From Nitrospira sp. KM1 (GTDB lineage Bacteria; Nitrospirota; Nitrospiria; Nitrospirales; Nitrospiraceae): a DNA stretch of 64,000 bases. Under the pieces are notes generated by a model. It was not told the origin of the DNA. It did not search any database and was given only the letters and a program-made list of their open reading frames with translations. Shown here piece after piece: positions 1 through 64,000 of this stretch. Position 1 is the first letter of the stretch. Each line of letters begins with the position of its first letter. Made by a program: the position numbers and the translations under genes. The DNA lies in assembly GCF_011405515.1 (NCBI RefSeq), contig NZ_AP022671.1, positions 496,001-560,000 of the forward strand, given 5' to 3'.

Positions 1-549
1 GCCGCCAAATTTCGAGAAGGCCGTAACCTCACCTATCTGCCGTTTGTCGTTCGCGCCGTGACCAGAGCCATTCGTGATGTTCCAATTGTGAATTCGACCT
101 GGGAAGAACAGGGGATTGTGATCAAAAAGGATCTGCATATCGGAATTGCGACCGCGCTGGAAGATGGGCTGCTGGTCCCGGTGGTGCGCCATGCCGATCG
201 CAAAGGCCTGACACAGTTGGCGAAGGAAATCACGGACCTGGCGGAGCGGGCCAGAACAAAGAAATTGAATCCGGACGAGGTTCGCGGCGGAACATTCACG
301 ATTACCAACCATGGCGGATTCGGCAGTTTGTTCAGTACGCCCATCATTCATCAGCCTCAGATTGCGATCTTGGGCGTCGGGGCGATCCAGAAACGGCCCG
401 TGATCATGAACGATGCCATTGCCATCCGGCCGATGGGCTATCTGAGCCTGTCGTTCGACCACCGGGTCATCGATGGGGCAACGGCGGATCAGTTCATGAT
501 GAAGGTGAAACATTATCTCGAGGACAGTCATTGGGAGCAGATCCTGTGA
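1..549 (+). CDS. 2-oxoacid dehydrogenase E2 (dihydrolipoamide acyltransferase), C-terminal part
   Basis: The reading frame is open from the first base, so the gene begins before the window; only about 182 C-terminal residues are seen. They form the catalytic acyltransferase domain of an E2 subunit, ending with the conserved DHRVIDG motif that carries the catalytic His. E2 moves the acyl group from lipoyl-lysine to CoA. The lipoyl and subunit-binding domains are outside the window. The neighbours are leucine and short-chain acyl-CoA enzymes, so the branched-chain 2-oxoacid dehydrogenase complex (making isovaleryl-, isobutyryl- and 2-methylbutyryl-CoA) is the best guess. Pyruvate dehydrogenase E2 cannot be excluded from this domain alone. 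The stop overlaps the GTG start of the next gene, which suggests translational coupling. Confidence 0.9.
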   Translation, partial: AAKFREGRNLTYLPFVVRAVTRAIRDVPIVNSTWEEQGIVIKKDLHIGIATALEDGLLVPVVRHADRKGLTQLAKEITDLAERARTKKLNPDEVRGGTFTITNHGGFGSLFSTPIIHQPQIAILGVGAIQKRPVIMNDAIAIRPMGYLSLSFDHRVIDGATADQFMMKVKHYLEDSHWEQIL

Positions 550-1733
550 ATCACAGACTGAAACCCGTCATTGTGAGTGCTGTACGAACGCCGATCGGAA
601 GCTTCAGTGGTGCATTCAGTTCAATCCCCGCGACTCAACTAGGCAGTTGCTCCATCGCCGGAGCGCTGAAATGCGTTCAAATCCCGCCGGAGCGAGTGGA
701 CGCCGTGTATATGGGCTGCGTGCTCGGCGCTGGACTAGGTCAGGCTCCTGCGCGACAGGCCTCGATCGGAGCTGGAATCCCTCATGCGGTCGGTGCCGTG
801 ACGGTCAACAAGGTCTGCGGGTCAAGCCTTCAGACCGCGATCATGGCGGCTCAAGCCATTATGCTCGGTGAAGCGCAAATCGTCGTGGCCGGCGGGATGG
901 AGAACATGACACGCGCGCCGTATCTCTTGGACAAAGCGCGGCAGGGGTATCGGCTGGGACACGGCGAAGTGATGGATAGTCTCATCAAAGACGGTCTGTG
1001 GGATGTCTATAACGATTTCCACATGGGGGACTGCGGGGAATTGTGTGCGTCCAAATACCAGCTCACCCGGCAGGAGGTCGATGACTTTGCCTTGGAGAGC
1101 TATCGGCGAACGCGCGATGCCATGGCCGCCGGGACCTTCAGGCAGGAACTTGTGCCGGTCATCGTGCAGCAACGAAAAGGACCGGCCGTGACCGTTTCCG
1201 AGGATGAGGAGCCGAACCGGGTCGATCTCAGAAAACTGCGCGATCTCAAGCCGGTCTTTCAAGAAAACGGAGTCCTGACCGTGGGCAATTCTCCTTCCTG
1301 CAATGACGGCGCCGCGGCGTTGGTGATCATGTCCGAAGAGGAGGCAGCGCGCCTTGGATTGACTCCGCTGGCGCGGATTGTCGGGTATGCCGGAGCAGCA
1401 TTGGCACCAGAGTGGTTTACGATCGCACCTGTCGAGGCGATCGGGCGGGTTTTGAGGGCTACGAGGCTGTCAATCGCGGACATCGACCTGTTCGAAATCA
1501 ATGAAGCGTTTTCCTCCGTGTCGCTCGCGATCAATCGGGAACTGCGGCTTGACGCCAAGAAGGTGAACATCAACGGCGGGGCAGTGGCGCTTGGGCACCC
1601 GATTGGGGCCACAGGCGCGCGCATCCTGACGACGCTGCTCCATGCGATGGCAGCACGCGGAGTCAGGCGCGGATTGGCCGGTCTCTGTATCGGCGGCGGA
1701 GAAGCGCTGGCGATGATCGTCGAACGGGACTAG
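546..1733 (+). CDS. Acetyl-CoA C-acetyltransferase (thiolase)
   Basis: A 395-residue thiolase of normal length. The nucleophilic Cys lies in NKVCGSS near residue 87, the His in GGAVALGHPIGATG near 345, and the second Cys in the GLCIGGGEA block near the C-terminus. It cleaves acetoacetyl-CoA (or 3-ketoacyl-CoA) with CoA to give acetyl-CoA. I chose the GTG at 546 because it overlaps the E2 stop as GTGA and gives the normal family N-terminus, an Asn-His-Arg lead followed by the first beta strand. Here it fits as the last step for acetoacetyl-CoA formed from butyryl-CoA, or for isoleucine-derived 2-methylacetoacetyl-CoA. Substrate range cannot be read from sequence. Confidence 0.93.
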   Translation: MNHRLKPVIVSAVRTPIGSFSGAFSSIPATQLGSCSIAGALKCVQIPPERVDAVYMGCVLGAGLGQAPARQASIGAGIPHAVGAVTVNKVCGSSLQTAIMAAQAIMLGEAQIVVAGGMENMTRAPYLLDKARQGYRLGHGEVMDSLIKDGLWDVYNDFHMGDCGELCASKYQLTRQEVDDFALESYRRTRDAMAAGTFRQELVPVIVQQRKGPAVTVSEDEEPNRVDLRKLRDLKPVFQENGVLTVGNSPSCNDGAAALVIMSEEEAARLGLTPLARIVGYAGAALAPEWFTIAPVEAIGRVLRATRLSIADIDLFEINEAFSSVSLAINRELRLDAKKVNINGGAVALGHPIGATGARILTTLLHAMAARGVRRGLAGLCIGGGEALAMIVERD

Positions 1734-1770
1734 TTCGCACCCACGTCGCGTGGTTGCTGGGTGAACAGAG

Positions 1771-2670
1771 ATGAAACTCGGTGACATTCGGACGATTGGC
1801 GTAGTCGGAGCCGGTCAAATGGGCCGGGGCATCAGCCACGTGTGCGCCAGAGCCGGCTATCATGTTCTGTTGGTCGACGTCGCCGATCCCCCCTTGACGG
1901 AGGCGCTCACCACGATACGCGGCGGGCTTGAGCGTGCCGTCGAACGCGGGAACCTCACTCCGCACCAAGCGGGCGAAGCGCTGGCACTCATTCATCCCGT
2001 GACGCGGCTTGATCAATTGAGGGTTGCGCAGTTGATCATCGAAGCGATTCCCGAAGACCTGGCCCTGAAGCAAGACCTCTTCGCCGGCTTGGACCGGATC
2101 TGCGAGCCTCGCGCGGTTTTCGCCAGCAATACCTCGTCGATTTCCATCACAAAATTGGGAGCGGCATCCGGGCGGCCGGACCGGGTCGTCGGACTGCACT
2201 TCATGAATCCAGCTCCAGTGATGCGGCTCGTGGAAGTAGTCCGTGGTCTGCAAACATCGGAACAGACGATGACGCTTGCGCTGGATTTCACAACGCAGCT
2301 GGGAAAAACCGCGGTCGTGGCGAAAGACGCGCCGGGATTCATCGTCAACCGCATCCTGATTCCCATGATCAATGAAGCCATCTTCGTATTGCAGGAAGGA
2401 GTGGCGTCGGCCCAAGACATCGACCTCGCGATGACGGCGGGGACCAATCATCCTGTCGGACCCCTTGCCCTCGCGGACCGCATCGGTTTGGACACCGTGT
2501 TCGCCATCTGCGAGGTCTTGTATCAGGACTTGGGCGATTCCAAATTTCGCCCCTGTCCGCTGTTGCGCCGATACGTCGAAACGGGCAGGCTGGGGCGAAA
2601 AAGCGGTCGTGGCTTTCACCTGTATGAAGCGAGCGGCGACGGATGCGAGGTGGTGGGCAGGAGGCCGTGA
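1771..2670 (+). CDS. 3-hydroxyacyl-CoA (3-hydroxybutyryl-CoA) dehydrogenase
   Basis: A 299-residue stand-alone dehydrogenase. The N-terminal Rossmann fold begins with [12 protein letters not shown] (NAD-binding, residues 6-18). The 3HCDH signature follows: [16 protein letters not shown] with the catalytic His near 146, then [12 protein letters not shown], and a C-terminal helical domain containing [11 protein letters not shown]. Length and layout match 3-hydroxybutyryl-CoA dehydrogenase (PaaH/Hbd type), which oxidises 3-hydroxybutyryl-CoA to acetoacetyl-CoA. It sits 37 bases after the thiolase, which would use the product, and a crotonase is encoded downstream. Together with an acyl-CoA dehydrogenase, not in the window, these would oxidise butyryl-CoA. 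Confidence 0.93.
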
Positions 2671-2704
2671 TTGCTCCCCGCGGTTTCGGCGGAGGAATGG
2701 ACTG

Positions 2705-4300
2705 ATGCAAGAACGCAAACCGCGCTTCACCTCGCTGTCCGGATTGGATATCAATCGCGTGTACACGGGCGATGACTTAAAGGGACGCTCGCCGGACGAT
2801 GATCTCGGCATGCCCGGTGAATTCCCTTACACGCGGGGAGTATATCCCACCATGTATCGGGGCCGCCATTGGACCATGAGGCAGTTTGCCGGGTTCGGTT
2901 CTGCGGAGGATACGAACCGGCGCTTCAAGTATTTGCTGCAGCACGGTCAGACCGGACTCAGCGTCGCCTTCGACATGCCGACCTTGATGGGCATCGACGC
3001 GGACGACCTTCGCGCCCATGGGGAAATCGGTCACTGCGGCGTGGCTATATCGTCGCTGGACGACATGGAGCGTCTGTTCGACGGCATCCCGCTCGACGAG
3101 GTCACGACCTCCATGACGATCAATGGACCGGCGGTGGTGATCTTCGCCATGTACCTCGCCGTGGCTGAGAATCGCGGGATTTCGGTCGAACGCCTGGGGG
3201 GCACATTGCAACACGATATTCTCAAGGAATACATCGCGCAGAAAGAGTGGCTGTTCCCGCCCGAACCCTCCCTGAATCTGATCGTCGATACCATTGGCTA
3301 CTGTGCCGAACATATGCCGAAATGGCACCCGGTCAGCATCAGCGGATATCATATCCGTGAAGCCGGGGCGACGGCGGTGCAGGAACTGGCGTTTACTCTG
3401 TACAACGGCCTCACGTACGTCGAGGCAGCCGTGAAGGCGGGACTTCCGGTGGACTATTTTGCCCCGCAGCTTTCCTTCTTTTTCAACGTCCACAATGACT
3501 TCTTCGAAGAGGCCGCCAAGTTCCGAGCGGCTCGCCGCGTATGGGCTCGCGAGATGACGCGCCGCTTTCATCCCAGCGATCCGCGATCGGTACAGCTCCG
3601 GTGCCATGCGCAAACAGCCGGCTGTTCGCTGACCGCACAACAACCGATGAATAACGTCGTGCGTACGACCATCCAGGCGCTCGCGGCCGTGTTAGGCGGC
3701 ACGCAATCCCTCCATACCAATTCGATGGACGAGACCCTGGCGCTGCCGACCGAGGATGCCGCGAAGCTGGCGCTGCGCACCCAACAAATTATCGCTCAGG
3801 AAAGCGGGGTCACCAACAGCGTGGATCCATTGGGCGGCTCCTATTATGTCGAAGCACTTACGAATCGCCTTGAAGAAGCGGCGCTTGAATACTTTCACAA
3901 ATTGGACGGCATGGGCGGTATGGTCAAGGCGATCGAGAAAGGGTTCCCCCAGCGGGAAATCCTGGACGCCTCACAGCGGTATCAGCGTGACATCGAACGG
4001 AAGGACCGCATTATTGTCGGAGTGACTGACTATAGTGAGCCGGAGCAGCGTCCCATCCCGACTCTCAAGGTGGGACAGGAAGTCGAGCAGCAGCAACTGG
4101 CGCACCTTTCGGATCTGCGCAAGACGCGCGATGCGTTCAGAATGGCCGGCACGGTGGAAGAGTTGCAGGAAGCCGCAGCGTGCGGCGAAAACGTGATGCC
4201 GTATCTCATTGAGGCGGTGAAGGCCAAAGCGACGCTGGGCGAAATTTGTACGGCCATGAAAGAAGTCCTCGGAACGTACAGGGAGCCCGTGGTCTTATGA
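2705..4300 (+). CDS. B12-dependent acyl-CoA mutase large subunit, isobutyryl-CoA mutase-like
   Basis: A 531-residue catalytic TIM-barrel subunit of the methylmalonyl-CoA mutase superfamily without the C-terminal B12 domain; a separate 135-residue gene at 5179 supplies it. ATG 2705 is preceded by GGAGGA. The family block RQ(Y)AGF reads RQFAGFG here, with Phe for the Tyr89 of P. shermanii methylmalonyl-CoA mutase, and the PPEPSMR block reads PPEPSLN, with Asn for Arg207. Those two residues hold the free carboxylate of methylmalonyl-CoA, and isobutyryl-CoA mutase has Phe and Gln there. Other segments ([25 protein letters not shown]) also look like the IcmA/MeaA branch. The catalytic His in SGYHIREAG is kept. 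Hydroxyisobutyryl-CoA mutase is less likely because its RQI and extra Asp are absent. Likely reaction: isobutyryl-CoA to n-butyryl-CoA. Automatic annotation would say methylmalonyl-CoA mutase. Confidence 0.88.
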
Positions 4301-4316
4301 GAGGGGACGATCGGTC

Positions 4317-4349
4317 ATGCTGGAATCCTTGATGGTGATGTGGCCATGA
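4317..4349 (+). CDS. Possible 10-codon leader ORF before the MBL gene
   Basis: ATG 4317 follows GAGAGGGG at good spacing and opens a 10-residue frame ([10 protein letters not shown]) whose TGA overlaps the ATG of the MBL-fold gene as ATGA. The downstream gene has no clear Shine-Dalgarno site of its own, so it may be translated by coupling to this short ORF. This is inference from spacing only; the peptide has no recognisable function. Confidence 0.3.
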   Translation: MLESLMVMWP

Positions 4350-5188
4350 AGCTCGGTGCGTTCGACATCCACCCCTTGAGCGACGGCCGTTTCCGTCTGG
4401 ACGGCGGCGCCATGTTTGGTGTCGTTCCAAAAGTCTTGTGGGAAAAGTGCTGCCCCGTCGACGACCTGAACCGGATTCCACTAAGCCTCACGACACTGCT
4501 CATCCGGGCGCATGGGAAAAACATCCTGGTCGACACAGGACTCGGGGCGAAGGAGGATGGAAAGTTTCACCGCATGTTCGCCGTGGAACGGGAGCCGACG
4601 CTGATGGATTCGTTGAAACGTCACGGCTTGGACGCGCAAGACATTCACCTGGTCATCAACACCCACCTGCATTTCGATCATGCCGGAGGAAATACAAGGA
4701 GAGACCGGCAGGGACGCCTTCGACCCGCCTTTCCCAATGCCCGCTATATCGTTCAGCATGATGAGTTTCAGGACGCAGCTTGCGCAAATGAACGTACGAG
4801 AGCGAGCTACCGGCAGGACGACTTCGGACCGATCTCCAATCAGTGGGAATTTCTGCACGGGGACACCGAACTGCTTCCGGGATTGACTGCGGTTGTGACC
4901 GCCGGCCACACCCGTTGTCATCAAGGCGTGAAGATCGAATCGGAAGGGCGGGTCGCCTTCTTCCTCGGCGACCTCATCCCGACCGTCTCTCATCTGCCGC
5001 TGCCCTATATCATGGGCTACGATCTGTTTCCCGTTCAGACGCTCGAAACGAAACGTTGGATCCTGGACCGGGCTTTCGAAGAGCGATGGCTGTTGTTGTT
5101 TGAACATGACCCGCTGGTCCAAGCGGGATACGTCCGGAGAGATCAGGAGGGCAAATATTTCCTGCGCGAGGTGACCGCATGGCAGTAG
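4346..5188 (+). CDS. Metallo-beta-lactamase-fold hydrolase
   Basis: A 280-residue MBL-fold protein with the metal-binding [10 protein letters not shown] motif near residue 110, a later His in AGHTRCHQG near 188, the Asp in FLGDLIP near 209 and a final His near 250, so both metal sites look complete. MBL hydrolases split ester, thioester, lactone or phosphodiester bonds; the exact substrate is unknown. The gene lies between the two subunits of the B12-dependent mutase and overlaps the small-subunit gene by 10 bases, so it is almost certainly co-translated with it. A role in hydrolysing an off-pathway acyl-CoA, or in protecting the mutase, is possible but is only inference from position. Confidence 0.85.
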
Positions 5189-5586
5189 CAAGCGCACCTC
5201 TACGTGTCCTGATAGGAAAAGTCGGGCTTGACGGCCATGACCGGGGAGTCAAACTGATTGCTCGGGCCTTGCGGGACGCCGGCATGGAAGTGATTTATAC
5301 CGGCCTTCATCAAACGCCGGAGCAGGTGGTCGGCACGGCGGTTCAGGAGGATGTGGATGCGATCGGTTTGAGCATTCTTTCCGGAGCGCACAACACATTG
5401 TTCCGGCGCGTGCTGGAGCTTCTGAAAGAGCAGGATGCCGGTGACATTGCTCTCTTCGGCGGCGGCATCATTCCCGATGAGGACATTGCCCATCTAAAAG
5501 CGGCCGGTGTCAAAGCTCTCTTTAAACCCGGCGCGGCCATGCATGAGATCGTGGAGTTTGTCAGCGGGCTCAAACGGCACGATTGA
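5179..5586 (+). CDS. Cobalamin-binding small subunit of the acyl-CoA mutase
   Basis: A 135-residue B12-binding domain. DGHDRG near residue 19 is the DxHxxG motif whose His coordinates cobalt in the base-off/His-on form; [13 protein letters not shown] and FGGGIIP are the other nucleotide-loop-binding segments. It matches the length and layout of separate small subunits such as IcmB and the archaeal-type mutase B subunit, and completes the large subunit encoded at 2705. Adenosylcobalamin provides the 5'-deoxyadenosyl radical for carbon-skeleton rearrangement. A GTPase of the MeaB family encoded at 8961 would load and protect the cofactor. Confidence 0.93.
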
Positions 5587-5591
5587 CGAAT

Positions 5592-7193
5592 ATGCGTACC
5601 CTCACCACCTCCATCGTCGCCGATTCGGAGCAATGTGCATCGAACCGGACTCATTATGAGGCCCTGACGGCCGACCTGGACAAGCATCTGGCGTGTGCGC
5701 GGGCCGGAGGGTCGCCGGAATCCATCGCCCTTCACAAACAACGCGGCAAATTGACCGCACGTGAGCGAATTACCGCCTTGCTGGATACGGGTGCCCCATG
5801 GCTGGAACTCAGTCCGCTCGCGGCTTCGGGTATGTATAACGCTCCCATCCCGGGGGCCGGTCTTATTACCGGTATCGGCTACGTGGCAGGCAGACCATGT
5901 GTCATCGTTGCCAACGACGCGACGGTCAAGGGTGGAACCTATTTTCCCATGACAATCAAGAAACACCTCCGAGCCCAGGAGATAGCCTTTGAGAATCGGT
6001 TGCCCACGATTTACCTCGTGGATTCAGGAGGGGTGTTTCTCCCCATGCAGGCCGAAGTCTTCGCCGACAAGGAGCATTTCGGGCGCATTTTTTACAACCA
6101 GGCCAGGATGTCGGCACTCGGGATTCCGCAGATTGCCGTCGTGATGGGGATGTGCACCGCTGGCGGCGCGTATGTGCCGGCGATGTGCGATGAAAATGTG
6201 ATCGTGAAAGGAACCGGCACCATTTATCTCGCGGGACCGCCGCTGGTCAAAGCAGCGACCGGCGAGGATGTGAATGCTGAAGAACTCGGCGGTGCCGATC
6301 TCCACACCAGACTGTCGGGCGTGAGCGATCATCTTGCGGAGGACGACAGAGAAGCCCTTGAGATCTGCCGCTCGATCATCGACACGCTGCCCCGCCGGCC
6401 TGCATTGCGTAGACAGACAATCGAGGAACCCCGTTACCCGGCTGTTGAACTGTATGGCCTCATTCCAAACAACCCGCGTCATACCTTCGAAGCTCGCGAA
6501 GTCATTGCGCGCCTTGTAGACGGCAGCCGGTTTCACGAATTCAAGAGCCGGTATGGAAAAACTCTGACGTGCGGCTTCGCGCGTTGGATGGGCTGCCAGG
6601 TCGGCATTCTGGCAAATAACGGCGTCTTCCTGTCCGAAGGTGCCTTGAAGGGCGCGCATTTCGTGCAACTCTGTGCTCAGCGACGCATGCCCCTCATCTT
6701 CCTGCAAAACATTACCGGCTTTATGGTCGGCAAGGACGTTGAGGCGCGGGGGATCATCAAGGATGGCGCGAAGATGGTGCAGGCGGTGGCGACGGCCGAT
6801 GTCCCGAAACTGACCGTCATCATTGGCGCGTCTCATGGGGCCGGCAACTATGCGATGGCCGGAAGAGCCTATGGTCCCCGGTTTCTGTTCGTCTGGCCCA
6901 ACGCACGAACCTCCGTCATGGGAGCACAGCAGGCGGCCCAGGTGCTGCTGACCGTCAAGCAGCAGCAGCGAGCCAGAGACAACGCCGTGCTGTCGGAGGA
7001 CGAGCAACGAAAGATCACCGATTCCACCCGGACGCAGTACGAGCAAGAAGGCAGCCCCTATTTCAGCACCGCCCGCTTGTGGGATGACGGGATCATCGAT
7101 CCCATCGACACACGGAGAACTCTTGGCTTCTGTCTGGACGTCGTGATGGGAGTCCCGATTCGCGGATCACATCCACCGGTTTTCCGCATGTGA
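5592..7193 (+). CDS. Methylcrotonyl-CoA carboxylase beta (carboxyltransferase) subunit
   Basis: A 533-residue carboxyltransferase with both crotonase-like halves: an N-terminal half with [19 protein letters not shown] and an oxyanion region [11 protein letters not shown], and a C-terminal half with [20 protein letters not shown] and [11 protein letters not shown]. The ending [17 protein letters not shown] is typical of 3-methylcrotonyl-CoA carboxylase beta (MccB/LiuB) rather than propionyl-CoA carboxylase. It transfers CO2 from carboxybiotin to 3-methylcrotonyl-CoA in leucine breakdown. The biotin-carrying alpha subunit is not in the window. The hydratase and lyase of the same pathway follow at once. 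A TTG at 5583 overlapping the previous stop is an alternative start. Confidence 0.9.
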
Positions 7194-7200
7194 GGCGCCG

Positions 7201-8019
7201 ATGGCTGAACAAGCCCCGATCCTGGTCGAGTCCAGCAAAGGTTTGACACGCGTCACCTTGAATCGCCCGGATCGGCGAAACGCGTTCGACTCGAAGATGA
7301 TTCACGCACTCCTCGAGACGTTCGACGCGTTGGGACGGGACTCCTCGGTGCGGGTCATCATCCTCGAGGGGAGCGGCTCCACGTTTTGCGCGGGGATGGA
7401 TCTGCAGTGGTTCGGAGCAGATCGATCCATTTCCGTGACCGAGGCGCAGCGGGATGCCGAGCGGTTGCTCGGGCTGTTCCGATGCATCGACGAATGCCCC
7501 TGTCCGGTGATCGGGCGAATCCATGGATCGACATACGGCGGAGGGATCGGATTGATTGCCGTGTGCGACATCGCCGTGGCCGATACGGCTGCGACCTTCG
7601 TTTTCAGCGAAGTTCGACTCGGTCTTGTTCCAGCGGTGATCGCGCCATTTGTGATCCGGAAAACTGGTGAGTCGTTCGTGCGGCGGTTTTGCCTGACCGG
7701 GGAGCCGTGTTCCGCGGCGACCGCCCGAGAATTCGGTCTGATTCATGACGTTGTCGAACCCGCTGCGCTCCATGACCGCATCACCGCCCTGGCAGAGATG
7801 ATTATGCCGCTCGCACCGGCGGCCGTGCGAGACACAAAAGCCTTGGTGCGCCGGCTGCGTTCCATGAGCGATGAGGAGAAATGGAAAGCTGCGGTGGCAG
7901 CCAATGTGTCGGCCCGTTTGTCTAGCGAGGCGCGGGAAGGACTCCTGGCCTTCAGCGAACGGCGAACGCCGGTCTGGAACGACGCGTCGAAGGAAAACGC
8001 AACCACGATTACCGGCTGA
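7201..8019 (+). CDS. Enoyl-CoA hydratase, probably methylglutaconyl-CoA hydratase
   Basis: A 272-residue crotonase-fold protein. The first oxyanion-hole segment is FCAGMDLQWF near residue 63, the second GRIHGSTYGGGIGLIAVCD near 105-123, and a catalytic Glu region follows (FSEVRLGLVPAVIAPFV). Position between methylcrotonyl-CoA carboxylase beta and HMG-CoA lyase makes 3-methylglutaconyl-CoA hydration to HMG-CoA (LiuC/GnyH role) the likely reaction. The family has wide substrate range, so this rests mostly on context. Confidence 0.88.
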   Translation: MAEQAPILVESSKGLTRVTLNRPDRRNAFDSKMIHALLETFDALGRDSSVRVIILEGSGSTFCAGMDLQWFGADRSISVTEAQRDAERLLGLFRCIDECPCPVIGRIHGSTYGGGIGLIAVCDIAVADTAATFVFSEVRLGLVPAVIAPFVIRKTGESFVRRFCLTGEPCSAATAREFGLIHDVVEPAALHDRITALAEMIMPLAPAAVRDTKALVRRLRSMSDEEKWKAAVAANVSARLSSEAREGLLAFSERRTPVWNDASKENATTITG

Positions 8020-8028
8020 AGTGACATC

Positions 8029-8964
8029 ATGCCCCACCGTCACGGACATGCGGCGTCCATCCGCATTATCGAAGTCGGTCCAAGGGATGGACTACAGCAT
8101 GAGACGGCCATCGTCTCGACGGAGGCAAAAGTTTCGTTTGTGAATGCTCTGTCCAGAACCGGAGTGACGGAGATCGAAGCCGGATCGTTTGTCTCACCAC
8201 GGGCAATCCCGCAACTTGCTGATTCCGACGAAGTATTTCAGAGAATTCAACGCATGCCCGGCGTGGTGTATTCAGCGTTGGTTCCGAATGAGCGGGGATT
8301 GGAACGCGCAAGAGCCGCACGGGTAGACAAGATTTCGGTATTTGCGGCCGCTTCAGAAACCTTCAGCCGGCGGAATATCAATTGCTCGATCCGTGAGTCG
8401 GTCGAGCGGTTTAAGCCGGTCGTCTCAGGCGCCAAACGAGACGGCATGGCCGTCCGCGGGTATATATCCACCGCGACCCATTGTCCCTTTGAAGGCCCGG
8501 TTCGTCCGTCACGTGTCGTGGAAGTGATGCGACAGTTGCTCGATCTCGGTGTCGATGAGATTTCGCTGGGTGAGACGGTCGGGAAGGCTGTACCCCGCCA
8601 CATACGGTTCCTCTTGGATGCAGTCAGACCTCTTACAGTCCCGGCTGCGTTTTCACTGCATGTCCACGACACCTATGGGATGGCCGTCGCCAACGTGCTC
8701 ATCGCCTGGGAAGAGTATGGAATCGAGGCGTTCGATACGTCGGCCGGCGGACTAGGCGGCTGTCCTTACGCGCCGGGAGCATCGGGTAACGCGGCGACCG
8801 AAGACGTCATCTATGCCTTGAAGGCTTCCGGCGCGTCGGTTGCGGGGGATGAGTGGATGGTCGTAGCGGCGGCCAAACAGATGGAAGGCATATTGAACCA
8901 TACTCTTCCATCACGATTGTCGCGTGTCTCACACATTCATCCATCTTGCGAGCCGGTGCCATGA
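8029..8964 (+). CDS. Hydroxymethylglutaryl-CoA lyase
   Basis: A 311-residue TIM-barrel lyase of the HMGL family. The N-terminal strand EVGPRDGLQHE carries the catalytic Arg and Asp; later come GSFVSPRAIPQLAD, SLGETVGKA, HVHDTYGMA (metal-binding His pair near 210) and the flexible catalytic Cys loop GGLGGCPYAPGASGNAATED near 240-260. It splits HMG-CoA into acetoacetate and acetyl-CoA, the last step of leucine breakdown. The stop overlaps the start of the MeaB-type gene (ATGA). Confidence 0.93.
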   Translation: MPHRHGHAASIRIIEVGPRDGLQHETAIVSTEAKVSFVNALSRTGVTEIEAGSFVSPRAIPQLADSDEVFQRIQRMPGVVYSALVPNERGLERARAARVDKISVFAAASETFSRRNINCSIRESVERFKPVVSGAKRDGMAVRGYISTATHCPFEGPVRPSRVVEVMRQLLDLGVDEISLGETVGKAVPRHIRFLLDAVRPLTVPAAFSLHVHDTYGMAVANVLIAWEEYGIEAFDTSAGGLGGCPYAPGASGNAATEDVIYALKASGASVAGDEWMVVAAAKQMEGILNHTLPSRLSRVSHIHPSCEPVP

Positions 8965-9752
8965 CGCGAATCGCCCCACCGATGACGCGCGAAATCAACC
9001 GACCACTCGTTCTTGCCGGCCAGGTGAAAGCGAGGAATGTCCGCGCCATTTCACGGCTGATCACCCTGCTGGAGATCCAGCATCCTGACGGCACAGCGGC
9101 CCTGCGAGTTCTCAACAGCAGCGCAAATGCGGCAACCGTGATTGGAGTAACCGGGTATCCCGGATCTGGGAAAAGCACTCTCATCGATCGCCTTGTCACC
9201 GCCTACCGGCGGCTGGGAATGAAAGTCGGGGTTCTGGCGGTGGACATCAGCAGCCACATCACCGGCGGCGCACTGCTGGGCGACCGTATCAGAATGCAGG
9301 ACCATGTTCCTGATTGGGGCGTGTACATCCGGAGCATGGCTACCCGCGGATATGCCGGAGGACTCGCGAGAGCAACCGGCGATGCCGTGGTTGTTCTCAA
9401 GGCGGCGGGGTACGAGGTGATCTTGATTGAAACAATCGGGGTCGGCCAAAACGAAGTTGGCGTAATGACTGTTGCTCAGACGGTTCTTGCGGTCATCGCG
9501 CCTGGGCTGGGAGACGAAGTCCAAGCGATGAAAGCCGGTTTGCTCGAGATGGCACACATCGTCGTCGTGAATAAAGGAGACCATCCAGGGGCAGATTCGA
9601 CCCTGCGAGACCTGCGCGGGTGCTTTAAGGCGGTGCTTCGTACTGTCGCCACAACGGGCGAAGGCGTCACGGACCTTCTTTCCGCCATCGCCGAGCATCA
9701 ACGGGTCCGATTCCCGCAGTCGGCCGAGACCGATGAGGAAATGAATAGATGA
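8961..9752 (+). CDS. MeaB-type GTPase, chaperone of the B12-dependent mutase
   Basis: A 263-residue G3E-family GTPase. Walker A is GYPGSGKST near residue 64, followed by VDISSHITGGALLGDRIRM, IETIGVGQNE (switch region) and VVNKGD, the guanine-specificity motif. The family (MeaB, ArgK, MeaI) gates cofactor loading and protects B12-dependent acyl-CoA mutases from inactivation. At 263 residues it is shorter than typical MeaB (about 310-330), mainly at the C-terminus where the dimerisation arm lies, so dimer formation may differ. ATG 8961 overlaps the HMG-CoA lyase stop by four bases. The mutase genes are 3.4 kb upstream in the same run. Confidence 0.92.
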   Translation: MTRIAPPMTREINRPLVLAGQVKARNVRAISRLITLLEIQHPDGTAALRVLNSSANAATVIGVTGYPGSGKSTLIDRLVTAYRRLGMKVGVLAVDISSHITGGALLGDRIRMQDHVPDWGVYIRSMATRGYAGGLARATGDAVVVLKAAGYEVILIETIGVGQNEVGVMTVAQTVLAVIAPGLGDEVQAMKAGLLEMAHIVVVNKGDHPGADSTLRDLRGCFKAVLRTVATTGEGVTDLLSAIAEHQRVRFPQSAETDEEMNR

Positions 9753-9914
9753 GAGGAGAGATCCTACTGAATCTATCCGCCGGCAACCCTAAAAGGCGCT
9801 CAAGAGAAGAACCATTCAAACAAAGGAGTTTCTTGGTTCGAACGGTGAGCGACCGGCCCAAGCATAGTTTGGGTTAGCCGACAGGACCACACAACGTGCC
9901 GTATGGAGGACGCC

Positions 9915-10694
9915 ATGCTTCATCAGTTATTGACAATCTCCCACCATGTTGCACGGATCACGTTGCACAATCCTCCGGCCAACGTGATCAACATGTCTCT
10001 GCTCAAGGAACTTGACGGCGTACTGAACGAGGTCGAGCAGGATGATTATGTCCGGGCCATGATCATCACCGGGTCAGGGCGCTTTTTTTGCGCCGGAGCA
10101 GACATTCACGAATTGACGCGCCTGAACACGGTGCACGCGGGAACTGAGTTTGCCTTGCAGGGGCAAGCGCTCTTGAATCGCTTCGAACGTTGCAACAAGC
10201 CCATCGTCGCAGCCATCAATGGCACATGCGTGGGCGGCGGTCTTGAACTGGCGCTCGCCTGTCACATCCGGCTTGCCGCGGAACATGCCACGTTCGCCTT
10301 ACCGGAAATCAGGCTGGGACTCATTCCCGGATTTGGCGGCACACAACGACTGTCGAGGGTCGTAGGTGCGTCCAAAGCCGCGGAAATGATCCTGACCGGG
10401 GAGACCATAGCGGCAGGGGACGCGCTCGCGATCGGATTGGTCAGCCGCGTCGTTTCCTCTCATGAGCTGTATGCGCAGTCGGAAACCACGGTGGCACTGA
10501 TGACCGCTTGCGGAGCGCCTGCGGTTGAGGCCGCGCTGCATGCCATTAGAGGTGGACTCGACATCCCCCTTTCCGAAGGTCTCGCACGGGAAGCAGAATT
10601 GTTCGGAGCCTTGTGCACCACAGCAGAAAAGCAAAAGGCCCTTCGAGCGTTTGTCGAAAAACGGCGGCCCCGGATGGTTGAAACCGAAGTATGA
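9915..10694 (+). CDS. Enoyl-CoA hydratase (crotonase family)
   Basis: A 259-residue crotonase. The oxyanion-hole segments are FCAGADIHEL near residue 60 and NGTCVGGGLELALACH near 97-112, and the two catalytic Glu positions appear to be kept (GLELALAC and LPEIRLGLIPGFGGTQRL). The layout is that of short-chain enoyl-CoA hydratases such as crotonase and PaaF; it would turn crotonyl-CoA into 3-hydroxybutyryl-CoA for the dehydrogenase at 1771. ATG 9915 is preferred over ATG 9903 because GGAGGA lies just upstream of it. A 150-base gap before it may hold an internal promoter. Confidence 0.9.
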   Translation: MLHQLLTISHHVARITLHNPPANVINMSLLKELDGVLNEVEQDDYVRAMIITGSGRFFCAGADIHELTRLNTVHAGTEFALQGQALLNRFERCNKPIVAAINGTCVGGGLELALACHIRLAAEHATFALPEIRLGLIPGFGGTQRLSRVVGASKAAEMILTGETIAAGDALAIGLVSRVVSSHELYAQSETTVALMTACGAPAVEAALHAIRGGLDIPLSEGLAREAELFGALCTTAEKQKALRAFVEKRRPRMVETEV

Positions 10695-10762
10695 GTCTAT
10701 CGAGGTAGAACGGTCTTGCAGACTCGGTCACCGAACGCGTGACTCTCCGAGGAGAGGGTTCC

Positions 10763-12169
10763 ATGCTCGCAGCTCGCCTCGCTCGATATTGTCGATCGCT
10801 GCGCTACGAACGTTTGAGCGACGCCGTGATTCACGAAGTGAAACGGCGCGTGCTCGACAGTCTGGGTTGCGCGCTCGGGGCCTGGAGCGCTCCGCCTTGC
10901 CGCATTGCCCGCCATCTCGCGCAGCGGGTCACGATCACAACGGGTGCGACGCTGTGGGGCACCGCGCACAAAACGCTGCCGGATCTTGCGACCTTCGCCA
11001 ACGGCGCATTGGTTCGTTATCTGGATTTCAACGATACCTACCTCGCCAAGGAACCGGCTCATCCTTCCGATAACATTCCCGCTGTGCTTGCAATCGGCGA
11101 AGCCGTTCACGCGTCAGGCCGGCGCGTGATCGAGGCCATCGCGCTCGCGTACGAAATTCAGTGCCGGTTCTGCGACGCTGCGGCACTCCGGCCCCGTGGG
11201 TGGGATCATGTGACCTACGGTTCGTTCTCCTCCGCACTCGCTGCCGCCAAGATTTTGCAATTCTCGAACGCACAGGCGTTTCATGCCGTCAACCTTGCCG
11301 GCGTCGCGAATGTGGCCCTGCGGCAGACACGAGTCGGGGATTTGTCGATGTGGAAAGCCTGCGCGTTTTCGAATGCGGCCCGTAACGGCATATTTGCCGC
11401 CATGTTGGCCAAGCATGGCATGACGGGACCCTCACCGATTTTTGAAGGGGAGAAGGGCTTCATGAAACTCGTGTCCGGGCTGTTCGACCTGTCGCCCTTT
11501 GGAGGTGACGACGGCGAATCTACATCGTCCGGTTCAGACTCGTTCAGGATTCTGGATACCTATATCAAGCGCTACCCGGTGGAATATCACGCGCAAAGTG
11601 CAGTGGAAGCCGCATTGGAGCTTCGATCCGACTTGATCCAGGCTGAAGGCGACCAGGCTGTCGAGCACGTATCGGACATCGAGGTTGGAAGCTACGACGT
11701 CGCTATCGAAATCATCGGGCGCGATCCGGAGAAGTGGCAGCCGTCGACGAGAGAAACGGCGGATCATAGTTTTCCCTATTGCGTCGCCGTGGCGCTCTTG
11801 GACGGCCGTGTTTCGCTGCGGTCCTTCGGCCGTAAACGATTGCAGGACGGCACGCTGAGAGAATTGATGAAACGAGTCCGCGTCGTGCGACTGCCTGAAT
11901 TGGCGGATTGTTACCCCAAGACCATGCCGACACGTATCACTGTCAGGACGAGAGCTGGAAAAACCTATACGAGACAGAAAGATATTCCCTTGGGCCATCC
12001 GGCAAATCCCATGTCCGATAGGGAACTGGAAGCAAAGTTTCGGCGATTGGTGTCCGGGCGACTGGGGCGGGCCCGCATTGACAGGCTCATCCAACTCGTT
12101 TGGACGCTGGAGCGGCTCAAGGACATCGGGATGCTGATGCCGCTTTTGCGGATCAACGCTCGATCCTAG
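10763..12169 (+). CDS. prpD: MmgE/PrpD family protein, probable 2-methylcitrate dehydratase
   Basis: A 468-residue MmgE/PrpD protein: an N-terminal helical domain (residues 1-270, with RVLDSLGCALGAWS and ARYLDFNDTYLAKEPAHPSDN-like segments) and a C-terminal domain with the KRYPVEYHAQSAVEAAL block. PrpD removes water from 2-methylcitrate to give 2-methyl-cis-aconitate in the methylcitrate cycle. The next two genes are methylisocitrate lyase and methylcitrate synthase, which supports this role. ATG 10763 follows GGAGAGGG at good spacing. Confidence 0.9.
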   Translation: MLAARLARYCRSLRYERLSDAVIHEVKRRVLDSLGCALGAWSAPPCRIARHLAQRVTITTGATLWGTAHKTLPDLATFANGALVRYLDFNDTYLAKEPAHPSDNIPAVLAIGEAVHASGRRVIEAIALAYEIQCRFCDAAALRPRGWDHVTYGSFSSALAAAKILQFSNAQAFHAVNLAGVANVALRQTRVGDLSMWKACAFSNAARNGIFAAMLAKHGMTGPSPIFEGEKGFMKLVSGLFDLSPFGGDDGESTSSGSDSFRILDTYIKRYPVEYHAQSAVEAALELRSDLIQAEGDQAVEHVSDIEVGSYDVAIEIIGRDPEKWQPSTRETADHSFPYCVAVALLDGRVSLRSFGRKRLQDGTLRELMKRVRVVRLPELADCYPKTMPTRITVRTRAGKTYTRQKDIPLGHPANPMSDRELEAKFRRLVSGRLGRARIDRLIQLVWTLERLKDIGMLMPLLRINARS

Positions 12170-12197
12170 ATTTTTGTACTCTGAAAAGGCGCCAACC

Positions 12198-13112
12198 ATG
12201 GAGCAAAAAGGGCAGACGAAAGCTTCCAGATTGCGTGAATTGCTGGCCACTCGCACAGTCGGCATCCCGGGAGCGTTCAATGCCTTGATCGCGATGCAAA
12301 TCGAAAAAGCGGGCTATGAAACGGTCTACGTTTCGGGGGCGGCATTGTCCGCCTGCCGAGGAATCCCAGACACCGGCCTCCTCACACTGTCCGATGTTGC
12401 GGCCGAGGCAGGTCGCATCGCGCAAGCGGTGTCCATCCCGGCGATCGTCGATGCGGATACGGGATATGGCGGTCCTATGGCAGTTCGAGAAGCGGTAACA
12501 AGCTTTGAGAGGGCCGGTCTTGCCGGCATGCAGATTGAAGATCAGGAGATGGCCAAGAAATGCGGCCATCTGTCGGGAAAACGGCTGATACCGGTTGCCG
12601 AGATGGCCTCCAAGATCGAGGAGGCTGCGCGGGCCAAAATCGACCGCGATTTCATGATCATCGCCCGTACGGATGCTCGGGGTGTAGAAGGACTCGAGGC
12701 CACCATCACTCGAGCCGCAACTTACGCTGAAGCCGGAGCCGACGCCTTATTCCCCGAAGCCCTGGAATCGGCCGACGAATTTCAGACGTTCGCAAAGGAG
12801 GTGAAGAAAGCGGGGATAGCCTTGCCGCTGATCGCGAATATGACCGAATTCGGGAAAACACCGCTTCTGAGCTGCGGCGAATTTGAAACCATGGGCTATC
12901 GCGGCGTGCTCTTCCCCGTTACGACATTGCGAACCGCCCTGCGGGCCATCGGTGAACTGCTTGCGGAATTGAAGCTGTTCGGCACTCAACGGGACTGGCT
13001 TCATCACATGATGACACGACAAGAGCTGTACGATCTGCTTCGCTACACGGAATCCCTCGAACGACGGGAAGGGAGGATGGATGGGAATGGCAATGAGCAG
13101 GCAGGCGATTGA
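12198..13112 (+). CDS. prpB: 2-methylisocitrate lyase
   Basis: A 304-residue isocitrate lyase/PEP mutase superfamily protein. The metal-binding segment IVDADTGYGG is near residue 83 and the catalytic loop KKCGHLSGKRL near 124 carries the active-site Cys. YVSGAALSACRGIPDTGL and ARTDARGVEGLE are typical of PrpB rather than isocitrate lyase. It cleaves 2-methylisocitrate to pyruvate and succinate. Its 3' end overlaps the methylcitrate synthase start by 32 bases. Confidence 0.95.
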   Translation: MEQKGQTKASRLRELLATRTVGIPGAFNALIAMQIEKAGYETVYVSGAALSACRGIPDTGLLTLSDVAAEAGRIAQAVSIPAIVDADTGYGGPMAVREAVTSFERAGLAGMQIEDQEMAKKCGHLSGKRLIPVAEMASKIEEAARAKIDRDFMIIARTDARGVEGLEATITRAATYAEAGADALFPEALESADEFQTFAKEVKKAGIALPLIANMTEFGKTPLLSCGEFETMGYRGVLFPVTTLRTALRAIGELLAELKLFGTQRDWLHHMMTRQELYDLLRYTESLERREGRMDGNGNEQAGD

Positions 13113-14256
13113 AGCGCAGACGAGTCGATCCTACAGTCCGGGCCTAGAAGGAGTGATCGCCGGGGAATCGGCGCTCTGTCTTGTGGACGAGGGAGAAGCA
13201 GGCCTTCTCTATTGCGGCTATGCGGTCGACGACTTGGCTGAACAGGGCAATTTCGAGGAAGTCGCCCATCTTCTTCTGTTCGGCAACCTTCCGGCTCGCA
13301 AGGAGATGAAAGACTTCTCAGCTCAATTGGCAAGCCACGCCGTGCTGCCTCTTCCTGTCAACGCGTTTCTCGAAATGCTGCCCTCCGATTCTCATCCGAT
13401 GGACGTATTGAGGACGGGGGTGTCGCTGCTGGGGATGGTCGATCCTGAAACGCATGACAACTCGCGTGCGGCGAATGTCAGGAAATCCATTCGTTTGCTG
13501 GCGCAAGTCCCGTTGCTGACCATGGCCGCGTATCGTGTTGTGCATGCAAAACCTCTCCTGTCTCCACGTGCCGATTTGAGTTTTGCTGAAAACCTGCTCT
13601 ATTTGCTGACCGACCGGAACGGTGACGACCAGGCGCGGGCCATGGCTCGCGTCCTTGACGTATCGCTCACGCTGTACGCGGAGCATGAATTCAACGCGTC
13701 GACCTTTGCCGCCCGGGTCACAGCCTCAACGATGACGGATCTGCACTCAGCAGTGACTTCGGCCATCGGCACGTTAAAGGGGTCGCTTCATGGTGGAGCG
13801 AACGAGGCCGTGGCGAAGATGTTTTTCGAAATCGGCATCCCCGGCAGAGCCGAAACATGGATCCGCGATGCGCTGGCAAGGAAGCGCCGGATCATGGGCT
13901 TCGGCCACCGCGTGCTCAAGAAAGGCGATTCGCGGTCCGCCATTATTCAACGCCATGCCGAATCGTTGAGCCGAATCTGCGGCGACCATCGTTGGTACGA
14001 GATTGCGGTCATCGTCGAGGGTATCATGCGAGAGGAGAAAGGCTTACACCCCAACCTCGACTTTTACACGGCGGTGGCCTATCTGCTGATGGGCATTTCC
14101 CGCGAGCTCTACACTCCGGTATTTGTGTGTTCCCGTATCACCGGATGGTGCGCCCATGTCATCGAACAGCAGGACCATAACCGATTGATGCGGCCGCGCG
14201 CGCAATACACAGGACCGCGGAGGAGGGAGTATGTCGCCCTTGATCGCCGTGCCTGA
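13081..14256 (+). CDS. prpC: 2-methylcitrate synthase / citrate synthase family
   Basis: A 391-residue citrate synthase-fold protein of the short, non-regulated type. The catalytic His lies in LKGSLHGGANEAV near residue 240, a second in GFGHRVLKKGD near 280, and the Asp in HPNLDFYTAVAYLLMGI near 330. Such enzymes condense propionyl-CoA or acetyl-CoA with oxaloacetate; the prpDBC order points to propionyl-CoA. Three ATGs (13081, 13087, 13093) are possible; GGGAGG lies just before the first, so the exact start is uncertain by a few residues. It overlaps prpB upstream and the acyl-CoA ligase downstream by 26 bases. Confidence 0.92.
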   Translation: MGMAMSRQAIEAQTSRSYSPGLEGVIAGESALCLVDEGEAGLLYCGYAVDDLAEQGNFEEVAHLLLFGNLPARKEMKDFSAQLASHAVLPLPVNAFLEMLPSDSHPMDVLRTGVSLLGMVDPETHDNSRAANVRKSIRLLAQVPLLTMAAYRVVHAKPLLSPRADLSFAENLLYLLTDRNGDDQARAMARVLDVSLTLYAEHEFNASTFAARVTASTMTDLHSAVTSAIGTLKGSLHGGANEAVAKMFFEIGIPGRAETWIRDALARKRRIMGFGHRVLKKGDSRSAIIQRHAESLSRICGDHRWYEIAVIVEGIMREEKGLHPNLDFYTAVAYLLMGISRELYTPVFVCSRITGWCAHVIEQQDHNRLMRPRAQYTGPRRREYVALDRRA

Positions 14257-15940
14257 CCCTATCGCGCAAGCGCGTCATGTTCCAGGGCTCTCACCAGCAC
14301 TGCCCTGGAGCTCGTTTAGCGAGTTCTTCATCTCCCGCGTGCATGACCGTCTGTTGGTCAATCGGCCGTTCCTAACGTATTGCGACGACGACCGGACCGT
14401 ACGTTACACATACACCTATGGGGAATTCGGCACGGTTGTTGACGGAGCGGCTGCCTTCCTTCGCCACCAAGTCGGTCTTCGCCGGGGGGACCGTCTTGCG
14501 ACGATTCTCTTCAACCACGACATCACCGTCGTGCTGTATTTTGCCGCATGGGTTGCTGGAGTGGCGGTCGTCCCCATCAACATCGAAGAGCCTCCGGACA
14601 AAAAGCGATACATTTTGGAGCATTCGGAGGCAGCTGCGGTGTGCTGTTGGCACAGTTGCGTTGAAGAAGTACGAGCACATCAGCGTGACGTTACAACCTT
14701 GCGGCGGGTGGTCGCGGTAAATAACGACGGCTTCATTCGCAACGACGACGAGCTTGCGCACGGGTTGCCATGCGGCTCGACCTCGGGTCACTTGGCTCAC
14801 GCCGGGTCACTGGGCGACGAAGCGCTGGTTGTCTATACATCCGGCACGACAGGGGCGCCCAAAGGGGTGGTCCTGACAGTCGATAATTTGTTGACCGACG
14901 CCGATGCGATCGCTGACTGCCACGGGTTCGGCGCCGACGATCGTCTGATGTGCGTGCTTCCGATTCATCATGTCAACGGAACGGTGGTGACTGTACTGAC
15001 CCCGTTCTACTGTCAAGGCAGCACGGTCCTGAACCGCAGGTTCAAAAGCAAGGCTTTCTGGCGCAAGCTCCATGAAGAACGCGTGACGTATGTCAGCGTC
15101 GTCCCCACGTTGCTGGAATTTTTATTGGATGAAGACGAGGATCTGTCGTCATACCACTTGGACCATTTTGGCGGGTTCATCTGCGGCGCAGGCCCTTTGC
15201 TTAGAGACACGGCGGCCCGGTTCGAAGATCGATTCCGTTTTCCCATCCGTCACGGCTACGGCTTATCCGAAACCACCTGCTATTCTTGTTTTTTGCCGAA
15301 TGATCTTTCACCCGATGAGCACAGCCATTGGATCAGAGATTTCGAATTTCCCTCCATCGGTGTCCCATTGAAGCACAACGCGATGGCGATCCTGGACCGC
15401 GACGGCCGTCTCCTTCCAGAATTGACGCGAGGAGAAATTTGCATCCGCGGTGGAACCGTATGCGCCGGCTATTTCAAGAGAGCCGACGTCAACGAAGAGG
15501 CGTTCAAATGGGGTTGGTTTCGTTCCGGCGACGAAGGCTTTTATGTTCGAGACAACAGAGGCAGACCATTCTTCTTCATTTCCGGCCGTCTGAAGGAACT
15601 CATCATTCGAGGCGGTGTCAATATCTCTCCTCTCGAAATCGACGACGCATTGAAGAGTCACCCGCTCGTGCTGTTCGCGATGGCTGTTCCGTTCGACCAC
15701 CGATACTATGGGGAAGAAGTTGCCGCCTATGTCGTACCGCGGGATCATGGGCTCCCCCCCACGGAGGTGGATGTGCTCGCACACTGCCGCCGATTATTAC
15801 CATTTTCCAAGTCGCCCAAAGTCATCGTGTTTGGCAAGGATGTTCCCTACACTTCGACCGGTAAAGCCAAACGACTGGAGTTGAAAACCTGTCTAGCTTC
15901 CCGTTTGGCTGTTTATAGGAATCACCAATTCACGGAGTAG
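14231..15940 (+). CDS. Acyl-CoA synthetase (AMP-forming)
   Basis: A 569-residue ANL-superfamily ligase. The phosphate-binding loop YTSGTTGAPKGVV is near residue 200, the A5 motif GYGLSETTCYS near 340, the adenine/ribose Asp in FRSGDEGF near 435, and the C-terminal catalytic Lys in STGKAKRLEL near 545. It activates a carboxylic acid as acyl-AMP and then acyl-CoA. Its place right after prpDBC suggests it feeds a short-chain or branched-chain acid (propionate, isobutyrate or isovalerate) into the pathway; it is not of the longer PrpE/Acs type. GGAGGGAGT precedes the ATG. It closes the catabolic island. Confidence 0.88.
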   Translation: MSPLIAVPDPIAQARHVPGLSPALPWSSFSEFFISRVHDRLLVNRPFLTYCDDDRTVRYTYTYGEFGTVVDGAAAFLRHQVGLRRGDRLATILFNHDITVVLYFAAWVAGVAVVPINIEEPPDKKRYILEHSEAAAVCCWHSCVEEVRAHQRDVTTLRRVVAVNNDGFIRNDDELAHGLPCGSTSGHLAHAGSLGDEALVVYTSGTTGAPKGVVLTVDNLLTDADAIADCHGFGADDRLMCVLPIHHVNGTVVTVLTPFYCQGSTVLNRRFKSKAFWRKLHEERVTYVSVVPTLLEFLLDEDEDLSSYHLDHFGGFICGAGPLLRDTAARFEDRFRFPIRHGYGLSETTCYSCFLPNDLSPDEHSHWIRDFEFPSIGVPLKHNAMAILDRDGRLLPELTRGEICIRGGTVCAGYFKRADVNEEAFKWGWFRSGDEGFYVRDNRGRPFFFISGRLKELIIRGGVNISPLEIDDALKSHPLVLFAMAVPFDHRYYGEEVAAYVVPRDHGLPPTEVDVLAHCRRLLPFSKSPKVIVFGKDVPYTSTGKAKRLELKTCLASRLAVYRNHQFTE

Positions 15941-16021
15941 CGTACTCGAGGAGAGTATTCATCTGCCCCATATTGCCGGCTTGCATACCCCTTCTATATT
16001 TATCTACGTGGTTAAATACGG

Positions 16022-16051
16022 TTGACTTTTGTCCAATGACTTTCGTATACC
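16022..16051 (+). promoter_or_regulatory. Candidate sigma-70 promoter of the exported-protein operon
   Basis: TTGACT at 16022-16027 and TATACC at 16046-16051 with an 18-base spacer, 27 bases before the first ATG at 16079. The stretch is more AT-rich than its surroundings. It fits a start point for the six-gene unit ending at the 20482 hairpin. Seen by eye only. Confidence 0.5.
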
Positions 16052-16078
16052 ATCCGCGTCTGGAGCACGTGGGTACAT

Positions 16079-16387
16079 ATGAACTTGCTAGCCGCAAGGC
16101 AAGTAACAGCATATTGTTTGATTGCTTGCATCCTCGCTATGGGGATATTAGCCTCCATTCACTCTCCGTCTCACCTGGCACAACATTCTAAGCATCAGCA
16201 CCAAACACATTCCAATTCATTTTGCGCGTGGCTGTGTATTGCTGGCCAGGCCTCTGAATCTTTCGGGCCGGAGACTCTTAGGGATTTGGCACCAGCTCGT
16301 ATACTTGACACCTTCGCGAACAGTCAGACCCTCGCTTCGAACCTAGCCTTTTCGTCTCCGCGTGCTCCCCCTGCGATAGTTCTCTAG
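16079..16387 (+). CDS. Small exported His/Cys-rich protein 1
   Basis: 102 residues: an N-terminal hydrophobic signal segment (about 8-27), a His-rich stretch (His near 28, 32, 36, 39, 41, 44) running into CAWLCIAGQ near 49-57, a less conserved middle, and a C-terminal RAPP motif. The layout (signal, spaced His, CAWxCxxGQ, terminal RxPP) is shared with the genes at 17025 and, more weakly, 18529. Short exported proteins with His/Cys clusters and a terminal RAPP remind me of the DUF2946 group linked with copper, but that is a resemblance, not a match. A metal-binding periplasmic role is inferred. Confidence 0.7.
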   Translation: MNLLAARQVTAYCLIACILAMGILASIHSPSHLAQHSKHQHQTHSNSFCAWLCIAGQASESFGPETLRDLAPARILDTFANSQTLASNLAFSSPRAPPAIVL

Positions 16388-16492
16388 TTAGCATCACAAC
16401 CAATTTCAACCGGGACACTTCCTAGTTCGTCTCTAGGCTCCACGTATTAATTGTTCAGGAGCTGCTTTGCGACTGGTGAGTCGCATAAACCC

Positions 16493-17020
16493 ATGCATCT
16501 CATTGCACTCATAATCCTTGGTGTATCGTTATATGCACTCGACGCAAGTAGCATGGGAAGCCGCGTGCCTCTCGTAGGCTCTTTGGTTGAAGAATTTCAA
16601 CTGCCAGATCTAATGGGACAGCATCATCGCATTAGTGATTATCGTGGGAAAATTGTGCTGATGAACTTTTGGGCCACTTGGTGCAAGCCCTGCATTACGG
16701 AAATGCCGGCACTCCAAGCGTCTTACGACAAACTAAAAGATACGGGGTTCGTTGTCCTCGCTATCAATGAACTGGAGGATGAGAACCAAGTCCGGGACCA
16801 CGTCCGACAATACGGCCACACATTTACCGTCTTGTTAGACCGGCAAAATCGAATTGCCAATCAGTTCGGAGTGTACGGACTGCCGGTAAGCGTCTTTATC
16901 GATGCGGACGGGCGAGTACGAGAATACATCAAAGGCGGATTGTTAACCGAAGGGAGAGTCAGTGAAATCGTTTCCCGTCTTCAGGAGGGACAATCCGCAT
17001 CCCATGCTGCGCCCAGGTAA
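16493..17020 (+). CDS. TlpA-like thioredoxin-fold exported oxidoreductase
   Basis: 175 residues from ATG 16493 (an upstream in-frame start at 16451 is possible). A signal or anchor segment covers residues 1-20, then a TlpA/ResA-type thioredoxin domain with the active-site motif WATWCKPC near 57-64, DRQNRIANQFGVYGLPVS containing the cis-Pro near 130, and FIDADGRV. TlpA-like proteins reduce disulfides in periplasmic proteins, including copper-delivery and cytochrome-maturation partners. It sits between two small His/Cys-rich exported proteins with only four bases to the next, so keeping their Cys pairs reduced is a natural guess. Confidence 0.88.
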   Translation: MHLIALIILGVSLYALDASSMGSRVPLVGSLVEEFQLPDLMGQHHRISDYRGKIVLMNFWATWCKPCITEMPALQASYDKLKDTGFVVLAINELEDENQVRDHVRQYGHTFTVLLDRQNRIANQFGVYGLPVSVFIDADGRVREYIKGGLLTEGRVSEIVSRLQEGQSASHAAPR

Positions 17021-17024
17021 AGCC

Positions 17025-17330
17025 ATGACAGTGAACTCTAAGCGCGGGCGGTTCTCATGCCTATTGGGACTGTATTTGCTCGTACTCAATTCGGTGATGG
17101 CTGCTCCGAGTGTGGCTCATTCAATCGAGCACGCCCATCACTCCAATACCCACAGCATGGCTCTCTGCGCGTGGATCTGCGGAACGGGACAGGGTGTTGA
17201 ATCCGTCTATCTTGATCTTGATGCACCTAACGGCTATTGGCGAATTAATGAAGTTTTTCCAATCGAGAAATACGACCTTCCCACGGTCTTAGAGACGTTC
17301 CTCCGAGGACCACCAGAATCTCCTCTCTAG
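17025..17330 (+). CDS. Small exported His/Cys-rich protein 2
   Basis: 101 residues: signal peptide (about 1-26, ending near VMAAPS), then closely spaced His residues (near 31, 35, 37, 38, 42) followed by CAWICGTGQG near 47-56 and a C-terminal LRGPP. It is a clear paralogue of the protein at 16079. ATG 17025 lies four bases after the TlpA stop with AGGTAA upstream, so the two are surely co-translated. Predicted to bind a soft metal through His and the CxxxC-type pair; function unproven. Confidence 0.75.
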   Translation: MTVNSKRGRFSCLLGLYLLVLNSVMAAPSVAHSIEHAHHSNTHSMALCAWICGTGQGVESVYLDLDAPNGYWRINEVFPIEKYDLPTVLETFLRGPPESPL

Positions 17331-17412
17331 TCAACTTCTGAATAGCTTAATCGTTCCGGCACCGGCGATGCAGATAGCTGCGTGGTCCGTTGTGCATGCA
17401 GAGGATCGTCCT

Positions 17413-18483
17413 ATGACGTCTTGTTTGCAAAAGTGCGCTCTGCTTTTGGTCAACCTGCACCTCATGGTCATCATGTCCGGACCTCTGACTGTTGAGGCTT
17501 CTTGCGGGTCGGTGAGTTGTTTTGTGGTGATCGGCTCGCAGCAACAGATCTCCCCGAAGGGACTTCTGACCGTCAATCTCTTTTTTAACTACACGCCATC
17601 TGAGGCCCCGCCGGGGCAAGGAGGAGGGATTCCGTTCGCCAATCAAGAATTGAAGACTCTGACCTTGGCCAATATCGATGTGCAACAGATCAGAACACTC
17701 GTGCGCACCGCCACATTGGACCTGAACTATGGCTTGACCGAGCGCCTGGGACTTGAAGTGGCGCTGCCCTACAAGATGGTGAATGCAGATGCCAATCTGG
17801 GACAAGTGAGTTCGGTGCCATATTCGGATAAGGGCCTCGGCGATACGCTCGTCAAACTCAAGTACAACGTGCTTCCAACTTTAAGGAGCATGTTGGTCTT
17901 CGATTTCGGCGTGAGCATTCCGACAGGCGACTACCAGCAGCGGGCAACAACCGGAAATTACGCTGAGTCCACACTTCAATTGGGTAAAGGGGCGGTTGGG
18001 TTAATACCTTCCTTTTATCAGACGTACGAAATTATCCCCCATCGTCTGAATCAATACCTCCAGGGAAGCTACCGACATACTTTTCGCAACCCCGACGGTT
18101 ATCAGTTCGGTGATGAATGGTCCTTAAATGGCGGCTTCAATGTCATTCCCTTTCAGGCGACCTCCTGGCTGGTTCTGATTCAACAGATGAACTACCGCTA
18201 TACCGTACATGACAGTATGGAGGCGTCGCTTTTTGTATTTGCGCCGGCTCCCATTAACCGTCCCATCCTTCTCGATTCCCGGATAACCAACCGGCCTGTT
18301 CCAACAACGGGGTCTACGTTCCTCGCGTATTCACCAGGCATCATGTTGAACCTTTGGGATTTTGCTCAAGCGTACTTCATTGCACAGATTCCGGTTGCTC
18401 GGGATTTTAATGGGAACCTCGAGCAAGGACAAAGTTATGTGTTTGGATTCACCAAATCGTTCCAGGTGTTCAGTGGCTCATGA
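17413..18483 (+). CDS. Predicted outer-membrane beta-barrel protein
   Basis: 356 residues from ATG 17413, preceded by AGAGGA. A signal peptide ends near residue 31 (before SCGSVSC), leaving two Cys close together at the mature N-terminus. The rest alternates short amphipathic strands with turns rich in Asn, Asp, Gly and Pro (for example TATLDLNYGLTERLGLEVALPY and YLQGSYRHTFRNPDGYQFG segments) and ends in FTKSFQVFSGS, without the usual terminal aromatic. This pattern fits a porin- or transporter-type barrel of the outer membrane. I do not recognise a characterised homologue. Between two small His/Cys-rich exported proteins, it could be the channel of a metal uptake or export system. Confidence 0.7.
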   Translation: MTSCLQKCALLLVNLHLMVIMSGPLTVEASCGSVSCFVVIGSQQQISPKGLLTVNLFFNYTPSEAPPGQGGGIPFANQELKTLTLANIDVQQIRTLVRTATLDLNYGLTERLGLEVALPYKMVNADANLGQVSSVPYSDKGLGDTLVKLKYNVLPTLRSMLVFDFGVSIPTGDYQQRATTGNYAESTLQLGKGAVGLIPSFYQTYEIIPHRLNQYLQGSYRHTFRNPDGYQFGDEWSLNGGFNVIPFQATSWLVLIQQMNYRYTVHDSMEASLFVFAPAPINRPILLDSRITNRPVPTTGSTFLAYSPGIMLNLWDFAQAYFIAQIPVARDFNGNLEQGQSYVFGFTKSFQVFSGS

Positions 18484-18528
18484 AACATCTTTGCAACACG
18501 TCGCCATCGTCTCCACGGTGTTGATCCT

Positions 18529-18834
18529 ATGAAACATTCCGCCCTGTGTTTCGCATTATTGTTATTCCTGCAATGGAGTGCGCTCATTGGGTGGGTGCCA
18601 GCTGCACATTGTGGAGAACAAACAGGGAAGCCGGCGCATTCACACAGCCATTGTTTCGCTCAGTGTCAGAGCATCGACGACCATGATACAGGCATCCACA
18701 TTGAACCGTTGTTTGTCGTCGTTGTCGAACTTGAGTACTTCTTTTCGCCTGAACGAATAGGTCTGCATGGATTCAAGCCGGATCGTCCGCCGAGAGGCCC
18801 CCCAAGATCATCGCACAGAGTTGACCATCATTGA
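18529..18834 (+). CDS. Small exported His/Cys-rich protein 3
   Basis: 101 residues: hydrophobic signal (about 4-26), then HCGEQ, HSHSHCFAQCQ near 38-48 (three His and two Cys in eleven residues), and a C-terminal RPPRGPPR followed by a His-containing tail. It shares the overall plan of the two small proteins at 16079 and 17025 (signal, His run, CxxxC, terminal RGPP) but the aromatic CAW is replaced. Likely a diverged paralogue in the same transcription unit. Metal binding is inferred from composition. Confidence 0.68.
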   Translation: MKHSALCFALLLFLQWSALIGWVPAAHCGEQTGKPAHSHSHCFAQCQSIDDHDTGIHIEPLFVVVVELEYFFSPERIGLHGFKPDRPPRGPPRSSHRVDHH

Positions 18835-18900
18835 GCGCATCACACACAAAGCTAATTTTTGTCTTCCTGACGGATGGAACTGAGAGAAAGGGATTGGGCT

Positions 18901-20472
18901 ATGAGATCCAACAATCGTGTGCATATGTCGTACAGACAAGTCAGCCTTCTGAGCATTCTGTTAATCGGTCTAGCGAGTTGCAGCTCCAGTGATGATGGCG
19001 GCAGTACCCCGCCATCGTCATCATCGAATTCGAACAGCAGTGCGGCACTTCAAGGGCCGCTGGTGTTCGTGAACAACACCGGCGATAAGACGTTAACGAG
19101 TGTGTCGCTCAAAGGGGATTCTGGCAATGCCGTCGTCGGCACCCTTGATGCCGCGAAGTTTGAGAATGTCGCATTGGGTGATATGCAATTCTCCGAAGGC
19201 GAATGGTTATTCATGAATCTGGGGGCGGCTAATAAGGTGGCGGTCATCGATCCCCTGACAGGCGCCACGCCGATTCATGAAGCGAATATTCCGACCGGGA
19301 CGCGCCCCGTTCATATCTATCGCGATACGACCGATGGTGAAGTGATCTGGTCGATGAATGACGGCGATAATGCGCCGGCCACGACGACTCCCGGTGATGA
19401 TCTCATCAACTGTGCCACGCAGACCGGCAGTTCCGTCACCATTCTGCATAACTCGCATCTTGGTCCGGGCGCGAATGTGCCGACTGTTGAGAAGACTATC
19501 TGTCTCTTAGCCGATGGCCACCATGTGACGGCATTTTCATCGGGAGCCGGGGTGCTCAAAAGGGCCTTTGTTAGCAGTGAAACGAGTGGCGAAATCGCTG
19601 TAATCGATAACGAACCTGCTTCACCGGCAAAATGGACAGTGATCAAACGCATCGATCTTTGCAATCCAACGAAGGAGACGAATGCGGCAACCTGCAATGA
19701 TGAATCCGCTACTGCGGCGACCGCACCCTTTACATCGAATAATGCCCATCCCCACGGCATTCGATGGTCACAGCTTACGAAGAAAGTCTATAGCATTCAG
19801 GAAGGGTACAATCAAATAGCCGAAGTCGACCCGACAAGTTTTACTGTCACCAATACCTTTGATTTGAACGGCACTCCGTATACGTCATTCGGCATCAATG
19901 CCGACGGGCGATTTTTGCTGCTCCGTGGTCAAACCTCCGCACCGCAATCCACCAAACTGGGAGTCCTGGACCTAAGTCAGAGTCCGCCGGTCCGGACGGA
20001 TTTCACAATTCCAGAACTCGCGGGAACTGCACCGGGTTCATTTAAGTTCTCCGTCGACGGAAAGAGGTTATACATCCTGGCAGGTAACACGGCAACCGCC
20101 ACGAAAAAGGACCGCCTGTTTGCCTTCGACGCTTCTATGCTTACTGCCGCAACGCCATCATTGACGTTGCTCAAAGAGGTACCCTTAGCGGCAACCGGTG
20201 GACACAATATGGACGTCCTTGTACAAGGCGCCGGAGAAGCCAAATACGTGGTTGTTTCAAACAGCACTGATAACTCCATCTCTATCATCAGTGCAGCGGA
20301 CAATCTGGAAAAACAAAAGGTAGCGGTAGGCCCTGCACCTGGAGCAGTGATGATCTACTATCCAGGAGCTGCCGCGTCGGGCAATCAGTCTATCGCATCT
20401 ATAGTGAGCGGATCAGGAACAGTATCGCCTCAATTAGCTGAACGGTTGGACGATCACGGTATGCCAAATTGA
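18901..20472 (+). CDS. Beta-propeller lipoprotein of the exported-protein operon
   Basis: 523 residues from ATG 18901 (AAAGGGA upstream; an ATG at 18874 would add nine residues). A lipobox LASC puts the lipidated Cys at residue 27, followed by a Ser/Asp/Gly/Asn-rich linker. The rest is made of repeating blades of the YVTN/NHL kind, with strands such as KVAVIDPLTG, EIAVIDNEP, KKVYSIQEGYNQIAEVDP and SISIISAADN. Four Cys in the middle could pair. His residues recur near blade starts (PVHIY, DGHHV, AHPHG, GGHNMD), a pattern that could make a central metal site. It probably sits on the outer membrane or the periplasmic side. No characterised family recognised. Confidence 0.8.
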   Translation: MRSNNRVHMSYRQVSLLSILLIGLASCSSSDDGGSTPPSSSSNSNSSAALQGPLVFVNNTGDKTLTSVSLKGDSGNAVVGTLDAAKFENVALGDMQFSEGEWLFMNLGAANKVAVIDPLTGATPIHEANIPTGTRPVHIYRDTTDGEVIWSMNDGDNAPATTTPGDDLINCATQTGSSVTILHNSHLGPGANVPTVEKTICLLADGHHVTAFSSGAGVLKRAFVSSETSGEIAVIDNEPASPAKWTVIKRIDLCNPTKETNAATCNDESATAATAPFTSNNAHPHGIRWSQLTKKVYSIQEGYNQIAEVDPTSFTVTNTFDLNGTPYTSFGINADGRFLLLRGQTSAPQSTKLGVLDLSQSPPVRTDFTIPELAGTAPGSFKFSVDGKRLYILAGNTATATKKDRLFAFDASMLTAATPSLTLLKEVPLAATGGHNMDVLVQGAGEAKYVVVSNSTDNSISIISAADNLEKQKVAVGPAPGAVMIYYPGAAASGNQSIASIVSGSGTVSPQLAERLDDHGMPN

Positions 20473-20481
20473 GATAACCAG

Positions 20482-20511
20482 GGCGGGGAACCCTCATAAG
20501 GGTTTCCCGCC
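20482..20511 (+). terminator. Strong hairpin terminator after the lipoprotein gene
   Basis: A 13-bp stem (GGCGGGGAACCCT pairing with AGGGTTTCCCGCC, one G-U pair) with a four-base CATA loop, starting ten bases after the lipoprotein stop. It lacks a clear U-tract on the plus strand, so it may act with Rho or as an mRNA 3' end. It marks the end of the 16-20.5 kb unit. Confidence 0.75.
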
Positions 20512-20593
20512 TTGAGACTATCCACACGAACTAGAAATGATCCGTCAGCGTGATCACGATGATTCGCATCGCAGACGTTGAGGAAGATAGTCA

Positions 20594-20735
20594 TGAAGTT
20601 GGATATGAACAAGACACTTCTACATGTTGGAGAAGCAGCAGAATGTCTCGCGGTAGCCGGTGGACGATCTATCGTTGGTTAGAAGAAGGGAAAATTGCGT
20701 GGTACTAAAATCGGTAAGAGCAGCCTATGGGACGT
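20594..20735 (+). pseudogene. Broken excisionase-type helix-turn-helix gene
   Basis: From ATG 20594 the three frames in turn read LLHVGEAAECLAV, then RWTIYRWLEEGKI, then RGTKIGKSSLW. Put together these are a typical MerR/excisionase-like HTH domain (HTH_17). Two frameshifts and a stop destroy it. A similar broken gene lies at 29689. Likely a relic of a mobile element. Confidence 0.65.
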
Positions 20736-21274
20736 AGGTATTCCGTTCGAACGTCCTGAAATCCAGCGGCTTTGAACCATTGCCTGTATTCCTTTTTGCG
20801 CGGAAAGAGCATCCACATGCACGCGATCCAACGAATGACAGGATCCGCTGGCTCCACGGACCAATCATCAACGCAATACCGTTGGCTTTGATGACGCGGT
20901 AGGCTTCTCGAATGCCTTGCTCTGGGTCCGGCCAATATTCAAACGCTTCCGGCAGAGACATACCGATCGAACCGGTCGGTCTCACAAGGGATTTGCTCCG
21001 CATCACCGATGCGAGAAGATACAGGCCTTCAGTTCCGGCTTGGCTTTGCTTTTTTCTGCTGATGAGGGCTTTAGTCGATACATATGACCTACCTTGCGTT
21101 CACCGACTTCACGATCCTCAGCATCGCAAATCCGGTTCCTGAACCGACATCAATCATATGTAGCTCCGGATTGTCCAGTTGTGCCAACGTCAGAGCTTGA
21201 CTTCTCATCCGCTCCGTCCAGAACAGTGGATTAACGTAGGCGTCGTAGACAATAGACAGGATCGGTAGAACCAA
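20705..21274 (-). pseudogene. Broken VTE3-like (MPBQ-type) methyltransferase
   Basis: Three minus-strand pieces in different frames: an N-terminal piece with YDAYVNPLFWTERMRS and the SAM-binding IDVGSGTGF (21092-21274), a middle piece with EYWPDPEQGIREAYRVIK and MIGP (near 20870-20960), and a C-terminal piece with MWMLFPRKKEYRQWFKAAGF (near 20730-20830). These match the order of motifs in plant VTE3-type 2-methyl-6-phytylbenzoquinone methyltransferases and their archaeal relatives. Frameshifts and a missing stretch after the SAM motif show it is dead. An intact methyltransferase with a cyanobacterial MPBQ-methyltransferase sequence is found at 30910. Confidence 0.65.
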
Positions 21275-21310
21275 TACGCTGCTTTTTTATGTTGGATCAA
21301 GGGCATTCCA

Positions 21311-21565
21311 TCACCTACAACTCCGGATACTGTTTAGCAACTCCTTCAAAATGCCGAACGACTGCCTGGATTGTGTTAAACAATGTCGGCATAGACAGCT
21401 GAGACCAGTCGTGTCCTGTAGCATCTCGTTGCCGCCTCTTCCTTCACGAGACAGCTCGAAGCACCAACACGTGCTTTTGCCCTTGGCAAGGGCGCACTCA
21501 TTCCACTGACGACAGAGCGGGCAGCGGGATGGATCGAGGTCTGAATCAGCCAAAGCGTTCCTCAC
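21311..21565 (-). CDS. Small cysteine-rich CWC-type protein
   Basis: 84 residues with nine Cys. The pattern (DPSRCPLCRQWNECALAKG, then TCWCF, then CLCRHCL) matches the cysteine-rich CWC family, small predicted metal-binding proteins of unknown role. It starts at GTG 21565, inside the 3' end of metE, so translation is coupled and it is the last gene of the nrdAB-metE transcript. Function unknown; zinc or iron-sulfur binding is possible. Confidence 0.75.
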   Translation of the reverse strand: MRNALADSDLDPSRCPLCRQWNECALAKGKSTCWCFELSREGRGGNEMLQDTTGLSCLCRHCLTQSRQSFGILKELLNSIRSCR

Positions 21566-23858
21566 CGAACTGCCGGCGAGCCACTCGCGCGGCCCCGACC
21601 ATATTAATCAGCGCTGTCTGAACTTCCGGCCAACCTCGTGTCTTGAGTCCGCAATCCGGATTCACCCACAACCGTGTGGGAGGCAGAATCTTTCCCGCAT
21701 GGACCAGGAGATTGGCCATTTCTTCTTTCGTCGGAACTCGCGGCGAATGAATGTCGTAGACACCCGGACCGATCGCGTTCGGATACTGATAGCGGATAAA
21801 GTCGCCGAGCAGTTCCATTCTTGAGCGCGAGGTTTCAATCGAAATGACGTCGGCATCCATCTCGGCGATTGCCTCCAAGATGTCTCCGAATTCTGAGTAG
21901 CACATGTGAGTATGGATCTGGGTATCGTCTCGCACCCCGCTCGTGGCCAACCTGAAGGCGTCGACGGCCCAGCGCAAATAGCTCCTCCACTCGGCACGCC
22001 GTAACGGCAGTCCTTCTCGCACCGCAGGTTCGTCTACCTGGATCATGGCGAGACCGGCCTGCTCCAAATCCGCCACTTCGTCTCGGAGTGCCAGAGCGAT
22101 CTGCCGGCAGACGTCCTTCCTGGGCACATCGTCGCGGACGAAGGACCACTGTAAGATCGTCACCGGGCCAGTCAACATTCCCTTCATCGGTCGCCGGGTC
22201 AACGATTGAGCATACGTCGACCATTCAACTGTCATCGAACTCGACCGCGACACATCGCCGAAAATGACTGGAGGTTTCACACAGCGCGACCCATAGCTCT
22301 GTACCCAACCTTGCTCCGTGAAGGCGACCCCCTTCAGGTGTTCTCCGAAGTATTCGACCATATCGGTGCGTTCGAACTCTCCATGCACCAGCACATCCAA
22401 GTTGATCGCCTCCTGCTTCTCGATGCAAACCCGTGTCTCCTTTTTCAGAAAGGCCTTATACTCCTCAGCCGTCATTCGGCCGGATCGCCAGGCAGCCCGC
22501 GCTGAACGAACATCGCCTGTCTGAGGAAATGACCCGATCGTCGTGGTAGGAAATAGCGGAAGTTTGAAGCGCGCGTGTTGTACACGATGGCGATCCGCAA
22601 AGGGCGATGCCCGGTGAAGGTCGGCCTCCGTTACTCCCTGTATCCGTTTTTGTACTTCTGAATCATGAATGCGTGAAGATTGAGCTTTCGCCGCGCGCAT
22701 CGCTCTTGAAGCCAATACATGCGGGGCTATTGGATCGTCGAATCGTCCGCCATCCGCTAATTGACAAACTTCGGTGAGTTTCTGCTCCGCGAAGGCCAGC
22801 CAACTCATGAGGTCCGCATCGATTTTCTGTTCAGACTGAACATCGACGGGTACATGAATCAGCGAGCAGGAAGGTGCGACCCACACCCGATGGGCGCCAA
22901 GTGACAGCACCGCTCGATTGACCATTGCTCGTGCAACATCAAGATTCGTTCGCCAAATGTTTCGCCCGTCCACAACACCCAAAGACAGACACATCGAAGA
23001 AGGCAGTACCTCCAACAACGCGCTTAATTGCTCTGGATGCCGCACAAGGTCTATGTGCAAGGCGTCACAGCCCGACTGAATCGCAACCGAAAGATTGTCC
23101 TCCAGCGCTCCAAAGTACGTGGCGAGAAGGAGGCGAGGTCTTGATGGGCACTCTGCGAGTTGTGCGTATGCCAGACGATAGGCAGCCTTGGCGCGGTCAT
23201 CCAGGTCAAGGACAAGACAGGGTTCATCGATCTGCAACCATGTGATCTCTCGTTCCGCAAGTTCGTGGAGAATCCGTTTATACACGGGCAGGAGATCGCC
23301 GAGCAGATCCAGTGGTATGGCATCCTGCGTCTTGCCGTCTTGCAACTTTGACAAGAGCAGAAAAGTCACTGGGCCGATGATAACCGGGCGAGACTCGATG
23401 CCCAGTCTTCGGGCTTCCTCGATCTCCGCGTACAATTTCGCTGCATTGAGCGAAAACTTCTGCGTCCGTTCGAGTTCCGGCACAATGAAGTGATAGTTGG
23501 TATCGAACCATTTAGTCATTTCCAGAGCCGATAGGTCGAGGCCTTTACTATCTTGGTAGCCGCGCGCCATGGCGAAATACCGCGTCAGTGGATCGGCGAT
23601 GGCTTGATAGCGTTGCGGCACGGCGCCCACCATGACGGCAGCGTCCAGCATGTGGTCGTAAAGCGAGAAGTCCCCGACGGGAATGTGATCGATTCCGGCG
23701 CTTTTCATGGCCGACCAATGCCGGCGTCGAAGGTCGTAGCCCGCCTGAAGCAGGTCTGCGGCCGTGCGTTTCCCCGACCAGTATGACTCGAGCGCATACT
23801 TCAATTCCCGGGCGGCACCAATTCGAGGGTAGCCCAGGCAGGTGGCAAGAATAGACAC
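21546..23858 (-). CDS. metE: Cobalamin-independent methionine synthase
   Basis: 770 residues from GTG 23858, which has AAAGGAA upstream; the family N-terminus LGYPRIGAARELK follows at once (E. coli MetE is 753). An ATG at 23927 would give an unneeded 23-residue extension. The C-terminal catalytic barrel has the zinc ligands HMC (near residue 665) and the Cys in NPDCGLKTRGW (near 745), and HGEFERTDMVEYFGE binds homocysteine and folate. It transfers a methyl group from 5-methyl-tetrahydrofolate to homocysteine without B12. It lies 55 bases after nrdB, downstream of a cobalamin riboswitch, so B12 should turn it down. Confidence 0.97.
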   Translation of the reverse strand: MSILATCLGYPRIGAARELKYALESYWSGKRTAADLLQAGYDLRRRHWSAMKSAGIDHIPVGDFSLYDHMLDAAVMVGAVPQRYQAIADPLTRYFAMARGYQDSKGLDLSALEMTKWFDTNYHFIVPELERTQKFSLNAAKLYAEIEEARRLGIESRPVIIGPVTFLLLSKLQDGKTQDAIPLDLLGDLLPVYKRILHELAEREITWLQIDEPCLVLDLDDRAKAAYRLAYAQLAECPSRPRLLLATYFGALEDNLSVAIQSGCDALHIDLVRHPEQLSALLEVLPSSMCLSLGVVDGRNIWRTNLDVARAMVNRAVLSLGAHRVWVAPSCSLIHVPVDVQSEQKIDADLMSWLAFAEQKLTEVCQLADGGRFDDPIAPHVLASRAMRAAKAQSSRIHDSEVQKRIQGVTEADLHRASPFADRHRVQHARFKLPLFPTTTIGSFPQTGDVRSARAAWRSGRMTAEEYKAFLKKETRVCIEKQEAINLDVLVHGEFERTDMVEYFGEHLKGVAFTEQGWVQSYGSRCVKPPVIFGDVSRSSSMTVEWSTYAQSLTRRPMKGMLTGPVTILQWSFVRDDVPRKDVCRQIALALRDEVADLEQAGLAMIQVDEPAVREGLPLRRAEWRSYLRWAVDAFRLATSGVRDDTQIHTHMCYSEFGDILEAIAEMDADVISIETSRSRMELLGDFIRYQYPNAIGPGVYDIHSPRVPTKEEMANLLVHAGKILPPTRLWVNPDCGLKTRGWPEVQTALINMVGAARVARRQFGEERFG

Positions 23859-23913
23859 GGAGTGATTCCTTTCTTTTGATCGCTCAGTGGCGATCCGTAT
23901 TGTTTGTTCGCTC

Positions 23914-24936
23914 TCAAAAGGCCGCATCGAGGGTGACGGCTCCCGTCGCGCCTACCTGATAGGCGGACACGCGGCGTTCGAAAAAATTCGCGATCTCTTG
24001 AACGTCCTGCAATTCCATGAACGTAAAGGGATTTCTTGTACCGTAGTGCTTTGGCAATTCGAGCATCACCAGACGCTGATCCGCCACGTATTCCAAATAG
24101 CGCTTAACGTCCGCCGGTGACAGACCCGCGATGCCTCCCCCAAGCAGATCTTCAGCGAATCCGATTTCACAAGCGACCGCCTCTTCGATCATCGTGATGA
24201 CATTCCGCGCGAGCGACGCGTCAAACAGCTCAGGCTCTTCCCGCCGGATCTGTTGGACAACCTCAAAGGCGAAGGCCATGTGAGCGCTTTCGTCACGAAA
24301 CACCCAATTGGTTCCTCCCGCCAATCCGTGCAGAAGGCCGCGAGACCGCAGAAAGTACACGTACGCAAACGCGGCAAAGAAGAAGAGCCCTTCGATGCAG
24401 GCCGCAAAGCCGATGAGGTTCTGCAGAAACAGCCGGCGTTCGTCTCGGGTATGCAAGACGCTCAGATGCTGAAGGGAGTTCATCCATGTGAAACAAAACT
24501 CTGCCTTGCGGCGTATCGACGGAATGGTTTCGATGGCGGCGAATGCATCGTGCCGTTCAGCGGCGTCCGGCACGTAGGTATCCAGCAGGGTCAAATAAAA
24601 CTGAACATGGAGGGCTTCTTCGTACAGCTGCCGCGACAAGTACATCCGCGCTTCCGGCGCATTGATGTGTCGATACAGATTCAGGACCAGGTTGTTGGCG
24701 ACAATAGAATCCCCTGTAGCGAAGAAGGCAACCAGGCGCTGGACGAGATGACGTTCGGATGAATTCATCTTGCTTCGCAAGTCGTCTACATCTGTTGAAA
24801 AGTCGACTTCTTCGACTGTCCAAGTATTGCGGATGGCGGCCCGATACATGTCAAAAAACACTGGATAGGTCATCGGCCTCAGCGTCAGACACATACCAGG
24901 ATCGAGGAGTCGTGCCGGGCGTTCGACATATTTCAT
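23914..24936 (-). CDS. nrdB: Class Ia ribonucleotide reductase beta subunit
   Basis: 340 residues. Di-iron ligands are visible: Asp in ATGDSIVANN, EALH near residue 108 (Glu and His), Glu in the IEGLFFFAAFAY helix and RDESAHMAF near 210 (Glu and His). Seven residues after the first Glu of EALH comes Tyr, the position of E. coli Tyr122, so it should form a tyrosyl radical (class Ia/Ib), not the Phe type (Ic). It provides the radical for NrdA and needs oxygen, not B12. The ATG overlaps the nrdA stop (ATGA). Confidence 0.96.
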   Translation of the reverse strand: MKYVERPARLLDPGMCLTLRPMTYPVFFDMYRAAIRNTWTVEEVDFSTDVDDLRSKMNSSERHLVQRLVAFFATGDSIVANNLVLNLYRHINAPEARMYLSRQLYEEALHVQFYLTLLDTYVPDAAERHDAFAAIETIPSIRRKAEFCFTWMNSLQHLSVLHTRDERRLFLQNLIGFAACIEGLFFFAAFAYVYFLRSRGLLHGLAGGTNWVFRDESAHMAFAFEVVQQIRREEPELFDASLARNVITMIEEAVACEIGFAEDLLGGGIAGLSPADVKRYLEYVADQRLVMLELPKHYGTRNPFTFMELQDVQEIANFFERRVSAYQVGATGAVTLDAAF

Positions 24937-27425
24937 TGGCAGGCCTCGCAGGATCCTGGATTCTCCAGGGAACAGGCGATGTCTCGTGCGATATCATGCT
25001 TCGACGGTGAGGTGGTGTTCGGCGTGGACGCGGAGGCCATTCTGCCACCCTGCAAGTCAGCCGATGCGGCATCGATGGTGGCTTTTGCGATCCGTGTGGC
25101 AGGACGCGAACGAAGGTAGTAAGTCGTTTTCAGACCTTTCTGCCAGGCATAAAAGTACATGCTGGACAGTTGCCCGATATTCGGGTTTTCAATGAACAGA
25201 TTCAGCGACTGGCTCTGATCGATGAATGCCCCGCGATCCGCAGCCATATCGATTAATGATCGCATCGGGATTTCCCAGACGGTGCGATACAGCAGACGCA
25301 AGTCATCGGGAAGATCGTCGAATGATTGAACCGATCCTTCGGCCATCTTCAATCGGTTACGCATGACTTCGGTCCAAAAGCCCCTCAGTTTCAGATCGGA
25401 GACCAGATACCGGTTGACCTGCAGGAAATCACCGGACAAGGTTTCCCGCTTAAATAGGTTGGACACTTGCGGCTCGATGCACTCATAGCAACCGGCAATA
25501 GATGCAATCGTCGCGGTCGGTGCGACCGCTATAAGAAGAGAATGCCGCAAACCGTGTGTGCGGATACGAGCTCGCAAGGCTTCCCACCGTTCCGGCTCGG
25601 AAGGGGAGACACTCCAAGCATCGAACTGGAGCTGACCATCTGCGGCACGCGTTTCGTCGAAGGCAGGATGACGACCCTTGGTCATCGCCAGATCCATCGA
25701 GGTCGACAGGGCATGAAAATAGATGTCCTCGGCGATGCGACAAGACAATCGCCTTGCTTCTGCGCTGTCGAACGGCAGCCGCAACTGAAAGAACACGTCC
25801 TGCAGGCCCATCACGCCGAGGCCGACCGGCCGCCAGCGAAAATTTGAAGCCTGGGCCGCAGGAATCGGATAGAAATTCAGATCGATGACGCGATCGAGTT
25901 GATGGACCGCCGTCCGAACGGTCTGCGCCAGCTTGGTGAAGTCGAACGATACCGTCCCGCCAGGCTCGGTGAAGAGGTGCCGAGACAGATTGATGGACCC
26001 GAGGTTGCAGACCGCGGTTTCGTTTTGGGAGGTGACTTCGAGAATTTCCGTACAGAGGTTCGACAAATGGACCGTGCGCCCGGATCTCGCGGTCTGATTA
26101 CAGGTCCGATTGGATGTGTCCTTGAACGTCATCCATCCGTTTCCAGTCTGTGCAAGGGTGCGCATCATCCGCGCGTACAATGTGCGCGCCTTCACTGCCT
26201 TGACGGCCTGTCCATCGCGTTCAGCCTGCTCGTAGGCCTGCACGAAAGCGTCTCCGTACAAATCGGGGAGTTCAGGGACGTCTTTCGGATCGAACAGGCT
26301 CCAATCTGCATCCTGTTCCACGCGTTCCATGAACAGATCCGGAATCCAGTTTGCGAGATTCAGATTGTGAGTGCGAGCAGCCTCGTCACCGGTGTTATCG
26401 CGCAGCTCGAGAAATTCTTCGACGTCGGCGTGCCATGGTTCAAGATAGACGCAGCAAGCTCCCTTGCGTTTTCCTCCTTGATTGACCGCCGCCACGGAGG
26501 CGTCGAGCGTCTTCAGCCAGGGAATGATTCCGCTGGAATTGCCGTTCGTGCTCTCGATGAGCGAACCGCGGGAGCGGACGCGATGATAGGCCAGGCCGAT
26601 ACCGCCGGAAAATTTCGACAGCATGGCCACGTCTGTGTATCGCTGGTAAATCTGTTCCAGAGCATCTTCCGGCGAATCGAGAAGGAAACAGCTGGACAAT
26701 TGCTCATGCCGCGTTCCGGCGTTGAAGAGGGTGGGAGAGCTCGGCAGATATTCCAGGACGGACATCAGCCGGTACAATTCCAGGGCATCGGAGACCGTTT
26801 CAGACAGTGCGCAGGCAATACGCAAGAAAAAGTGTTGGGCAGTCTCGATGACTTGCCGGCTGATCGGATGTTTGAGCAGATAGCGGTCGTAGATGGTGCG
26901 CAGGCCGAAGTATTCGAACTCCCGATCCCGCGCCGGCGTGATCGCATCATTCAACTTACGGGCGTTTTGAGAAACGAACGCCGCGAGGCGACCATTGATG
27001 AGTCCAAGGCGTTGCCCTTCTGCAATGGATTGCGTAAAGGCGTGGATCTCCTGATTGCGGACTTCCTTATCGATGTAGGTCGAGAGCAGCCGTGCGGCCA
27101 ATTTGGAATATTGCGGCTCTTCTACAATGAGCCCTGCGGCCGTTTGAATCGAGAGACGGTCGAGTTCCCTGGTCGTCGCGCCATCGTAGAGTCCGCTGAT
27201 CGTCTTGGTAGCAATTCGTAGCGGATCGATATCCGTCAAACCGGTGCAACAGCGTTCGACAGCGCGAACGATCTTCATTACATCGACGGCCTCCATCGAA
27301 CCGTTGCGTTTGCGCACACGCATCGTTGAAGGAGACGAGGATGTTCCGCTGTCATTGGCCCGGTGCGCTGAGGCTGCAGGAGAAACGGATTGGGGATCTA
27401 CCTGCTGGGCGGGATCGTTGGCCAT
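24933..27425 (-). CDS. nrdA: Class Ia ribonucleoside-diphosphate reductase alpha subunit
   Basis: 830 residues from ATG 27425 with GAGGAGG upstream. An ATP-cone begins near residue 36 (RKRNGSMEAVDVMKIVRAV), so activity is probably dATP-regulated. The catalytic barrel has SSCFLL (first redox Cys) and NLCTEI (radical Cys, Asn, Glu), with the partner Cys in TAVCNLGSINL, and the C-terminal SCEACQ is the CxxC tail that takes electrons from thioredoxin. It reduces ribonucleoside diphosphates with NrdB. The 250-base leader holds a cobalamin riboswitch, which suggests the genome also has a B12-dependent class II reductase. Confidence 0.97.
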   Translation of the reverse strand: MANDPAQQVDPQSVSPAASAHRANDSGTSSSPSTMRVRKRNGSMEAVDVMKIVRAVERCCTGLTDIDPLRIATKTISGLYDGATTRELDRLSIQTAAGLIVEEPQYSKLAARLLSTYIDKEVRNQEIHAFTQSIAEGQRLGLINGRLAAFVSQNARKLNDAITPARDREFEYFGLRTIYDRYLLKHPISRQVIETAQHFFLRIACALSETVSDALELYRLMSVLEYLPSSPTLFNAGTRHEQLSSCFLLDSPEDALEQIYQRYTDVAMLSKFSGGIGLAYHRVRSRGSLIESTNGNSSGIIPWLKTLDASVAAVNQGGKRKGACCVYLEPWHADVEEFLELRDNTGDEAARTHNLNLANWIPDLFMERVEQDADWSLFDPKDVPELPDLYGDAFVQAYEQAERDGQAVKAVKARTLYARMMRTLAQTGNGWMTFKDTSNRTCNQTARSGRTVHLSNLCTEILEVTSQNETAVCNLGSINLSRHLFTEPGGTVSFDFTKLAQTVRTAVHQLDRVIDLNFYPIPAAQASNFRWRPVGLGVMGLQDVFFQLRLPFDSAEARRLSCRIAEDIYFHALSTSMDLAMTKGRHPAFDETRAADGQLQFDAWSVSPSEPERWEALRARIRTHGLRHSLLIAVAPTATIASIAGCYECIEPQVSNLFKRETLSGDFLQVNRYLVSDLKLRGFWTEVMRNRLKMAEGSVQSFDDLPDDLRLLYRTVWEIPMRSLIDMAADRGAFIDQSQSLNLFIENPNIGQLSSMYFYAWQKGLKTTYYLRSRPATRIAKATIDAASADLQGGRMASASTPNTTSPSKHDIARDIACSLENPGSCEACQ

Positions 27426-27690
27426 AATGCCTCCTCGTTCGGTGGTTGCGCAAAGGATGTACCCTTGCGGGTTGACCGTGAGGAGCCGACATCAGCTAAC
27501 ACTGCCCTTTGAGACGACGCCAGGGCGTGTAAAGCCGACCTTCACCCCCACGGGTGACGGGAAGCTATGAAAGGGGATGGTCGTGAACCGAGGACGGAGG
27601 AAGGAAAGAGATCCGTACCAGCTCAGACCCATGGCCCTCCCACGAGGCTTCCAGGTCAAACCGACATCGGTTGTCTCTCCAATGTCAGAT

Positions 27691-27872
27691 GCTGGCAGGT
27701 CTTCGGGCTTGCGAGCGTGTCGGCGTATGCCGCGTTCCTACTCTCCACCGCTTCCCAACTCTGACGAGTCAGTGCGAAGGTGGAGTCGTTCTCGCTTACC
27801 GCTGCGGGGCAGCCCCGGATTCACACCGGGTTCCCTCTTCGTCTCCGAGTATTTCGGAGAACCAGCACGGGG
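27691..27872 (-). ncRNA. Cobalamin riboswitch upstream of nrdAB-metE
   Basis: On the minus strand the segment reads through the AGGGAA / CCGGTGTGAATCCGGGGCTG core and CCCCGCAGCGGTAAGCG, then a variable arm, and ends with the B12 box GCAAGCCCGAAGACCTGCCAGC (27691-27712). These are the hallmarks of the adenosylcobalamin riboswitch class. It lies 266 bases before the nrdA ATG. Control of B12-independent isozymes implies repression when B12 is plentiful. The 90 bases after the aptamer are also conserved in the second copy at 29166 and probably form the expression platform; I could not define a clear terminator. Confidence 0.93.
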
Positions 27873-27878
27873 CGGGAG

Positions 27879-27905
27879 TCTATAGTCGATTCCGAGCGAT
27901 GTCAA
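27879..27905 (-). promoter_or_regulatory. Promoter of the nrdAB-metE leader
   Basis: On the minus strand TTGACA (27900-27905) and TATAGA (27879-27884) with a short 15-base spacer, just before the riboswitch. The same TTGAC / TATAGACTCC arrangement precedes the second riboswitch. Confidence 0.6.
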
Positions 27906-27936
27906 GACATACTCCGCGCTGTTTGTGTCTCAATGG

Positions 27937-28218
27937 TTACGTTGGAATGTCGCGTACACCATCATGAGCTTGGTTTTGCGAGTGGTAGGAAAGTTTGACG
28001 ACGTCACCGTCCTTTACGATCGAGTGTTCCGATCCGATCCGTCTGTTCACAATAATGACGACTTCACGATCGATCACGAATGGGAGGAGCGCCCCCAGTC
28101 GAGGGGGATGATCTTCGATCAATTTTTTCACGGTGGTGGGCAGTGATGTCTCAATGTCCAGTTCATGCTCATCCAGTGCGGTTCGTAACGTCAGTCCAAA
28201 TATTAAGACTTTAATCAT
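27937..28218 (-). CDS. Beta-grasp (MoaD/ThiS-like) small protein without the C-terminal GlyGly
   Basis: 93 residues with the feel of the ubiquitin-like MoaD/ThiS fold: a first strand MIKVLIFG, a helix near TVKKLIEDHP, and the closing VNRRIGSEHSIVKDGDVVKLS, as in ThiS/MoaD. It does not end in Gly-Gly, which sulfur carriers need; instead a 12-residue tail follows. So it is unlikely to be a thiocarboxylate carrier. It lies 45 bases after the 2OG-Fe(II) oxygenase gene and shares its cobalamin riboswitch. A partner or regulator of that oxygenase is the simplest guess. Confidence 0.7.
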   Translation of the reverse strand: MIKVLIFGLTLRTALDEHELDIETSLPTTVKKLIEDHPPRLGALLPFVIDREVVIIVNRRIGSEHSIVKDGDVVKLSYHSQNQAHDGVRDIPT

Positions 28219-28263
28219 GAGGCCTCGGATGCTTTCGGTAATGGTTGCACTGGCGCGATTCTC

Positions 28264-29016
28264 TCATGAGCCTTTGTGAATAATCGGATCGAGATTGAAG
28301 GCGATGCTGATACGAGGAGCATTCCCCGTATACCGCGTGACTGCGTGAAACAGCCAGCCGGGAAACAGCAGGCATTGGCCGGCTGAGGGGGTAAACGAGA
28401 CACTCGCTCCTGCGTCATGGAGCTCTGGCACGCTGTATCGGAGATATGGGGCTAGCATGCGCGGCAGACATCCTCGCGGATCATAGAGTTGCAATTCTCC
28501 GCCATTTGCTCCCTGTGAGACGTCGCCCACGTCGATGTAATACACGCCGGACCAAAAACTGCCGGGATGTGGGTGGCAAGCATTGCTGCCTCCCTTCCGC
28601 TGTACATTGGCCCACAATTCGGCTACTCGCCACTCGGGTTGCCGCGCGTGGAGACTCGATCGTTCTGACAACTCTGTCATGCACGTGGCGACTTGGGTGA
28701 CCTGACCAAGGAGAAGCTCAAGCGGATCGGCAGCCCATTCCAGCATGGAGAGATCATGAGGAGACGACCATCCGACAACCTCGTCGTCTGAATAACTCGG
28801 TTGAGAGGTTTCTCGTTCGAGGATAAGACGAGAAAGCTCGGCGTTGATGCGACGGTGGTCCACAACGGTAAACACCAGCAGCGGCGTGGCAAAGAGTGGT
28901 CTGATGGAGATTTCGTTTTCAGGCGTCACATTGCCGACCGATCCCGTGGTCCATCGAGGTTCCCGGACGAGGAGAGGATCAGCCGAAATGTGTGTGGATT
29001 TCGGACCGACCTGCAT
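28264..29016 (-). CDS. 2-oxoglutarate/Fe(II)-dependent oxygenase, B12-riboswitch controlled
   Basis: 250 residues of the putative 2OG-Fe(II) oxygenase group (2OG-FeII_Oxy_5 type). The C-terminal jelly roll has CHPHPGSFWSGVYYID (first His), an Asp in QLYDPRG, FPGWLFHAV (second His near residue 224) and RISIAFN (the Arg that binds 2-oxoglutarate). The start is uncertain: ATG 29016 gives 250 residues, while an internal GTG before TPENEISIRPL would also suit the family. The substrate is not known. A cobalamin riboswitch lies 150 bases upstream, so the enzyme is expected to be made when B12 is short; that is unusual for this family. Confidence 0.85.
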   Translation of the reverse strand: MQVGPKSTHISADPLLVREPRWTTGSVGNVTPENEISIRPLFATPLLVFTVVDHRRINAELSRLILERETSQPSYSDDEVVGWSSPHDLSMLEWAADPLELLLGQVTQVATCMTELSERSSLHARQPEWRVAELWANVQRKGGSNACHPHPGSFWSGVYYIDVGDVSQGANGGELQLYDPRGCLPRMLAPYLRYSVPELHDAGASVSFTPSAGQCLLFPGWLFHAVTRYTGNAPRISIAFNLDPIIHKGS

Positions 29017-29165
29017 CCCCGCGGATAACGAGAATCCTTGTGAAGGGGATGTGGTCGTGAACTTAGAACGGAAGAGAAGAGACGAGTCCGTACCAGCTCA
29101 GACCCACGGCCCTCCCACGAGGCATCAAGGTCTAACAGGCACCGGTTGTCTCTCCGGAGCCGGAT

Positions 29166-29348
29166 GCTGGCAGGTCTTCGGGCTTGCGAGCGTGTCGGCG
29201 TATGCCGCGTTCCTACTCTCCACCGCTTCCCAACTCTGACGAGTCAGTGCGAAGGTGGAGTCGTTCTCGCTTACCGCTGCGGGGCAGCCCCGGATTTGCA
29301 CCGGGTTCCCTCTTTATTCTCTGAACGATCTCAGAGACCAGCAACGGG
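29166..29348 (-). ncRNA. Cobalamin riboswitch upstream of the 2OG oxygenase
   Basis: The aptamer core (AGGGAACCCGGTGCAAATCC, GGGGCTGCCCCGCAGCGG) and B12 box (29166-29187) are almost base-for-base the same as the copy at 27691 across about 150 bases, including the variable arm. The similarity continues about 90 bases past the aptamer. The two are clearly a recent duplication, giving two separately started transcripts under the same B12 control. Confidence 0.93.
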
Positions 29349-29354
29349 GCGGAG

Positions 29355-29382
29355 TCTATATTTCTGAACCAATTCAAGTCAA
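29355..29382 (-). promoter_or_regulatory. Promoter of the oxygenase leader
   Basis: Minus strand TTGACT (29377-29382) and TATAGA (29355-29360), spacer 16 bases, followed by ACTCC as in the nrdA leader promoter. A transcription start near 29348 is expected. Confidence 0.6.
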
Positions 29383-29390
29383 GGACATGA

Positions 29391-29522
29391 ATGGCTGAAC
29401 TGATAGCGATCATCATTAAATCAGTGAGAGAGCCCTCACACGAAAAACTGTTCGCGATCCAAGCCATGAAAACACGGGCGAAGGAATTCGGCGGCTCATC
29501 GAGCCGTGTCGATCTTGCCTGA
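29391..29522 (+). CDS. Possible small protein, 43 residues
   Basis: ATG 29391 with AAGGA upstream opens a 43-residue frame starting MAELIAIIIKSV and ending in Ala. It is divergent from the riboswitch-2 promoter and followed directly by mobile-element relics. No family recognised; it may be a relic itself. Confidence 0.3.
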   Translation: MAELIAIIIKSVREPSHEKLFAIQAMKTRAKEFGGSSSRVDLA

Positions 29523-29525
29523 TGA

Positions 29526-29692
29526 CTCACTCGTCGTCCGCTCATAGACCAGCGCGATGCGCTGGAATCTGGCAGAGAAGATGGAGATTGGTACTGCCGG
29601 CGCTACTTGATGGCGATGCTGGATCGTGCATGCGCGATGCTCCTGCGCAGGGGGGGTGCTACCACGAAAATAGAGAGAAGGACTTCATGAGC
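29526..29692 (+). pseudogene. Fragment of a mobile-element gene
   Basis: An open frame without a good start codon that reads like a protein C-terminus (DGDWYCRRYLMAMLDRACAM near the middle). Its TGA overlaps the ATG of the broken HTH gene at 29689. I do not recognise the family. Position and decay suggest part of an old integrated element. Confidence 0.35.
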
Positions 29693-29873
29693 AAGCTTTT
29701 GACGATGAACGAGGCAGCAGGGTATTTAGGCGTGTCGAAACTCACGCGCATGGTTGGGTACCAGCTTATAAAGTGAGCTTCATCAAGGTCGGTCGATTCG
29801 TGAAATTTCGACATGAGCACTTAGGCAAGTGGGAATTCCTTATGATGCTAGAGGAGTACGGGCAGTGCGGCTA
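29689..29873 (+). pseudogene. Broken excisionase-type helix-turn-helix gene
   Basis: ATG 29689 gives LLTMNEAAGYLGVSKLT, the first half of an HTH_17/excisionase domain. After a stop at 29776 another frame continues with SFIKVGRFVKFRHEHLGKW, the second half. So a frameshift splits one gene of about 60 residues. A diverged, also broken relative is at 20594, nine kilobases away. Confidence 0.65.
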
Positions 29874-29909
29874 AAACCTTAAGCGAGAGTCTATCACCGC
29901 TAAGAAGGT

Positions 29910-30253
29910 CTGACACAGTTCAGGTTCTTCCCCCGCCCGCTGTCAAGCTGACCTTGCAGAGAATTGCAAAAGTGCGTAGCCTGTCGACTAGGTACGTCTT
30001 CACCGGCGAGAGGAAACCCATTTATCACATGATAAGATCATTGCAAGGTAGCTCTGGTGAAAGCCAGCATTCCTGATTTCGGATTCCACGATTTGAGGCA
30101 TTGCGCTTCCACCAACCTAAGAAGGGTAGGGGTGGACACGGCACCGGCAATGCACAAGTGGGGCACAAGTCTGAGAAAATGTGGAAACGGTACAATGCGA
30201 TTGAAAAGCATGACTTGACTCCTAATACCCAAAAGTTCGATAGATACCCTTTA
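29910..30253 (+). pseudogene. Tyrosine recombinase (phage integrase) C-terminal remnant
   Basis: Pieces in three frames: LQRIAKVRSLSTRYVFTGER from about 29950, then IPDFGFHDLRHCASTNLRR from 30062 (the HxLRH catalytic block), then GHKSEKMWKRYNAIEKHDL with the catalytic Tyr near 30190-30220. Together they are the C-terminal half of a tyrosine recombinase, disrupted by at least two frameshifts. It lies about 70 bases before tRNA-Arg, a usual integration target, so an element once inserted here and has decayed. Confidence 0.75.
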
Positions 30254-30325
30254 AGCTGGACACGCCGGTAACACTTGGTCGAACGTTAAAGTAGATACAC
30301 CAGCTAAGTGATTGAGATATTTATC

Positions 30326-30402
<77 letters not shown>

Positions 30403-30545
30403 TTTCATAGTCGCTGACAGCTAAATTTTTTAAGTATCTGAAGGGTAAGGGTAGTTCTTCATTTCTTGAAGTTCGAAAGCCCTCATTCCGTTGATAGGAC
30501 AATTTATTAGCAAAGACTAGTTTCTTCCGATAGAGGACCACCGCG

Positions 30546-30725
30546 ATGACCGACCTTGATGAAGCTATCGGAGCGTTCATGCGTGACAATCCGTCCGTAA
30601 CAAATCCGGCATTGATCCTTCATGGCATTCTGGAAGCACACCCAGATCTGAGAGAGGGAAACGAAATAGATCTGGATATTATTGGTCTATTTGTTCAATG
30701 CTGCGAACCGGAACCACCGCGATGA
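30546..30725 (+). CDS. Small hypothetical protein, 59 residues
   Basis: ATG 30546 has GAGGA eight bases upstream. The product is acidic, with a helical look (LDEAIGAFMRDNP, LILHGILEAHPDLREG) and a CC pair near the C-terminus. No family recognised. It stands alone between tRNA-Arg and the methyltransferase; the 180 bases after it hold no gene I can see. Confidence 0.45.
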   Translation: MTDLDEAIGAFMRDNPSVTNPALILHGILEAHPDLREGNEIDLDIIGLFVQCCEPEPPR

Positions 30726-30909
30726 AACACTTTTGACCGTATCGAGAATGTTGCTTGGCGAGTACTGACTCAATCTCGCATTCGCTCTAGCTTCGCGGGC
30801 CCTGCGAGAACCCTGGCTACTAGCCATTACATTGAATGTCGCAAACGCAGTTAAGGTGATTCCCCCAATACCTCAGCTCAGTGATTAGTTTCTTGGGCAT
30901 CAATGGCAC

Positions 30910-31908
30910 TCAGAATCGTACAAGCCTGTCATCCATTTGCGTAGATATCATCTCACTCGTAAGGACATTGGCACGCACTACCCGAAACATGCCAAAGCGG
31001 CACAGCCCTGTGCCAAACGCCAGACGCATTAACAGGAACGTGGGCACTTCTCGCAATGATTTAATCAACCCGCTCACGCCAAACCGAACAAGTCCTGCTG
31101 GACGGACAAATCCCTGCCAGATGGAATCGAGCCATGAGGGTATGGTTTCGACAGTCCAATCTGCTGTGGTGACTTCACCCGCCACCAGTCCGGTTGACTC
31201 CAGTAATTCTGAAAACCCTTCAATGCTCGAAAACGCTGGATGAGACCACTGATCCAGCAGTTGCCGCATCACTGGCTTTTCCCAAAAATTGAGTGGAACC
31301 TGACGATCGTCCCGCTGATTCCAATCGGCAACGACCAGAATTCCACCCGGTTTCAGAACACGCAGTAGCTCCCGAGCGAATTGTGCCTTATCCGGCATGT
31401 GCGGTCCTGCCTCGACCGACCAGACCACATCAAAACTGGCATTGGGGAACGAAAGTGCCAGTGCATCATCGATCTGAAAGTGGGCATTCACCTCTGGGGA
31501 GGTCAGTGCTTGAGCACGTCTGACTTGCTGAGGGCTGAGCGTGATTCCTGTGACAGCAAAGCCATAATCTCGCGCGAGAATGCGACTGCTGCCGCCAATG
31601 CCACAGCCCACATCTAAAACCGTCGTACCGGAAGGAAGCTTGTCTAACCCACCCCAATGCACCATTTCATGCACAAAGTCTGACTTGGCTTTGAGAAAAT
31701 CCTTTTTGCGTGGTGGAGAGCCATAGTGACCCAGATGGATATGTTCGCCCCAGTAGAACTCTAGAATGCCGTCATTGGTCCAATCATCATAGGAATTGGC
31801 GACAGAATCGGCAGACTGATATTTGCGGGGAAATAGCAAGTACAACATTAATCCAATCAGCAGTAACCCCAGGAGAAGGACGATCGCCCATATGAAAATG
31901 TTCATCAT
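30910..31908 (-). CDS. Cyanobacterial-type MPBQ/MSBQ (tocopherol/plastoquinone) methyltransferase
   Basis: 332 residues from ATG 31908. An N-terminal transmembrane helix (about 4-26) is followed by SVANSYDDWTNDGILEFYWG, the SAM motif VLDVGCGIGGSSRILA near 110, SVEAGPHMPDK near 175 and FWEKPVMRQLLDQWSHPAFS near 230. These segments are strikingly like what I recall of Synechocystis Sll0418, which methylates 2-methyl-6-phytylbenzoquinol and the solanesyl form. The likeness is closest to cyanobacteria, so lateral transfer is probable. The real substrate here, perhaps another prenyl quinone, is unknown. The flavin monooxygenase at 32225 is divergently transcribed. Confidence 0.88.
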   Translation of the reverse strand: MMNIFIWAIVLLLGLLLIGLMLYLLFPRKYQSADSVANSYDDWTNDGILEFYWGEHIHLGHYGSPPRKKDFLKAKSDFVHEMVHWGGLDKLPSGTTVLDVGCGIGGSSRILARDYGFAVTGITLSPQQVRRAQALTSPEVNAHFQIDDALALSFPNASFDVVWSVEAGPHMPDKAQFARELLRVLKPGGILVVADWNQRDDRQVPLNFWEKPVMRQLLDQWSHPAFSSIEGFSELLESTGLVAGEVTTADWTVETIPSWLDSIWQGFVRPAGLVRFGVSGLIKSLREVPTFLLMRLAFGTGLCRFGMFRVVRANVLTSEMISTQMDDRLVRF

Positions 31909-32081
31909 ATCGAATGTCCAAATGAACGTGATCTCATTAACATGTACGGACAATACAAAGAAAAGTGACCGAGTAACCTGGGAAGCACCTCCACCACTTC
32001 CCCATTATTCATGTGCCAACAGAGGCGAAAAGTAGTGTAGATTAGCCTCGGAAGTGCTGCTAAGTCAAAGCGAAGGGTATT

Positions 32082-32108
32082 GGATTCTCAGGCGAATCCC
32101 TCATTTTT
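32082..32108 (+). terminator. Terminator-like hairpin in the methyltransferase/monooxygenase gap
   Basis: GGATTC (32082-32087) pairs with GAATCC (32094-32099) across a six-base loop, followed by CTCATTTTT. It lies in the divergent gap, upstream of the monooxygenase, so it could be an attenuator or the end of a lost gene. Confidence 0.35.
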
Positions 32109-32224
32109 GGAGGTGTCGAGGATGCGAAGCAGATTCCTTATGAGACCGATCGGTTCGACCGGTGTGTTTCGGTCGGCAGCCTTAAGTATTGGTCAAACCC
32201 TGCGCAGAGTACCGGAATGAGCCA

Positions 32225-33493
32225 ATGAACAAGGGAATGATCGAAACGGACGTAGCGATTGTCGGCGCGGGCGGCGGCGGTGCCGTCTTAGCCCTGGCAC
32301 TGGCAAAGCAAAACATTCGCACAATGGTCGTAGATCAGGCAGGCAGTCCGTCTAAAAGTTTGCGTGGTGAGATTATCCAACCGAACGGGCAAGCAGTCCT
32401 TGACCGCTTGGGCGTCTTATCGTCTTTGCCGGCCGATGCCACGCTGTCCGTGCGGCATTTTCATTTTTGCCGGGCCGGTGGCAAGCGTCTTTGCAGCTTC
32501 GACTATGGCGACTTGCCGGCACCGTACAACCGTGCCGTTGTGACTCTCGCCAATGTGGCCCACCATGCGATCATCGCGGCCATACAGCAACAGAAGAGCG
32601 TGACACTTCACTACGGTACCTCTTTCACAGGACTCATACGTGAGGACGAACAGGTTGTTGGAATATCGGCGGAAGGACGGGATGGCCCGCTCACGATTCG
32701 TGCAAAGGTGGTCGTCGGTGCTGACGGGGCGTTTTCGAAAGTGCGTGAAGCGCTCAAGATCCCCGTCGATCTGCATCTCTATCCTGATGGATATCTGATT
32801 GCGGCACTGGAGTCGGACGATCAGATAGCGGAATCGTTCTACTACGTTGGGAACAAGACCATCTTGGGACTGTTTCCGGTGACGGGAAAGAAAGTGTACC
32901 TGTTATACATGATTCCCAAGGATTCGATAGAAGCCGTGAAGCAACGAGGGATCCCTACGCTCCAGCAGATCTGGAGCCGGATCGCCCCGCCGTTTACCCG
33001 GCTCTTTCGAAACCTGCATGATTGGAGTCAGGTCGCGTATCTGCCGACGGGTCGGGTGCGCACGCCGAGATGGGTGGCTAATGGAGCCGTCCTGATCGGT
33101 GATGCCGCCCATGCAATGAATCCCCACGCATCGCAGGGGCGCATGCAAGCGATGGTCGATGCCATCACGCTATCCGATCTCCTCCCCAGTTGTCTCGCCG
33201 ACAAGGACTATTCGACTGCCAGATTGAGTGCATTTGAACGTGCCAGGCGGCCGCACGTAACCATGCTGCAAAACTTGGCCGATCAACAAGTGTTCTATTG
33301 GGATACGGGGAATCCGGTGGTGGCCTTCATGCGCGATCGTGTGTTCCAGACACTCGATCGAAACGCACGGCTGCGTTATCAGGTGCTCTCGACGACGGCG
33401 GGGTTGCGAACCGTGTCGCCGTTTAGCGGGATCGATCGGATTATTGCGGCGGGATTATTCCCCGACATCCGGTCGTACGAACGATCTCAATAG
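32225..33493 (+). CDS. FAD-dependent monooxygenase (UbiH/PHBH-like)
   Basis: 422 residues from ATG 32225 (ATG 32237 also possible). The N-terminal dinucleotide fold is AIVGAGGGGAVLALALAKQ (GxGxxG near residue 12), the DG motif is VVGADGAFSKVR near 160, and the GD motif is VLIGDAAHAMNPHASQGRMQA near 290, the three signatures of single-component aromatic hydroxylases. The C-terminal 90 residues are less conserved. The family hydroxylates aromatic rings, including quinone precursors. Beside a quinone-type methyltransferase it may work on the same molecule, but this rests on position only. Confidence 0.85.
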   Translation: MNKGMIETDVAIVGAGGGGAVLALALAKQNIRTMVVDQAGSPSKSLRGEIIQPNGQAVLDRLGVLSSLPADATLSVRHFHFCRAGGKRLCSFDYGDLPAPYNRAVVTLANVAHHAIIAAIQQQKSVTLHYGTSFTGLIREDEQVVGISAEGRDGPLTIRAKVVVGADGAFSKVREALKIPVDLHLYPDGYLIAALESDDQIAESFYYVGNKTILGLFPVTGKKVYLLYMIPKDSIEAVKQRGIPTLQQIWSRIAPPFTRLFRNLHDWSQVAYLPTGRVRTPRWVANGAVLIGDAAHAMNPHASQGRMQAMVDAITLSDLLPSCLADKDYSTARLSAFERARRPHVTMLQNLADQQVFYWDTGNPVVAFMRDRVFQTLDRNARLRYQVLSTTAGLRTVSPFSGIDRIIAAGLFPDIRSYERSQ

Positions 33494-33844
33494 TCGATCA
33501 GAACCCGCGTAAACGGTATCGCTTTCCTCAGCTTCCTGCTCTTTCTAGCTGGGCAGTTCATTGCCCATCTGTTTTGTGTCAAGGGCCGTTGCGACGGCGC
33601 TTGGGAGCGCTCTATTGTCCTGCTTAACGCCGTTATCGGTCTCAGTTACTTCCGGATCAATGTAGCTCGTACCGCTGGAATGCGGGCACCCCTCGTTGTT
33701 TGACGCAGGATTGATGCGCGCGGTCGATTGCGTAAATTGGAAGATCAACAATTCAAGGGAGAAAAAAGTGCACGCAGTGATCGTTGTCAGCGTTCAACGA
33801 CCGTCCACTCGGTGTAAGGGCAACATGAAGAGACAAAGGAGGTG
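33494..33844. other. Convergent intergenic stretch
   Basis: About 350 bases between the ends of the monooxygenase and the ABC ATPase genes. Small open frames have no ribosome site or recognisable product. I see no repeat or RNA gene. Confidence 0.5.
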
Positions 33845-34921
33845 CTACAGTGGCACGGGGATGGGCGCCCTGAAAACCTGCAACTGCTTTGGATGCACAT
33901 ACACAACTTCGTCTTCGTTGAGTCGTAGATCCCGGTACCGCTCCTTGGTCAACTCAACATCAATAATTTGATTGGTGTTGCTGGCAATGAGTTCAATGTG
34001 GACGCGAGCCCCAGCTGTGACTATGTACCGGACGGTAGCCTCCCACTCGTAACTGCTTGAACGGGTTCTCTTTAATGCCAACTCATGAGGTCGTACAAAC
34101 GTCACCTCTTCGCCTTCAGTCAATTGCGGTGGAAAGTCCTGACCGCTGTCTTTCTGTTGCAGATCCAAGTGGCAATGAGGCACGCGGCAATGAAAAATGT
34201 TGACATCACCAAGGAAATGGCACACGAAAGGTGTTATCGGATGTTCGTACACTTCGTCAGGAGTGCCGACTTGTTCGATCCTTCCCTGATGCATCACCAC
34301 CACCCGATCGGTGATCTCCAATGCCTCCTCCTGGTCATGTGTGACCAAGATGCTCGTCACCTGGAGTTCATCATGTAAGCGTCGAATCCAGCGGCGTAGT
34401 TCCTTTCGGACCTTGGCATCCAATGCCCCAAATGGTTCGTCGAGCAGTAGGAGCTTTGGCTCAACGGCCAACGCTCTGGCCAGTGCGACCCGTTGTCGTT
34501 GGCCACCCGATAGTTGAGCCGGGTACCGATTGGCCATATCTTGTAGCTGCACGAGCGCTAACAGCTCCTGCACCTTGCTTTGTATCTGTTGTGAAGGCGG
34601 GCGCTCAGCTCGAGGAAGTACCGTAAGGCCGAACGCCACATTGTCGGCCACGCTCAGATGCCGAAACAACGCATAGTGCTGAAACACAAACCCTACGCGG
34701 CGCTTGGATATGTGCTGATTCGTGACCTCGACTCCGTTTACGCTAATTCTCCCTGTATCCGGATGGTCTAGCCCGGCTAGAATTCGCAGGAGCGTCGTCT
34801 TGCCGCAGCCCGACGGCCCCAGAAGCGCTATCAGTTCACCAGGCCACACCTCCAGATTGACATCGTTCAACACCTCAATATCGTCAAACCGTTTAGATAC
34901 ATGCTCGATTACGATGCTCAT
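33845..34921 (-). CDS. Sulfate/molybdate-type ABC transporter ATP-binding protein
   Basis: 358 residues from ATG 34921. Walker [10 protein letters not shown] near residue 38, Q-loop VFQHYALF, signature [15 protein letters not shown] near 137, Walker [14 protein letters not shown]-loop THDQ; then a C-terminal TOBE-like domain (about 280-358). The sequence is of the CysA type (sulfate/thiosulfate import), but a ModA-like binding protein gene lies 70 bases upstream. No permease gene is present between or beside them, so the membrane partner must be encoded elsewhere, or the unit is incomplete. Confidence 0.9.
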
Positions 34922-34991
34922 TGTTCGCTCCCAATTGGCATCAGGGCTGGGAGACACACGCTGTGAAGGTTTTGCCCAGCGTCTAACCCTG

Positions 34992-35813
34992 TCATCGCAG
35001 CTCAGGCTCTGCCTTCTTCGCCACACGGGAATCCGCGGGATCGAATCCCAACTTTGCCAATTGAGGTTGAATTTCACCCGAGAGGAGAAAATCTGTCAGC
35101 TCTCTAGCGGCCGAGTGATTCTTGGCAGTCCATACGGCCGCAATGCCATAGCGGATCGGCCGATGAGACCCTGCTGGGGCGGTGTCAAGAACTCGTATTT
35201 GGTTACTCGAAGCGGCATCAGTCCGATACACCACTCCAATCTCCGCCTCTCCTGCAGCCACCAGATCCAGGACCGCTCGCGAATGCTGTCCATAGACCAA
35301 CTGGGATTTAAAGGTCGGCGCCAACTTGCTGTTCTTCAGAAACTCGACAGCGACCTTTCCTACGGAAGACGTCTTGGGATCGCCGATGGCCAGACGTCTC
35401 ACGGGTGCCTCACGCAATTCGTTTAAGGATGACACCGGCGTCGGTGTTGAAGAGCCGGTGATCAAGACCAACGACGTACTTGCGAACACTTGTTTCGTGC
35501 CATTGAGGACCAACCCCTTCTTCTCCAGATCCTCAATTTCTTCAAAGAGAGATGGCAAATACACATCGATAGGTGCCCCTTCTTCGATTTGCCTTCGCAA
35601 GGTTTGTGAAGGGCCATAGATCACCCGCACCTGGACCTCTGGATGCTGGGATTCGAAGACTGGCAGGGCTTTCCGCAACGCATCCTTCAAGCTATTGGCG
35701 GCGGCGACTGTAAGTATCTCGGGTTGAGCATGAGCTCCCTCAAGCGATCCGTTCACGACGGAGATCAACGCGACGGCGAGCACGATCCGACCGAGAAAAG
35801 ATGCATGTGTCAT
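34992..35813 (-). CDS. modA: Molybdate-type ABC transporter periplasmic binding protein
   Basis: 273 residues from ATG 35813 with AAAGGAG upstream. Signal peptide about 1-29 (cleavage near AHAQPE), then [16 protein letters not shown] (oxyanion-binding Ser), [22 protein letters not shown], and VYRTDAA near 200. This is the ModA layout, binding molybdate or tungstate in the periplasm. It is followed by an ATPase gene but no modB. A second ModA-type or sulfate role is possible; the ligand cannot be fixed from sequence. Confidence 0.87.
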
Positions 35814-36419
35814 GTCGTGTCTCCTTTGATAGCGAAAGGTGAGTAGTGCCATGTGCGTTTCGATGCAAAAGTCGGGCGCACGGGTGGTTTTGTCCACATC
35901 ACGAAGATCGAGATATAGGATAATCGGCGTGAGTTTCCCTAAAGACTAAAGAAGATGATGCTCTTTGAAGCCATCGAAAGGCGTGTCGATATGTGCTAGC
36001 CGTCACATGAATGATTCAAACATCAGGAGCATTGTGTTGGAGGATCAACATCGGAGGAGCAATGAGTGCTGAAGGTCAGTCACCGGCTTTCTAAGAGTAT
36101 GCAGAAATTTTCACGATGTTGAGGGCATAGGTTCTGCATGTCATACTTTGTCATCCGTACTGTCTTAAGTCTGAATTCACCGACCTATGACTCGCTCATC
36201 CTTATATCCTTTCTCCCTTTTCCCCGGCACACGAATGACGCTGACGTGTTGTCATTGCCAGTCGTAGATTGTCTTCATTTCCAAATTGCGACTTATAATC
36301 GGCGCTGTGGTCATGCGTCCATTTGCTTTAGATAAATGCAACTATGTTGTAACAGCGGAATTATGAGTCTGTAACACCTTGGCGTGTACACGACCAGCAT
36401 TACACGTGAAGAAGCAGGT

Positions 36420-36590
36420 ATGAGCCGACAGAATTCATGGGACGGGAATCGGCGTATCGACACACTCTGTTTTTCAAACGGCGCTGTTAGGAGATCACCA
36501 GGCGCAACTGAATTGGAGCGGAAATTTCATGCCCGAATTGCACGCGGGGGCGGGGGACTTGTCGCTGGAAGCAAAGAATCTCATGTGTAG
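36420..36590 (+). CDS. Small hypothetical protein, copy 1 of the duplicated cassette
   Basis: 56 residues, starting at ATG 36420, with SWDGNRRIDTL, LERKFHARIARGGG and GKESHV-like ending. It is a paralogue of the 57-residue protein at 37993 (TWDG, LEREFHVRMPGG, AGKESRHA). The ribosome site is weak. No known family. Intact frame but its downstream partner is broken, so this copy may be decaying. Confidence 0.4.
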   Translation: MSRQNSWDGNRRIDTLCFSNGAVRRSPGATELERKFHARIARGGGGLVAGSKESHV

Positions 36591-36760
36591 CTCCCGACCT
36601 GTGCTCGTGATTTAACGGATTGCTCGGTACATCAAGCCCAAGCACTGGCCCTTCGCGGCTCCTGGACACGATCTGTGGGGTGTGTGGGCGACGAACGGTT
36701 GCGGATCAAGTGGGACCAGGAGCGGCTCACATCTCAGTGATGCGGAATGGGCAAACGATT
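36583..36760 (+). pseudogene. Broken copy of the basic 70-residue protein gene
   Basis: Starts at ATG 36583 overlapping the previous stop, reads SSRPVLVI and then hits TAA; the frame continues as RIARYIKPKHWPF before losing similarity. The intact relative at 38159 reads RSRPVLLIERAAQYIKPAHWPF. So an in-frame stop and later frameshift killed this copy. Confidence 0.5.
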
Positions 36761-36936
36761 CATTGGGAGGGATTGTTCATGATTCGTCCGGTCGTAACAG
36801 GCATGCGCTACAACATACGTCGAACCCCCGGTTCCTTGTCCTGAGTGCCTTATTAGTCTGGACTGCGTATGACTGATGCCGGCAGCCGCTGGCCAATACT
36901 ACAAAGATAAATTTGAAGAGGGAAAGGCTGTAACCA

Positions 36937-37170
36937 ATGGCTAGGACTATTACCTATAACAACTTTACAGTGAAGTCGGTTCCGCACCAACTATATAACG
37001 ACGAATGGCGACCCAAGCTTATACTGATCTGGACACAGAACGGGTCTAGGACTGTTCGACATCTAGCCCCCTTTGGGACTTGTGCCACGGAGAAAGAGGC
37101 GGACATACGCGGGATCAGCTATGGCCAGCGCGTCATTGACGGGAAGGTACCTGGAGTGACGGTGAAATGA
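36937..37170 (+). CDS. Small conserved-looking hypothetical protein, 77 residues
   Basis: ATG 36937 follows GAGGGAAAGG at good spacing. The product begins MARTITYNNFTVKS and ends with a helix ADIRGISYGQRVIDGKVPG; the beta-rich N-terminal half and final amphipathic helix resemble a group of short stand-alone proteins of unknown role. No membrane segment. It lies between the two copies of the duplicated cassette. Confidence 0.55.
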   Translation: MARTITYNNFTVKSVPHQLYNDEWRPKLILIWTQNGSRTVRHLAPFGTCATEKEADIRGISYGQRVIDGKVPGVTVK

Positions 37171-37241
37171 GAACTCGTCGGAGGTAAAGAGCAGAAGGAC
37201 AAACCCTTTCGTCCCTGACTGCTGGATTGGTACTCTGTGGA

Positions 37242-37373
37242 ATGCTCATTCTCTTATTCATTTTCGCAGGAATTTGGAGTTCATTGGTTCATGGTGGTTA
37301 CGCAAGAACGTTCCTTAAACCCGTTTCAGAAGAATGCCATACTGTCCAGGAATGCAACGCCGCAACGAAATAG
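37242..37373 (+). CDS. Possible small membrane or exported protein, 43 residues
   Basis: ATG 37242 opens a frame with a strongly hydrophobic start (MLILLFIFAGIWSSLV) followed by a polar tail with two Cys. No clear ribosome site. It may be a tiny membrane protein or chance. Confidence 0.25.
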   Translation: MLILLFIFAGIWSSLVHGGYARTFLKPVSEECHTVQECNAATK

Positions 37374-37639
37374 CAAATCGCAGACTTAAGCGTATTCCTC
37401 CGTGACGTCGTCATTGGCCAGCAAGTTTCCCAATCAGATCAGATCAATCGGCCTGGCCGTTCTTCGACATTAGCCGGAAGCCACACCCGCCGACAGGCTC
37501 GCCATTGGTGGGGAGCGCCACACGGCTGGATTGTTTGAAGATCATGATCGTCACTCTGGGCGATCGATCGCCGGCATAGGGTGGGGAGTGTTTATGAAAA
37601 GGAATTACACCAATGGTCGCCGACGGTGTAAAACGCCAT

Positions 37640-38340
37640 GTTGGGAGAGCAGCAGTTCGCCTGCCAGAAGTGCTGATGGTCGGTCACTCCTCGGTAGGTC
37701 GAGGGCGATAAATTTGAGCATTACAAGTGGTATGGGTTCTGCATAAAGCTGCTGTAGAACTTAATTCAGTCTGAGGATTGTTATTCGTATGACACTCATT
37801 CTGCCAGATTTGCCGCTTCGCCCTCGTCAATATCGGATGAGCCTTTCCGCAGTACGCGCACTCACCTGTTGTCAGTGAGCACCGGCACAACGGCTCTCTG
37901 ACCTTTAAGAACGCAACTCCGTTGTAACCGAACGACAATCAGATGTAGCCCACCGTCGTTACACTGTCCGCATCACGACTAGGGAGGCGAGCATGGAACA
38001 TCAAAAAACCTGGGACGGACAATCTGCACATCGGCATACGTTATTTCAGGCTGCTCCCTTGGGAGACCAACAGACTCACCTGCGATTGGAACGGGAATTT
38101 CATGTCAGGATGCCGGGCGGATGGAGTGAGCTGTCACCGGCAGGCAAGGAGTCCCGTCATGCGTAGATCCCGACCCGTGCTCTTGATCGAACGGGCTGCT
38201 CAGTACATTAAACCGGCTCATTGGCCCTTTCGTGGCTCCTGGACGAGGTCTGTTCGGCGCGGGCGCCGAACTGTTGAGCAGATCAAGTGGACGAGAAGGG
38301 GTGCACGGGTTTCATTGGTCCAGCGCGGACAGGTTCTTCC
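37640..38340 (+). repeat. Degenerate 0.7-kb duplication, copy 2
   Basis: The better-kept copy of the block at 36040-36760; it carries the two overlapping intact small genes at 37993 and 38159. Direct orientation, 1.6 kb apart. No transposase or terminal inverted repeats seen. Confidence 0.6.
37993..38166 (+). CDS. Small hypothetical protein, copy 2 of the duplicated cassette
   Basis: 57 residues from ATG 37993 with GGGAGG upstream at ideal spacing. Rich in His and Gln (HQKTWDGQSAHRH, QQTHLRLEREFHVRM). Overlaps the next gene by eight bases, so the two are a translational pair. No family recognised. The duplication of the pair suggests it is a real gene. Confidence 0.5.
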   Translation: MEHQKTWDGQSAHRHTLFQAAPLGDQQTHLRLEREFHVRMPGGWSELSPAGKESRHA

Positions 38341-38371
38341 TTCGAAGAATTATTCGCGGCACGGCAAGTAG
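38159..38371 (+). CDS. Small basic hypothetical protein, 70 residues
   Basis: Starts at ATG 38159 inside the end of the previous gene. Very basic (many Arg), with IERAAQYIKPAHWPFRGSW and then a stretch rich in Arg pairs (RRGRR, TRRGAR). It could bind nucleic acid, but no domain is recognised. A broken paralogue lies at 36583. Confidence 0.45.
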   Translation: MRRSRPVLLIERAAQYIKPAHWPFRGSWTRSVRRGRRTVEQIKWTRRGARVSLVQRGQVLPSKNYSRHGK

Positions 38372-38581
38372 CATCCGTCAAGAAACGAGAATCGAACCCG
38401 CCGCTCGTCGCCCTGAATGTCCTGATTCTGTGTGCGGTCCTTTGGCCTCTGCACCCGGCCAGGTCAAGCAACACAGTCCCAGCAGTCTCCGATTTGCACG
38501 TAGAGGCGACTCTTGAGCGTGGAGCAGTCAATGCGCATTAGGATTTCGATGCCATGACATTACCTTCTTGCTTGAGCAATC

Positions 38582-38743
38582 ATGGAATCTGCAGCGAAAG
38601 CCGATCATACAGCACGAAAATACTATGCCCAAGAAGCCTTCATCCTCTTGCAGCGGTCTGTCAGCCACGGAGACTTCGGTTTAGGGAAAGTCGAATCGGT
38701 GCTGGCCTTAATTCAAAGCCTGCTATCTGATAAGGCAATTTGA
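38582..38743 (+). CDS. Small helical hypothetical protein, 53 residues
   Basis: ATG 38582 opens a 53-residue frame, likely all alpha-helical (ARKYYAQEAFILLQRSV, VESVLALIQSLLSDKAI). Its stop lies just before the Shine-Dalgarno site of the pseudo-receiver gene, 14 bases from its ATG, suggesting a two-gene unit. No family recognised. Confidence 0.4.
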   Translation: MESAAKADHTARKYYAQEAFILLQRSVSHGDFGLGKVESVLALIQSLLSDKAI

Positions 38744-38757
38744 GGAGGTTTCAGATC

Positions 38758-39240
38758 ATGAATGAACAAGAGCTGCATCCCATCTCAATTCTACTGATTG
38801 ATAGCAACGATGAGGAACGGCACTATCACGCCGAATGCCTGAAGACCTATTCTTCTAGCTATCGCATTTATGAGGCGGCGACCGGCCAGCGAGGTTTGGA
38901 GCAGTTCAAAAGCTCTCCACAGACCGATTGCGTGGTGGTGGAACTCGACCTCCCTGATATGTCGGGGTACAAGGTACTGCTCGACCTTGTTCCTATTGCC
39001 TCCTCCCCAACCGTCCCGGTGATTATCCTCACCAGACTGACGAACCCGTTGTTGCTGGAACTCGCAATGAGAACAGGTGCGCAGGCCGCGTTTCGCAAAG
39101 TCTCAACGTCCGGGGAAGTCATAGGTCTAACGATACGAACCGCGGTGGCGACCGTACCAAGACCCGTCAGGACACCCCTCGCAGACCTGGGTCGGCGCAT
39201 TTATCGTCCTCTTCAACGGCCCGTCCATGTACTGGATTGA
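38758..39240 (+). CDS. Receiver-domain protein with Glu at the phosphorylation site
   Basis: 160 residues from ATG 38758, preceded by AGGAGG. A single receiver domain: ILLIDSNDEER (acid pocket, second Asp replaced by Ser), VVVELDLPDMSGYKVL with Glu at the place of the phosphorylated Asp (four residues before the Pro), ILTRL (conserved Thr) and FRKVS (conserved Lys). About 35 extra residues with many Arg and Pro follow. Asp-to-Glu often mimics the phosphorylated state, so it is likely constitutively active or works by binding. No output domain. Confidence 0.82.
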   Translation: MNEQELHPISILLIDSNDEERHYHAECLKTYSSSYRIYEAATGQRGLEQFKSSPQTDCVVVELDLPDMSGYKVLLDLVPIASSPTVPVIILTRLTNPLLLELAMRTGAQAAFRKVSTSGEVIGLTIRTAVATVPRPVRTPLADLGRRIYRPLQRPVHVLD

Positions 39241-39341
39241 GACGACCCCGCGTCGACGCCATAGCTGACGTCGAGAGAGACGGTCCTTAACTTGCATTGT
39301 GGATGCGCAGTGGATTCACTGCGTAAGAAAGGAGCGTGCAC

Positions 39342-39608
39342 ATGTCATTACGACTACGCATGATCACCGTTCCTCCAATTATCATTGATGCAGATGGTCA
39401 ACCATCTGAGGAGACCGATTGGTGGAAAAACGGATTGTCATCGGACGGTGCCAGAGATTCTGATAGGAGTCTGGTGAATCCTTCGGCAAGCAATCAGCCG
39501 ATCCCAGGTCAGAGTGACGTCGTCAGCGCTTCAAGGTGTTCCATCAACATAGGCGTGCAGGCGATCGTGACACTACTAAATGGAGCTAGCGAAGTGATCT
39601 CCATGTAA
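39342..39608 (+). CDS. Small hypothetical protein, 88 residues
   Basis: ATG 39342 follows AAAGGAG at ideal spacing. The N-terminus MSLRLRMITVPPIIIDADG is hydrophobic, the middle polar and Ser/Asp-rich, and the C-terminus ends INIGVQAIVTLLNGASEVISM, a possible short helix. No family recognised. A hairpin follows the stop. Confidence 0.45.
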   Translation: MSLRLRMITVPPIIIDADGQPSEETDWWKNGLSSDGARDSDRSLVNPSASNQPIPGQSDVVSASRCSINIGVQAIVTLLNGASEVISM

Positions 39609-39612
39609 GAAC

Positions 39613-39643
39613 AAGGACAACGGGCTGCCACCTGTTTGTCCTT
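39613..39643 (+). terminator. Hairpin terminator after the 88-residue gene
   Basis: AAGGACAA (39613-39620) pairs with TTGTCCTT (39636-39643), 15-base loop, followed by a pyrimidine-rich run. It starts four bases after the stop codon. Confidence 0.55.
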
Positions 39644-39832
39644 ATCTCCCTTTCGTCTGAGTACCCAATCCTAGTCCACATTTCTTTCGACTAAACCACA
39701 CCCGCCTCGTAAAAGCTCGGGCCACCATTCCTCGGGAAAACTGGAGGAGATGTTCAGGTGTGCAACGACAACGTCCCAGCGGTACGCACATCATTCAATG
39801 AAAGTCTCTCGAGTCTGTTTAGCACAAATTTA

Positions 39833-40188
39833 TCACAGCCATAGTTGGGAGGAGCTTCCCAGCATTGTGAGAAAGATGGTAAGTGATTGATATTCTAGTG
39901 GTGAGACGCCAGAAAACATCGCTTCCAGCTCCTTCCCAACCACCCCTAAAACCTTTGTCAGAGCATCAAGTAGGGTGCATGCCTTTATGCAAGCGGAGGC
40001 GACAAATTCGCATGTGCAACTTATCGGCATGCTACATTTGTGACCGTAAGAAATTCTAGATGTCTTAGGGTAGGGGGGGTCGCCATTTGCATGTAATCGG
40101 CAATGTCACGGTGCAACTCTTGAACTTGATTGGCGTGTTGTTGCCCAAGACTCCCGGTCTTGGCTACGGCCTTGGAAACCTGTAGCAT
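39833..40188 (-). pseudogene. Possible decayed coding stretch before the DUF748 gene
   Basis: The 670 bases from 39609 to 40278 hold no clear gene. On the minus strand two overlapping frames read like protein: a 55-residue frame from ATG 40188 (LQVSKAVAKTGSLGQQHANQ) and another of 65 residues from 40030 (LLDALTKVLGVVGKELEAM). Their helical character suggests one broken gene, but I recognise no family. Confidence 0.25.
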
Positions 40189-40278
40189 GACCCTCAAGAC
40201 ATTGTTCCAATTTTTCAGCGTTTGGAAGAGGGAGTTGGAACTTTCTCCTTCCGGCGCACCAGTTGAAATAGGCGATTC

Positions 40279-43227
40279 ATGCGCAAGTTGTTCCGTCCCA
40301 TTCCGCTTGCAGTGCTCTCGCTGACCTTTCTACTCCTGTACGCACTCGCCGGATTTTTCCTCCTTCCATACATCATTCAGGCCTATGTATTTCCGAAGGT
40401 GTCCGAGCAATTGCAGCGTCCCGTGTTCGCAAGAGAGGTGGCGGTCAATCCTTTCGAGCTCTCACTTCGATTGACCGGATTTCAAATCCAGGAGCAGGAT
40501 GCCTCCCCCTTGCTCGGCTTTGAAGAATTTTTCGTCAATTTTCAGGCCGTTTCGCTCGTGCGCCGCGCGTATGTGTTCGACACAATCCGTTTTACTGTTC
40601 CCTTCGTATCGGTCAAGATCGCCAAAGATGGACGCGTCAACATCGCTCATATCGTCCCGCCGGCGTCTGAACCGGCTCCGGCTCAACAGGAGCCTAAACC
40701 GGCCTCGGAAATACCGGCCGTCCAGATCGGCCGATTCGAAATCGAACAGGGAGTCGTGGAGTTTCTCGACGAAACAAAGAAGAGACCATTTTCCCTCGAC
40801 ATCGTTCCCATTAATATTGTTCTGAACGATTTTCACACCAAACCCGGAGGCGAAAATACGTATGCGTTCACCGCGGAACTGGGCAAGGACAAGACGCTGA
40901 GCTGGGAGGGCCGAGCCTCTCTCGAGCCGCTCGAGTCTGAAGGCAAACTGTCGTTCAGAGGGTTGCAACTTCCCGTACTGTGGAAATACGTCCAAGACAC
41001 CTTCAGATTCGCCCTCACAAGCGGGACGTTCGAGGTGGACGGACGATATCGGTTCGATGCCGGCACCTCGCCACCGGAGATCGTCGCAACCGAGGGTTCC
41101 ATACGAGTCGCGAACTTGTCGATCCAAGAACTCGAAGGTGTTGAACCGGTCATTTCGATTCCCTCTATTGCCGTGGATGGAATTCACCTCGATGTCCGGC
41201 AGCGCACGGTGGATATCCCGTCCGTTAAAATTTCCGATGCAGTATGGTTAGCCTGGCTCAACGCTGATAAGACCGTCAATTATCAGTCCCTATTCGCGCC
41301 AGTGCCTTCGGAACCTTCACCGACAGCGTTGGAACCGCCGTCCGTTACGACATCCGAACCTCCTGCACGGCCATGGACAGTCACCTTGCATGATGCAAGC
41401 CTCGAGAATCATACGGTCCGGTTCGAAGACCGGTCTTTGCCGACGGTCATGCATACAGAGATCACCAATCTCTCAGTACATACGCATGACGTGACAATTC
41501 CTCTTTCATCGCCAGTTCCTTTGTCGGTCGACATGACCGTCAATCAATCAGGAAAATTGAAACTGACAGGAGAAGTGGCAGTCAACCCGGTCCAAGCCAG
41601 CTTCGCCTTGAGCCTGAAACAGATTGCTCTGAAACCGTTCGAGCCCTACATCGAGCCGTTCGCACGCATCGTCGTGGAATCCGGAGAACTGAACATGGAC
41701 GGGAAGGTCCGCTTCGCCCAGCAGCATGCCAATGCGCCGATGTTGACCTATGCAGGCAATCTCGGTCTACGCGGACTGGCCATTGCGGAACGCGAAGATG
41801 GCACGCCGTTATTATCGTGGAAACAGCTGCAGTTCAAGCAAATCGACCTCGCCGTAGCCCCGACGGAGATCACCGTGGAGGAAATCGGCCTTGATCAGCC
41901 TGTCGTGCGCCTTGCCGTTCTGCCGGACGGACAATTGAATGTGAGCCGCATACAATCCAGGTCACCGGAAAAGGCTGCGGCCTCTCAAAAAGAGAAAATC
42001 CCACCCCCGGCACAGCACCCGCCGTCAACAACGGTTGGGATTAAGACCGTAAAACTGCTGAAAGGTCAGGTACTCTTTCAGGACGAATCACTTCAGCCCA
42101 CGGCGCGGATCGGAATTTATGACCTGACAGGAACCGTCAAAGGTCTTTCATCCAAGCAAGTCGCCAAAGCAGACGTCAACATATCTGGCCGCGTCGACAA
42201 GGTTGCACCCTTGAAGATTGCGGGGACCATCAATCCGCTTTCCGAAGAGACCGCCACTGATCTGACCGTCAAATTCGACAATGTAGACCTGACGGCAGCC
42301 ACGTCCTACAGCGGGAAATATGCGGGCTATCCGATCAAAAAAGGCAAACTCTTCCTGAACCTTGCTTACAAAGTATCCCAAAAGCACCTTGAGGCGGAGA
42401 ATGCCGTCACGATCGACCAATTGACATTCGGCGACAAGACGGACAGTCCGGACGCGACCTCTCTTCCCGTGCCGTTTGCCGTGGCTCTGCTGAAAGACCG
42501 GAAGGGGAAGATAGAGATCGACCTTCCCATACGGGGAGACCTGAATGATCCCGATTTCAAATACGGCAAGGTGTTGCTGTCCACGCTTGTCAATCTTATG
42601 GCCAAACTCGTAGCTTCCCCCTTTGCGTTGGCCGGCAAACTCATTCCTGGAGGTGAAGACGGTGAGGAGTTACAATTTTTTGAATTCTCGCCAGGATCGG
42701 CCATCAGTCCAGACCAAGAATTGAAAAAGACCGAGGCGATCACCAAAGCCCTGCTCGAACGGCCCGGCCTGCGCTTGGAAATTACCGGTGCGGTGGATCC
42801 GACTCGCGACCACCAGGCGCTTGGAATGTTGAGGCTTGCCGCTCAGGTGCAGACCTTGTGGAACAAGGAACGCGGCAAGTCGCCGAGCAATGCTCAACCC
42901 GTCCCTGTGGAGGAAGAACAGCACCTGGTAAAAAATCTGTATGATCAACTGCCTGGAGTATCTCGAGACAGGCAGGCACCGACACCGTCCAACCAGGCGA
43001 TCCCACCACCCAGCCTCGCGGAGATGAAACGGGCGTTGGTCGCTTCGATGCCACCGGATGAAGAAGCGCTTCGCGCCCTGGCCCAGCAGCGTGCTGAGGA
43101 GATCCGAACCCAGCTGACGGGAGAAGGGAAGCTACCGGAAGAACGCGTCTATATGACCGAAGTGGATATCAACGCAACAGGTCACGATCAAATTCGAAGC
43201 CGCCTTGCGATCACCGCGGCCCCCTGA
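40279..43227 (+). CDS. DUF748 (AsmA-like) envelope protein
   Basis: 982 residues: one N-terminal transmembrane helix (about 8-34) and a long periplasmic beta-rich repeat region with the DUF748 hallmarks (RPVFAREVAVNPFELSLRL near 55, DLPIRGDLNDPDFKYGKVL near 750, FSPGSAISPDQ near 800, followed by the LEITGAVDPTRD block). Pro/Ser/Glu-rich linkers lie near 130-145, 340-360 and 560-585. AsmA-like proteins are thought to help lipid transport or outer-membrane assembly; DUF748 members are long and uncharacterised. No operon partners. Confidence 0.9.
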   Translation: MRKLFRPIPLAVLSLTFLLLYALAGFFLLPYIIQAYVFPKVSEQLQRPVFAREVAVNPFELSLRLTGFQIQEQDASPLLGFEEFFVNFQAVSLVRRAYVFDTIRFTVPFVSVKIAKDGRVNIAHIVPPASEPAPAQQEPKPASEIPAVQIGRFEIEQGVVEFLDETKKRPFSLDIVPINIVLNDFHTKPGGENTYAFTAELGKDKTLSWEGRASLEPLESEGKLSFRGLQLPVLWKYVQDTFRFALTSGTFEVDGRYRFDAGTSPPEIVATEGSIRVANLSIQELEGVEPVISIPSIAVDGIHLDVRQRTVDIPSVKISDAVWLAWLNADKTVNYQSLFAPVPSEPSPTALEPPSVTTSEPPARPWTVTLHDASLENHTVRFEDRSLPTVMHTEITNLSVHTHDVTIPLSSPVPLSVDMTVNQSGKLKLTGEVAVNPVQASFALSLKQIALKPFEPYIEPFARIVVESGELNMDGKVRFAQQHANAPMLTYAGNLGLRGLAIAEREDGTPLLSWKQLQFKQIDLAVAPTEITVEEIGLDQPVVRLAVLPDGQLNVSRIQSRSPEKAAASQKEKIPPPAQHPPSTTVGIKTVKLLKGQVLFQDESLQPTARIGIYDLTGTVKGLSSKQVAKADVNISGRVDKVAPLKIAGTINPLSEETATDLTVKFDNVDLTAATSYSGKYAGYPIKKGKLFLNLAYKVSQKHLEAENAVTIDQLTFGDKTDSPDATSLPVPFAVALLKDRKGKIEIDLPIRGDLNDPDFKYGKVLLSTLVNLMAKLVASPFALAGKLIPGGEDGEELQFFEFSPGSAISPDQELKKTEAITKALLERPGLRLEITGAVDPTRDHQALGMLRLAAQVQTLWNKERGKSPSNAQPVPVEEEQHLVKNLYDQLPGVSRDRQAPTPSNQAIPPPSLAEMKRALVASMPPDEEALRALAQQRAEEIRTQLTGEGKLPEERVYMTEVDINATGHDQIRSRLAITAAP

Positions 43228-43235
43228 CCACCGCA

Positions 43236-43601
43236 TCATCGCACGTGGTACCGCATTCTCGTTCCATGGAGCAAGGATAGTTCGATTTCTGAAGCCTCCA
43301 GTTCTGCAGGAAACAATGCTCCGGATATTTTACAAGCATTGATGCTGGCGCCTTCCATTTTGGCATGGCTCAAATCGACGCCACGGAGGTCGGTTTGCCT
43401 AAAATAGCAGTCTCTGAGGTCTAGCCCATCTGTCTTCCACCCTCGAAGATCGAGGCCTCTCAGATCGCAGCCTCGCAAATCGCAACTCTCACCCGATGCC
43501 CGCTTGGCATTGAATTCGGTGATGCATCCCTCCCGCAGCAGCACATACATCGGATCTTTTGGGATTCGCAGGATAGATCGTGTGGAGTTTGGCTCGTCCA
43601 T
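43236..43601 (-). CDS. Pentapeptide-repeat protein
   Basis: 121 residues. From about residue 37 the A(D/N)LxG-type five-residue pattern runs: CDLRG, CDLRG, LDLRG, WKTDG, LDLRD, CYFRQ, TDLRG, VDLSH, AKMEG, ASINA, CKISG, ALF. This makes a short right-handed quadrilateral beta-helix of about three turns. GGGGAG precedes the ATG. The end is eight bases from the DUF748 stop (convergent). Role unknown; some family members mimic DNA, but this is short. Confidence 0.85.
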   Translation of the reverse strand: MDEPNSTRSILRIPKDPMYVLLREGCITEFNAKRASGESCDLRGCDLRGLDLRGWKTDGLDLRDCYFRQTDLRGVDLSHAKMEGASINACKISGALFPAELEASEIELSLLHGTRMRYHVR

Positions 43602-43762
43602 GGACTCCCCGGTTGAATATTCGCCTATCGTTATCGGCAGGCTGCGGTAAGACCTTGAGTACAGTCACCTCTTGAAGTCTCCCCACACGGCACAGTATCG
43701 TACTCCCAGGATCAGCCTGTAGGAGCAGATCAAGATCGTTCATTAGCTAGAAGGAGGATGCC

Positions 43763-44398
43763 ATGGCATTGCGATTGGGAGACGAAGCTCCGAATTTCAC
43801 GGCGGAGACAACTGAAGGTACCGTAAACTTCCATGAATGGCTGGGAAACGGTTGGGGAATCTTGTTTTCTCATCCCAAAGACTATACCCCCGTTTGCACG
43901 ACAGAGCTCGGCACTGTTGCCAAGATTACGCCTGAATTCAAAAAACGGGGAGTGAAGGTTATTGCCGTGAGCGTTGATCCGCTCGATTCTCATAAAGGAT
44001 GGATCAATGACATTAATGAAACACAAAAGACGACGATGAATTATCCGATCATCGCCGACCCGGATAAGAAAGTGTCCACATTGTATGACATGATTCATCC
44101 AAACGCGTTGGATAACATGACCGTCCGATCCGTGTTCGTGATCGGACCGGATAAGAAGATAAAGCTTACGTTAACGTATCCCGCCTCATGTGGCCGCAAC
44201 TTTGACGAATTGCTTCGGGTTGTAGATTCCCTGCAACTGACATCGAAATACAAAGTAGCGACGCCGGCAAACTGGAAGGACGGAGAGGATTGCATTATCA
44301 CGCCGGCAGTGAACAATGACGAGGCGAAAACGCTGTTTCCGAAAGGATTCAAGACCGTTAAGCCTTACCTGCGGTATACACCCCAGCCCAACAAGTAA
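43763..44398 (+). CDS. 1-Cys peroxiredoxin (Prx6 type)
   Basis: 211 residues with AAGGAGG before the ATG. The peroxidatic Cys is in PVCTTEL near residue 47, with the matching Thr and the Arg near 130; the long C-terminal domain (GEDCIITPAVNNDEAKTLFP, KPYLRYTPQP) is typical of the Prx6 group. It reduces hydrogen peroxide, organic peroxides or peroxynitrite. Other Cys (PASCG and GEDC) exist, so a 2-Cys cycle is possible but not certain. No linked reductase. Confidence 0.95.
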   Translation: MALRLGDEAPNFTAETTEGTVNFHEWLGNGWGILFSHPKDYTPVCTTELGTVAKITPEFKKRGVKVIAVSVDPLDSHKGWINDINETQKTTMNYPIIADPDKKVSTLYDMIHPNALDNMTVRSVFVIGPDKKIKLTLTYPASCGRNFDELLRVVDSLQLTSKYKVATPANWKDGEDCIITPAVNNDEAKTLFPKGFKTVKPYLRYTPQPNK

Positions 44399-44472
44399 TT
44401 ATCGGGCAGGTCATAGACCATCTGAGGGGCGGAAGAGACGGCTTGCATCTTCTGCCCTGAAAGATGTTCTCC

Positions 44473-46614
44473 TTAAACCAACAACAACCCTTCTGACCGG
44501 AGCCTCCTCCACAAGGACCTCCCGGCAAACGCTTGAAACTCGCGCTGGGTTCCCGGAAATGATGACCCGACATCTTGCAATCTGGGGTAACGTGATTTTT
44601 TTCCTCTGCGCGGTGTCGAGCAATCGATCAATTCTTTGATCCATTCCCTGTGCGGTGCCGACAACTTGGCTCCCGCGATGATCTTGGCGGCGTGCAGGTT
44701 CGCACCGCCGATCCACACGATTCTGCGCTCAGCAGTCACATCGTCAATTATGCGACGATGGCGCAAGATCGTTTGGGTCCACCTCGATGAGACACGCGGT
44801 CGAGGGACGGCATGGTCGAACCAGCTGCGTACATCCATGCTGAGCCCACGTCTTTCCAGAAAGTTGAGCATCGACCGGCGCAGACCTTCGCCCACCCAGG
44901 GCGGACAGTGGCTGGTCAGATCCTCATGAGTCAAATCGTTCTCTGCAAACCCTTTGAAGTCCGGTCCCACAATTCGGAGGCCATGAGATTTGGCGTCCAG
45001 TCCGATGGGGCTATGGGCGGTCGCCGTGAAGCGATGCCAGAAGGCTGATTGCATGACTCCTGCAGAAAATAATTGACGCACACGTTCCAGAGAATCGACG
45101 GTCTCCTGCAATGTTTCAGAGGGAAAGCCATACATCAGATACGCGTGAACCATAACTCCCGCTTCACGGAAGGCCGATGCGACAAGGGCGGTCTGATCCA
45201 CTGAAATTCCTTTTTTCATCTTCTCGAGCAACCGGTCCGATGCGGCTTCAAGGCCGGCCGTTACGGCAATGCACCCGGCCGCGGCAAGCAACCGGCACAG
45301 ATCCGGCGAGAATGTTTGTTCGAACCTGATGTTTCCCCACCAACGAACCTTTATGCGCCGTTCCAGCAATCCTATTGCCATGGCCTTGAGCGCCGCCGGA
45401 GGGGCGGCTTCATCCACGAAGTGAAAGCCCCGATGGCCAGTTTCTGCGATCAGTGTTTGAACCTGGTTGATGAGCGCTTCAGTAGGAGCCGGCTCATATC
45501 GCCCAATGTAATCCAAGCCTACATCGCAAAACGTGCATTGCTTCCAATAACACCCGTGAGCAACGGTGAGCTTGTTCCAATGACCTTCGGACCAAAGCCG
45601 GTGCATGGGATTTGTACTGTCCAAAATCGACATGTATCGATCAAGGGTCAAGCCCCTGTAGGTCGGCGTCCCAGTGTCACCCAGCGCAAAGTTGAGGGAG
45701 GCTGGATCATTCACAAACCGCACCTTCCCGCGGCTTCGGTAGAACGTCCGGCACAACATATCTCGAGTCCGTCGTCCGGACAGATATTCAATGAGCGACA
45801 GAAGCGGCCGTTCTCCGCCGTCTAAGGTGACATAGTCTATATAGTTAAAAATTCTCGGATCACTGATCCGTCGCAATTCCGTATTGACATATCCCCCGCC
45901 CAGCACAATAGGAATGTCGGGGCACCGCTGCTTGATGGCCTGTGCGACGCGAAACGCGCCGTATACATTGCCGGGAAACGGAACCGATAGTCCTATCAAC
46001 GTAGGCCGCACCCGGTCGATGTAGGCCCAGAGCGATTCCAGCATGAAGACATCGGTCAGCGCAGGCGTCTCGCCGAGAGCGGAGAGGAGTGAGTCGAACG
46101 ATGACGCTGATCGTGCCAGATGTTCGGCGTATCGGCTGAGGCCGAAATGAGGAGCAACGGTGGCTTGAATGAGATCCGTGAGATCTTCGATGAACAAGGT
46201 GGCCCAGCGCATGGCACGATCAATCAGAGGTGCAGAGCGGGATAAATCTCTTTGACTTCTAAATCGAGGCCCGTGCGGCAGAACACCCCTCTTCAGCAAG
46301 GTCGCCCCTGAGTCCGGATCGGGCTTTTGCAAAAATGTCACTGCCTGGTCGATGTTGGCAATGTAGCGGTCGCGGGCCTTCATCATCACCCCGGCCTCAA
46401 ACGGCAATTCGATACGGCGTTTGTCCAACTCGCCGAACACGGCCTGCAATCCCTCGCGGCTGAACAACCGAAGCACCATGTCGAGACCAAGGTCTCTTTG
46501 TTCACACGCTATGCCTTGAGCCTGAAGAAATCCCGTGAGATAGGCTGTGGAGGGATAGGGGGTGTTGAGCTGTGTCAGCGGAGGAATGATCAGCAGTACT
46601 TTGGGAAGGTTCAT
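44473..46614 (-). CDS. B12-binding-domain radical SAM protein
   Basis: 713 residues from ATG 46614. An N-terminal B12-binding-like Rossmann region (LLIIPPLTQLNTPYPS through IGLSVPFPG and VLGGGYVNTEL near 245) has no DxHxxG motif. The radical SAM barrel begins near 360 with GCYWKQCTFCD; the spacing CX4CX2C is wider than the usual CX3CX2C but occurs in this group. GNIRFEQTF and YLMYGFPSET follow, and a C-terminal region with no known domain. Such enzymes methylate or rearrange unreactive carbons; the substrate here is unknown. Confidence 0.85.
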   Translation of the reverse strand: MNLPKVLLIIPPLTQLNTPYPSTAYLTGFLQAQGIACEQRDLGLDMVLRLFSREGLQAVFGELDKRRIELPFEAGVMMKARDRYIANIDQAVTFLQKPDPDSGATLLKRGVLPHGPRFRSQRDLSRSAPLIDRAMRWATLFIEDLTDLIQATVAPHFGLSRYAEHLARSASSFDSLLSALGETPALTDVFMLESLWAYIDRVRPTLIGLSVPFPGNVYGAFRVAQAIKQRCPDIPIVLGGGYVNTELRRISDPRIFNYIDYVTLDGGERPLLSLIEYLSGRRTRDMLCRTFYRSRGKVRFVNDPASLNFALGDTGTPTYRGLTLDRYMSILDSTNPMHRLWSEGHWNKLTVAHGCYWKQCTFCDVGLDYIGRYEPAPTEALINQVQTLIAETGHRGFHFVDEAAPPAALKAMAIGLLERRIKVRWWGNIRFEQTFSPDLCRLLAAAGCIAVTAGLEAASDRLLEKMKKGISVDQTALVASAFREAGVMVHAYLMYGFPSETLQETVDSLERVRQLFSAGVMQSAFWHRFTATAHSPIGLDAKSHGLRIVGPDFKGFAENDLTHEDLTSHCPPWVGEGLRRSMLNFLERRGLSMDVRSWFDHAVPRPRVSSRWTQTILRHRRIIDDVTAERRIVWIGGANLHAAKIIAGAKLSAPHREWIKELIDCSTPRRGKKSRYPRLQDVGSSFPGTQREFQAFAGRSLWRRLRSEGLLLV

Positions 46615-46692
46615 CTCCCGGACATAACACAATGACGGACGTCGTGGCTACTCAACGCAGCGTGCGTTACGCCCCCGGAGAACCCGCACGCT

Positions 46693-47046
46693 TTACTTTT
46701 GGATGTCCAACACGCTGCCGAGCATTTGGCCGGCAGTCCGAAGCGTCTGAAGATTGGCTTCAAAAGCACGCTGCGCCATAATCAGGTTTACGCTCTCCTC
46801 ACCCACGTCCACATTGGACAACGTCACCGGAACAGGGCCATGATCAGAGTTTTTCAGAACAGCTGGCCCTTCCACATTGTCCTTCTCCACAACAGGGAGA
46901 ACGCCTCCGGTCTCAATCTCGACAAATTCAGTCTTGGATTTTTTGAATCCATCTGTATTGACGTTGGCCAGGTTGTGAGCGGTTACTTCGACGGACTTTG
47001 AAAAGGCAGAGAGACCGGAGAGGGCCGTATGGATAGCGGGAAGCAT
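46693..47046 (-). CDS. Orphan flagellar rod-like protein (FlgC-like)
   Basis: 117 residues. The N-terminal helix carries the rod/hook family signature (ALSGLSAFSKSVEVTAHNLAN, then VNTDGFKKSK), and the C-terminal helix VNLIMAQRAFEANLQTLRTAGQMLGSVL is the rod-protein coiled coil. It is slightly shorter than FlgC and no other flagellar gene is near. It may be a stray rod protein or a repurposed one. Nothing in the 527 bases upstream. Confidence 0.85.
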   Translation of the reverse strand: MLPAIHTALSGLSAFSKSVEVTAHNLANVNTDGFKKSKTEFVEIETGGVLPVVEKDNVEGPAVLKNSDHGPVPVTLSNVDVGEESVNLIMAQRAFEANLQTLRTAGQMLGSVLDIQK

Positions 47047-47573
47047 GCATCACCTCCGATTATGTTGAACCGGCATCGTGAACGTCATGTCGTGCATCCC
47101 TGCTCTGACCCAGAAAATCTTCTCCCAGGTGCCTCGTCCTTAGTGAGGCGACAACTTGAATGCGTGGACCGTACCAGACAATCGATCGCATAATCGCGGC
47201 GCAACGGGCAATAATGGTTAGCTATCTTCGTCAATGGCTCTTTGGCCTGATCATCGTGTCAATAATTTGACCAAGACATGCGGACAAATATTGTCATGGT
47301 TCTACTGCTGTCTGTGTGAGACGTAAGTCAAGTCAGAGCCGTTTGACACCGATACTATACGCACGTGAGCAATGAGGTCGTTGGCCATACTGATGAGACA
47401 GATTGATGATCGTTTTTGCTTATTGCTCTCGCGATAACCGTCCAGGCGTGCATTCGCAGTCAGACGATTGCGGACTTCATGCCGTACGGTTCGCTACATT
47501 GGATTTGTCCCGGCTCCGCAAGCGACAGTCAGCGTGTTGGGATTCGCGCATCTAACGCCATCCCTCTTTCAAT
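47047..47573. other. Divergent intergenic region of 527 bases
   Basis: Lies between the divergent FlgC-like and histidine kinase genes. I see no gene, RNA or repeat. Promoters for both flanking genes must lie here, but none stands out by eye. Confidence 0.5.
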
Positions 47574-49499
47574 ATGAAAATCCCACTTTCACCATCCGGC
47601 ATGCTTCCGGTCCCTTCAGAAACTTCCCCAGCTTCTTCATGGTCTCCGAGCAGCCAAGATCTGGGAGCCATCATGGAATCGTCTGCTGATGGCATATTCA
47701 TTACAGATAGAACTGGCCACGTCCTTTCCCTCAATTCAGCAGCACGGGACCTCCTCGGAGTTCGGGACGGTCCTATTGGAGAGACGATTCATCATCTACT
47801 GTCTTGTGCTACCAGCGATACGGATCCCTCCTGTCCGCTACTCCATGTGGTCCGGAGCGGCGAAGTATTTAACCAACTTCGTCATCCATGGACCCGTGCT
47901 GATGGAACAGTAGTGAACCTCGCCGCAAGCTTTTGGCCCAGATGGAACGGGAAGGAATGCGTCGGCGCATTGGTGACTTGCCGAGATCTGACCGTAGAAT
48001 GCGAGATGGAGCGGGACATTCGTCGTGTGGCTCGGTTGGCAGAAGATGCTCCCAATCCCATCGTTGAATTCGATGAATACGGACTTATGCTTTTTGCCAA
48101 TAAAGCGATGGTCGAACTCATGAGCGCATGCAGCGGATCGATCGAGGACGCCCTACCTACCAACATCTCATCGATCATTCAACAATGTATCGATACCAAG
48201 GAACCCAGTAGACCATATGAGCAGGCGGCGGCTGATCGAGTCTTCTCTTGGCTCTTTTTTCCAATGGGAACCCTGCAGCAAGTCAGAGCCTATGGGACGG
48301 ACATTACAGCCGACATCGTCCTTCGCCGTGCCAAAGAAAACGCCGAGGAGGCGGCTCGAGCCAAGAGCATTTTTTTAGCCACCATGAGCCATGAACTGAG
48401 AACTCCGATGAACGGCGTCTTGGGTTGCACCAGACTGTTGCAGGACACCGTCCTCGACCAGGAGCAGCAAGAATTGATCGGGACGATGCATCGGTCCGCC
48501 GAATCGTTGCTGGCGCTGGTCAATGACATTCTTGATTTTTCGAAGATCGAAGCCGAACGGATGACCCTGGAAGTCGTGGATGTCGATATCAGAGCGCTGA
48601 TCAAGGATGTTGTCACTCTCGTCAGTGAAATAGCCCGAGGGAAACACCTCGCCATATCTGTCGTGGTTGCCGAGGATTTGCCCCCAGTGTTCAGGGGAGA
48701 TCCTGTCAGACTCAAGCAGATTTTGTATAACCTTGTCGGCAATGCACTAAAGTTCACCGAACGGGGAGGCATAGAGATTAGAGTCGTGCCAGCGCAGTCT
48801 GAGGAAGACACCGTCGACGCTCATACGGTTTGCTGGCAGGTGAAAGACACTGGAATCGGCATGAGCACTCTGGAGCAGGGCCAGCTGTTTCAAGCTTATT
48901 CTCAGGCTGACGCCTCAACGACCCGGCGGTATGGAGGGACCGGACTTGGCTTGATGATCTGCCGAAGATTGGTTGAACTGATGCGAGGCACCATGAGCGT
49001 CGACAGCGCTCCAGGGCATGGCAGCACTTTTTCCTATACCACAGTCCTCCTTCCAGCCATTTCGAGAGCTGCGCCGGAATCAATTGACACCTTGCCGATC
49101 ACGACACTGTCTGACAGGAGAAACGCTCTCCGAATACTCGTGGCCGATGACAATGAAATCAATCAGCTCGTCGCATGCAAATTTCTTCAGAAACTCGGAT
49201 ATCAGGTGGACGTTGTCGGGAACGGTGAAGAGGCCGTCGAGTCGGTAACTCGCTCGCATTATGACGCGGTCCTGATGGATGCGGAGATGCCTCGTCTGAA
49301 TGGCTATGAAGCTGCCACGGCCATCCGGCTCAAGGAAAACGGGATTTCTCGGCTTCCCATTGTCGCGATGACAGGCCACGCATCTCAGGAAGATGCCTTG
49401 AAATGCCGTCAATCAGGCATGGACGACGTCTTGATCAAGCCTGTGACCCTCCCAGCCTTGCGCGTGATGCTGGATCGGTGGCTGACCTCCCCACGGTAG
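47574..49499 (+). CDS. Hybrid sensor histidine kinase (PAS-PAS-HisKA-HATPase-REC)
   Basis: 641 residues, no membrane segment, so cytosolic. Two PAS-like domains (about 28-140 and 150-245), a phosphoacceptor [14 protein letters not shown] near 272, N-box [10 protein letters not shown] near 390, G1 DTGIGM near 425, G2 GGTGLGL near 460, then a receiver domain with VADDNEIN and the phospho-Asp in [15 protein letters not shown] near 567 and Lys in VLIKPV. The architecture is complete. The signal and the output partner are unknown; no response-regulator gene is adjacent. ATG 47574 has no good ribosome site, so the start is uncertain. Confidence 0.93.
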
Positions 49500-49515
49500 C
49501 CTGTTATCTTTTCAA

Positions 49516-49718
49516 GCAGGCTGTTGACAAAGCCCGCCAGCGGCGTTTTCGCATCGCTCAGAGGCTCAACGTACGGGACAGAGTACGCTTCGCCTCTTCA
49601 CTCGCTACGGCCTTGCTGGACGGCCTTTCTGAACAGCCTGCAGGGCAGGCTAATGACGCCCGTGACCTCAGACACGACTCCATTTCCGAGGTCATCGCGT
49701 AGTTTGTCAACACACTGC
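49516..49718. repeat. MITE-like 203-bp element with terminal inverted repeats
   Basis: The ends are GCAGGCTGTTGACAAA (49516-49531) and TTTGTCAACACACTGC (49703-49718), inverted repeats matching at 14 of 16 positions. The inside has no supported gene and contains a stretch (CGCCTCTTCACTCGCTACGG) that I associate with an intergenic repeat in Nitrospira genomes, from memory. It lies 17 bases after the kinase gene. No transposase. Confidence 0.6.
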
Positions 49719-49936
49719 TAGTTCCGCTTTGTATCAAGATACAGCGTCACACGATCCAAAATGATCGCGTAAACAGGAGCCGGGGTCGCTGATGATTGAT
49801 ACGACGCGTGGCCGGCAACGGGTCAGTCAGCATACCGCTTATCGTCGCTTCGTATGGACGCCAACTTATGGGGAGCGCTCCAACAACAACCCTCGAACGG
49901 TTCCTTGATACACCAGACGCCGTTTCGCCGGCATGC

Positions 49937-50845
49937 TCATGACCGTCTGGCACCTCGATCCTTGAACGTCAATTCCGCTATACCTGACTTGTCGAGCTCT
50001 CCTTTTCCACTTGCAACAAGTAACCGGTATTGTTCGAGCGTGGCACGGGCCACGGGGAGATTCAGGCCGGCCGACTGGGCCAATTGCATCGCAATACCAG
50101 AATCCTTGGCCGCATGCGCCGCGGAAAAAAAGCAATCGTGCGAACGTAGCTCCATGTCCTCACCATCGGTCTCCAGCACTCGTGATGCCGCCCCTGTTTG
50201 TTGGAACACTTCCCGAAGCACGGGAAGATCGAGTCCGAGTGCGTCGCCTAACGCCAGCCCCTCCGCGAGCGCCGCAGTATTGCAATTCATCACCATATTG
50301 ACCAATGCCTTGACCTTCGCCCCTTCTCCAGACCTGCCCACATAACGAAGACGAGAGCCCATCGCCTCAAGGAACGGGGTGGCTTTTTCGAACGCAGATC
50401 GCTTTCCACCACATATGAAGTACAAGGTTCCCTGCCGCGCTTGCGTTATGCTGCTCGCCATGCAGGCTTCAAGCGTACTACCTCCGCGTGCTTCCACAGA
50501 TCGTTCAATCCGAACATGTAGATCTGGGGTGACGGTGGCACAATTGATGAAGAGCCGGCCGGCCGCATAACAGAGCAGGGCACAGTCATTGGCTTCCGAG
50601 TACAGTTCTTCCATAGCACCATCGTCTGAGACAACAGTAACAATGACCTCTGCCAGCTCTGCGACGCGGGCCGGGTTTGGAGAAGCTTCGCAATTCAATT
50701 CCCGTGAAATCTCGATCATATTTGCGGGAATTCGATCGTTTACCGCTGCTATGGTGAAGCCCTTTTCATGGAGGCATCTCGCCATGTTGGATCCCATACG
50801 CCCGATGCCGACGAATCCGATGCGAACGGAGGTCTTCATGTCCAT
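49937..50845 (-). CDS. NAD(P)-dependent beta-hydroxyacid dehydrogenase (HIBADH family)
   Basis: 302 residues from ATG 50845 with AAGGAAGG upstream. N-terminal Rossmann fold GFVGIGRMGSNMARCL near residue 9, substrate-binding segment with GGSTLEACMASS, and the catalytic Lys helix GEGAKVKALVNMVM near 177, then a C-terminal helical domain with KDSGIAMQLAQSAGLNLPV. The family includes 3-hydroxyisobutyrate, tartronate semialdehyde and glyoxylate reductases. 3-hydroxyisobutyrate is a valine intermediate, but this gene is far from the catabolic island, so the substrate is open. Confidence 0.87.
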   Translation of the reverse strand: MDMKTSVRIGFVGIGRMGSNMARCLHEKGFTIAAVNDRIPANMIEISRELNCEASPNPARVAELAEVIVTVVSDDGAMEELYSEANDCALLCYAAGRLFINCATVTPDLHVRIERSVEARGGSTLEACMASSITQARQGTLYFICGGKRSAFEKATPFLEAMGSRLRYVGRSGEGAKVKALVNMVMNCNTAALAEGLALGDALGLDLPVLREVFQQTGAASRVLETDGEDMELRSHDCFFSAAHAAKDSGIAMQLAQSAGLNLPVARATLEQYRLLVASGKGELDKSGIAELTFKDRGARRS

Positions 50846-50945
50846 ATTTCCTTCCTTGAGAGATACATCGTGGTTTGTTCTGAACACTGCTCTCTAGCGG
50901 TTGAGGAAGCCCTGGAGACGTGATACGGTCCCTCAGAGTTTCCCC

Positions 50946-51362
50946 ATGGCATACGACGATCCCAACGTCATCGAATCGATTCTCCGAACCTGCAGCACAA
51001 TTGCGGTCGTCGGCGCGTCCTCAAAACCGTCGCGCCCATCCTATCATGTCTTCGAGTACATGAAGTCTCATGGCTATTCCGTCATACCGATCAATCCACA
51101 TGAAACAATGATCTTGGGTGAAGAGGTCTTTCCTAGTATGGAAGCGGTCGGCACTCCCATTGACCTCGTCGATATTTTTAGAAGGCCTGAAGAAGTGCTT
51201 TCTGTCGTGCGCATGGCCATTACCAGAAAGGCAAAGGCTGTCTGGATGCAGGAGGGAGTGATCAATCAGGCAGCGGCCTCACTCGCCGTGTCGGCCGGCC
51301 TGATGGTCGTCATGAATCGTTGTTGGATGAAAGAACACTTCGCTCGATCTGTGCGTGGATAA
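50946..51362 (+). CDS. CoA-binding protein (YccU-like)
   Basis: 138 residues from ATG 50946. A Rossmann-type CoA-binding domain with TIAVVGASSKPSRPSYHVF near 20, VIPINPHE near 48, and WMQEGVINQAA near 101, as in the YccU family. It likely binds CoA or a related nucleotide; cellular role unknown. The stop overlaps the GTG start of the DUF4112 gene by eight bases. Confidence 0.9.
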   Translation: MAYDDPNVIESILRTCSTIAVVGASSKPSRPSYHVFEYMKSHGYSVIPINPHETMILGEEVFPSMEAVGTPIDLVDIFRRPEEVLSVVRMAITRKAKAVWMQEGVINQAAASLAVSAGLMVVMNRCWMKEHFARSVRG

Positions 51363-51861
51363 CCGCTCTTCAGAGTCCGACCCGAAGCATTCTGGTGCTC
51401 AGCGCCAGACAATCGCCGCCACAGTTGAATTGTTGGTGAGAATGCTGGATACGACAGTCAAAATTCCAGGAACAAATCTCTATCTTGGGCTTGATCCTCT
51501 CATAGGGTTGATCCCGGGTATTGGAGATTTATTGGCCAATTTACTTGGAACCGTGATTTTGGGACTGGCAGCCAAGCTGCAGGTTCCACGAATCGTATTA
51601 TTCCGAATGAGTCTGAACTTGCTGATCAATGGGGTGCTTGGAGCGGTCCCTTTTATCGGAGATCTCTTCTCCGTCTGGTTCCGAAGCCATTCGAGAAATG
51701 CCGAGCTGCTGCGACAAGCGCTGGCAACGCCTGCGCGCAGCACAGGCTACGACTGGCTCTTTGTCATTGGCGTGATCGGCGGTACGATTTTCCTTATGGC
51801 ATGTCTGATCACCGGCATCCTTTGGATCGCGGTGAAGATATGGTCGTCAATCGTCCAATGA
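51355..51861 (+). CDS. DUF4112 membrane protein
   Basis: 168 residues from GTG 51355. Region 28-60 with LDPLIGLIPGIGDLLANLLG and the similar GVLGAVPFIGDLFSVWFRS near 95-115 are the DUF4112 repeat (two GLxPxIGD units); a C-terminal transmembrane helix is at about 138-162. An inner-membrane protein of unknown function. Co-translated with the CoA-binding protein. Confidence 0.88.
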   Translation: MDNRSSESDPKHSGAQRQTIAATVELLVRMLDTTVKIPGTNLYLGLDPLIGLIPGIGDLLANLLGTVILGLAAKLQVPRIVLFRMSLNLLINGVLGAVPFIGDLFSVWFRSHSRNAELLRQALATPARSTGYDWLFVIGVIGGTIFLMACLITGILWIAVKIWSSIVQ

Positions 51862-51879
51862 TGCGATGGCTCGTGTCTA

Positions 51880-52299
51880 TCAGACCGGCACAAACTTAAG
51901 CGCGGCTCCATTGATACAATACCGCAGCCCCGTCGGTTTTGGACCATCTTTGAAAATGTGGCCTTGATGCCCCTCACATCGCGCGCAATGCACTTCGGTT
52001 CTGGGAAAAATGAGTTTGAAATCCGTGGTTGTATCGACCACCTCGGGCGCCAGAGGTTGCCAAAAGCTTGGCCATCCTGTACCGCTATCAAACTTGTGCT
52101 CGGAGGAAAAGAGCGGCAAATCGCATCCTGCACAACGATAGACACCGGCTAGCTTATTGTCATGAAAGTTATTGGTGAACGGCCTCTCGGTGTCTTCGTG
52201 CCGCAACACGCGATAGGCCTGGGGAGCAAGCACACGCTTCCATTCCTCGTCGGTCTTGACCACCTTCACAATCGGACCGATTTCCACCTTTGGGGGCAT
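51880..52299 (-). CDS. msrB: Methionine-R-sulfoxide reductase B
   Basis: 139 residues from ATG 52299 with AAGGAG upstream. Two zinc-type CxxC pairs (YRCAGCDLPLF near 55 and HCARCEGHQGHIF near 105), GTGWPSFW near 75 and the catalytic Cys in GLRYCINGAALKF near 132. It reduces methionine-R-sulfoxide in proteins. No signal peptide, so it is cytosolic. Confidence 0.96.
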   Translation of the reverse strand: MPPKVEIGPIVKVVKTDEEWKRVLAPQAYRVLRHEDTERPFTNNFHDNKLAGVYRCAGCDLPLFSSEHKFDSGTGWPSFWQPLAPEVVDTTTDFKLIFPRTEVHCARCEGHQGHIFKDGPKPTGLRYCINGAALKFVPV

Positions 52300-52424
52300 G
52301 ATCGGACTCCTTTCGCAATGGATCGTCATTTCCACCTACGGCCGCAGGATTTCAACCTTACACGGTCCTCATTCATGCGGCAAGACGCCGTCTGCCCAAG
52401 GACCGGCATGGTTTACTCGTGTCA

Positions 52425-54812
52425 TTAGTTCGACGCTTGAACGGGGTGTTCCGCCGTGATTTTGTGCGACCCGGCTTCATGATTGAATGCCGCCGGCAAG
52501 ACCTGCTCAATGCGTTCGACCAGTATGAACGTCAAGTCCGAGCGTACTTCTTCCGGCACCTCCCTGAGGTCCTTCTCGTTGGCCTTCGGCAGAATGATTC
52601 GCTTGCTTCCAGCCCTGTGCGCGGCCAAGACTTTTTCCTTGATACCGCCCACCGGTAGAACTAATCCACTCAGACTGATCTCTCCAGTCATCGCGGTATC
52701 ACTTCGAACCGGCCTTCCGACATACGCGGAGGCCAAGGCCGTGGCCATGGTAATCCCCGCCGAAGGTCCATCCTTCGGGATGGCGCCGGACGGAACGTGG
52801 ATATGCACGCCATTTCGCTTGAAGCGCGAAATGTCCAGACCCATTTCTTCGGCGTGAGACCATAGATAGCTTCGCGCAGCTCTCGCGGATTCCTGCATGA
52901 CATCCCCGAGCTGCCCTGTCAGTGTCAGATCATGACTTCCTGGGAGAAGCGTCGTTTCGATGTACAGTACGTCGCCTCCCGTAGGTGTCCATGCCAACCC
53001 GGTGGCTACGCCGACCGGGATATTTTTTCTTGCCTCCTCCGGCATGAACCGTTCCGGACCGAGCCATTCGGAAAGCATAGCCGGCTCGAGTGTGACTGGC
53101 ACTCTGTCCTGACCCTCGGGAAGCTCGGCAAAGGTCAGCGCCACTTTACGGGTCAACCGTCCAAGCATTTGTTCCAGCTGGCGAACGCCGGCTTCTCTAG
53201 TGTATCGCGTGACCACTTGGTCCAAGACATTGTCAGGGAACACAACATGGAAAGAATCCAGCCCGGCCTCTCGCAAGCGTCGCGGCCAGAGATAGCGGCG
53301 GGCGATTTCCGACTTCTCCCGCTCGCTGTATCCGTGAATACGAATGATCTCCATTCGATCGAGCAGAGGCTGGCTGATCGTATCGAGCGTGTTCGCCGTC
53401 GTGATGAAAAAGACCTTTGAAAGGTCGAACGGCAGATCCAGATAGTGATCGCGAAACGTGTGATTTTGCGCCGGGTCGAGAACCTCCAGCAATGCTGCAG
53501 CAGGATCTCCGCGAAAATCTCGACCCATCTTATCCACTTCGTCGAGCATCAGAACCGGATTGTTGACGCCGGCACGGCGCATAGCCTGGATAATCCGGCC
53601 GGGCAGGGCCCCGACGTAGGTGCGCCGATGTCCGCGCAACTCCGCCTCATCATGGACGCCACCCAGACTGAATCGCTCGAACGTTCTTCCCATCGCTCGC
53701 GCAATCGATTGACCGAGGCTCGTCTTTCCGACGCCAGGCGGTCCGACGAGGCAGAGTATGGGAGCTTTTGCGGATGGATTCAGCTTGAGCACTGCCAGAT
53801 GTTCGACAATCCTCTCTTTCACCTCTTTAATGCCATAATGATCATCTTCCAGCACCTGCCGGACTCTGGCCAGATCCAGATGTTCCTCTGACGTTTTTTT
53901 CCACGGCAATTCCAGCACCAGCTCCAGATACGTTCGAAGCACTTGATGATCCGGAGACGAAGGCGGAACCTTACCCAGCCGATTGATCTCCCGTTCGACC
54001 TCCTTACGAACGTGATCGGGAAGATCGGCCTCTTCAATCTGCCTCTTGAGGTTGGCAAGACCGCTTTCGTCGCTCTCATCTTCGCCAAGCTCTTGCTGAA
54101 TAGCTTTTAGTTGCTCTCGGAGAATGTATTCCCGCTGGTTCTTGCCGATTTTCGCCTGCGCGTCACTCGTGATCTTCTCACGCAACTGCATGATCTGAAT
54201 TTCTTTTGAGAGCGAGCCGTACAAGGATCGCAAAAGTTCTACGAGAGAAGAACTCTCCAGGAGTTTTTGTTCCTCTTTTACGGTCAGATTCAGCAGGGAG
54301 GCCACTCGATAGGCCAAGGACGACGGATTTTCTTCGTTGCGGAACGAGGCGGTAGCCTCTTCAATGCCCGGGCTCTGCACTAATCGGGGAAGATCGGTGA
54401 CAAGCTCCTGTATGGCACGGTGCAGTGCCTGAACCTCACGGTCCTGGTCCATCGGTAATTCGAGCCTCCGGGCCTGTGCGAGCATGTAGGGAGCGGTCTG
54501 CTCGGCCTTTACCAAGGCCACGCGTTCAAGACCCTGGACAAACGCGTGGATCGTGCCGTCCTCCGAGCGCGCAATCTGTTTCACAACGGCTTTCGTACCG
54601 ATCGTGTACAGATCTTCCAAGCGCGGATCCTCGGTTCCGGGATCGCGTTGGGCGACCACTAAAATGGTCTTGTCTTCTGTCTTGAGAGCAGCGTTGACGG
54701 CGGCAACCGATCGCTCCCGGCCAACGGTGACGGGCATTAATATTCCTGGAAACAACACCGTGCGTTTGATCGGCAATACAGGTAGAGTCACAGTGAGATG
54801 ATGATTGCTCAT
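52425..54812 (-). CDS. lon: ATP-dependent Lon protease
   Basis: 795 residues: N-terminal LonN substrate-binding domain (about 5-200), AAA+ module with Walker A GPPGVGKTS near 358, Walker B region PVLMLDEVDKM near 420, and the protease domain with catalytic Ser in PKDGPSAG near 680 and Lys in GGIKEKVLAAH near 725. It degrades misfolded and regulatory proteins in the cytosol. Complete and of normal length. Confidence 0.97.
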   Translation of the reverse strand: MSNHHLTVTLPVLPIKRTVLFPGILMPVTVGRERSVAAVNAALKTEDKTILVVAQRDPGTEDPRLEDLYTIGTKAVVKQIARSEDGTIHAFVQGLERVALVKAEQTAPYMLAQARRLELPMDQDREVQALHRAIQELVTDLPRLVQSPGIEEATASFRNEENPSSLAYRVASLLNLTVKEEQKLLESSSLVELLRSLYGSLSKEIQIMQLREKITSDAQAKIGKNQREYILREQLKAIQQELGEDESDESGLANLKRQIEEADLPDHVRKEVEREINRLGKVPPSSPDHQVLRTYLELVLELPWKKTSEEHLDLARVRQVLEDDHYGIKEVKERIVEHLAVLKLNPSAKAPILCLVGPPGVGKTSLGQSIARAMGRTFERFSLGGVHDEAELRGHRRTYVGALPGRIIQAMRRAGVNNPVLMLDEVDKMGRDFRGDPAAALLEVLDPAQNHTFRDHYLDLPFDLSKVFFITTANTLDTISQPLLDRMEIIRIHGYSEREKSEIARRYLWPRRLREAGLDSFHVVFPDNVLDQVVTRYTREAGVRQLEQMLGRLTRKVALTFAELPEGQDRVPVTLEPAMLSEWLGPERFMPEEARKNIPVGVATGLAWTPTGGDVLYIETTLLPGSHDLTLTGQLGDVMQESARAARSYLWSHAEEMGLDISRFKRNGVHIHVPSGAIPKDGPSAGITMATALASAYVGRPVRSDTAMTGEISLSGLVLPVGGIKEKVLAAHRAGSKRIILPKANEKDLREVPEEVRSDLTFILVERIEQVLPAAFNHEAGSHKITAEHPVQASN

Positions 54813-54948
54813 GGGAATCCTCCCTTCCAGATCATACCAGCCTAAATCACTTTTAGTCGTTACGCCGAGATAGGCCTGGTTAGAACGAAGTCAAGGCGAG
54901 CTTCGATTTGGTGGGGCCGAGACGCTTCGCATGCAGATTAAAAACTCA

Positions 54949-56973
54949 TTAGCGATCTATGAATATTCCTCCCTCCGGATAGCGGAACATCTTTCCGTCA
55001 GAAGGCTGAGTATCGGATGGCGGTCCCGCCCCAATCCCGATGGTATAGGTGTCAACGCCGTGAAGATCCACAAAAGCTGCAATTCCTTGTTCCGATGATA
55101 CACCAAAACCGGACTTGACCCGATATTGGTCATTCCCGGCTTCATCGATGAACAACCCCCACCCTGAATAATCGGCGACACCCAGTCCGCTTGTCCGACT
55201 GAATTCGTAGCGATCCTTTCCATTCCCGCTATCGACCATCATGCTGACTCCATGGTCCCATGCCACTCCGCCGTTGTAGAATGGGCCGCCTGAATCATAT
55301 TGATCATCTCCTTCACGATCGTTGAACAGTCCGACACCGTAATGAGCCGAAGATCCATGTCCATAGCGGGCCGCGCGATAGCTGTCGTTCCCGGCTAAAT
55401 CAAGCAAAACCCCTGCGCCGAAGAAATATCCGTGCCCTTGTGAAAAATTCGCGCTGTGGTACATGTCGTCGCCTTCAATATCCAGTAGGAGGCCCCAACC
55501 GCCGGCCATGCTGAGGCCCTTCCAATCTGTGCGATTGGTCAAGATGCGCTTACCGGCACCACTGCCCAAACCAAAACAATCGTACTGAAACATGGGATCT
55601 CCGGGCTTTCCTTTCGGGGCATCCTCTGCATTGTATGCACTCGGGTATTTGTCACCGCATTGGTATTGGTCGTTTCCGCGCACATCGACAAGTGCGCCAA
55701 GGCCGGAAGGCCCTCCGAAGCCGATTGCAAAACCATGACTGGTATATCGGTCATTACCTTCAAGGTCGTATAACAACCCCAGACCATGACTCGCCGCTCC
55801 CTGTGTGAATCGTCCTCCCATATAGGCGTCGTTTCCTCCGGCATCAAACAGGATTCCAATACCGCCAAATCCCGTTCCGCCGGATCCCAGGTCGAGCTGG
55901 TACACGTCGTCCCCGGCAAGATCCGCGAGTAGTCCGACGCCCAGCCGCCCTGTCGCCAACCCCAGCGCATCTCCGTTATAGGTGTCATTGCCAATCATAT
56001 CTATCACCACGGCATTGCCATGGTCGGCATCGGTCGATGCCGCGATCATTCCGCGGTACAGATCGTCTCCTCCCACGTCTATGACGAGAGCAAATCTCTT
56101 ATCCAATTCGTACGTATTCGATCCCTGACCTCCGATCACGACCAAACCGTAGGAAGTCTCTTCGACGTACAGCACATCCCCTGTGATTCCAGAAGGAATA
56201 TGCGGTTGCGGAAGGGGAGTCGGAAAGGCCTGCGGCAGATAGGGGAGCCAGCGACTGTTGCTCAAACGGGCCAGTATCTGAGCGGCGGCGATGAGGTTCG
56301 AATAATCGACTTGCTCTTCCATGACATCCGCAAAGTGCAGTTCCGGCTTCATGCCTTCGACGAGTTTCGACGACGGGGATGATATTTGAGGCACAAATGA
56401 CTGCACAAAGCTCTTGGCTTGCCGAAATAGAAACTGCCGATCATCTTCACTCAGTTGCCCCAGGGCCTTGGCCCGATGTTGCTCCGCCTGCTCAAGCGTT
56501 TCCAGCATAAACCTGGACAGGCTCTCCGGAGACGGTCCAAGTGGAAGAGGAACCGGCCTTTGGAAGGTCGAGGTGCGATCCATACCAGCTTCAAGCACAT
56601 CGAGCAGGCCAGGAAGCGCAAGGCTTCCTCCTTCAGCCAGTTCGGCAATCAGCAATGCCTGCTCTTCGAGATTCATCAAGCCGCTCCAAGGGTGCTGCAG
56701 CGCATCAGACACAAGTCGGCGCTTGAACCGGCCAGGAACGTTACGGATGGAATCATGACTCTTCGCCAGATCAAGCTGGGCTATCCCGGCCATTCGTTCC
56801 ACGTCCGGACGAATAGCCGGCATCAGGCGTTCAATGACGGAATCTCTGAGAGCACTTTTTGATTTCTCAGATGGCGGCGGCCCCAGTAACGCAAACATCT
56901 TCTGAACCTGGGTGCAACCAGCCAAGGTAAACAGCAGCAGGATGATTACCAACGTGCGGGAAGCGGTACCCAT
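54949..56973 (-). CDS. GND-repeat lipoprotein
   Basis: 674 residues from ATG 56973. A signal peptide ends in a lipobox LAGC (Cys near 20). Residues 30-300 are helical with few hints. From about 320 to the end, a 30-35-residue unit repeats about 12 times, with core (G)(N/D)DxY (for example GGDDLY, GNDTYN, GDDVYQ, GNDAYM, GNDRYT, GNDQYQ) after GxGxLxD, a beta-solenoid reminiscent of RTX calcium-binding repeats. Probably on the outer membrane. I do not recognise a named family. Calcium binding or a structural role is inferred. Confidence 0.8.
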   Translation of the reverse strand: MGTASRTLVIILLLFTLAGCTQVQKMFALLGPPPSEKSKSALRDSVIERLMPAIRPDVERMAGIAQLDLAKSHDSIRNVPGRFKRRLVSDALQHPWSGLMNLEEQALLIAELAEGGSLALPGLLDVLEAGMDRTSTFQRPVPLPLGPSPESLSRFMLETLEQAEQHRAKALGQLSEDDRQFLFRQAKSFVQSFVPQISSPSSKLVEGMKPELHFADVMEEQVDYSNLIAAAQILARLSNSRWLPYLPQAFPTPLPQPHIPSGITGDVLYVEETSYGLVVIGGQGSNTYELDKRFALVIDVGGDDLYRGMIAASTDADHGNAVVIDMIGNDTYNGDALGLATGRLGVGLLADLAGDDVYQLDLGSGGTGFGGIGILFDAGGNDAYMGGRFTQGAASHGLGLLYDLEGNDRYTSHGFAIGFGGPSGLGALVDVRGNDQYQCGDKYPSAYNAEDAPKGKPGDPMFQYDCFGLGSGAGKRILTNRTDWKGLSMAGGWGLLLDIEGDDMYHSANFSQGHGYFFGAGVLLDLAGNDSYRAARYGHGSSAHYGVGLFNDREGDDQYDSGGPFYNGGVAWDHGVSMMVDSGNGKDRYEFSRTSGLGVADYSGWGLFIDEAGNDQYRVKSGFGVSSEQGIAAFVDLHGVDTYTIGIGAGPPSDTQPSDGKMFRYPEGGIFIDR

Positions 56974-56995
56974 GAGTATATCTATTTCACGAACA

Positions 56996-58183
56996 CTACA
57001 TCGTCTTCGCGGTAGCACGTGCCAATCGAGCCTGCTTTCGCATAGGCCCTTCCACAATCTTGAATTCGTAGAAGCGACACTCCAGCGACCCGTTGAACAG
57101 CGGGGTCCTCTTGGACGGAGCCAGGCCAATCAATTTGGGCAGGCGAAGATCAGCGGTCAGAATATAGGCGCGCCATCCCATAAAGCGTTGTTTGAGCCAG
57201 TCTCCCATCTTTGGGTAGAAATCTTCGAGTTGATCACGGCTTCGCAAACGAACACCATATGGGGGGTTAATTACCAAGATTCCCTGCTTGTCAGGAGCAT
57301 CGAGGTCGAGCAGTTCGCTCTGTCGGAGTCTGATATCAGTTTCCACTCCCGCATTACGAAACGTACGCTGTGCGACGCTGATCGCGGCCCCATCATGATC
57401 CGAGGCATAGACGACCGAAGGTATCCTCGAGTGTTGAGCAGCACGCGCAGCATACCGCACCTGGTTCCACTGCGCGTGGTCGTGCACAATCAACCGCTCG
57501 AAGGCAAACCGCCGCGAAAGCCCCGGAGCAATGTGTCGCGCGAACAATGCCGCTTCGAGTGGAATGGTACCGCTGCCACACATGGGATCGAGCAAGGTGT
57601 CCTGCGGCGTCCAGCCTGCTAATTGTAGAAGCCCTGCCGCCAGATTTTCACGAATTGGCGCGTCCACCGACATGGCGCGATGGCCGCGCTTAAACAGTCC
57701 CTCACCTGATGTGTCCAGGTACAAGGTAATCGATTCCTCGTCGAGAAATGCATCGAGCCGAATGTCCGGCATGTGAGTATTCACGGTGGGGCGCCTACCA
57801 CGGACCGCGACGAACTTGTCACACACGGCGTCCTTGATCCGAAGGGTGACAAAATCAAGGCTCGAAAGGGGGCAACGGTGCGCACTGACCTTTACCTTTA
57901 TAGTTTGTGCGGGTGTGAACCAGTCAGGCCAAGACAGCCCGTATGCCGCGCGGTAGATGTCGTGCTCCGTGCGGTAGGACGCATAACCCACCTTCCAGAG
58001 AATCCGACTGGCAAGGCGGCTATGCAGATTGATTCGATACATGATCGTCCACGGCGCGTGGAAACCGACTCCACCCTCGACCCTGTTGGTCTCGGATACA
58101 CCCAATGATCCAAGCTCCTGTTCCAGGAGTGATTCCAACCCTCGCGGGCAAGGTGCAAAGAACTGATGATTTATGCTATCCAT
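56996..58183 (-). CDS. THUMP-domain rRNA methyltransferase (RlmL N-terminal-like)
   Basis: 395 residues from ATG 58183. FFAPCPRGLESLLEQEL opens a ferredoxin-like/THUMP region (1-165), then PIRENLAAGLLQLAGW, the SAM motif LLDPMCGSGTIPLEAAL near 208 and the catalytic NPPYGVRL near 305. This is the layout of the 23S rRNA G2445 N2-methyltransferase part of RlmL (YcbY); the second, RlmK, part is absent, which is usual outside gammaproteobacteria. Divergent from the NUDIX gene. Confidence 0.9.
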   Translation of the reverse strand: MDSINHQFFAPCPRGLESLLEQELGSLGVSETNRVEGGVGFHAPWTIMYRINLHSRLASRILWKVGYASYRTEHDIYRAAYGLSWPDWFTPAQTIKVKVSAHRCPLSSLDFVTLRIKDAVCDKFVAVRGRRPTVNTHMPDIRLDAFLDEESITLYLDTSGEGLFKRGHRAMSVDAPIRENLAAGLLQLAGWTPQDTLLDPMCGSGTIPLEAALFARHIAPGLSRRFAFERLIVHDHAQWNQVRYAARAAQHSRIPSVVYASDHDGAAISVAQRTFRNAGVETDIRLRQSELLDLDAPDKQGILVINPPYGVRLRSRDQLEDFYPKMGDWLKQRFMGWRAYILTADLRLPKLIGLAPSKRTPLFNGSLECRFYEFKIVEGPMRKQARLARATAKTM

Positions 58184-58238
58184 TTTGGGGTGAGGGCGGC
58201 AATGCTTCGATGGCATCGATTCTGAGGACGGATGCAAC

Positions 58239-58781
58239 ATGAATTTCTGCAGCGCCTGCGGCAAACCCGTGTCGCAGAAGATCCCGCCGGGCGACAATCG
58301 ATTGAGATTTGTCTGCGGTTCATGTCAAGTCATTCATTACCACAACCCTAAGATCGTCGCCGGCTGCATTCCCCAGTGGGAAGACCAGATCCTCCTCTGC
58401 CGCCGCGCAATCGAGCCGAAATCCGGCCTGTGGACGTTTCCTGCCGGCTTCATGGAAATCGGCGAAAGCGCCGAACAGGCTGCGTTGCGAGAAACGGTCG
58501 AGGAAGCCAGGGCCGATGTCGTGCTGACCACTCTACACTCGGTGCTGAGTTTGCCGCGAATCGGCCAAGTCTATATCGTATTCGCGGGCAAGATGCTGTC
58601 AAAACGATTCGAAGCGGGCATCGAAAGTCTTGAGGTGCAGCTGTTTCGTCTTTCCGACATTCCCTGGGATCAGATCGCGTTTACCGTCGTCAGCGAAGCC
58701 TTGCAGCATTACGTTGAAGATGTTGCCCGGGGGTCGTTCACGCTTCACGTCGCAAGCGTGCCTGATCAGATTGTCTCATGA
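58239..58781 (+). CDS. NUDIX hydrolase with N-terminal zinc ribbon
   Basis: 180 residues. CSACG and CGSC (two Cys pairs, residues 4-30) form a zinc ribbon, then IVAGCIPQWEDQILLCRRA and the Nudix box GFMEIGESAEQAALRETVEEA near 68-88 (the usual Gly after EE is Ala). The NudC-like zinc ribbon suggests a NAD- or ADP-ribose-type nucleotide substrate, unproven. The stop overlaps the convergent toxin gene by six bases. Confidence 0.88.
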   Translation: MNFCSACGKPVSQKIPPGDNRLRFVCGSCQVIHYHNPKIVAGCIPQWEDQILLCRRAIEPKSGLWTFPAGFMEIGESAEQAALRETVEEARADVVLTTLHSVLSLPRIGQVYIVFAGKMLSKRFEAGIESLEVQLFRLSDIPWDQIAFTVVSEALQHYVEDVARGSFTLHVASVPDQIVS

Positions 58782-59063
58782 CGGAGAGGAGCCCCCGCAC
58801 CGTGGACGACATTGCTCGCTCGGAACTATTGCCTCAATGAGTACGAGTTCATCGGTCTCGTCGATCCGATAAAATATCCGCCAATCGTTGACCGCATATT
58901 TGAAGACGCCTGCCAAACCCGGTTCAGCATTTTCGTGACGTAAATTGGCAATGTTTGAGGCGATCCACTTCGTTTTGTCGAACAAACGCTGCGCCATGGC
59001 AGAGTCCAGTCCGCGTAGATCTTGGACAATTAAGGGATGGAACGCCATTCTATACCAGGCCAT
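58776..59063 (-). CDS. RelE/ParE-family toxin
   Basis: 95 residues with the RelE-fold pattern: AFHPLIVQDLRGLDSAMAQRLFDKTKWI, NAEPGLAGVFKYAVNDWRIFYRID and ELVLIEAI. Most such toxins are mRNA interferases on the ribosome. The gene follows its antitoxin at three bases, so the two form one unit. The C-terminal 15 residues are extra to the fold. Confidence 0.85.
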   Translation of the reverse strand: MAWYRMAFHPLIVQDLRGLDSAMAQRLFDKTKWIASNIANLRHENAEPGLAGVFKYAVNDWRIFYRIDETDELVLIEAIVPSEQCRPRCGGSSPS

Positions 59064-59066
59064 AGA

Positions 59067-59270
59067 CTACCAGCGAAGTCCGAGCCTATCCGCGACCTCT
59101 TCACCCGAAAGCCGTTCTGCCTCCGTCAGCGCAACTTTGAGACGAGCGCGCAACGTCTCGCCGAGCGAGAGGCCTAGATCGGGATCGCCGATCAATTCCC
59201 GCAAGCGATCATCAACAAGACCGCGTACCAGTTCCTTCAGTTGAGCAGGCGTTAATGCGGACAGATCCAT
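59067..59270 (-). CDS. Antitoxin of the RelE-type pair
   Basis: 67 residues, helical and charged (PAQLKELVRGLVDDRLREL, LGETLRARLKVALTEAERL, SGEEVADRLGL). It lies just upstream of the toxin gene, as usual for type II systems. No named DNA-binding motif stands out, so it is identified by position and size. Confidence 0.75.
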   Translation of the reverse strand: MDLSALTPAQLKELVRGLVDDRLRELIGDPDLGLSLGETLRARLKVALTEAERLSGEEVADRLGLRW

Positions 59271-59324
59271 CTGTGGGCAAGAATACGGGGCGAATGCACC
59301 AAATGCAATACGAGAGGACGTGCT

Positions 59325-59651
59325 TTACGTGGGAATGGGACGGGCTTCCAGTTCCTTCAGCAGTAATCCTAGACGAGCCGAGTCGGCGGGCGCAATCGAC
59401 AAAAACTCCATTCCCATCCCGTGAGCACCGCACCACCGTATGGCAGCATTGTCAATTCTAATCGGCTGAGAGGCTCCGCTGACGTGAAGCAGCAGGCTCA
59501 TTTGCATACCGGTGAAAGGTTTAATCAAGCTTTCGATCCGACAGCCTTTTGCCGACAGGTCTCGCACCGACCCTTGATGTTTGAACTGGTCCTTGTGAAT
59601 CACCGTACTGCTCATGGCGACGGCAAATCGCTTGAACTTCCTTGTGACCAT
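59325..59651 (-). CDS. PilZ-domain protein
   Basis: 108 residues from ATG 59651 (a TTG at 59741 would add 30 residues). RKFKRF near residue 4 is the RxxxR and VRDLSAKGCRIES near 30 the D/NxSxxG of the c-di-GMP-binding PilZ domain; GMGMEFL closes it. It probably binds c-di-GMP and works by contact with a partner. No partner in the window. Confidence 0.8.
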   Translation of the reverse strand: MVTRKFKRFAVAMSSTVIHKDQFKHQGSVRDLSAKGCRIESLIKPFTGMQMSLLLHVSGASQPIRIDNAAIRWCGAHGMGMEFLSIAPADSARLGLLLKELEARPIPT

Positions 59652-59824
59652 ACTCGGTTTGGGCGGCTTCCGTTGATCGAAAGGTGAAAAGCGCGGAGGG
59701 TGACTTGATGAGAGGCTAGTATTCACCGGTTGTATTGTCAAGAATTCTCAGTCAAACCGGGGGCGAACCCCACCCACTGTGTCTGGAAGACTGTCATTGA
59801 CGTACGTGTCTCGATCCCAGCCGG

Positions 59825-60319
59825 TCACCAACCACGCCCCCAATGTCCATAGAACCTGGGACCCCAATACGGATGGTAATAATAGGGAGGCCCATAAATT
59901 CTCGGCCGGCCCAAATAGAGCCCAAAGCCTATGGTCGGGGGGTACACATAGCTGTACGCGTAGGGGGGAGGAACAACTGCAGGAGCTAAAGAATAGGGTG
60001 GGGAGACAGATTGTTTTTGCATAGTTGCTGCAGTCGCAGCCTGTCGATCCATTTGGCTCTTTAGTTGATTCATGGCCTCCTGCTGTGCCTGCACCTGTCC
60101 TTCTAACTTCCCAATCCGCTCACGTTGATGTTCGATGAATGCGTTCAAACAACGTGTTTGGGCTTCCTCGCTATAATTCGAGCATTCCCACGGAACTGGC
60201 GAGGCGGCGTGAGCCAAGAGAGGAGTCGAGAGAATTGCCGCGATCCCGATGAAGAGGGATATGACGAAAAGGTACGAAACTTTTCGGACAACCACTGTTG
60301 TGAAGCTTTGACCGTTCAT
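59825..60319 (-). CDS. Exported coiled-coil protein with Tyr/Pro/Gly-rich tail
   Basis: 164 residues: a signal peptide (about 12-38), a Cys-containing segment, a coiled coil (RIGKLEGQVQAQQEAMNQLKSQ, 70-95) and a tail rich in Tyr, Pro and Gly. Probably periplasmic or surface-exposed. No family recognised. Confidence 0.6.
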   Translation of the reverse strand: MNGQSFTTVVVRKVSYLFVISLFIGIAAILSTPLLAHAASPVPWECSNYSEEAQTRCLNAFIEHQRERIGKLEGQVQAQQEAMNQLKSQMDRQAATAATMQKQSVSPPYSLAPAVVPPPYAYSYVYPPTIGFGLYLGRPRIYGPPYYYHPYWGPRFYGHWGRGW

Positions 60320-60478
60320 GAGGTCATCTTCCTCGTACGCAATTTATGCTTTCAGCATACCATCTGGGCGTGTCCTGTTACAGATGCCTTCCCGCACACC
60401 ATCTCGACGCCTGCCGCCAATTCCTCTCGTTGATTTTGTGAGGGGAGCCTCATAGAATGCGGCCCCGAGAGATATGCA

Positions 60479-61207
60479 ATGAAACCCGAAAAAACGTCAT
60501 CCATTCCAGAATCCCGTGCGCCTGTCAGGGCTTCCAAGCCCTCCACGGTTCCCCGTCGATTGAAACATCGATTTCAGCGGCGGCTGCTCTCCTGGTATGC
60601 AAAGCATGGAAGAGACCTGCCTTGGCGACGGACGACCAATCCTTACCACATCCTCATTTCAGAAGTGATGCTACAGCAAACTCAAGTCGATCGCGTCGTC
60701 CCCAAATATCACGAATTTGTTACTCGCTACCCATCGTTGAAGGATCTGGCAAAGGCGGCTGTACAGGACGTCAAAAAAACTTGGTATCCGCTTGGCTATA
60801 ACATCAGGCCGGTGCGGTTACACAGCATTGCCTGCGAAACGGTTGAACGGTACGGAGGACAGCTTCCTAAGGAAGCGGATGAACTCCTTTCATTTAAGGG
60901 AATCGGGCGGTATACCGCGGGTGCCATTCGGTCGTTCGCCTTCAACGAAGACGCACCGATACTGGATACCAATGTGATTCGTGTTCTTCATCGGGTGTTC
61001 ATCGCCAAAGGCGAACCGAAGAACTCGAAGGCCGCACTGTGGGCTTTGTCCGAATCCTTGATTCCGAAAGGAAAAGGCTACGATTTTAACCAAGCACTCA
61101 TGGATTTTGGCGCCACCTGTTGTACGGCAAGAAATCCTTCCTGTCGACGCTGTCCCATGAGACCAATATGCAGGACGTATCCATTCGGATCCGGCAAAAC
61201 AGATTAG
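60479..61207 (+). CDS. mutY: A/G-specific adenine glycosylase, short form lacking the C-terminal domain
   Basis: 242 residues. The HhH-GPD glycosylase domain has SEVMLQQTQVDRV near 62 (catalytic Glu), GIGRYTAGAIRSFAFNEDAPILDTNV near 140-165 (HhH and catalytic Asp) and a C-terminal iron-sulfur loop with Cys spacing CX6CX2CX5C (CTARNPSCRRCPMRPIC). Typical MutY is about 350 residues with a MutT-like C-terminal domain that recognises 8-oxoG; that domain is missing and a stand-alone NUDIX gene starts right after. It removes adenine mispaired with 8-oxoG. The first 28 residues are extra. Confidence 0.9.
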   Translation: MKPEKTSSIPESRAPVRASKPSTVPRRLKHRFQRRLLSWYAKHGRDLPWRRTTNPYHILISEVMLQQTQVDRVVPKYHEFVTRYPSLKDLAKAAVQDVKKTWYPLGYNIRPVRLHSIACETVERYGGQLPKEADELLSFKGIGRYTAGAIRSFAFNEDAPILDTNVIRVLHRVFIAKGEPKNSKAALWALSESLIPKGKGYDFNQALMDFGATCCTARNPSCRRCPMRPICRTYPFGSGKTD

Positions 61208-61208
61208 C

Positions 61209-61613
61209 ATGAACGTGATAGAAGTGGCTGCCGGTCTGATCGAAGATCATGGGCGATATCTGGTGGCGAAGCGAGCGCCAGGCGTCCATCTCGCAGGATT
61301 CTGGGAATTCCCTGGTGGGAAACGAGAAGCAGGGGAAAGTTTCGAAGAATGTCTGAGGCGGGAATTGCATGAAGAGCTGAACGTGCGAATTGATCTTCCT
61401 GTTTCGTTCCGGATCGTTCGGCATGCGTATCCGGACAAGACGGTGGAACTGCATTTTTTTCGCTGCACAATACAAGAGGGAACAGCTGTCGCCCTCGGTA
61501 GTTCAGAAATTCGTTGGGTCTATCCCCATGAGATGAAACACCTGTCATTTCCTCCAGCAGACCAAACCATCGTGGACGCGCTGCTACAGAACGATCCGGG
61601 AATACGAATATGA
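61209..61613 (+). CDS. MutT-like NUDIX hydrolase
   Basis: 134 residues with a full Nudix box (GGKREAGESFEECLRRELHEEL near 37-58). WEFPGGKREAGE and the length fit 8-oxo-dGTP diphosphatases. It follows the short mutY at once, and may supply the missing C-terminal function, or clean the nucleotide pool. Its stop overlaps the exonuclease start (ATGA). Confidence 0.9.
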   Translation: MNVIEVAAGLIEDHGRYLVAKRAPGVHLAGFWEFPGGKREAGESFEECLRRELHEELNVRIDLPVSFRIVRHAYPDKTVELHFFRCTIQEGTAVALGSSEIRWVYPHEMKHLSFPPADQTIVDALLQNDPGIRI

Positions 61614-62332
61614 AAGTCGTCCTGGACATTGAAACCGTTCAGATTCCGAGGAATGAATGGGAGAGATTGCTCGGGAAACCGGGTTGCGAACCTACTGAAT
61701 CGGCAGAAGAGCGATTCGATCTTTTCTCTGCCGGCGCCGCAGAAGAGAAACGCCGTGCCGAAGATGAACAGTATGCCAAATCCGCATTCGATGGAACGTT
61801 CAGCACCATCGTGTGTATCGGAATGCTGGAGTTTTCAGATCAGCTTGAACCGCGCGGAGCGGCCGCGTGGGTGGGGAATGACGAACGAGAGCTCCTGCGC
61901 CAATTTTGGGCTAGACTGGCGCAGAGTCGGCCTTCACTATTCATCACGCACAATGGTCTCGGATTCGACCTGCCATTCATTCGAAAGCGTTCAATCATCA
62001 ACCAGGTGAAACCGAGCATGGATATCAATTTGGCAAAATTCCGGACCGATCCGGTCTACGACACCATGGCTGTCTGGAGTAATTGGGATATAAGAGGATG
62101 GGTTAAACTTGATGTCTTGGCCCGCGCGCTGAATGTGGAGACCAAATCTGGTAGTGGCGATCAGGTTGCAGGAATGTGGGAAGGTGGACGGGGAGAAGAA
62201 CTGGCGCTCTATTGCCTTCAGGATACCTATGTCACGTATGCGTGCTATTGTCGCATGAATTTTCGGCAGCCTCTCTCACGCGAGATCATCCTTCTCCAAC
62301 CGGAGATCGTCCAGGTCAATGGAACTTGTTAA
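61610..62332 (+). CDS. Predicted 3'-5' exonuclease (DEDD, PolB-like)
   Basis: 240 residues with three acidic motifs: VVLDIETV at the start (Asp, Glu), THNGLGFDLPFI near 118 (Asp), and YCLQDTYVTYACY near 205 (Asp, Tyr). This is the stand-alone RNase H-like exonuclease related to PolB proofreading domains. Operon with mutY and NUDIX suggests DNA repair or damage cleaning. It ends overlapping the convergent lipoprotein gene by four bases. Confidence 0.82.
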   Translation: MKVVLDIETVQIPRNEWERLLGKPGCEPTESAEERFDLFSAGAAEEKRRAEDEQYAKSAFDGTFSTIVCIGMLEFSDQLEPRGAAAWVGNDERELLRQFWARLAQSRPSLFITHNGLGFDLPFIRKRSIINQVKPSMDINLAKFRTDPVYDTMAVWSNWDIRGWVKLDVLARALNVETKSGSGDQVAGMWEGGRGEELALYCLQDTYVTYACYCRMNFRQPLSREIILLQPEIVQVNGTC

Positions 62333-63255
62333 CGGGATGGATAGACTTCTGCTTGTTTTTTCTTTGGGGCGGGCTTTCCCGACACTTTCGTCGCTTTCAG
62401 TGCTTTGAGTTCCTCATCGCGGTCACGTAACTCCCGCTTCATCCAATCGGCCTCTTTCCGAAGCATGTTGATTTCTAGATCTTTTTTTGCAATGAGCTCT
62501 TTGACCTTGTCATTCTGACTGGTCTCGGGCAAATCCTCGATCGCCTTAAACCCGGACATGCCGCGAGCCGGGGAACCCGACTGACTCTTTCCTTGACCAG
62601 GAGAGGATGCGACTGACATGTGAGACTGGGATTTTCCTTCCGCTTGCGAAAAAACCATGAAGGCACTCGGTGCCTTGGCCAGTGCGTGGTAGTCGACGAC
62701 CACCATCGTCGAACCAACGGATCCAGCCGCGGCGTAGGATGGCGCCTGTTCGGTGTGAGCAACGGATTCAGGCATGAATCCTTTGATCAATGCGCCTCTT
62801 GATATGGTGATGTAGAGCAGACCTTTTTGCACATAGAGGCTGCCCGCGGCGGGTTCATAGCCTGACCCTGCCGATGAGGAGAGCCGAAACCCAACAATCT
62901 GCTCGGGCTTCGCTTTCGCTAAACTTTGTGTGAGCAGGGGAACAATAGATTCTGCATCCTCATCGCTGAAAATTCTCATTGGCTTGCTGCCACCAGCGGA
63001 CATTCTGGATGCCTCCATTTGACTCTCTTCGCTGTACAGCCCTTTCACGACCTTCATCATGGTGGCTTGATCGATCACAGAGGGATGGCTCGCCTCGAAC
63101 GACCAGTCTGTCACCTCTTCCAAGTAAGCCTGTCCCTTGGCATTTTGAGCTACCTTGGCAGTAGTCGAACATCCTCCGGTAACGACCAGTCCCATAGCCG
63201 CCCATCCAATCAAAAGCGTGGTGGTTTTCAATTGATAGGTGAAGAGTGACATCAT
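62329..63255 (-). CDS. Hypothetical lipoprotein with C-terminal coiled coil
   Basis: 308 residues. A signal peptide ends VTGGC (lipidated Cys near 29). The middle holds an all-beta-looking domain (residues 50-195) with no recognised family, then a Ser/Gly/Gln-rich linker and a coiled coil (KVKELIAKKDLEINMLRKEADWMKREL, near 250-290), ending in a Lys-rich tail. Probably an envelope protein; function unknown. Confidence 0.65.
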   Translation of the reverse strand: MMSLFTYQLKTTTLLIGWAAMGLVVTGGCSTTAKVAQNAKGQAYLEEVTDWSFEASHPSVIDQATMMKVVKGLYSEESQMEASRMSAGGSKPMRIFSDEDAESIVPLLTQSLAKAKPEQIVGFRLSSSAGSGYEPAAGSLYVQKGLLYITISRGALIKGFMPESVAHTEQAPSYAAAGSVGSTMVVVDYHALAKAPSAFMVFSQAEGKSQSHMSVASSPGQGKSQSGSPARGMSGFKAIEDLPETSQNDKVKELIAKKDLEINMLRKEADWMKRELRDRDEELKALKATKVSGKPAPKKKQAEVYPSR

Positions 63256-63319
63256 GACCGTTCTCCTTTAGGTCTCAGGCGTGAGCGTCGAAGGGCGGTT
63301 CGCCGAAAGAGCGAAGCAA

Positions 63320-63592
63320 TCACCAAATACCCAAACCCATAAGGGTCATGCTTAGGGCCAGCCAACCTACCAGGCCAATCGCTATACCGGTTTCTAGCGT
63401 AAAGGTTGATTCGGCTTTAGCGGTATGGGTTGAGTCCGCTTCGAGACGCATGTCAGCTCTCCATAGTTCTTGTGTATAAGAAATTGAATTCGCTCGCTGA
63501 ATTAGCAAAGACTGTGCCCCCCATTTGATGAGGGCCACTCTGAAGGACTTCGCAGAATCCAACAGAGCAATTCCGAGTTCTCGAGATGTCAC
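63320..63592 (-). CDS. Hypothetical protein with C-terminal transmembrane helix
   Basis: 90 residues: a helical N-terminal half (SRELGIALLDSAKSFRVAL), a polar middle, and a single hydrophobic segment at the C-terminus (ETGIAIGLVGWLALSMTLMG). A small membrane-anchored protein of unknown role. Confidence 0.5.
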   Translation of the reverse strand: MTSRELGIALLDSAKSFRVALIKWGAQSLLIQRANSISYTQELWRADMRLEADSTHTAKAESTFTLETGIAIGLVGWLALSMTLMGLGIW

Positions 63593-63840
63593 AGGTATCC
63601 CACGTCCAAGACGCTGATGTCGAAAAATGCCTTACAACTACCTGATTAATCGCGTTCCCTGAGGAAACAGTCAGCAGGGTTGGCGATAGTCAAACCTCTG
63701 GATACAGCCAATCAAAGATCTCTAAGGATCGGTCTTATCAGACCAGAGTTACTGGAGGAAATTGCCGCTCGATCGAAAAAGAATGACCATCTGATGGTCG
63801 TTTCTGGTGCAGTTTCGTTCGATTTGGACCAGGGCCTGGC

Positions 63841-64000
63841 TTATGGAGAGCTTGGTTGAGGTTGAGCAATGCCATAGAGCGTTGAGGCGGATGAATCGTA
63901 TATCGAGAGTGGGACCATGTCTCCCGGTCGAACACTGGTCCCGTTCTTTTCCCACACCGCAGTGATATTGCCGTCCGTTTTCCCCATCCCCTGATCAGAG
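63841..64000 (-). CDS. C-terminal end of an unidentified protein, cut by the window edge
   Basis: From the window edge (frame starting at 63999) to TAA 63841-63843, about 52 residues are open and read like a real protein: ITAVWEKNGTSVRPGDMVPL, then SIYDSSASTLYGIAQPQ. Beta-rich and possibly exported. The start lies beyond the window. The 250 bases between it and the 90-residue gene show nothing else. Confidence 0.5.
   Translation of the reverse strand, partial: SDQGMGKTDGNITAVWEKNGTSVRPGDMVPLSIYDSSASTLYGIAQPQPSSP

Follow-up and report, generated by a model that had tools for sequence, protein, structure and literature searches.

A putatively cobalamin riboswitch-controlled oxygenase beside B12-independent isozymes in Nitrospira: a possible oxygen-dependent stand-in

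In the 4.5 Mb genome of Nitrospira sp. KM1, a gene pair encoding an oxygenase of the TIGR02466/PF13759 family and a small ThiS-like protein lies behind one cobalamin riboswitch, and the genes of two B12-independent isozymes, the class Ia ribonucleotide reductase NrdAB and the methionine synthase MetE, lie behind a second. Both riboswitches, found in the 64,000-nucleotide stretch analyzed here (positions 496,001 to 560,000 of contig NZ_AP022671.1; hereafter the window), are intact, and cobalamin control of the genes downstream is predicted. By this prediction, the oxygenase and ThiS-like genes are an independent riboswitch-controlled unit beside bona fide B12-independent isozymes. The oxygenase is probably part of a low-B12 response, because it is placed under riboswitch control together with B12-independent enzymes and has relatives in like cassettes in eight other genomes. 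The reading that we favor, tentatively and at somewhat less than an even chance, is that the oxygenase, with the ThiS-like protein, acts as a cobalamin-repressed, O2-using stand-in within a B12-independence program of some Nitrospiraceae. Its basis at the level of sequence is an intact riboswitch with its promoter and a conserved platform, the grouping of nine copies in a clade of their own with linkage to nrdAB and/or metE, and purifying selection.

Nitrospira depend on B12, and the cassette shows an escape route for some lineages. That a third gene travels with the two textbook replacements suggests that these nitrifiers, which are ecologically central, have one more requirement for B12, and an uncharacterized oxygenase family, along with an equally uncharacterized radical-SAM pair that is widespread in the Nitrospiraceae, becomes the subject of a testable hypothesis.

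The cassette is read on the minus strand in the order riboswitch, oxygenase, ThiS-like gene, riboswitch, nrdAB, metE (Table 1). The first-pass annotation of this DNA had placed the oxygenase and its small partner under a B12 riboswitch and had read the sister transcript as encoding NrdAB and MetE, and both statements are borne out: each aptamer exceeds the RF00174 gathering score of 31.5 bits by a wide margin, the first standing with promoter and platform ahead of the oxygenase and ThiS-like genes and the second ahead of nrdA-nrdB-metE.

Table 1. Features of the riboswitch-linked cassette (coordinates are those of the window)
Feature	Position	Strand	Remarks
Promoter 1, TTGACT-18-TAGACT	29353..29382	(-)	Immediately 5' of riboswitch 1; leader alignment
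Cobalamin riboswitch aptamer 1	29152..29357	(-)	RF00174, 117.0 bits
Expression platform, riboswitch 1	28990..29151	(-)	Conserved, structured; also found in nrdA and metE leaders of other Nitrospira
TIGR02466/PF13759 oxygenase CDS	28264..28929	(-)	Likely GTG start at 28929
ThiS-like (beta-grasp) protein, 93 aa, without Gly-Gly tail	27937..28218	(-)	Paralogue of a family-wide gene
Promoter 2, TTGACA-17-TAGACT	27877..27905	(-)	Immediately 5' of riboswitch 2
Cobalamin riboswitch aptamer 2	27677..27881	(-)	RF00174, 124.5 bits
Expression platform, riboswitch 2	27510..27676	(-)	Conserved
nrdA, class Ia ribonucleotide reductase alpha, B12-independent, O2-dependent	24933..27425	(-)	Profile matches
nrdB, class Ia ribonucleotide reductase beta	23914..24936	(-)	Profile matches
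metE, cobalamin-independent methionine synthase	21546..23927	(-)	Profile matches

Both aptamers occupy a 5'-UTR position, each with a promoter and a regulatory platform of its own. Only two sigma-70-like promoter matches occur between 27.4 and 29.6 kb, at the 5' ends of the aptamers, and the 45-nt gap between the oxygenase and ThiS-like genes contains no promoter match. The platform that follows the aptamer, about 110 nt in length, is conserved in the nrdA, metE, and oxygenase leaders across Nitrospira genomes and is predicted to adopt a common structure of two long hairpins, with compensatory changes at some pairs and a possible alternative pairing. An Rfam scan at gathering thresholds matched the aptamers alone and gave no match for the platform. 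A leader peptide within the platform was ruled out, the reading frame being lost in other leaders.

The placement of B12-independent isozymes behind cobalamin riboswitches, by which they are repressed, is well-described (PMC2211319, PMC545781), and the literature thus agrees with the rule of riboswitch-controlled B12-independent replacements from which the first-pass annotation had argued. With riboswitch-controlled metE, nrdAB, and nrdDG, the window oxygenase shares the riboswitch class, the cassette, and the expected logic of being off in the presence of B12 and on in its absence; it differs from them in that most copies of its clade sit beside, rather than behind, a riboswitch. If the oxygenase is such a stand-in, scarcity of adenosyl- or methylcobalamin would cause the leader to release its expression. 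With the help of O2 and probably of 2-oxoglutarate and Fe(II), the oxygenase would then take over a step that is otherwise B12-dependent, as NrdAB does for NrdJ and MetE for MetH.

The identification of the protein as an oxygenase of the 2-oxoglutarate/Fe(II) type, made in the earlier reading, is consistent with its scores of 89.7 bits against TIGR02466 (curated cut-off 62.5) and 82.6 bits against PF13759 (2OG-FeII_Oxy_5; cut-off 27) and with a model of its fold. The start codon then assumed is less secure. The called ATG at 29016 falls within the part of the leader that is conserved after the aptamer. Homologues start around residue 30 of the called reading frame, some 29 residues on, at an in-frame GTG; the start is therefore probably GTG 28929. 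An AlphaFold model built on a 61-sequence alignment (mean pLDDT 87.6, compared with only 49 when 12 close sequences were used) is a double-stranded beta-helix, for which the nearest solved folds are the uncharacterized structures 3bvc and 2rg4, followed by WelO5 and prolyl hydroxylases. By score, by fold, and by an invariant HxH...H...R motif the protein resembles the family and these two structures. His-148, His-150, and His-224 are invariant in 61 of 61 family sequences and Arg-235 is present in 60 of them, whereas the canonical 2OG-Fe(II) arrangement is an HxD/E...H triad plus Arg. The Asp of a DPR motif (residue 179), which all 12 sequences of the Nitrospirota alignment share and which varies among phage members, could serve as a carboxylate ligand. 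The status of the protein as an oxygenase thus derives from family scores and fold and not from assay. Within the open-licence literature we found neither a characterized function for any TIGR02466 member nor a report of such an oxygenase behind a cobalamin riboswitch. Unlike the window oxygenase, those homologues on plasmids and phages that were inspected show no link to B12 in their surroundings, and their neighborhoods were uninformative on function; a viral scan using the Nitrospira oxygenase alignment returned no relatives. Comparison of the window copy with that of a second genome, G149, gave a dN/dS of 0.15, indicative of purifying selection.

Purifying selection is also evident for the ThiS-like partner (dN/dS of 0.07 for the same pair of genomes). 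The first-pass description of this partner as a beta-grasp protein is reasonable in view of its PF02597-type similarity, which at 21.5 bits is just below the cut-off of 22.5 (a paralogue elsewhere in the genome reaches 31.2), but the C-terminal Gly-Gly is absent. In beta-grasp-type similarity it is like the sulfur carriers MoaD, ThiS, and HcyS; in place of the Gly-Gly of MoaD and ThiS, the window protein has a conserved DGxRDIP tail, reading DGVRDIP(T/V) in the window and G149 copies. The paralogue (63%) is a family-wide gene (C1:57251 in the same genome) that, in the majority of inspected regions and genomes, adjoins an FAD/Fe-S oxidase, and in the ThiS-like tree the window and G149 copies form one clade (99/91), sister to the family-wide copy of the window genome. 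On this evidence the ThiS-like protein would serve as an accessory factor or as a scaffold, and less as a sulfur carrier of the classical kind.

In a survey of 175 genomes of the family, the oxygenase was found in 40. A tree of 40 copies places those of the window, of G149, and of seven genomes of a lineage designated g2 in one clade (99/96), and all nine have a cobalamin riboswitch together with metE and/or nrdAB beside them; near the other 31 copies, in the flanks available, there is no cobalamin riboswitch. Only two of the nine oxygenases of the clade, those of the window and G149, are behind a riboswitch, the seven g2 copies lying just upstream of one on an ordinary, constitutive-looking promoter. 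A hidden riboswitch ahead of the g2 genes was ruled out: permissive cmscan at three loci and nhmmer detected none 5' of them. The order in g2 is oxygenase, riboswitch, nrdA, with nrdB and metE next on every contig long enough to include them; G261 has the oxygenase at one contig end and nrdA-nrdB-metE at the end of another contig. G149 has a riboswitch followed by metE, a further gene, the oxygenase, and the ThiS-like gene, and a separate riboswitch-nrdAB. The further gene (L030 9086-9553) encodes a 156-residue protein with a weak CV_2116 domain. The linkage to B12 control is therefore not peculiar to the window, since the G149 pair lies in a riboswitch-metE operon. Of the earlier proposal that the oxygenase replaces a B12-dependent enzyme, the association stands, with all nine members of the clade in the cassette; the replacement itself is not established, and seven of the nine are not behind a riboswitch. 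Few genomes of the family have metE (6 of 80), and four of these six carry the cassette oxygenase. The window genome has MetH alongside MetE. Among the B12-binding matches of G289 there is no MetH.

An alternative that is unlikely, though far from negligible, is that the oxygenase and ThiS-like protein aid B12-independent enzymes or low-B12 physiology without replacing any B12 enzyme; they might, for instance, mature or protect NrdB, provide homocysteine to MetE, or adjust dNTP or methyl metabolism. The oxygenase of this clade always adjoins nrdAB and/or metE, and in G149 it is inside the metE operon, apart from nrdAB; early methionine biosynthesis in Nitrospira is, moreover, unexplained (PMC8115632). 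Against such a role, riboswitch-nrdAB cassettes exist without any oxygenase in G289 (L131), where metE is intact, in G281 (L134), where it is a remnant, and in G206 (L132), where it is broken, from which it follows that neither NrdAB nor MetE needs the oxygenase. Constitutive paralogues are also found in many genomes that have no metE.

A replacement role for the oxygenase, as in the reading we favor, is plausible, and if it holds, the strongest individual candidate for what is replaced would perhaps be a B12-binding radical-SAM pair, encoded in the window genome at C1:887953-889851 and C1:885940-887790. Its nearest named models, PhpK-type and RiPP methyltransferases, score far under cut-off. 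The locus also harbors a constitutive oxygenase paralogue, which has both the pair and a third radical-SAM gene as neighbors in the window genome and in G155, G127, G193, G330, and G305; in G331, on a short contig, the paralogue is beside the third gene. Across the 175 genomes surveyed, 139 encode the pair (104 of the 114 good ones). As for the earlier suggestion that a B12 enzyme might be missing where the oxygenase occurs, or alternate with it, the pair is absent from seven of the nine cassette genomes, all belonging to the g2 lineage (one of them, G358, is in nine contigs and 88% complete), and from 29 of the remaining 166 genomes of the family. The seven, however, represent one lineage only, and four genomes of 89-99% completeness (G018, G267, G279, and G285) have neither pair nor oxygenase. 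Where the pair is kept, in the window genome and G149, the cassette oxygenase lies behind a riboswitch, and where it is lost, in the seven g2 genomes, the oxygenase is on a seemingly ordinary promoter. A simple reading would be that the riboswitch is retained as long as both enzymes are present and dispensed with once the oxygenase alone remains.

If so, the oxygenase and the radical-SAM pair would be a third B12-dependent/-independent isofunctional set besides NrdJ/NrdAB and MetH/MetE. AcsF and BchE are the classical example of an O2-dependent enzyme paired with a B12-radical-SAM enzyme. Two unrelated cyclases are described in PMC4944227. The idea would be the same here, both enzymes carrying out one and the same step, with the difference that alternation is seen in one lineage only. 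The seven g2 genomes that lack the pair are small (2.4-2.9 Mb) and have lost the third radical-SAM gene too, and another B12-binding radical-SAM family is missing from the two g2 genomes tested; because a single small-genome lineage lacks these other genes as well, absence of the pair may represent general gene loss. In favor of the pair as candidate, a comparison of B12-binding families showed that G216 and G261 still have MetH along with two further B12-binding enzymes of radical-SAM type. Strict alternation of oxygenase and pair across the family was ruled out, most genomes with the oxygenase having both and a few genomes having neither, as was retention of the third gene after loss of the pair, the pattern of a replaced step in a pathway that is kept. 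The constitutive oxygenase coexists with the pair in g3 genomes and in the window genome. Given the single lineage, the co-lost genes, the genomes without both, and the coexisting constitutive copies, it is doubtful that the oxygenase is specifically an O2-dependent, B12-free replacement for this pair, with the constitutive paralogue an aerobic back-up beside it.

The cassette is, as judged from its gene content and remnants, fluid, and a further possibility is that it is mobile and decaying and that rearrangement brought the pair of genes behind a riboswitch, in which case B12 control would have little meaning. The two leaders in the window are near-identical duplicates; another riboswitch of the same genome, at C1:3053710, is at the place syntenic to the riboswitch-nrdAB of G149, with nrdAB gone; there are remnants of metE in G149 as well as G281 and a broken copy in G206; a decayed integrase and a decayed excisionase beside a tRNA gene flank the window cassette; and seven of the nine cassette oxygenases are not riboswitch-controlled. 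That the pair is such a passenger nevertheless seems improbable, as this sits poorly with linkage across nine genomes, with purifying selection and a complete leader and platform, and with the occurrence of the oxygenase and ThiS-like genes together in two different riboswitch arrangements. Least probable is a role for the pair in cobalamin salvage, remodeling, or lower-ligand supply, induced at low B12 like cob or btu genes: most cobalamin riboswitches in the family regions examined do precede cob or btuB genes, and the G149 pair ends directly 5' of riboswitch-cobB-cobQ, but the other eight cassette copies adjoin nrdAB-metE and not cob genes, and oxygenase paralogues are found beside radical-SAM genes or in unrelated contexts.

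Several observations on the surroundings of the cassette may be added. Relics of a frameshifted excisionase-like HTH protein and a tyrosine recombinase (window 29642-30230) adjoin a tRNA gene (30326-30399), which suggests an old genomic island as the site of the cassette; within the window, the att site had no second copy. On the plus strand between 0.5 and 16 kb, inspection by eye picked out methylmalonyl-CoA mutase-like, B12-dependent parts, with a B12-binding subunit at 5179-5583, and genes resembling a B12-independent methylcitrate cycle (10739-15937); there is no riboswitch in this region. On the minus strand, 44476-46632 encodes a 719-residue B12-binding protein of radical-SAM type, the family of which is missing from the B12-binding matches of G216 and G261 and is represented in the window genome, G110, G149, G281, and G289.

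Elsewhere, a fatty-acid desaturase has been described behind a cobalamin riboswitch, and an unknown B12-dependent counterpart was proposed for it (PMC2211319). That enzyme is, like the window oxygenase, O2-dependent, although it belongs to another enzyme family and another organism. In the window genome, the cobalamin riboswitch at C1:3053710-3053914 (L040 9712-9914) lies about 0.9 kb before genes for a fatty-acid desaturase and a CFA synthase, and at the syntenic place in G149 the desaturase and CFA synthase genes come after nrdAB.
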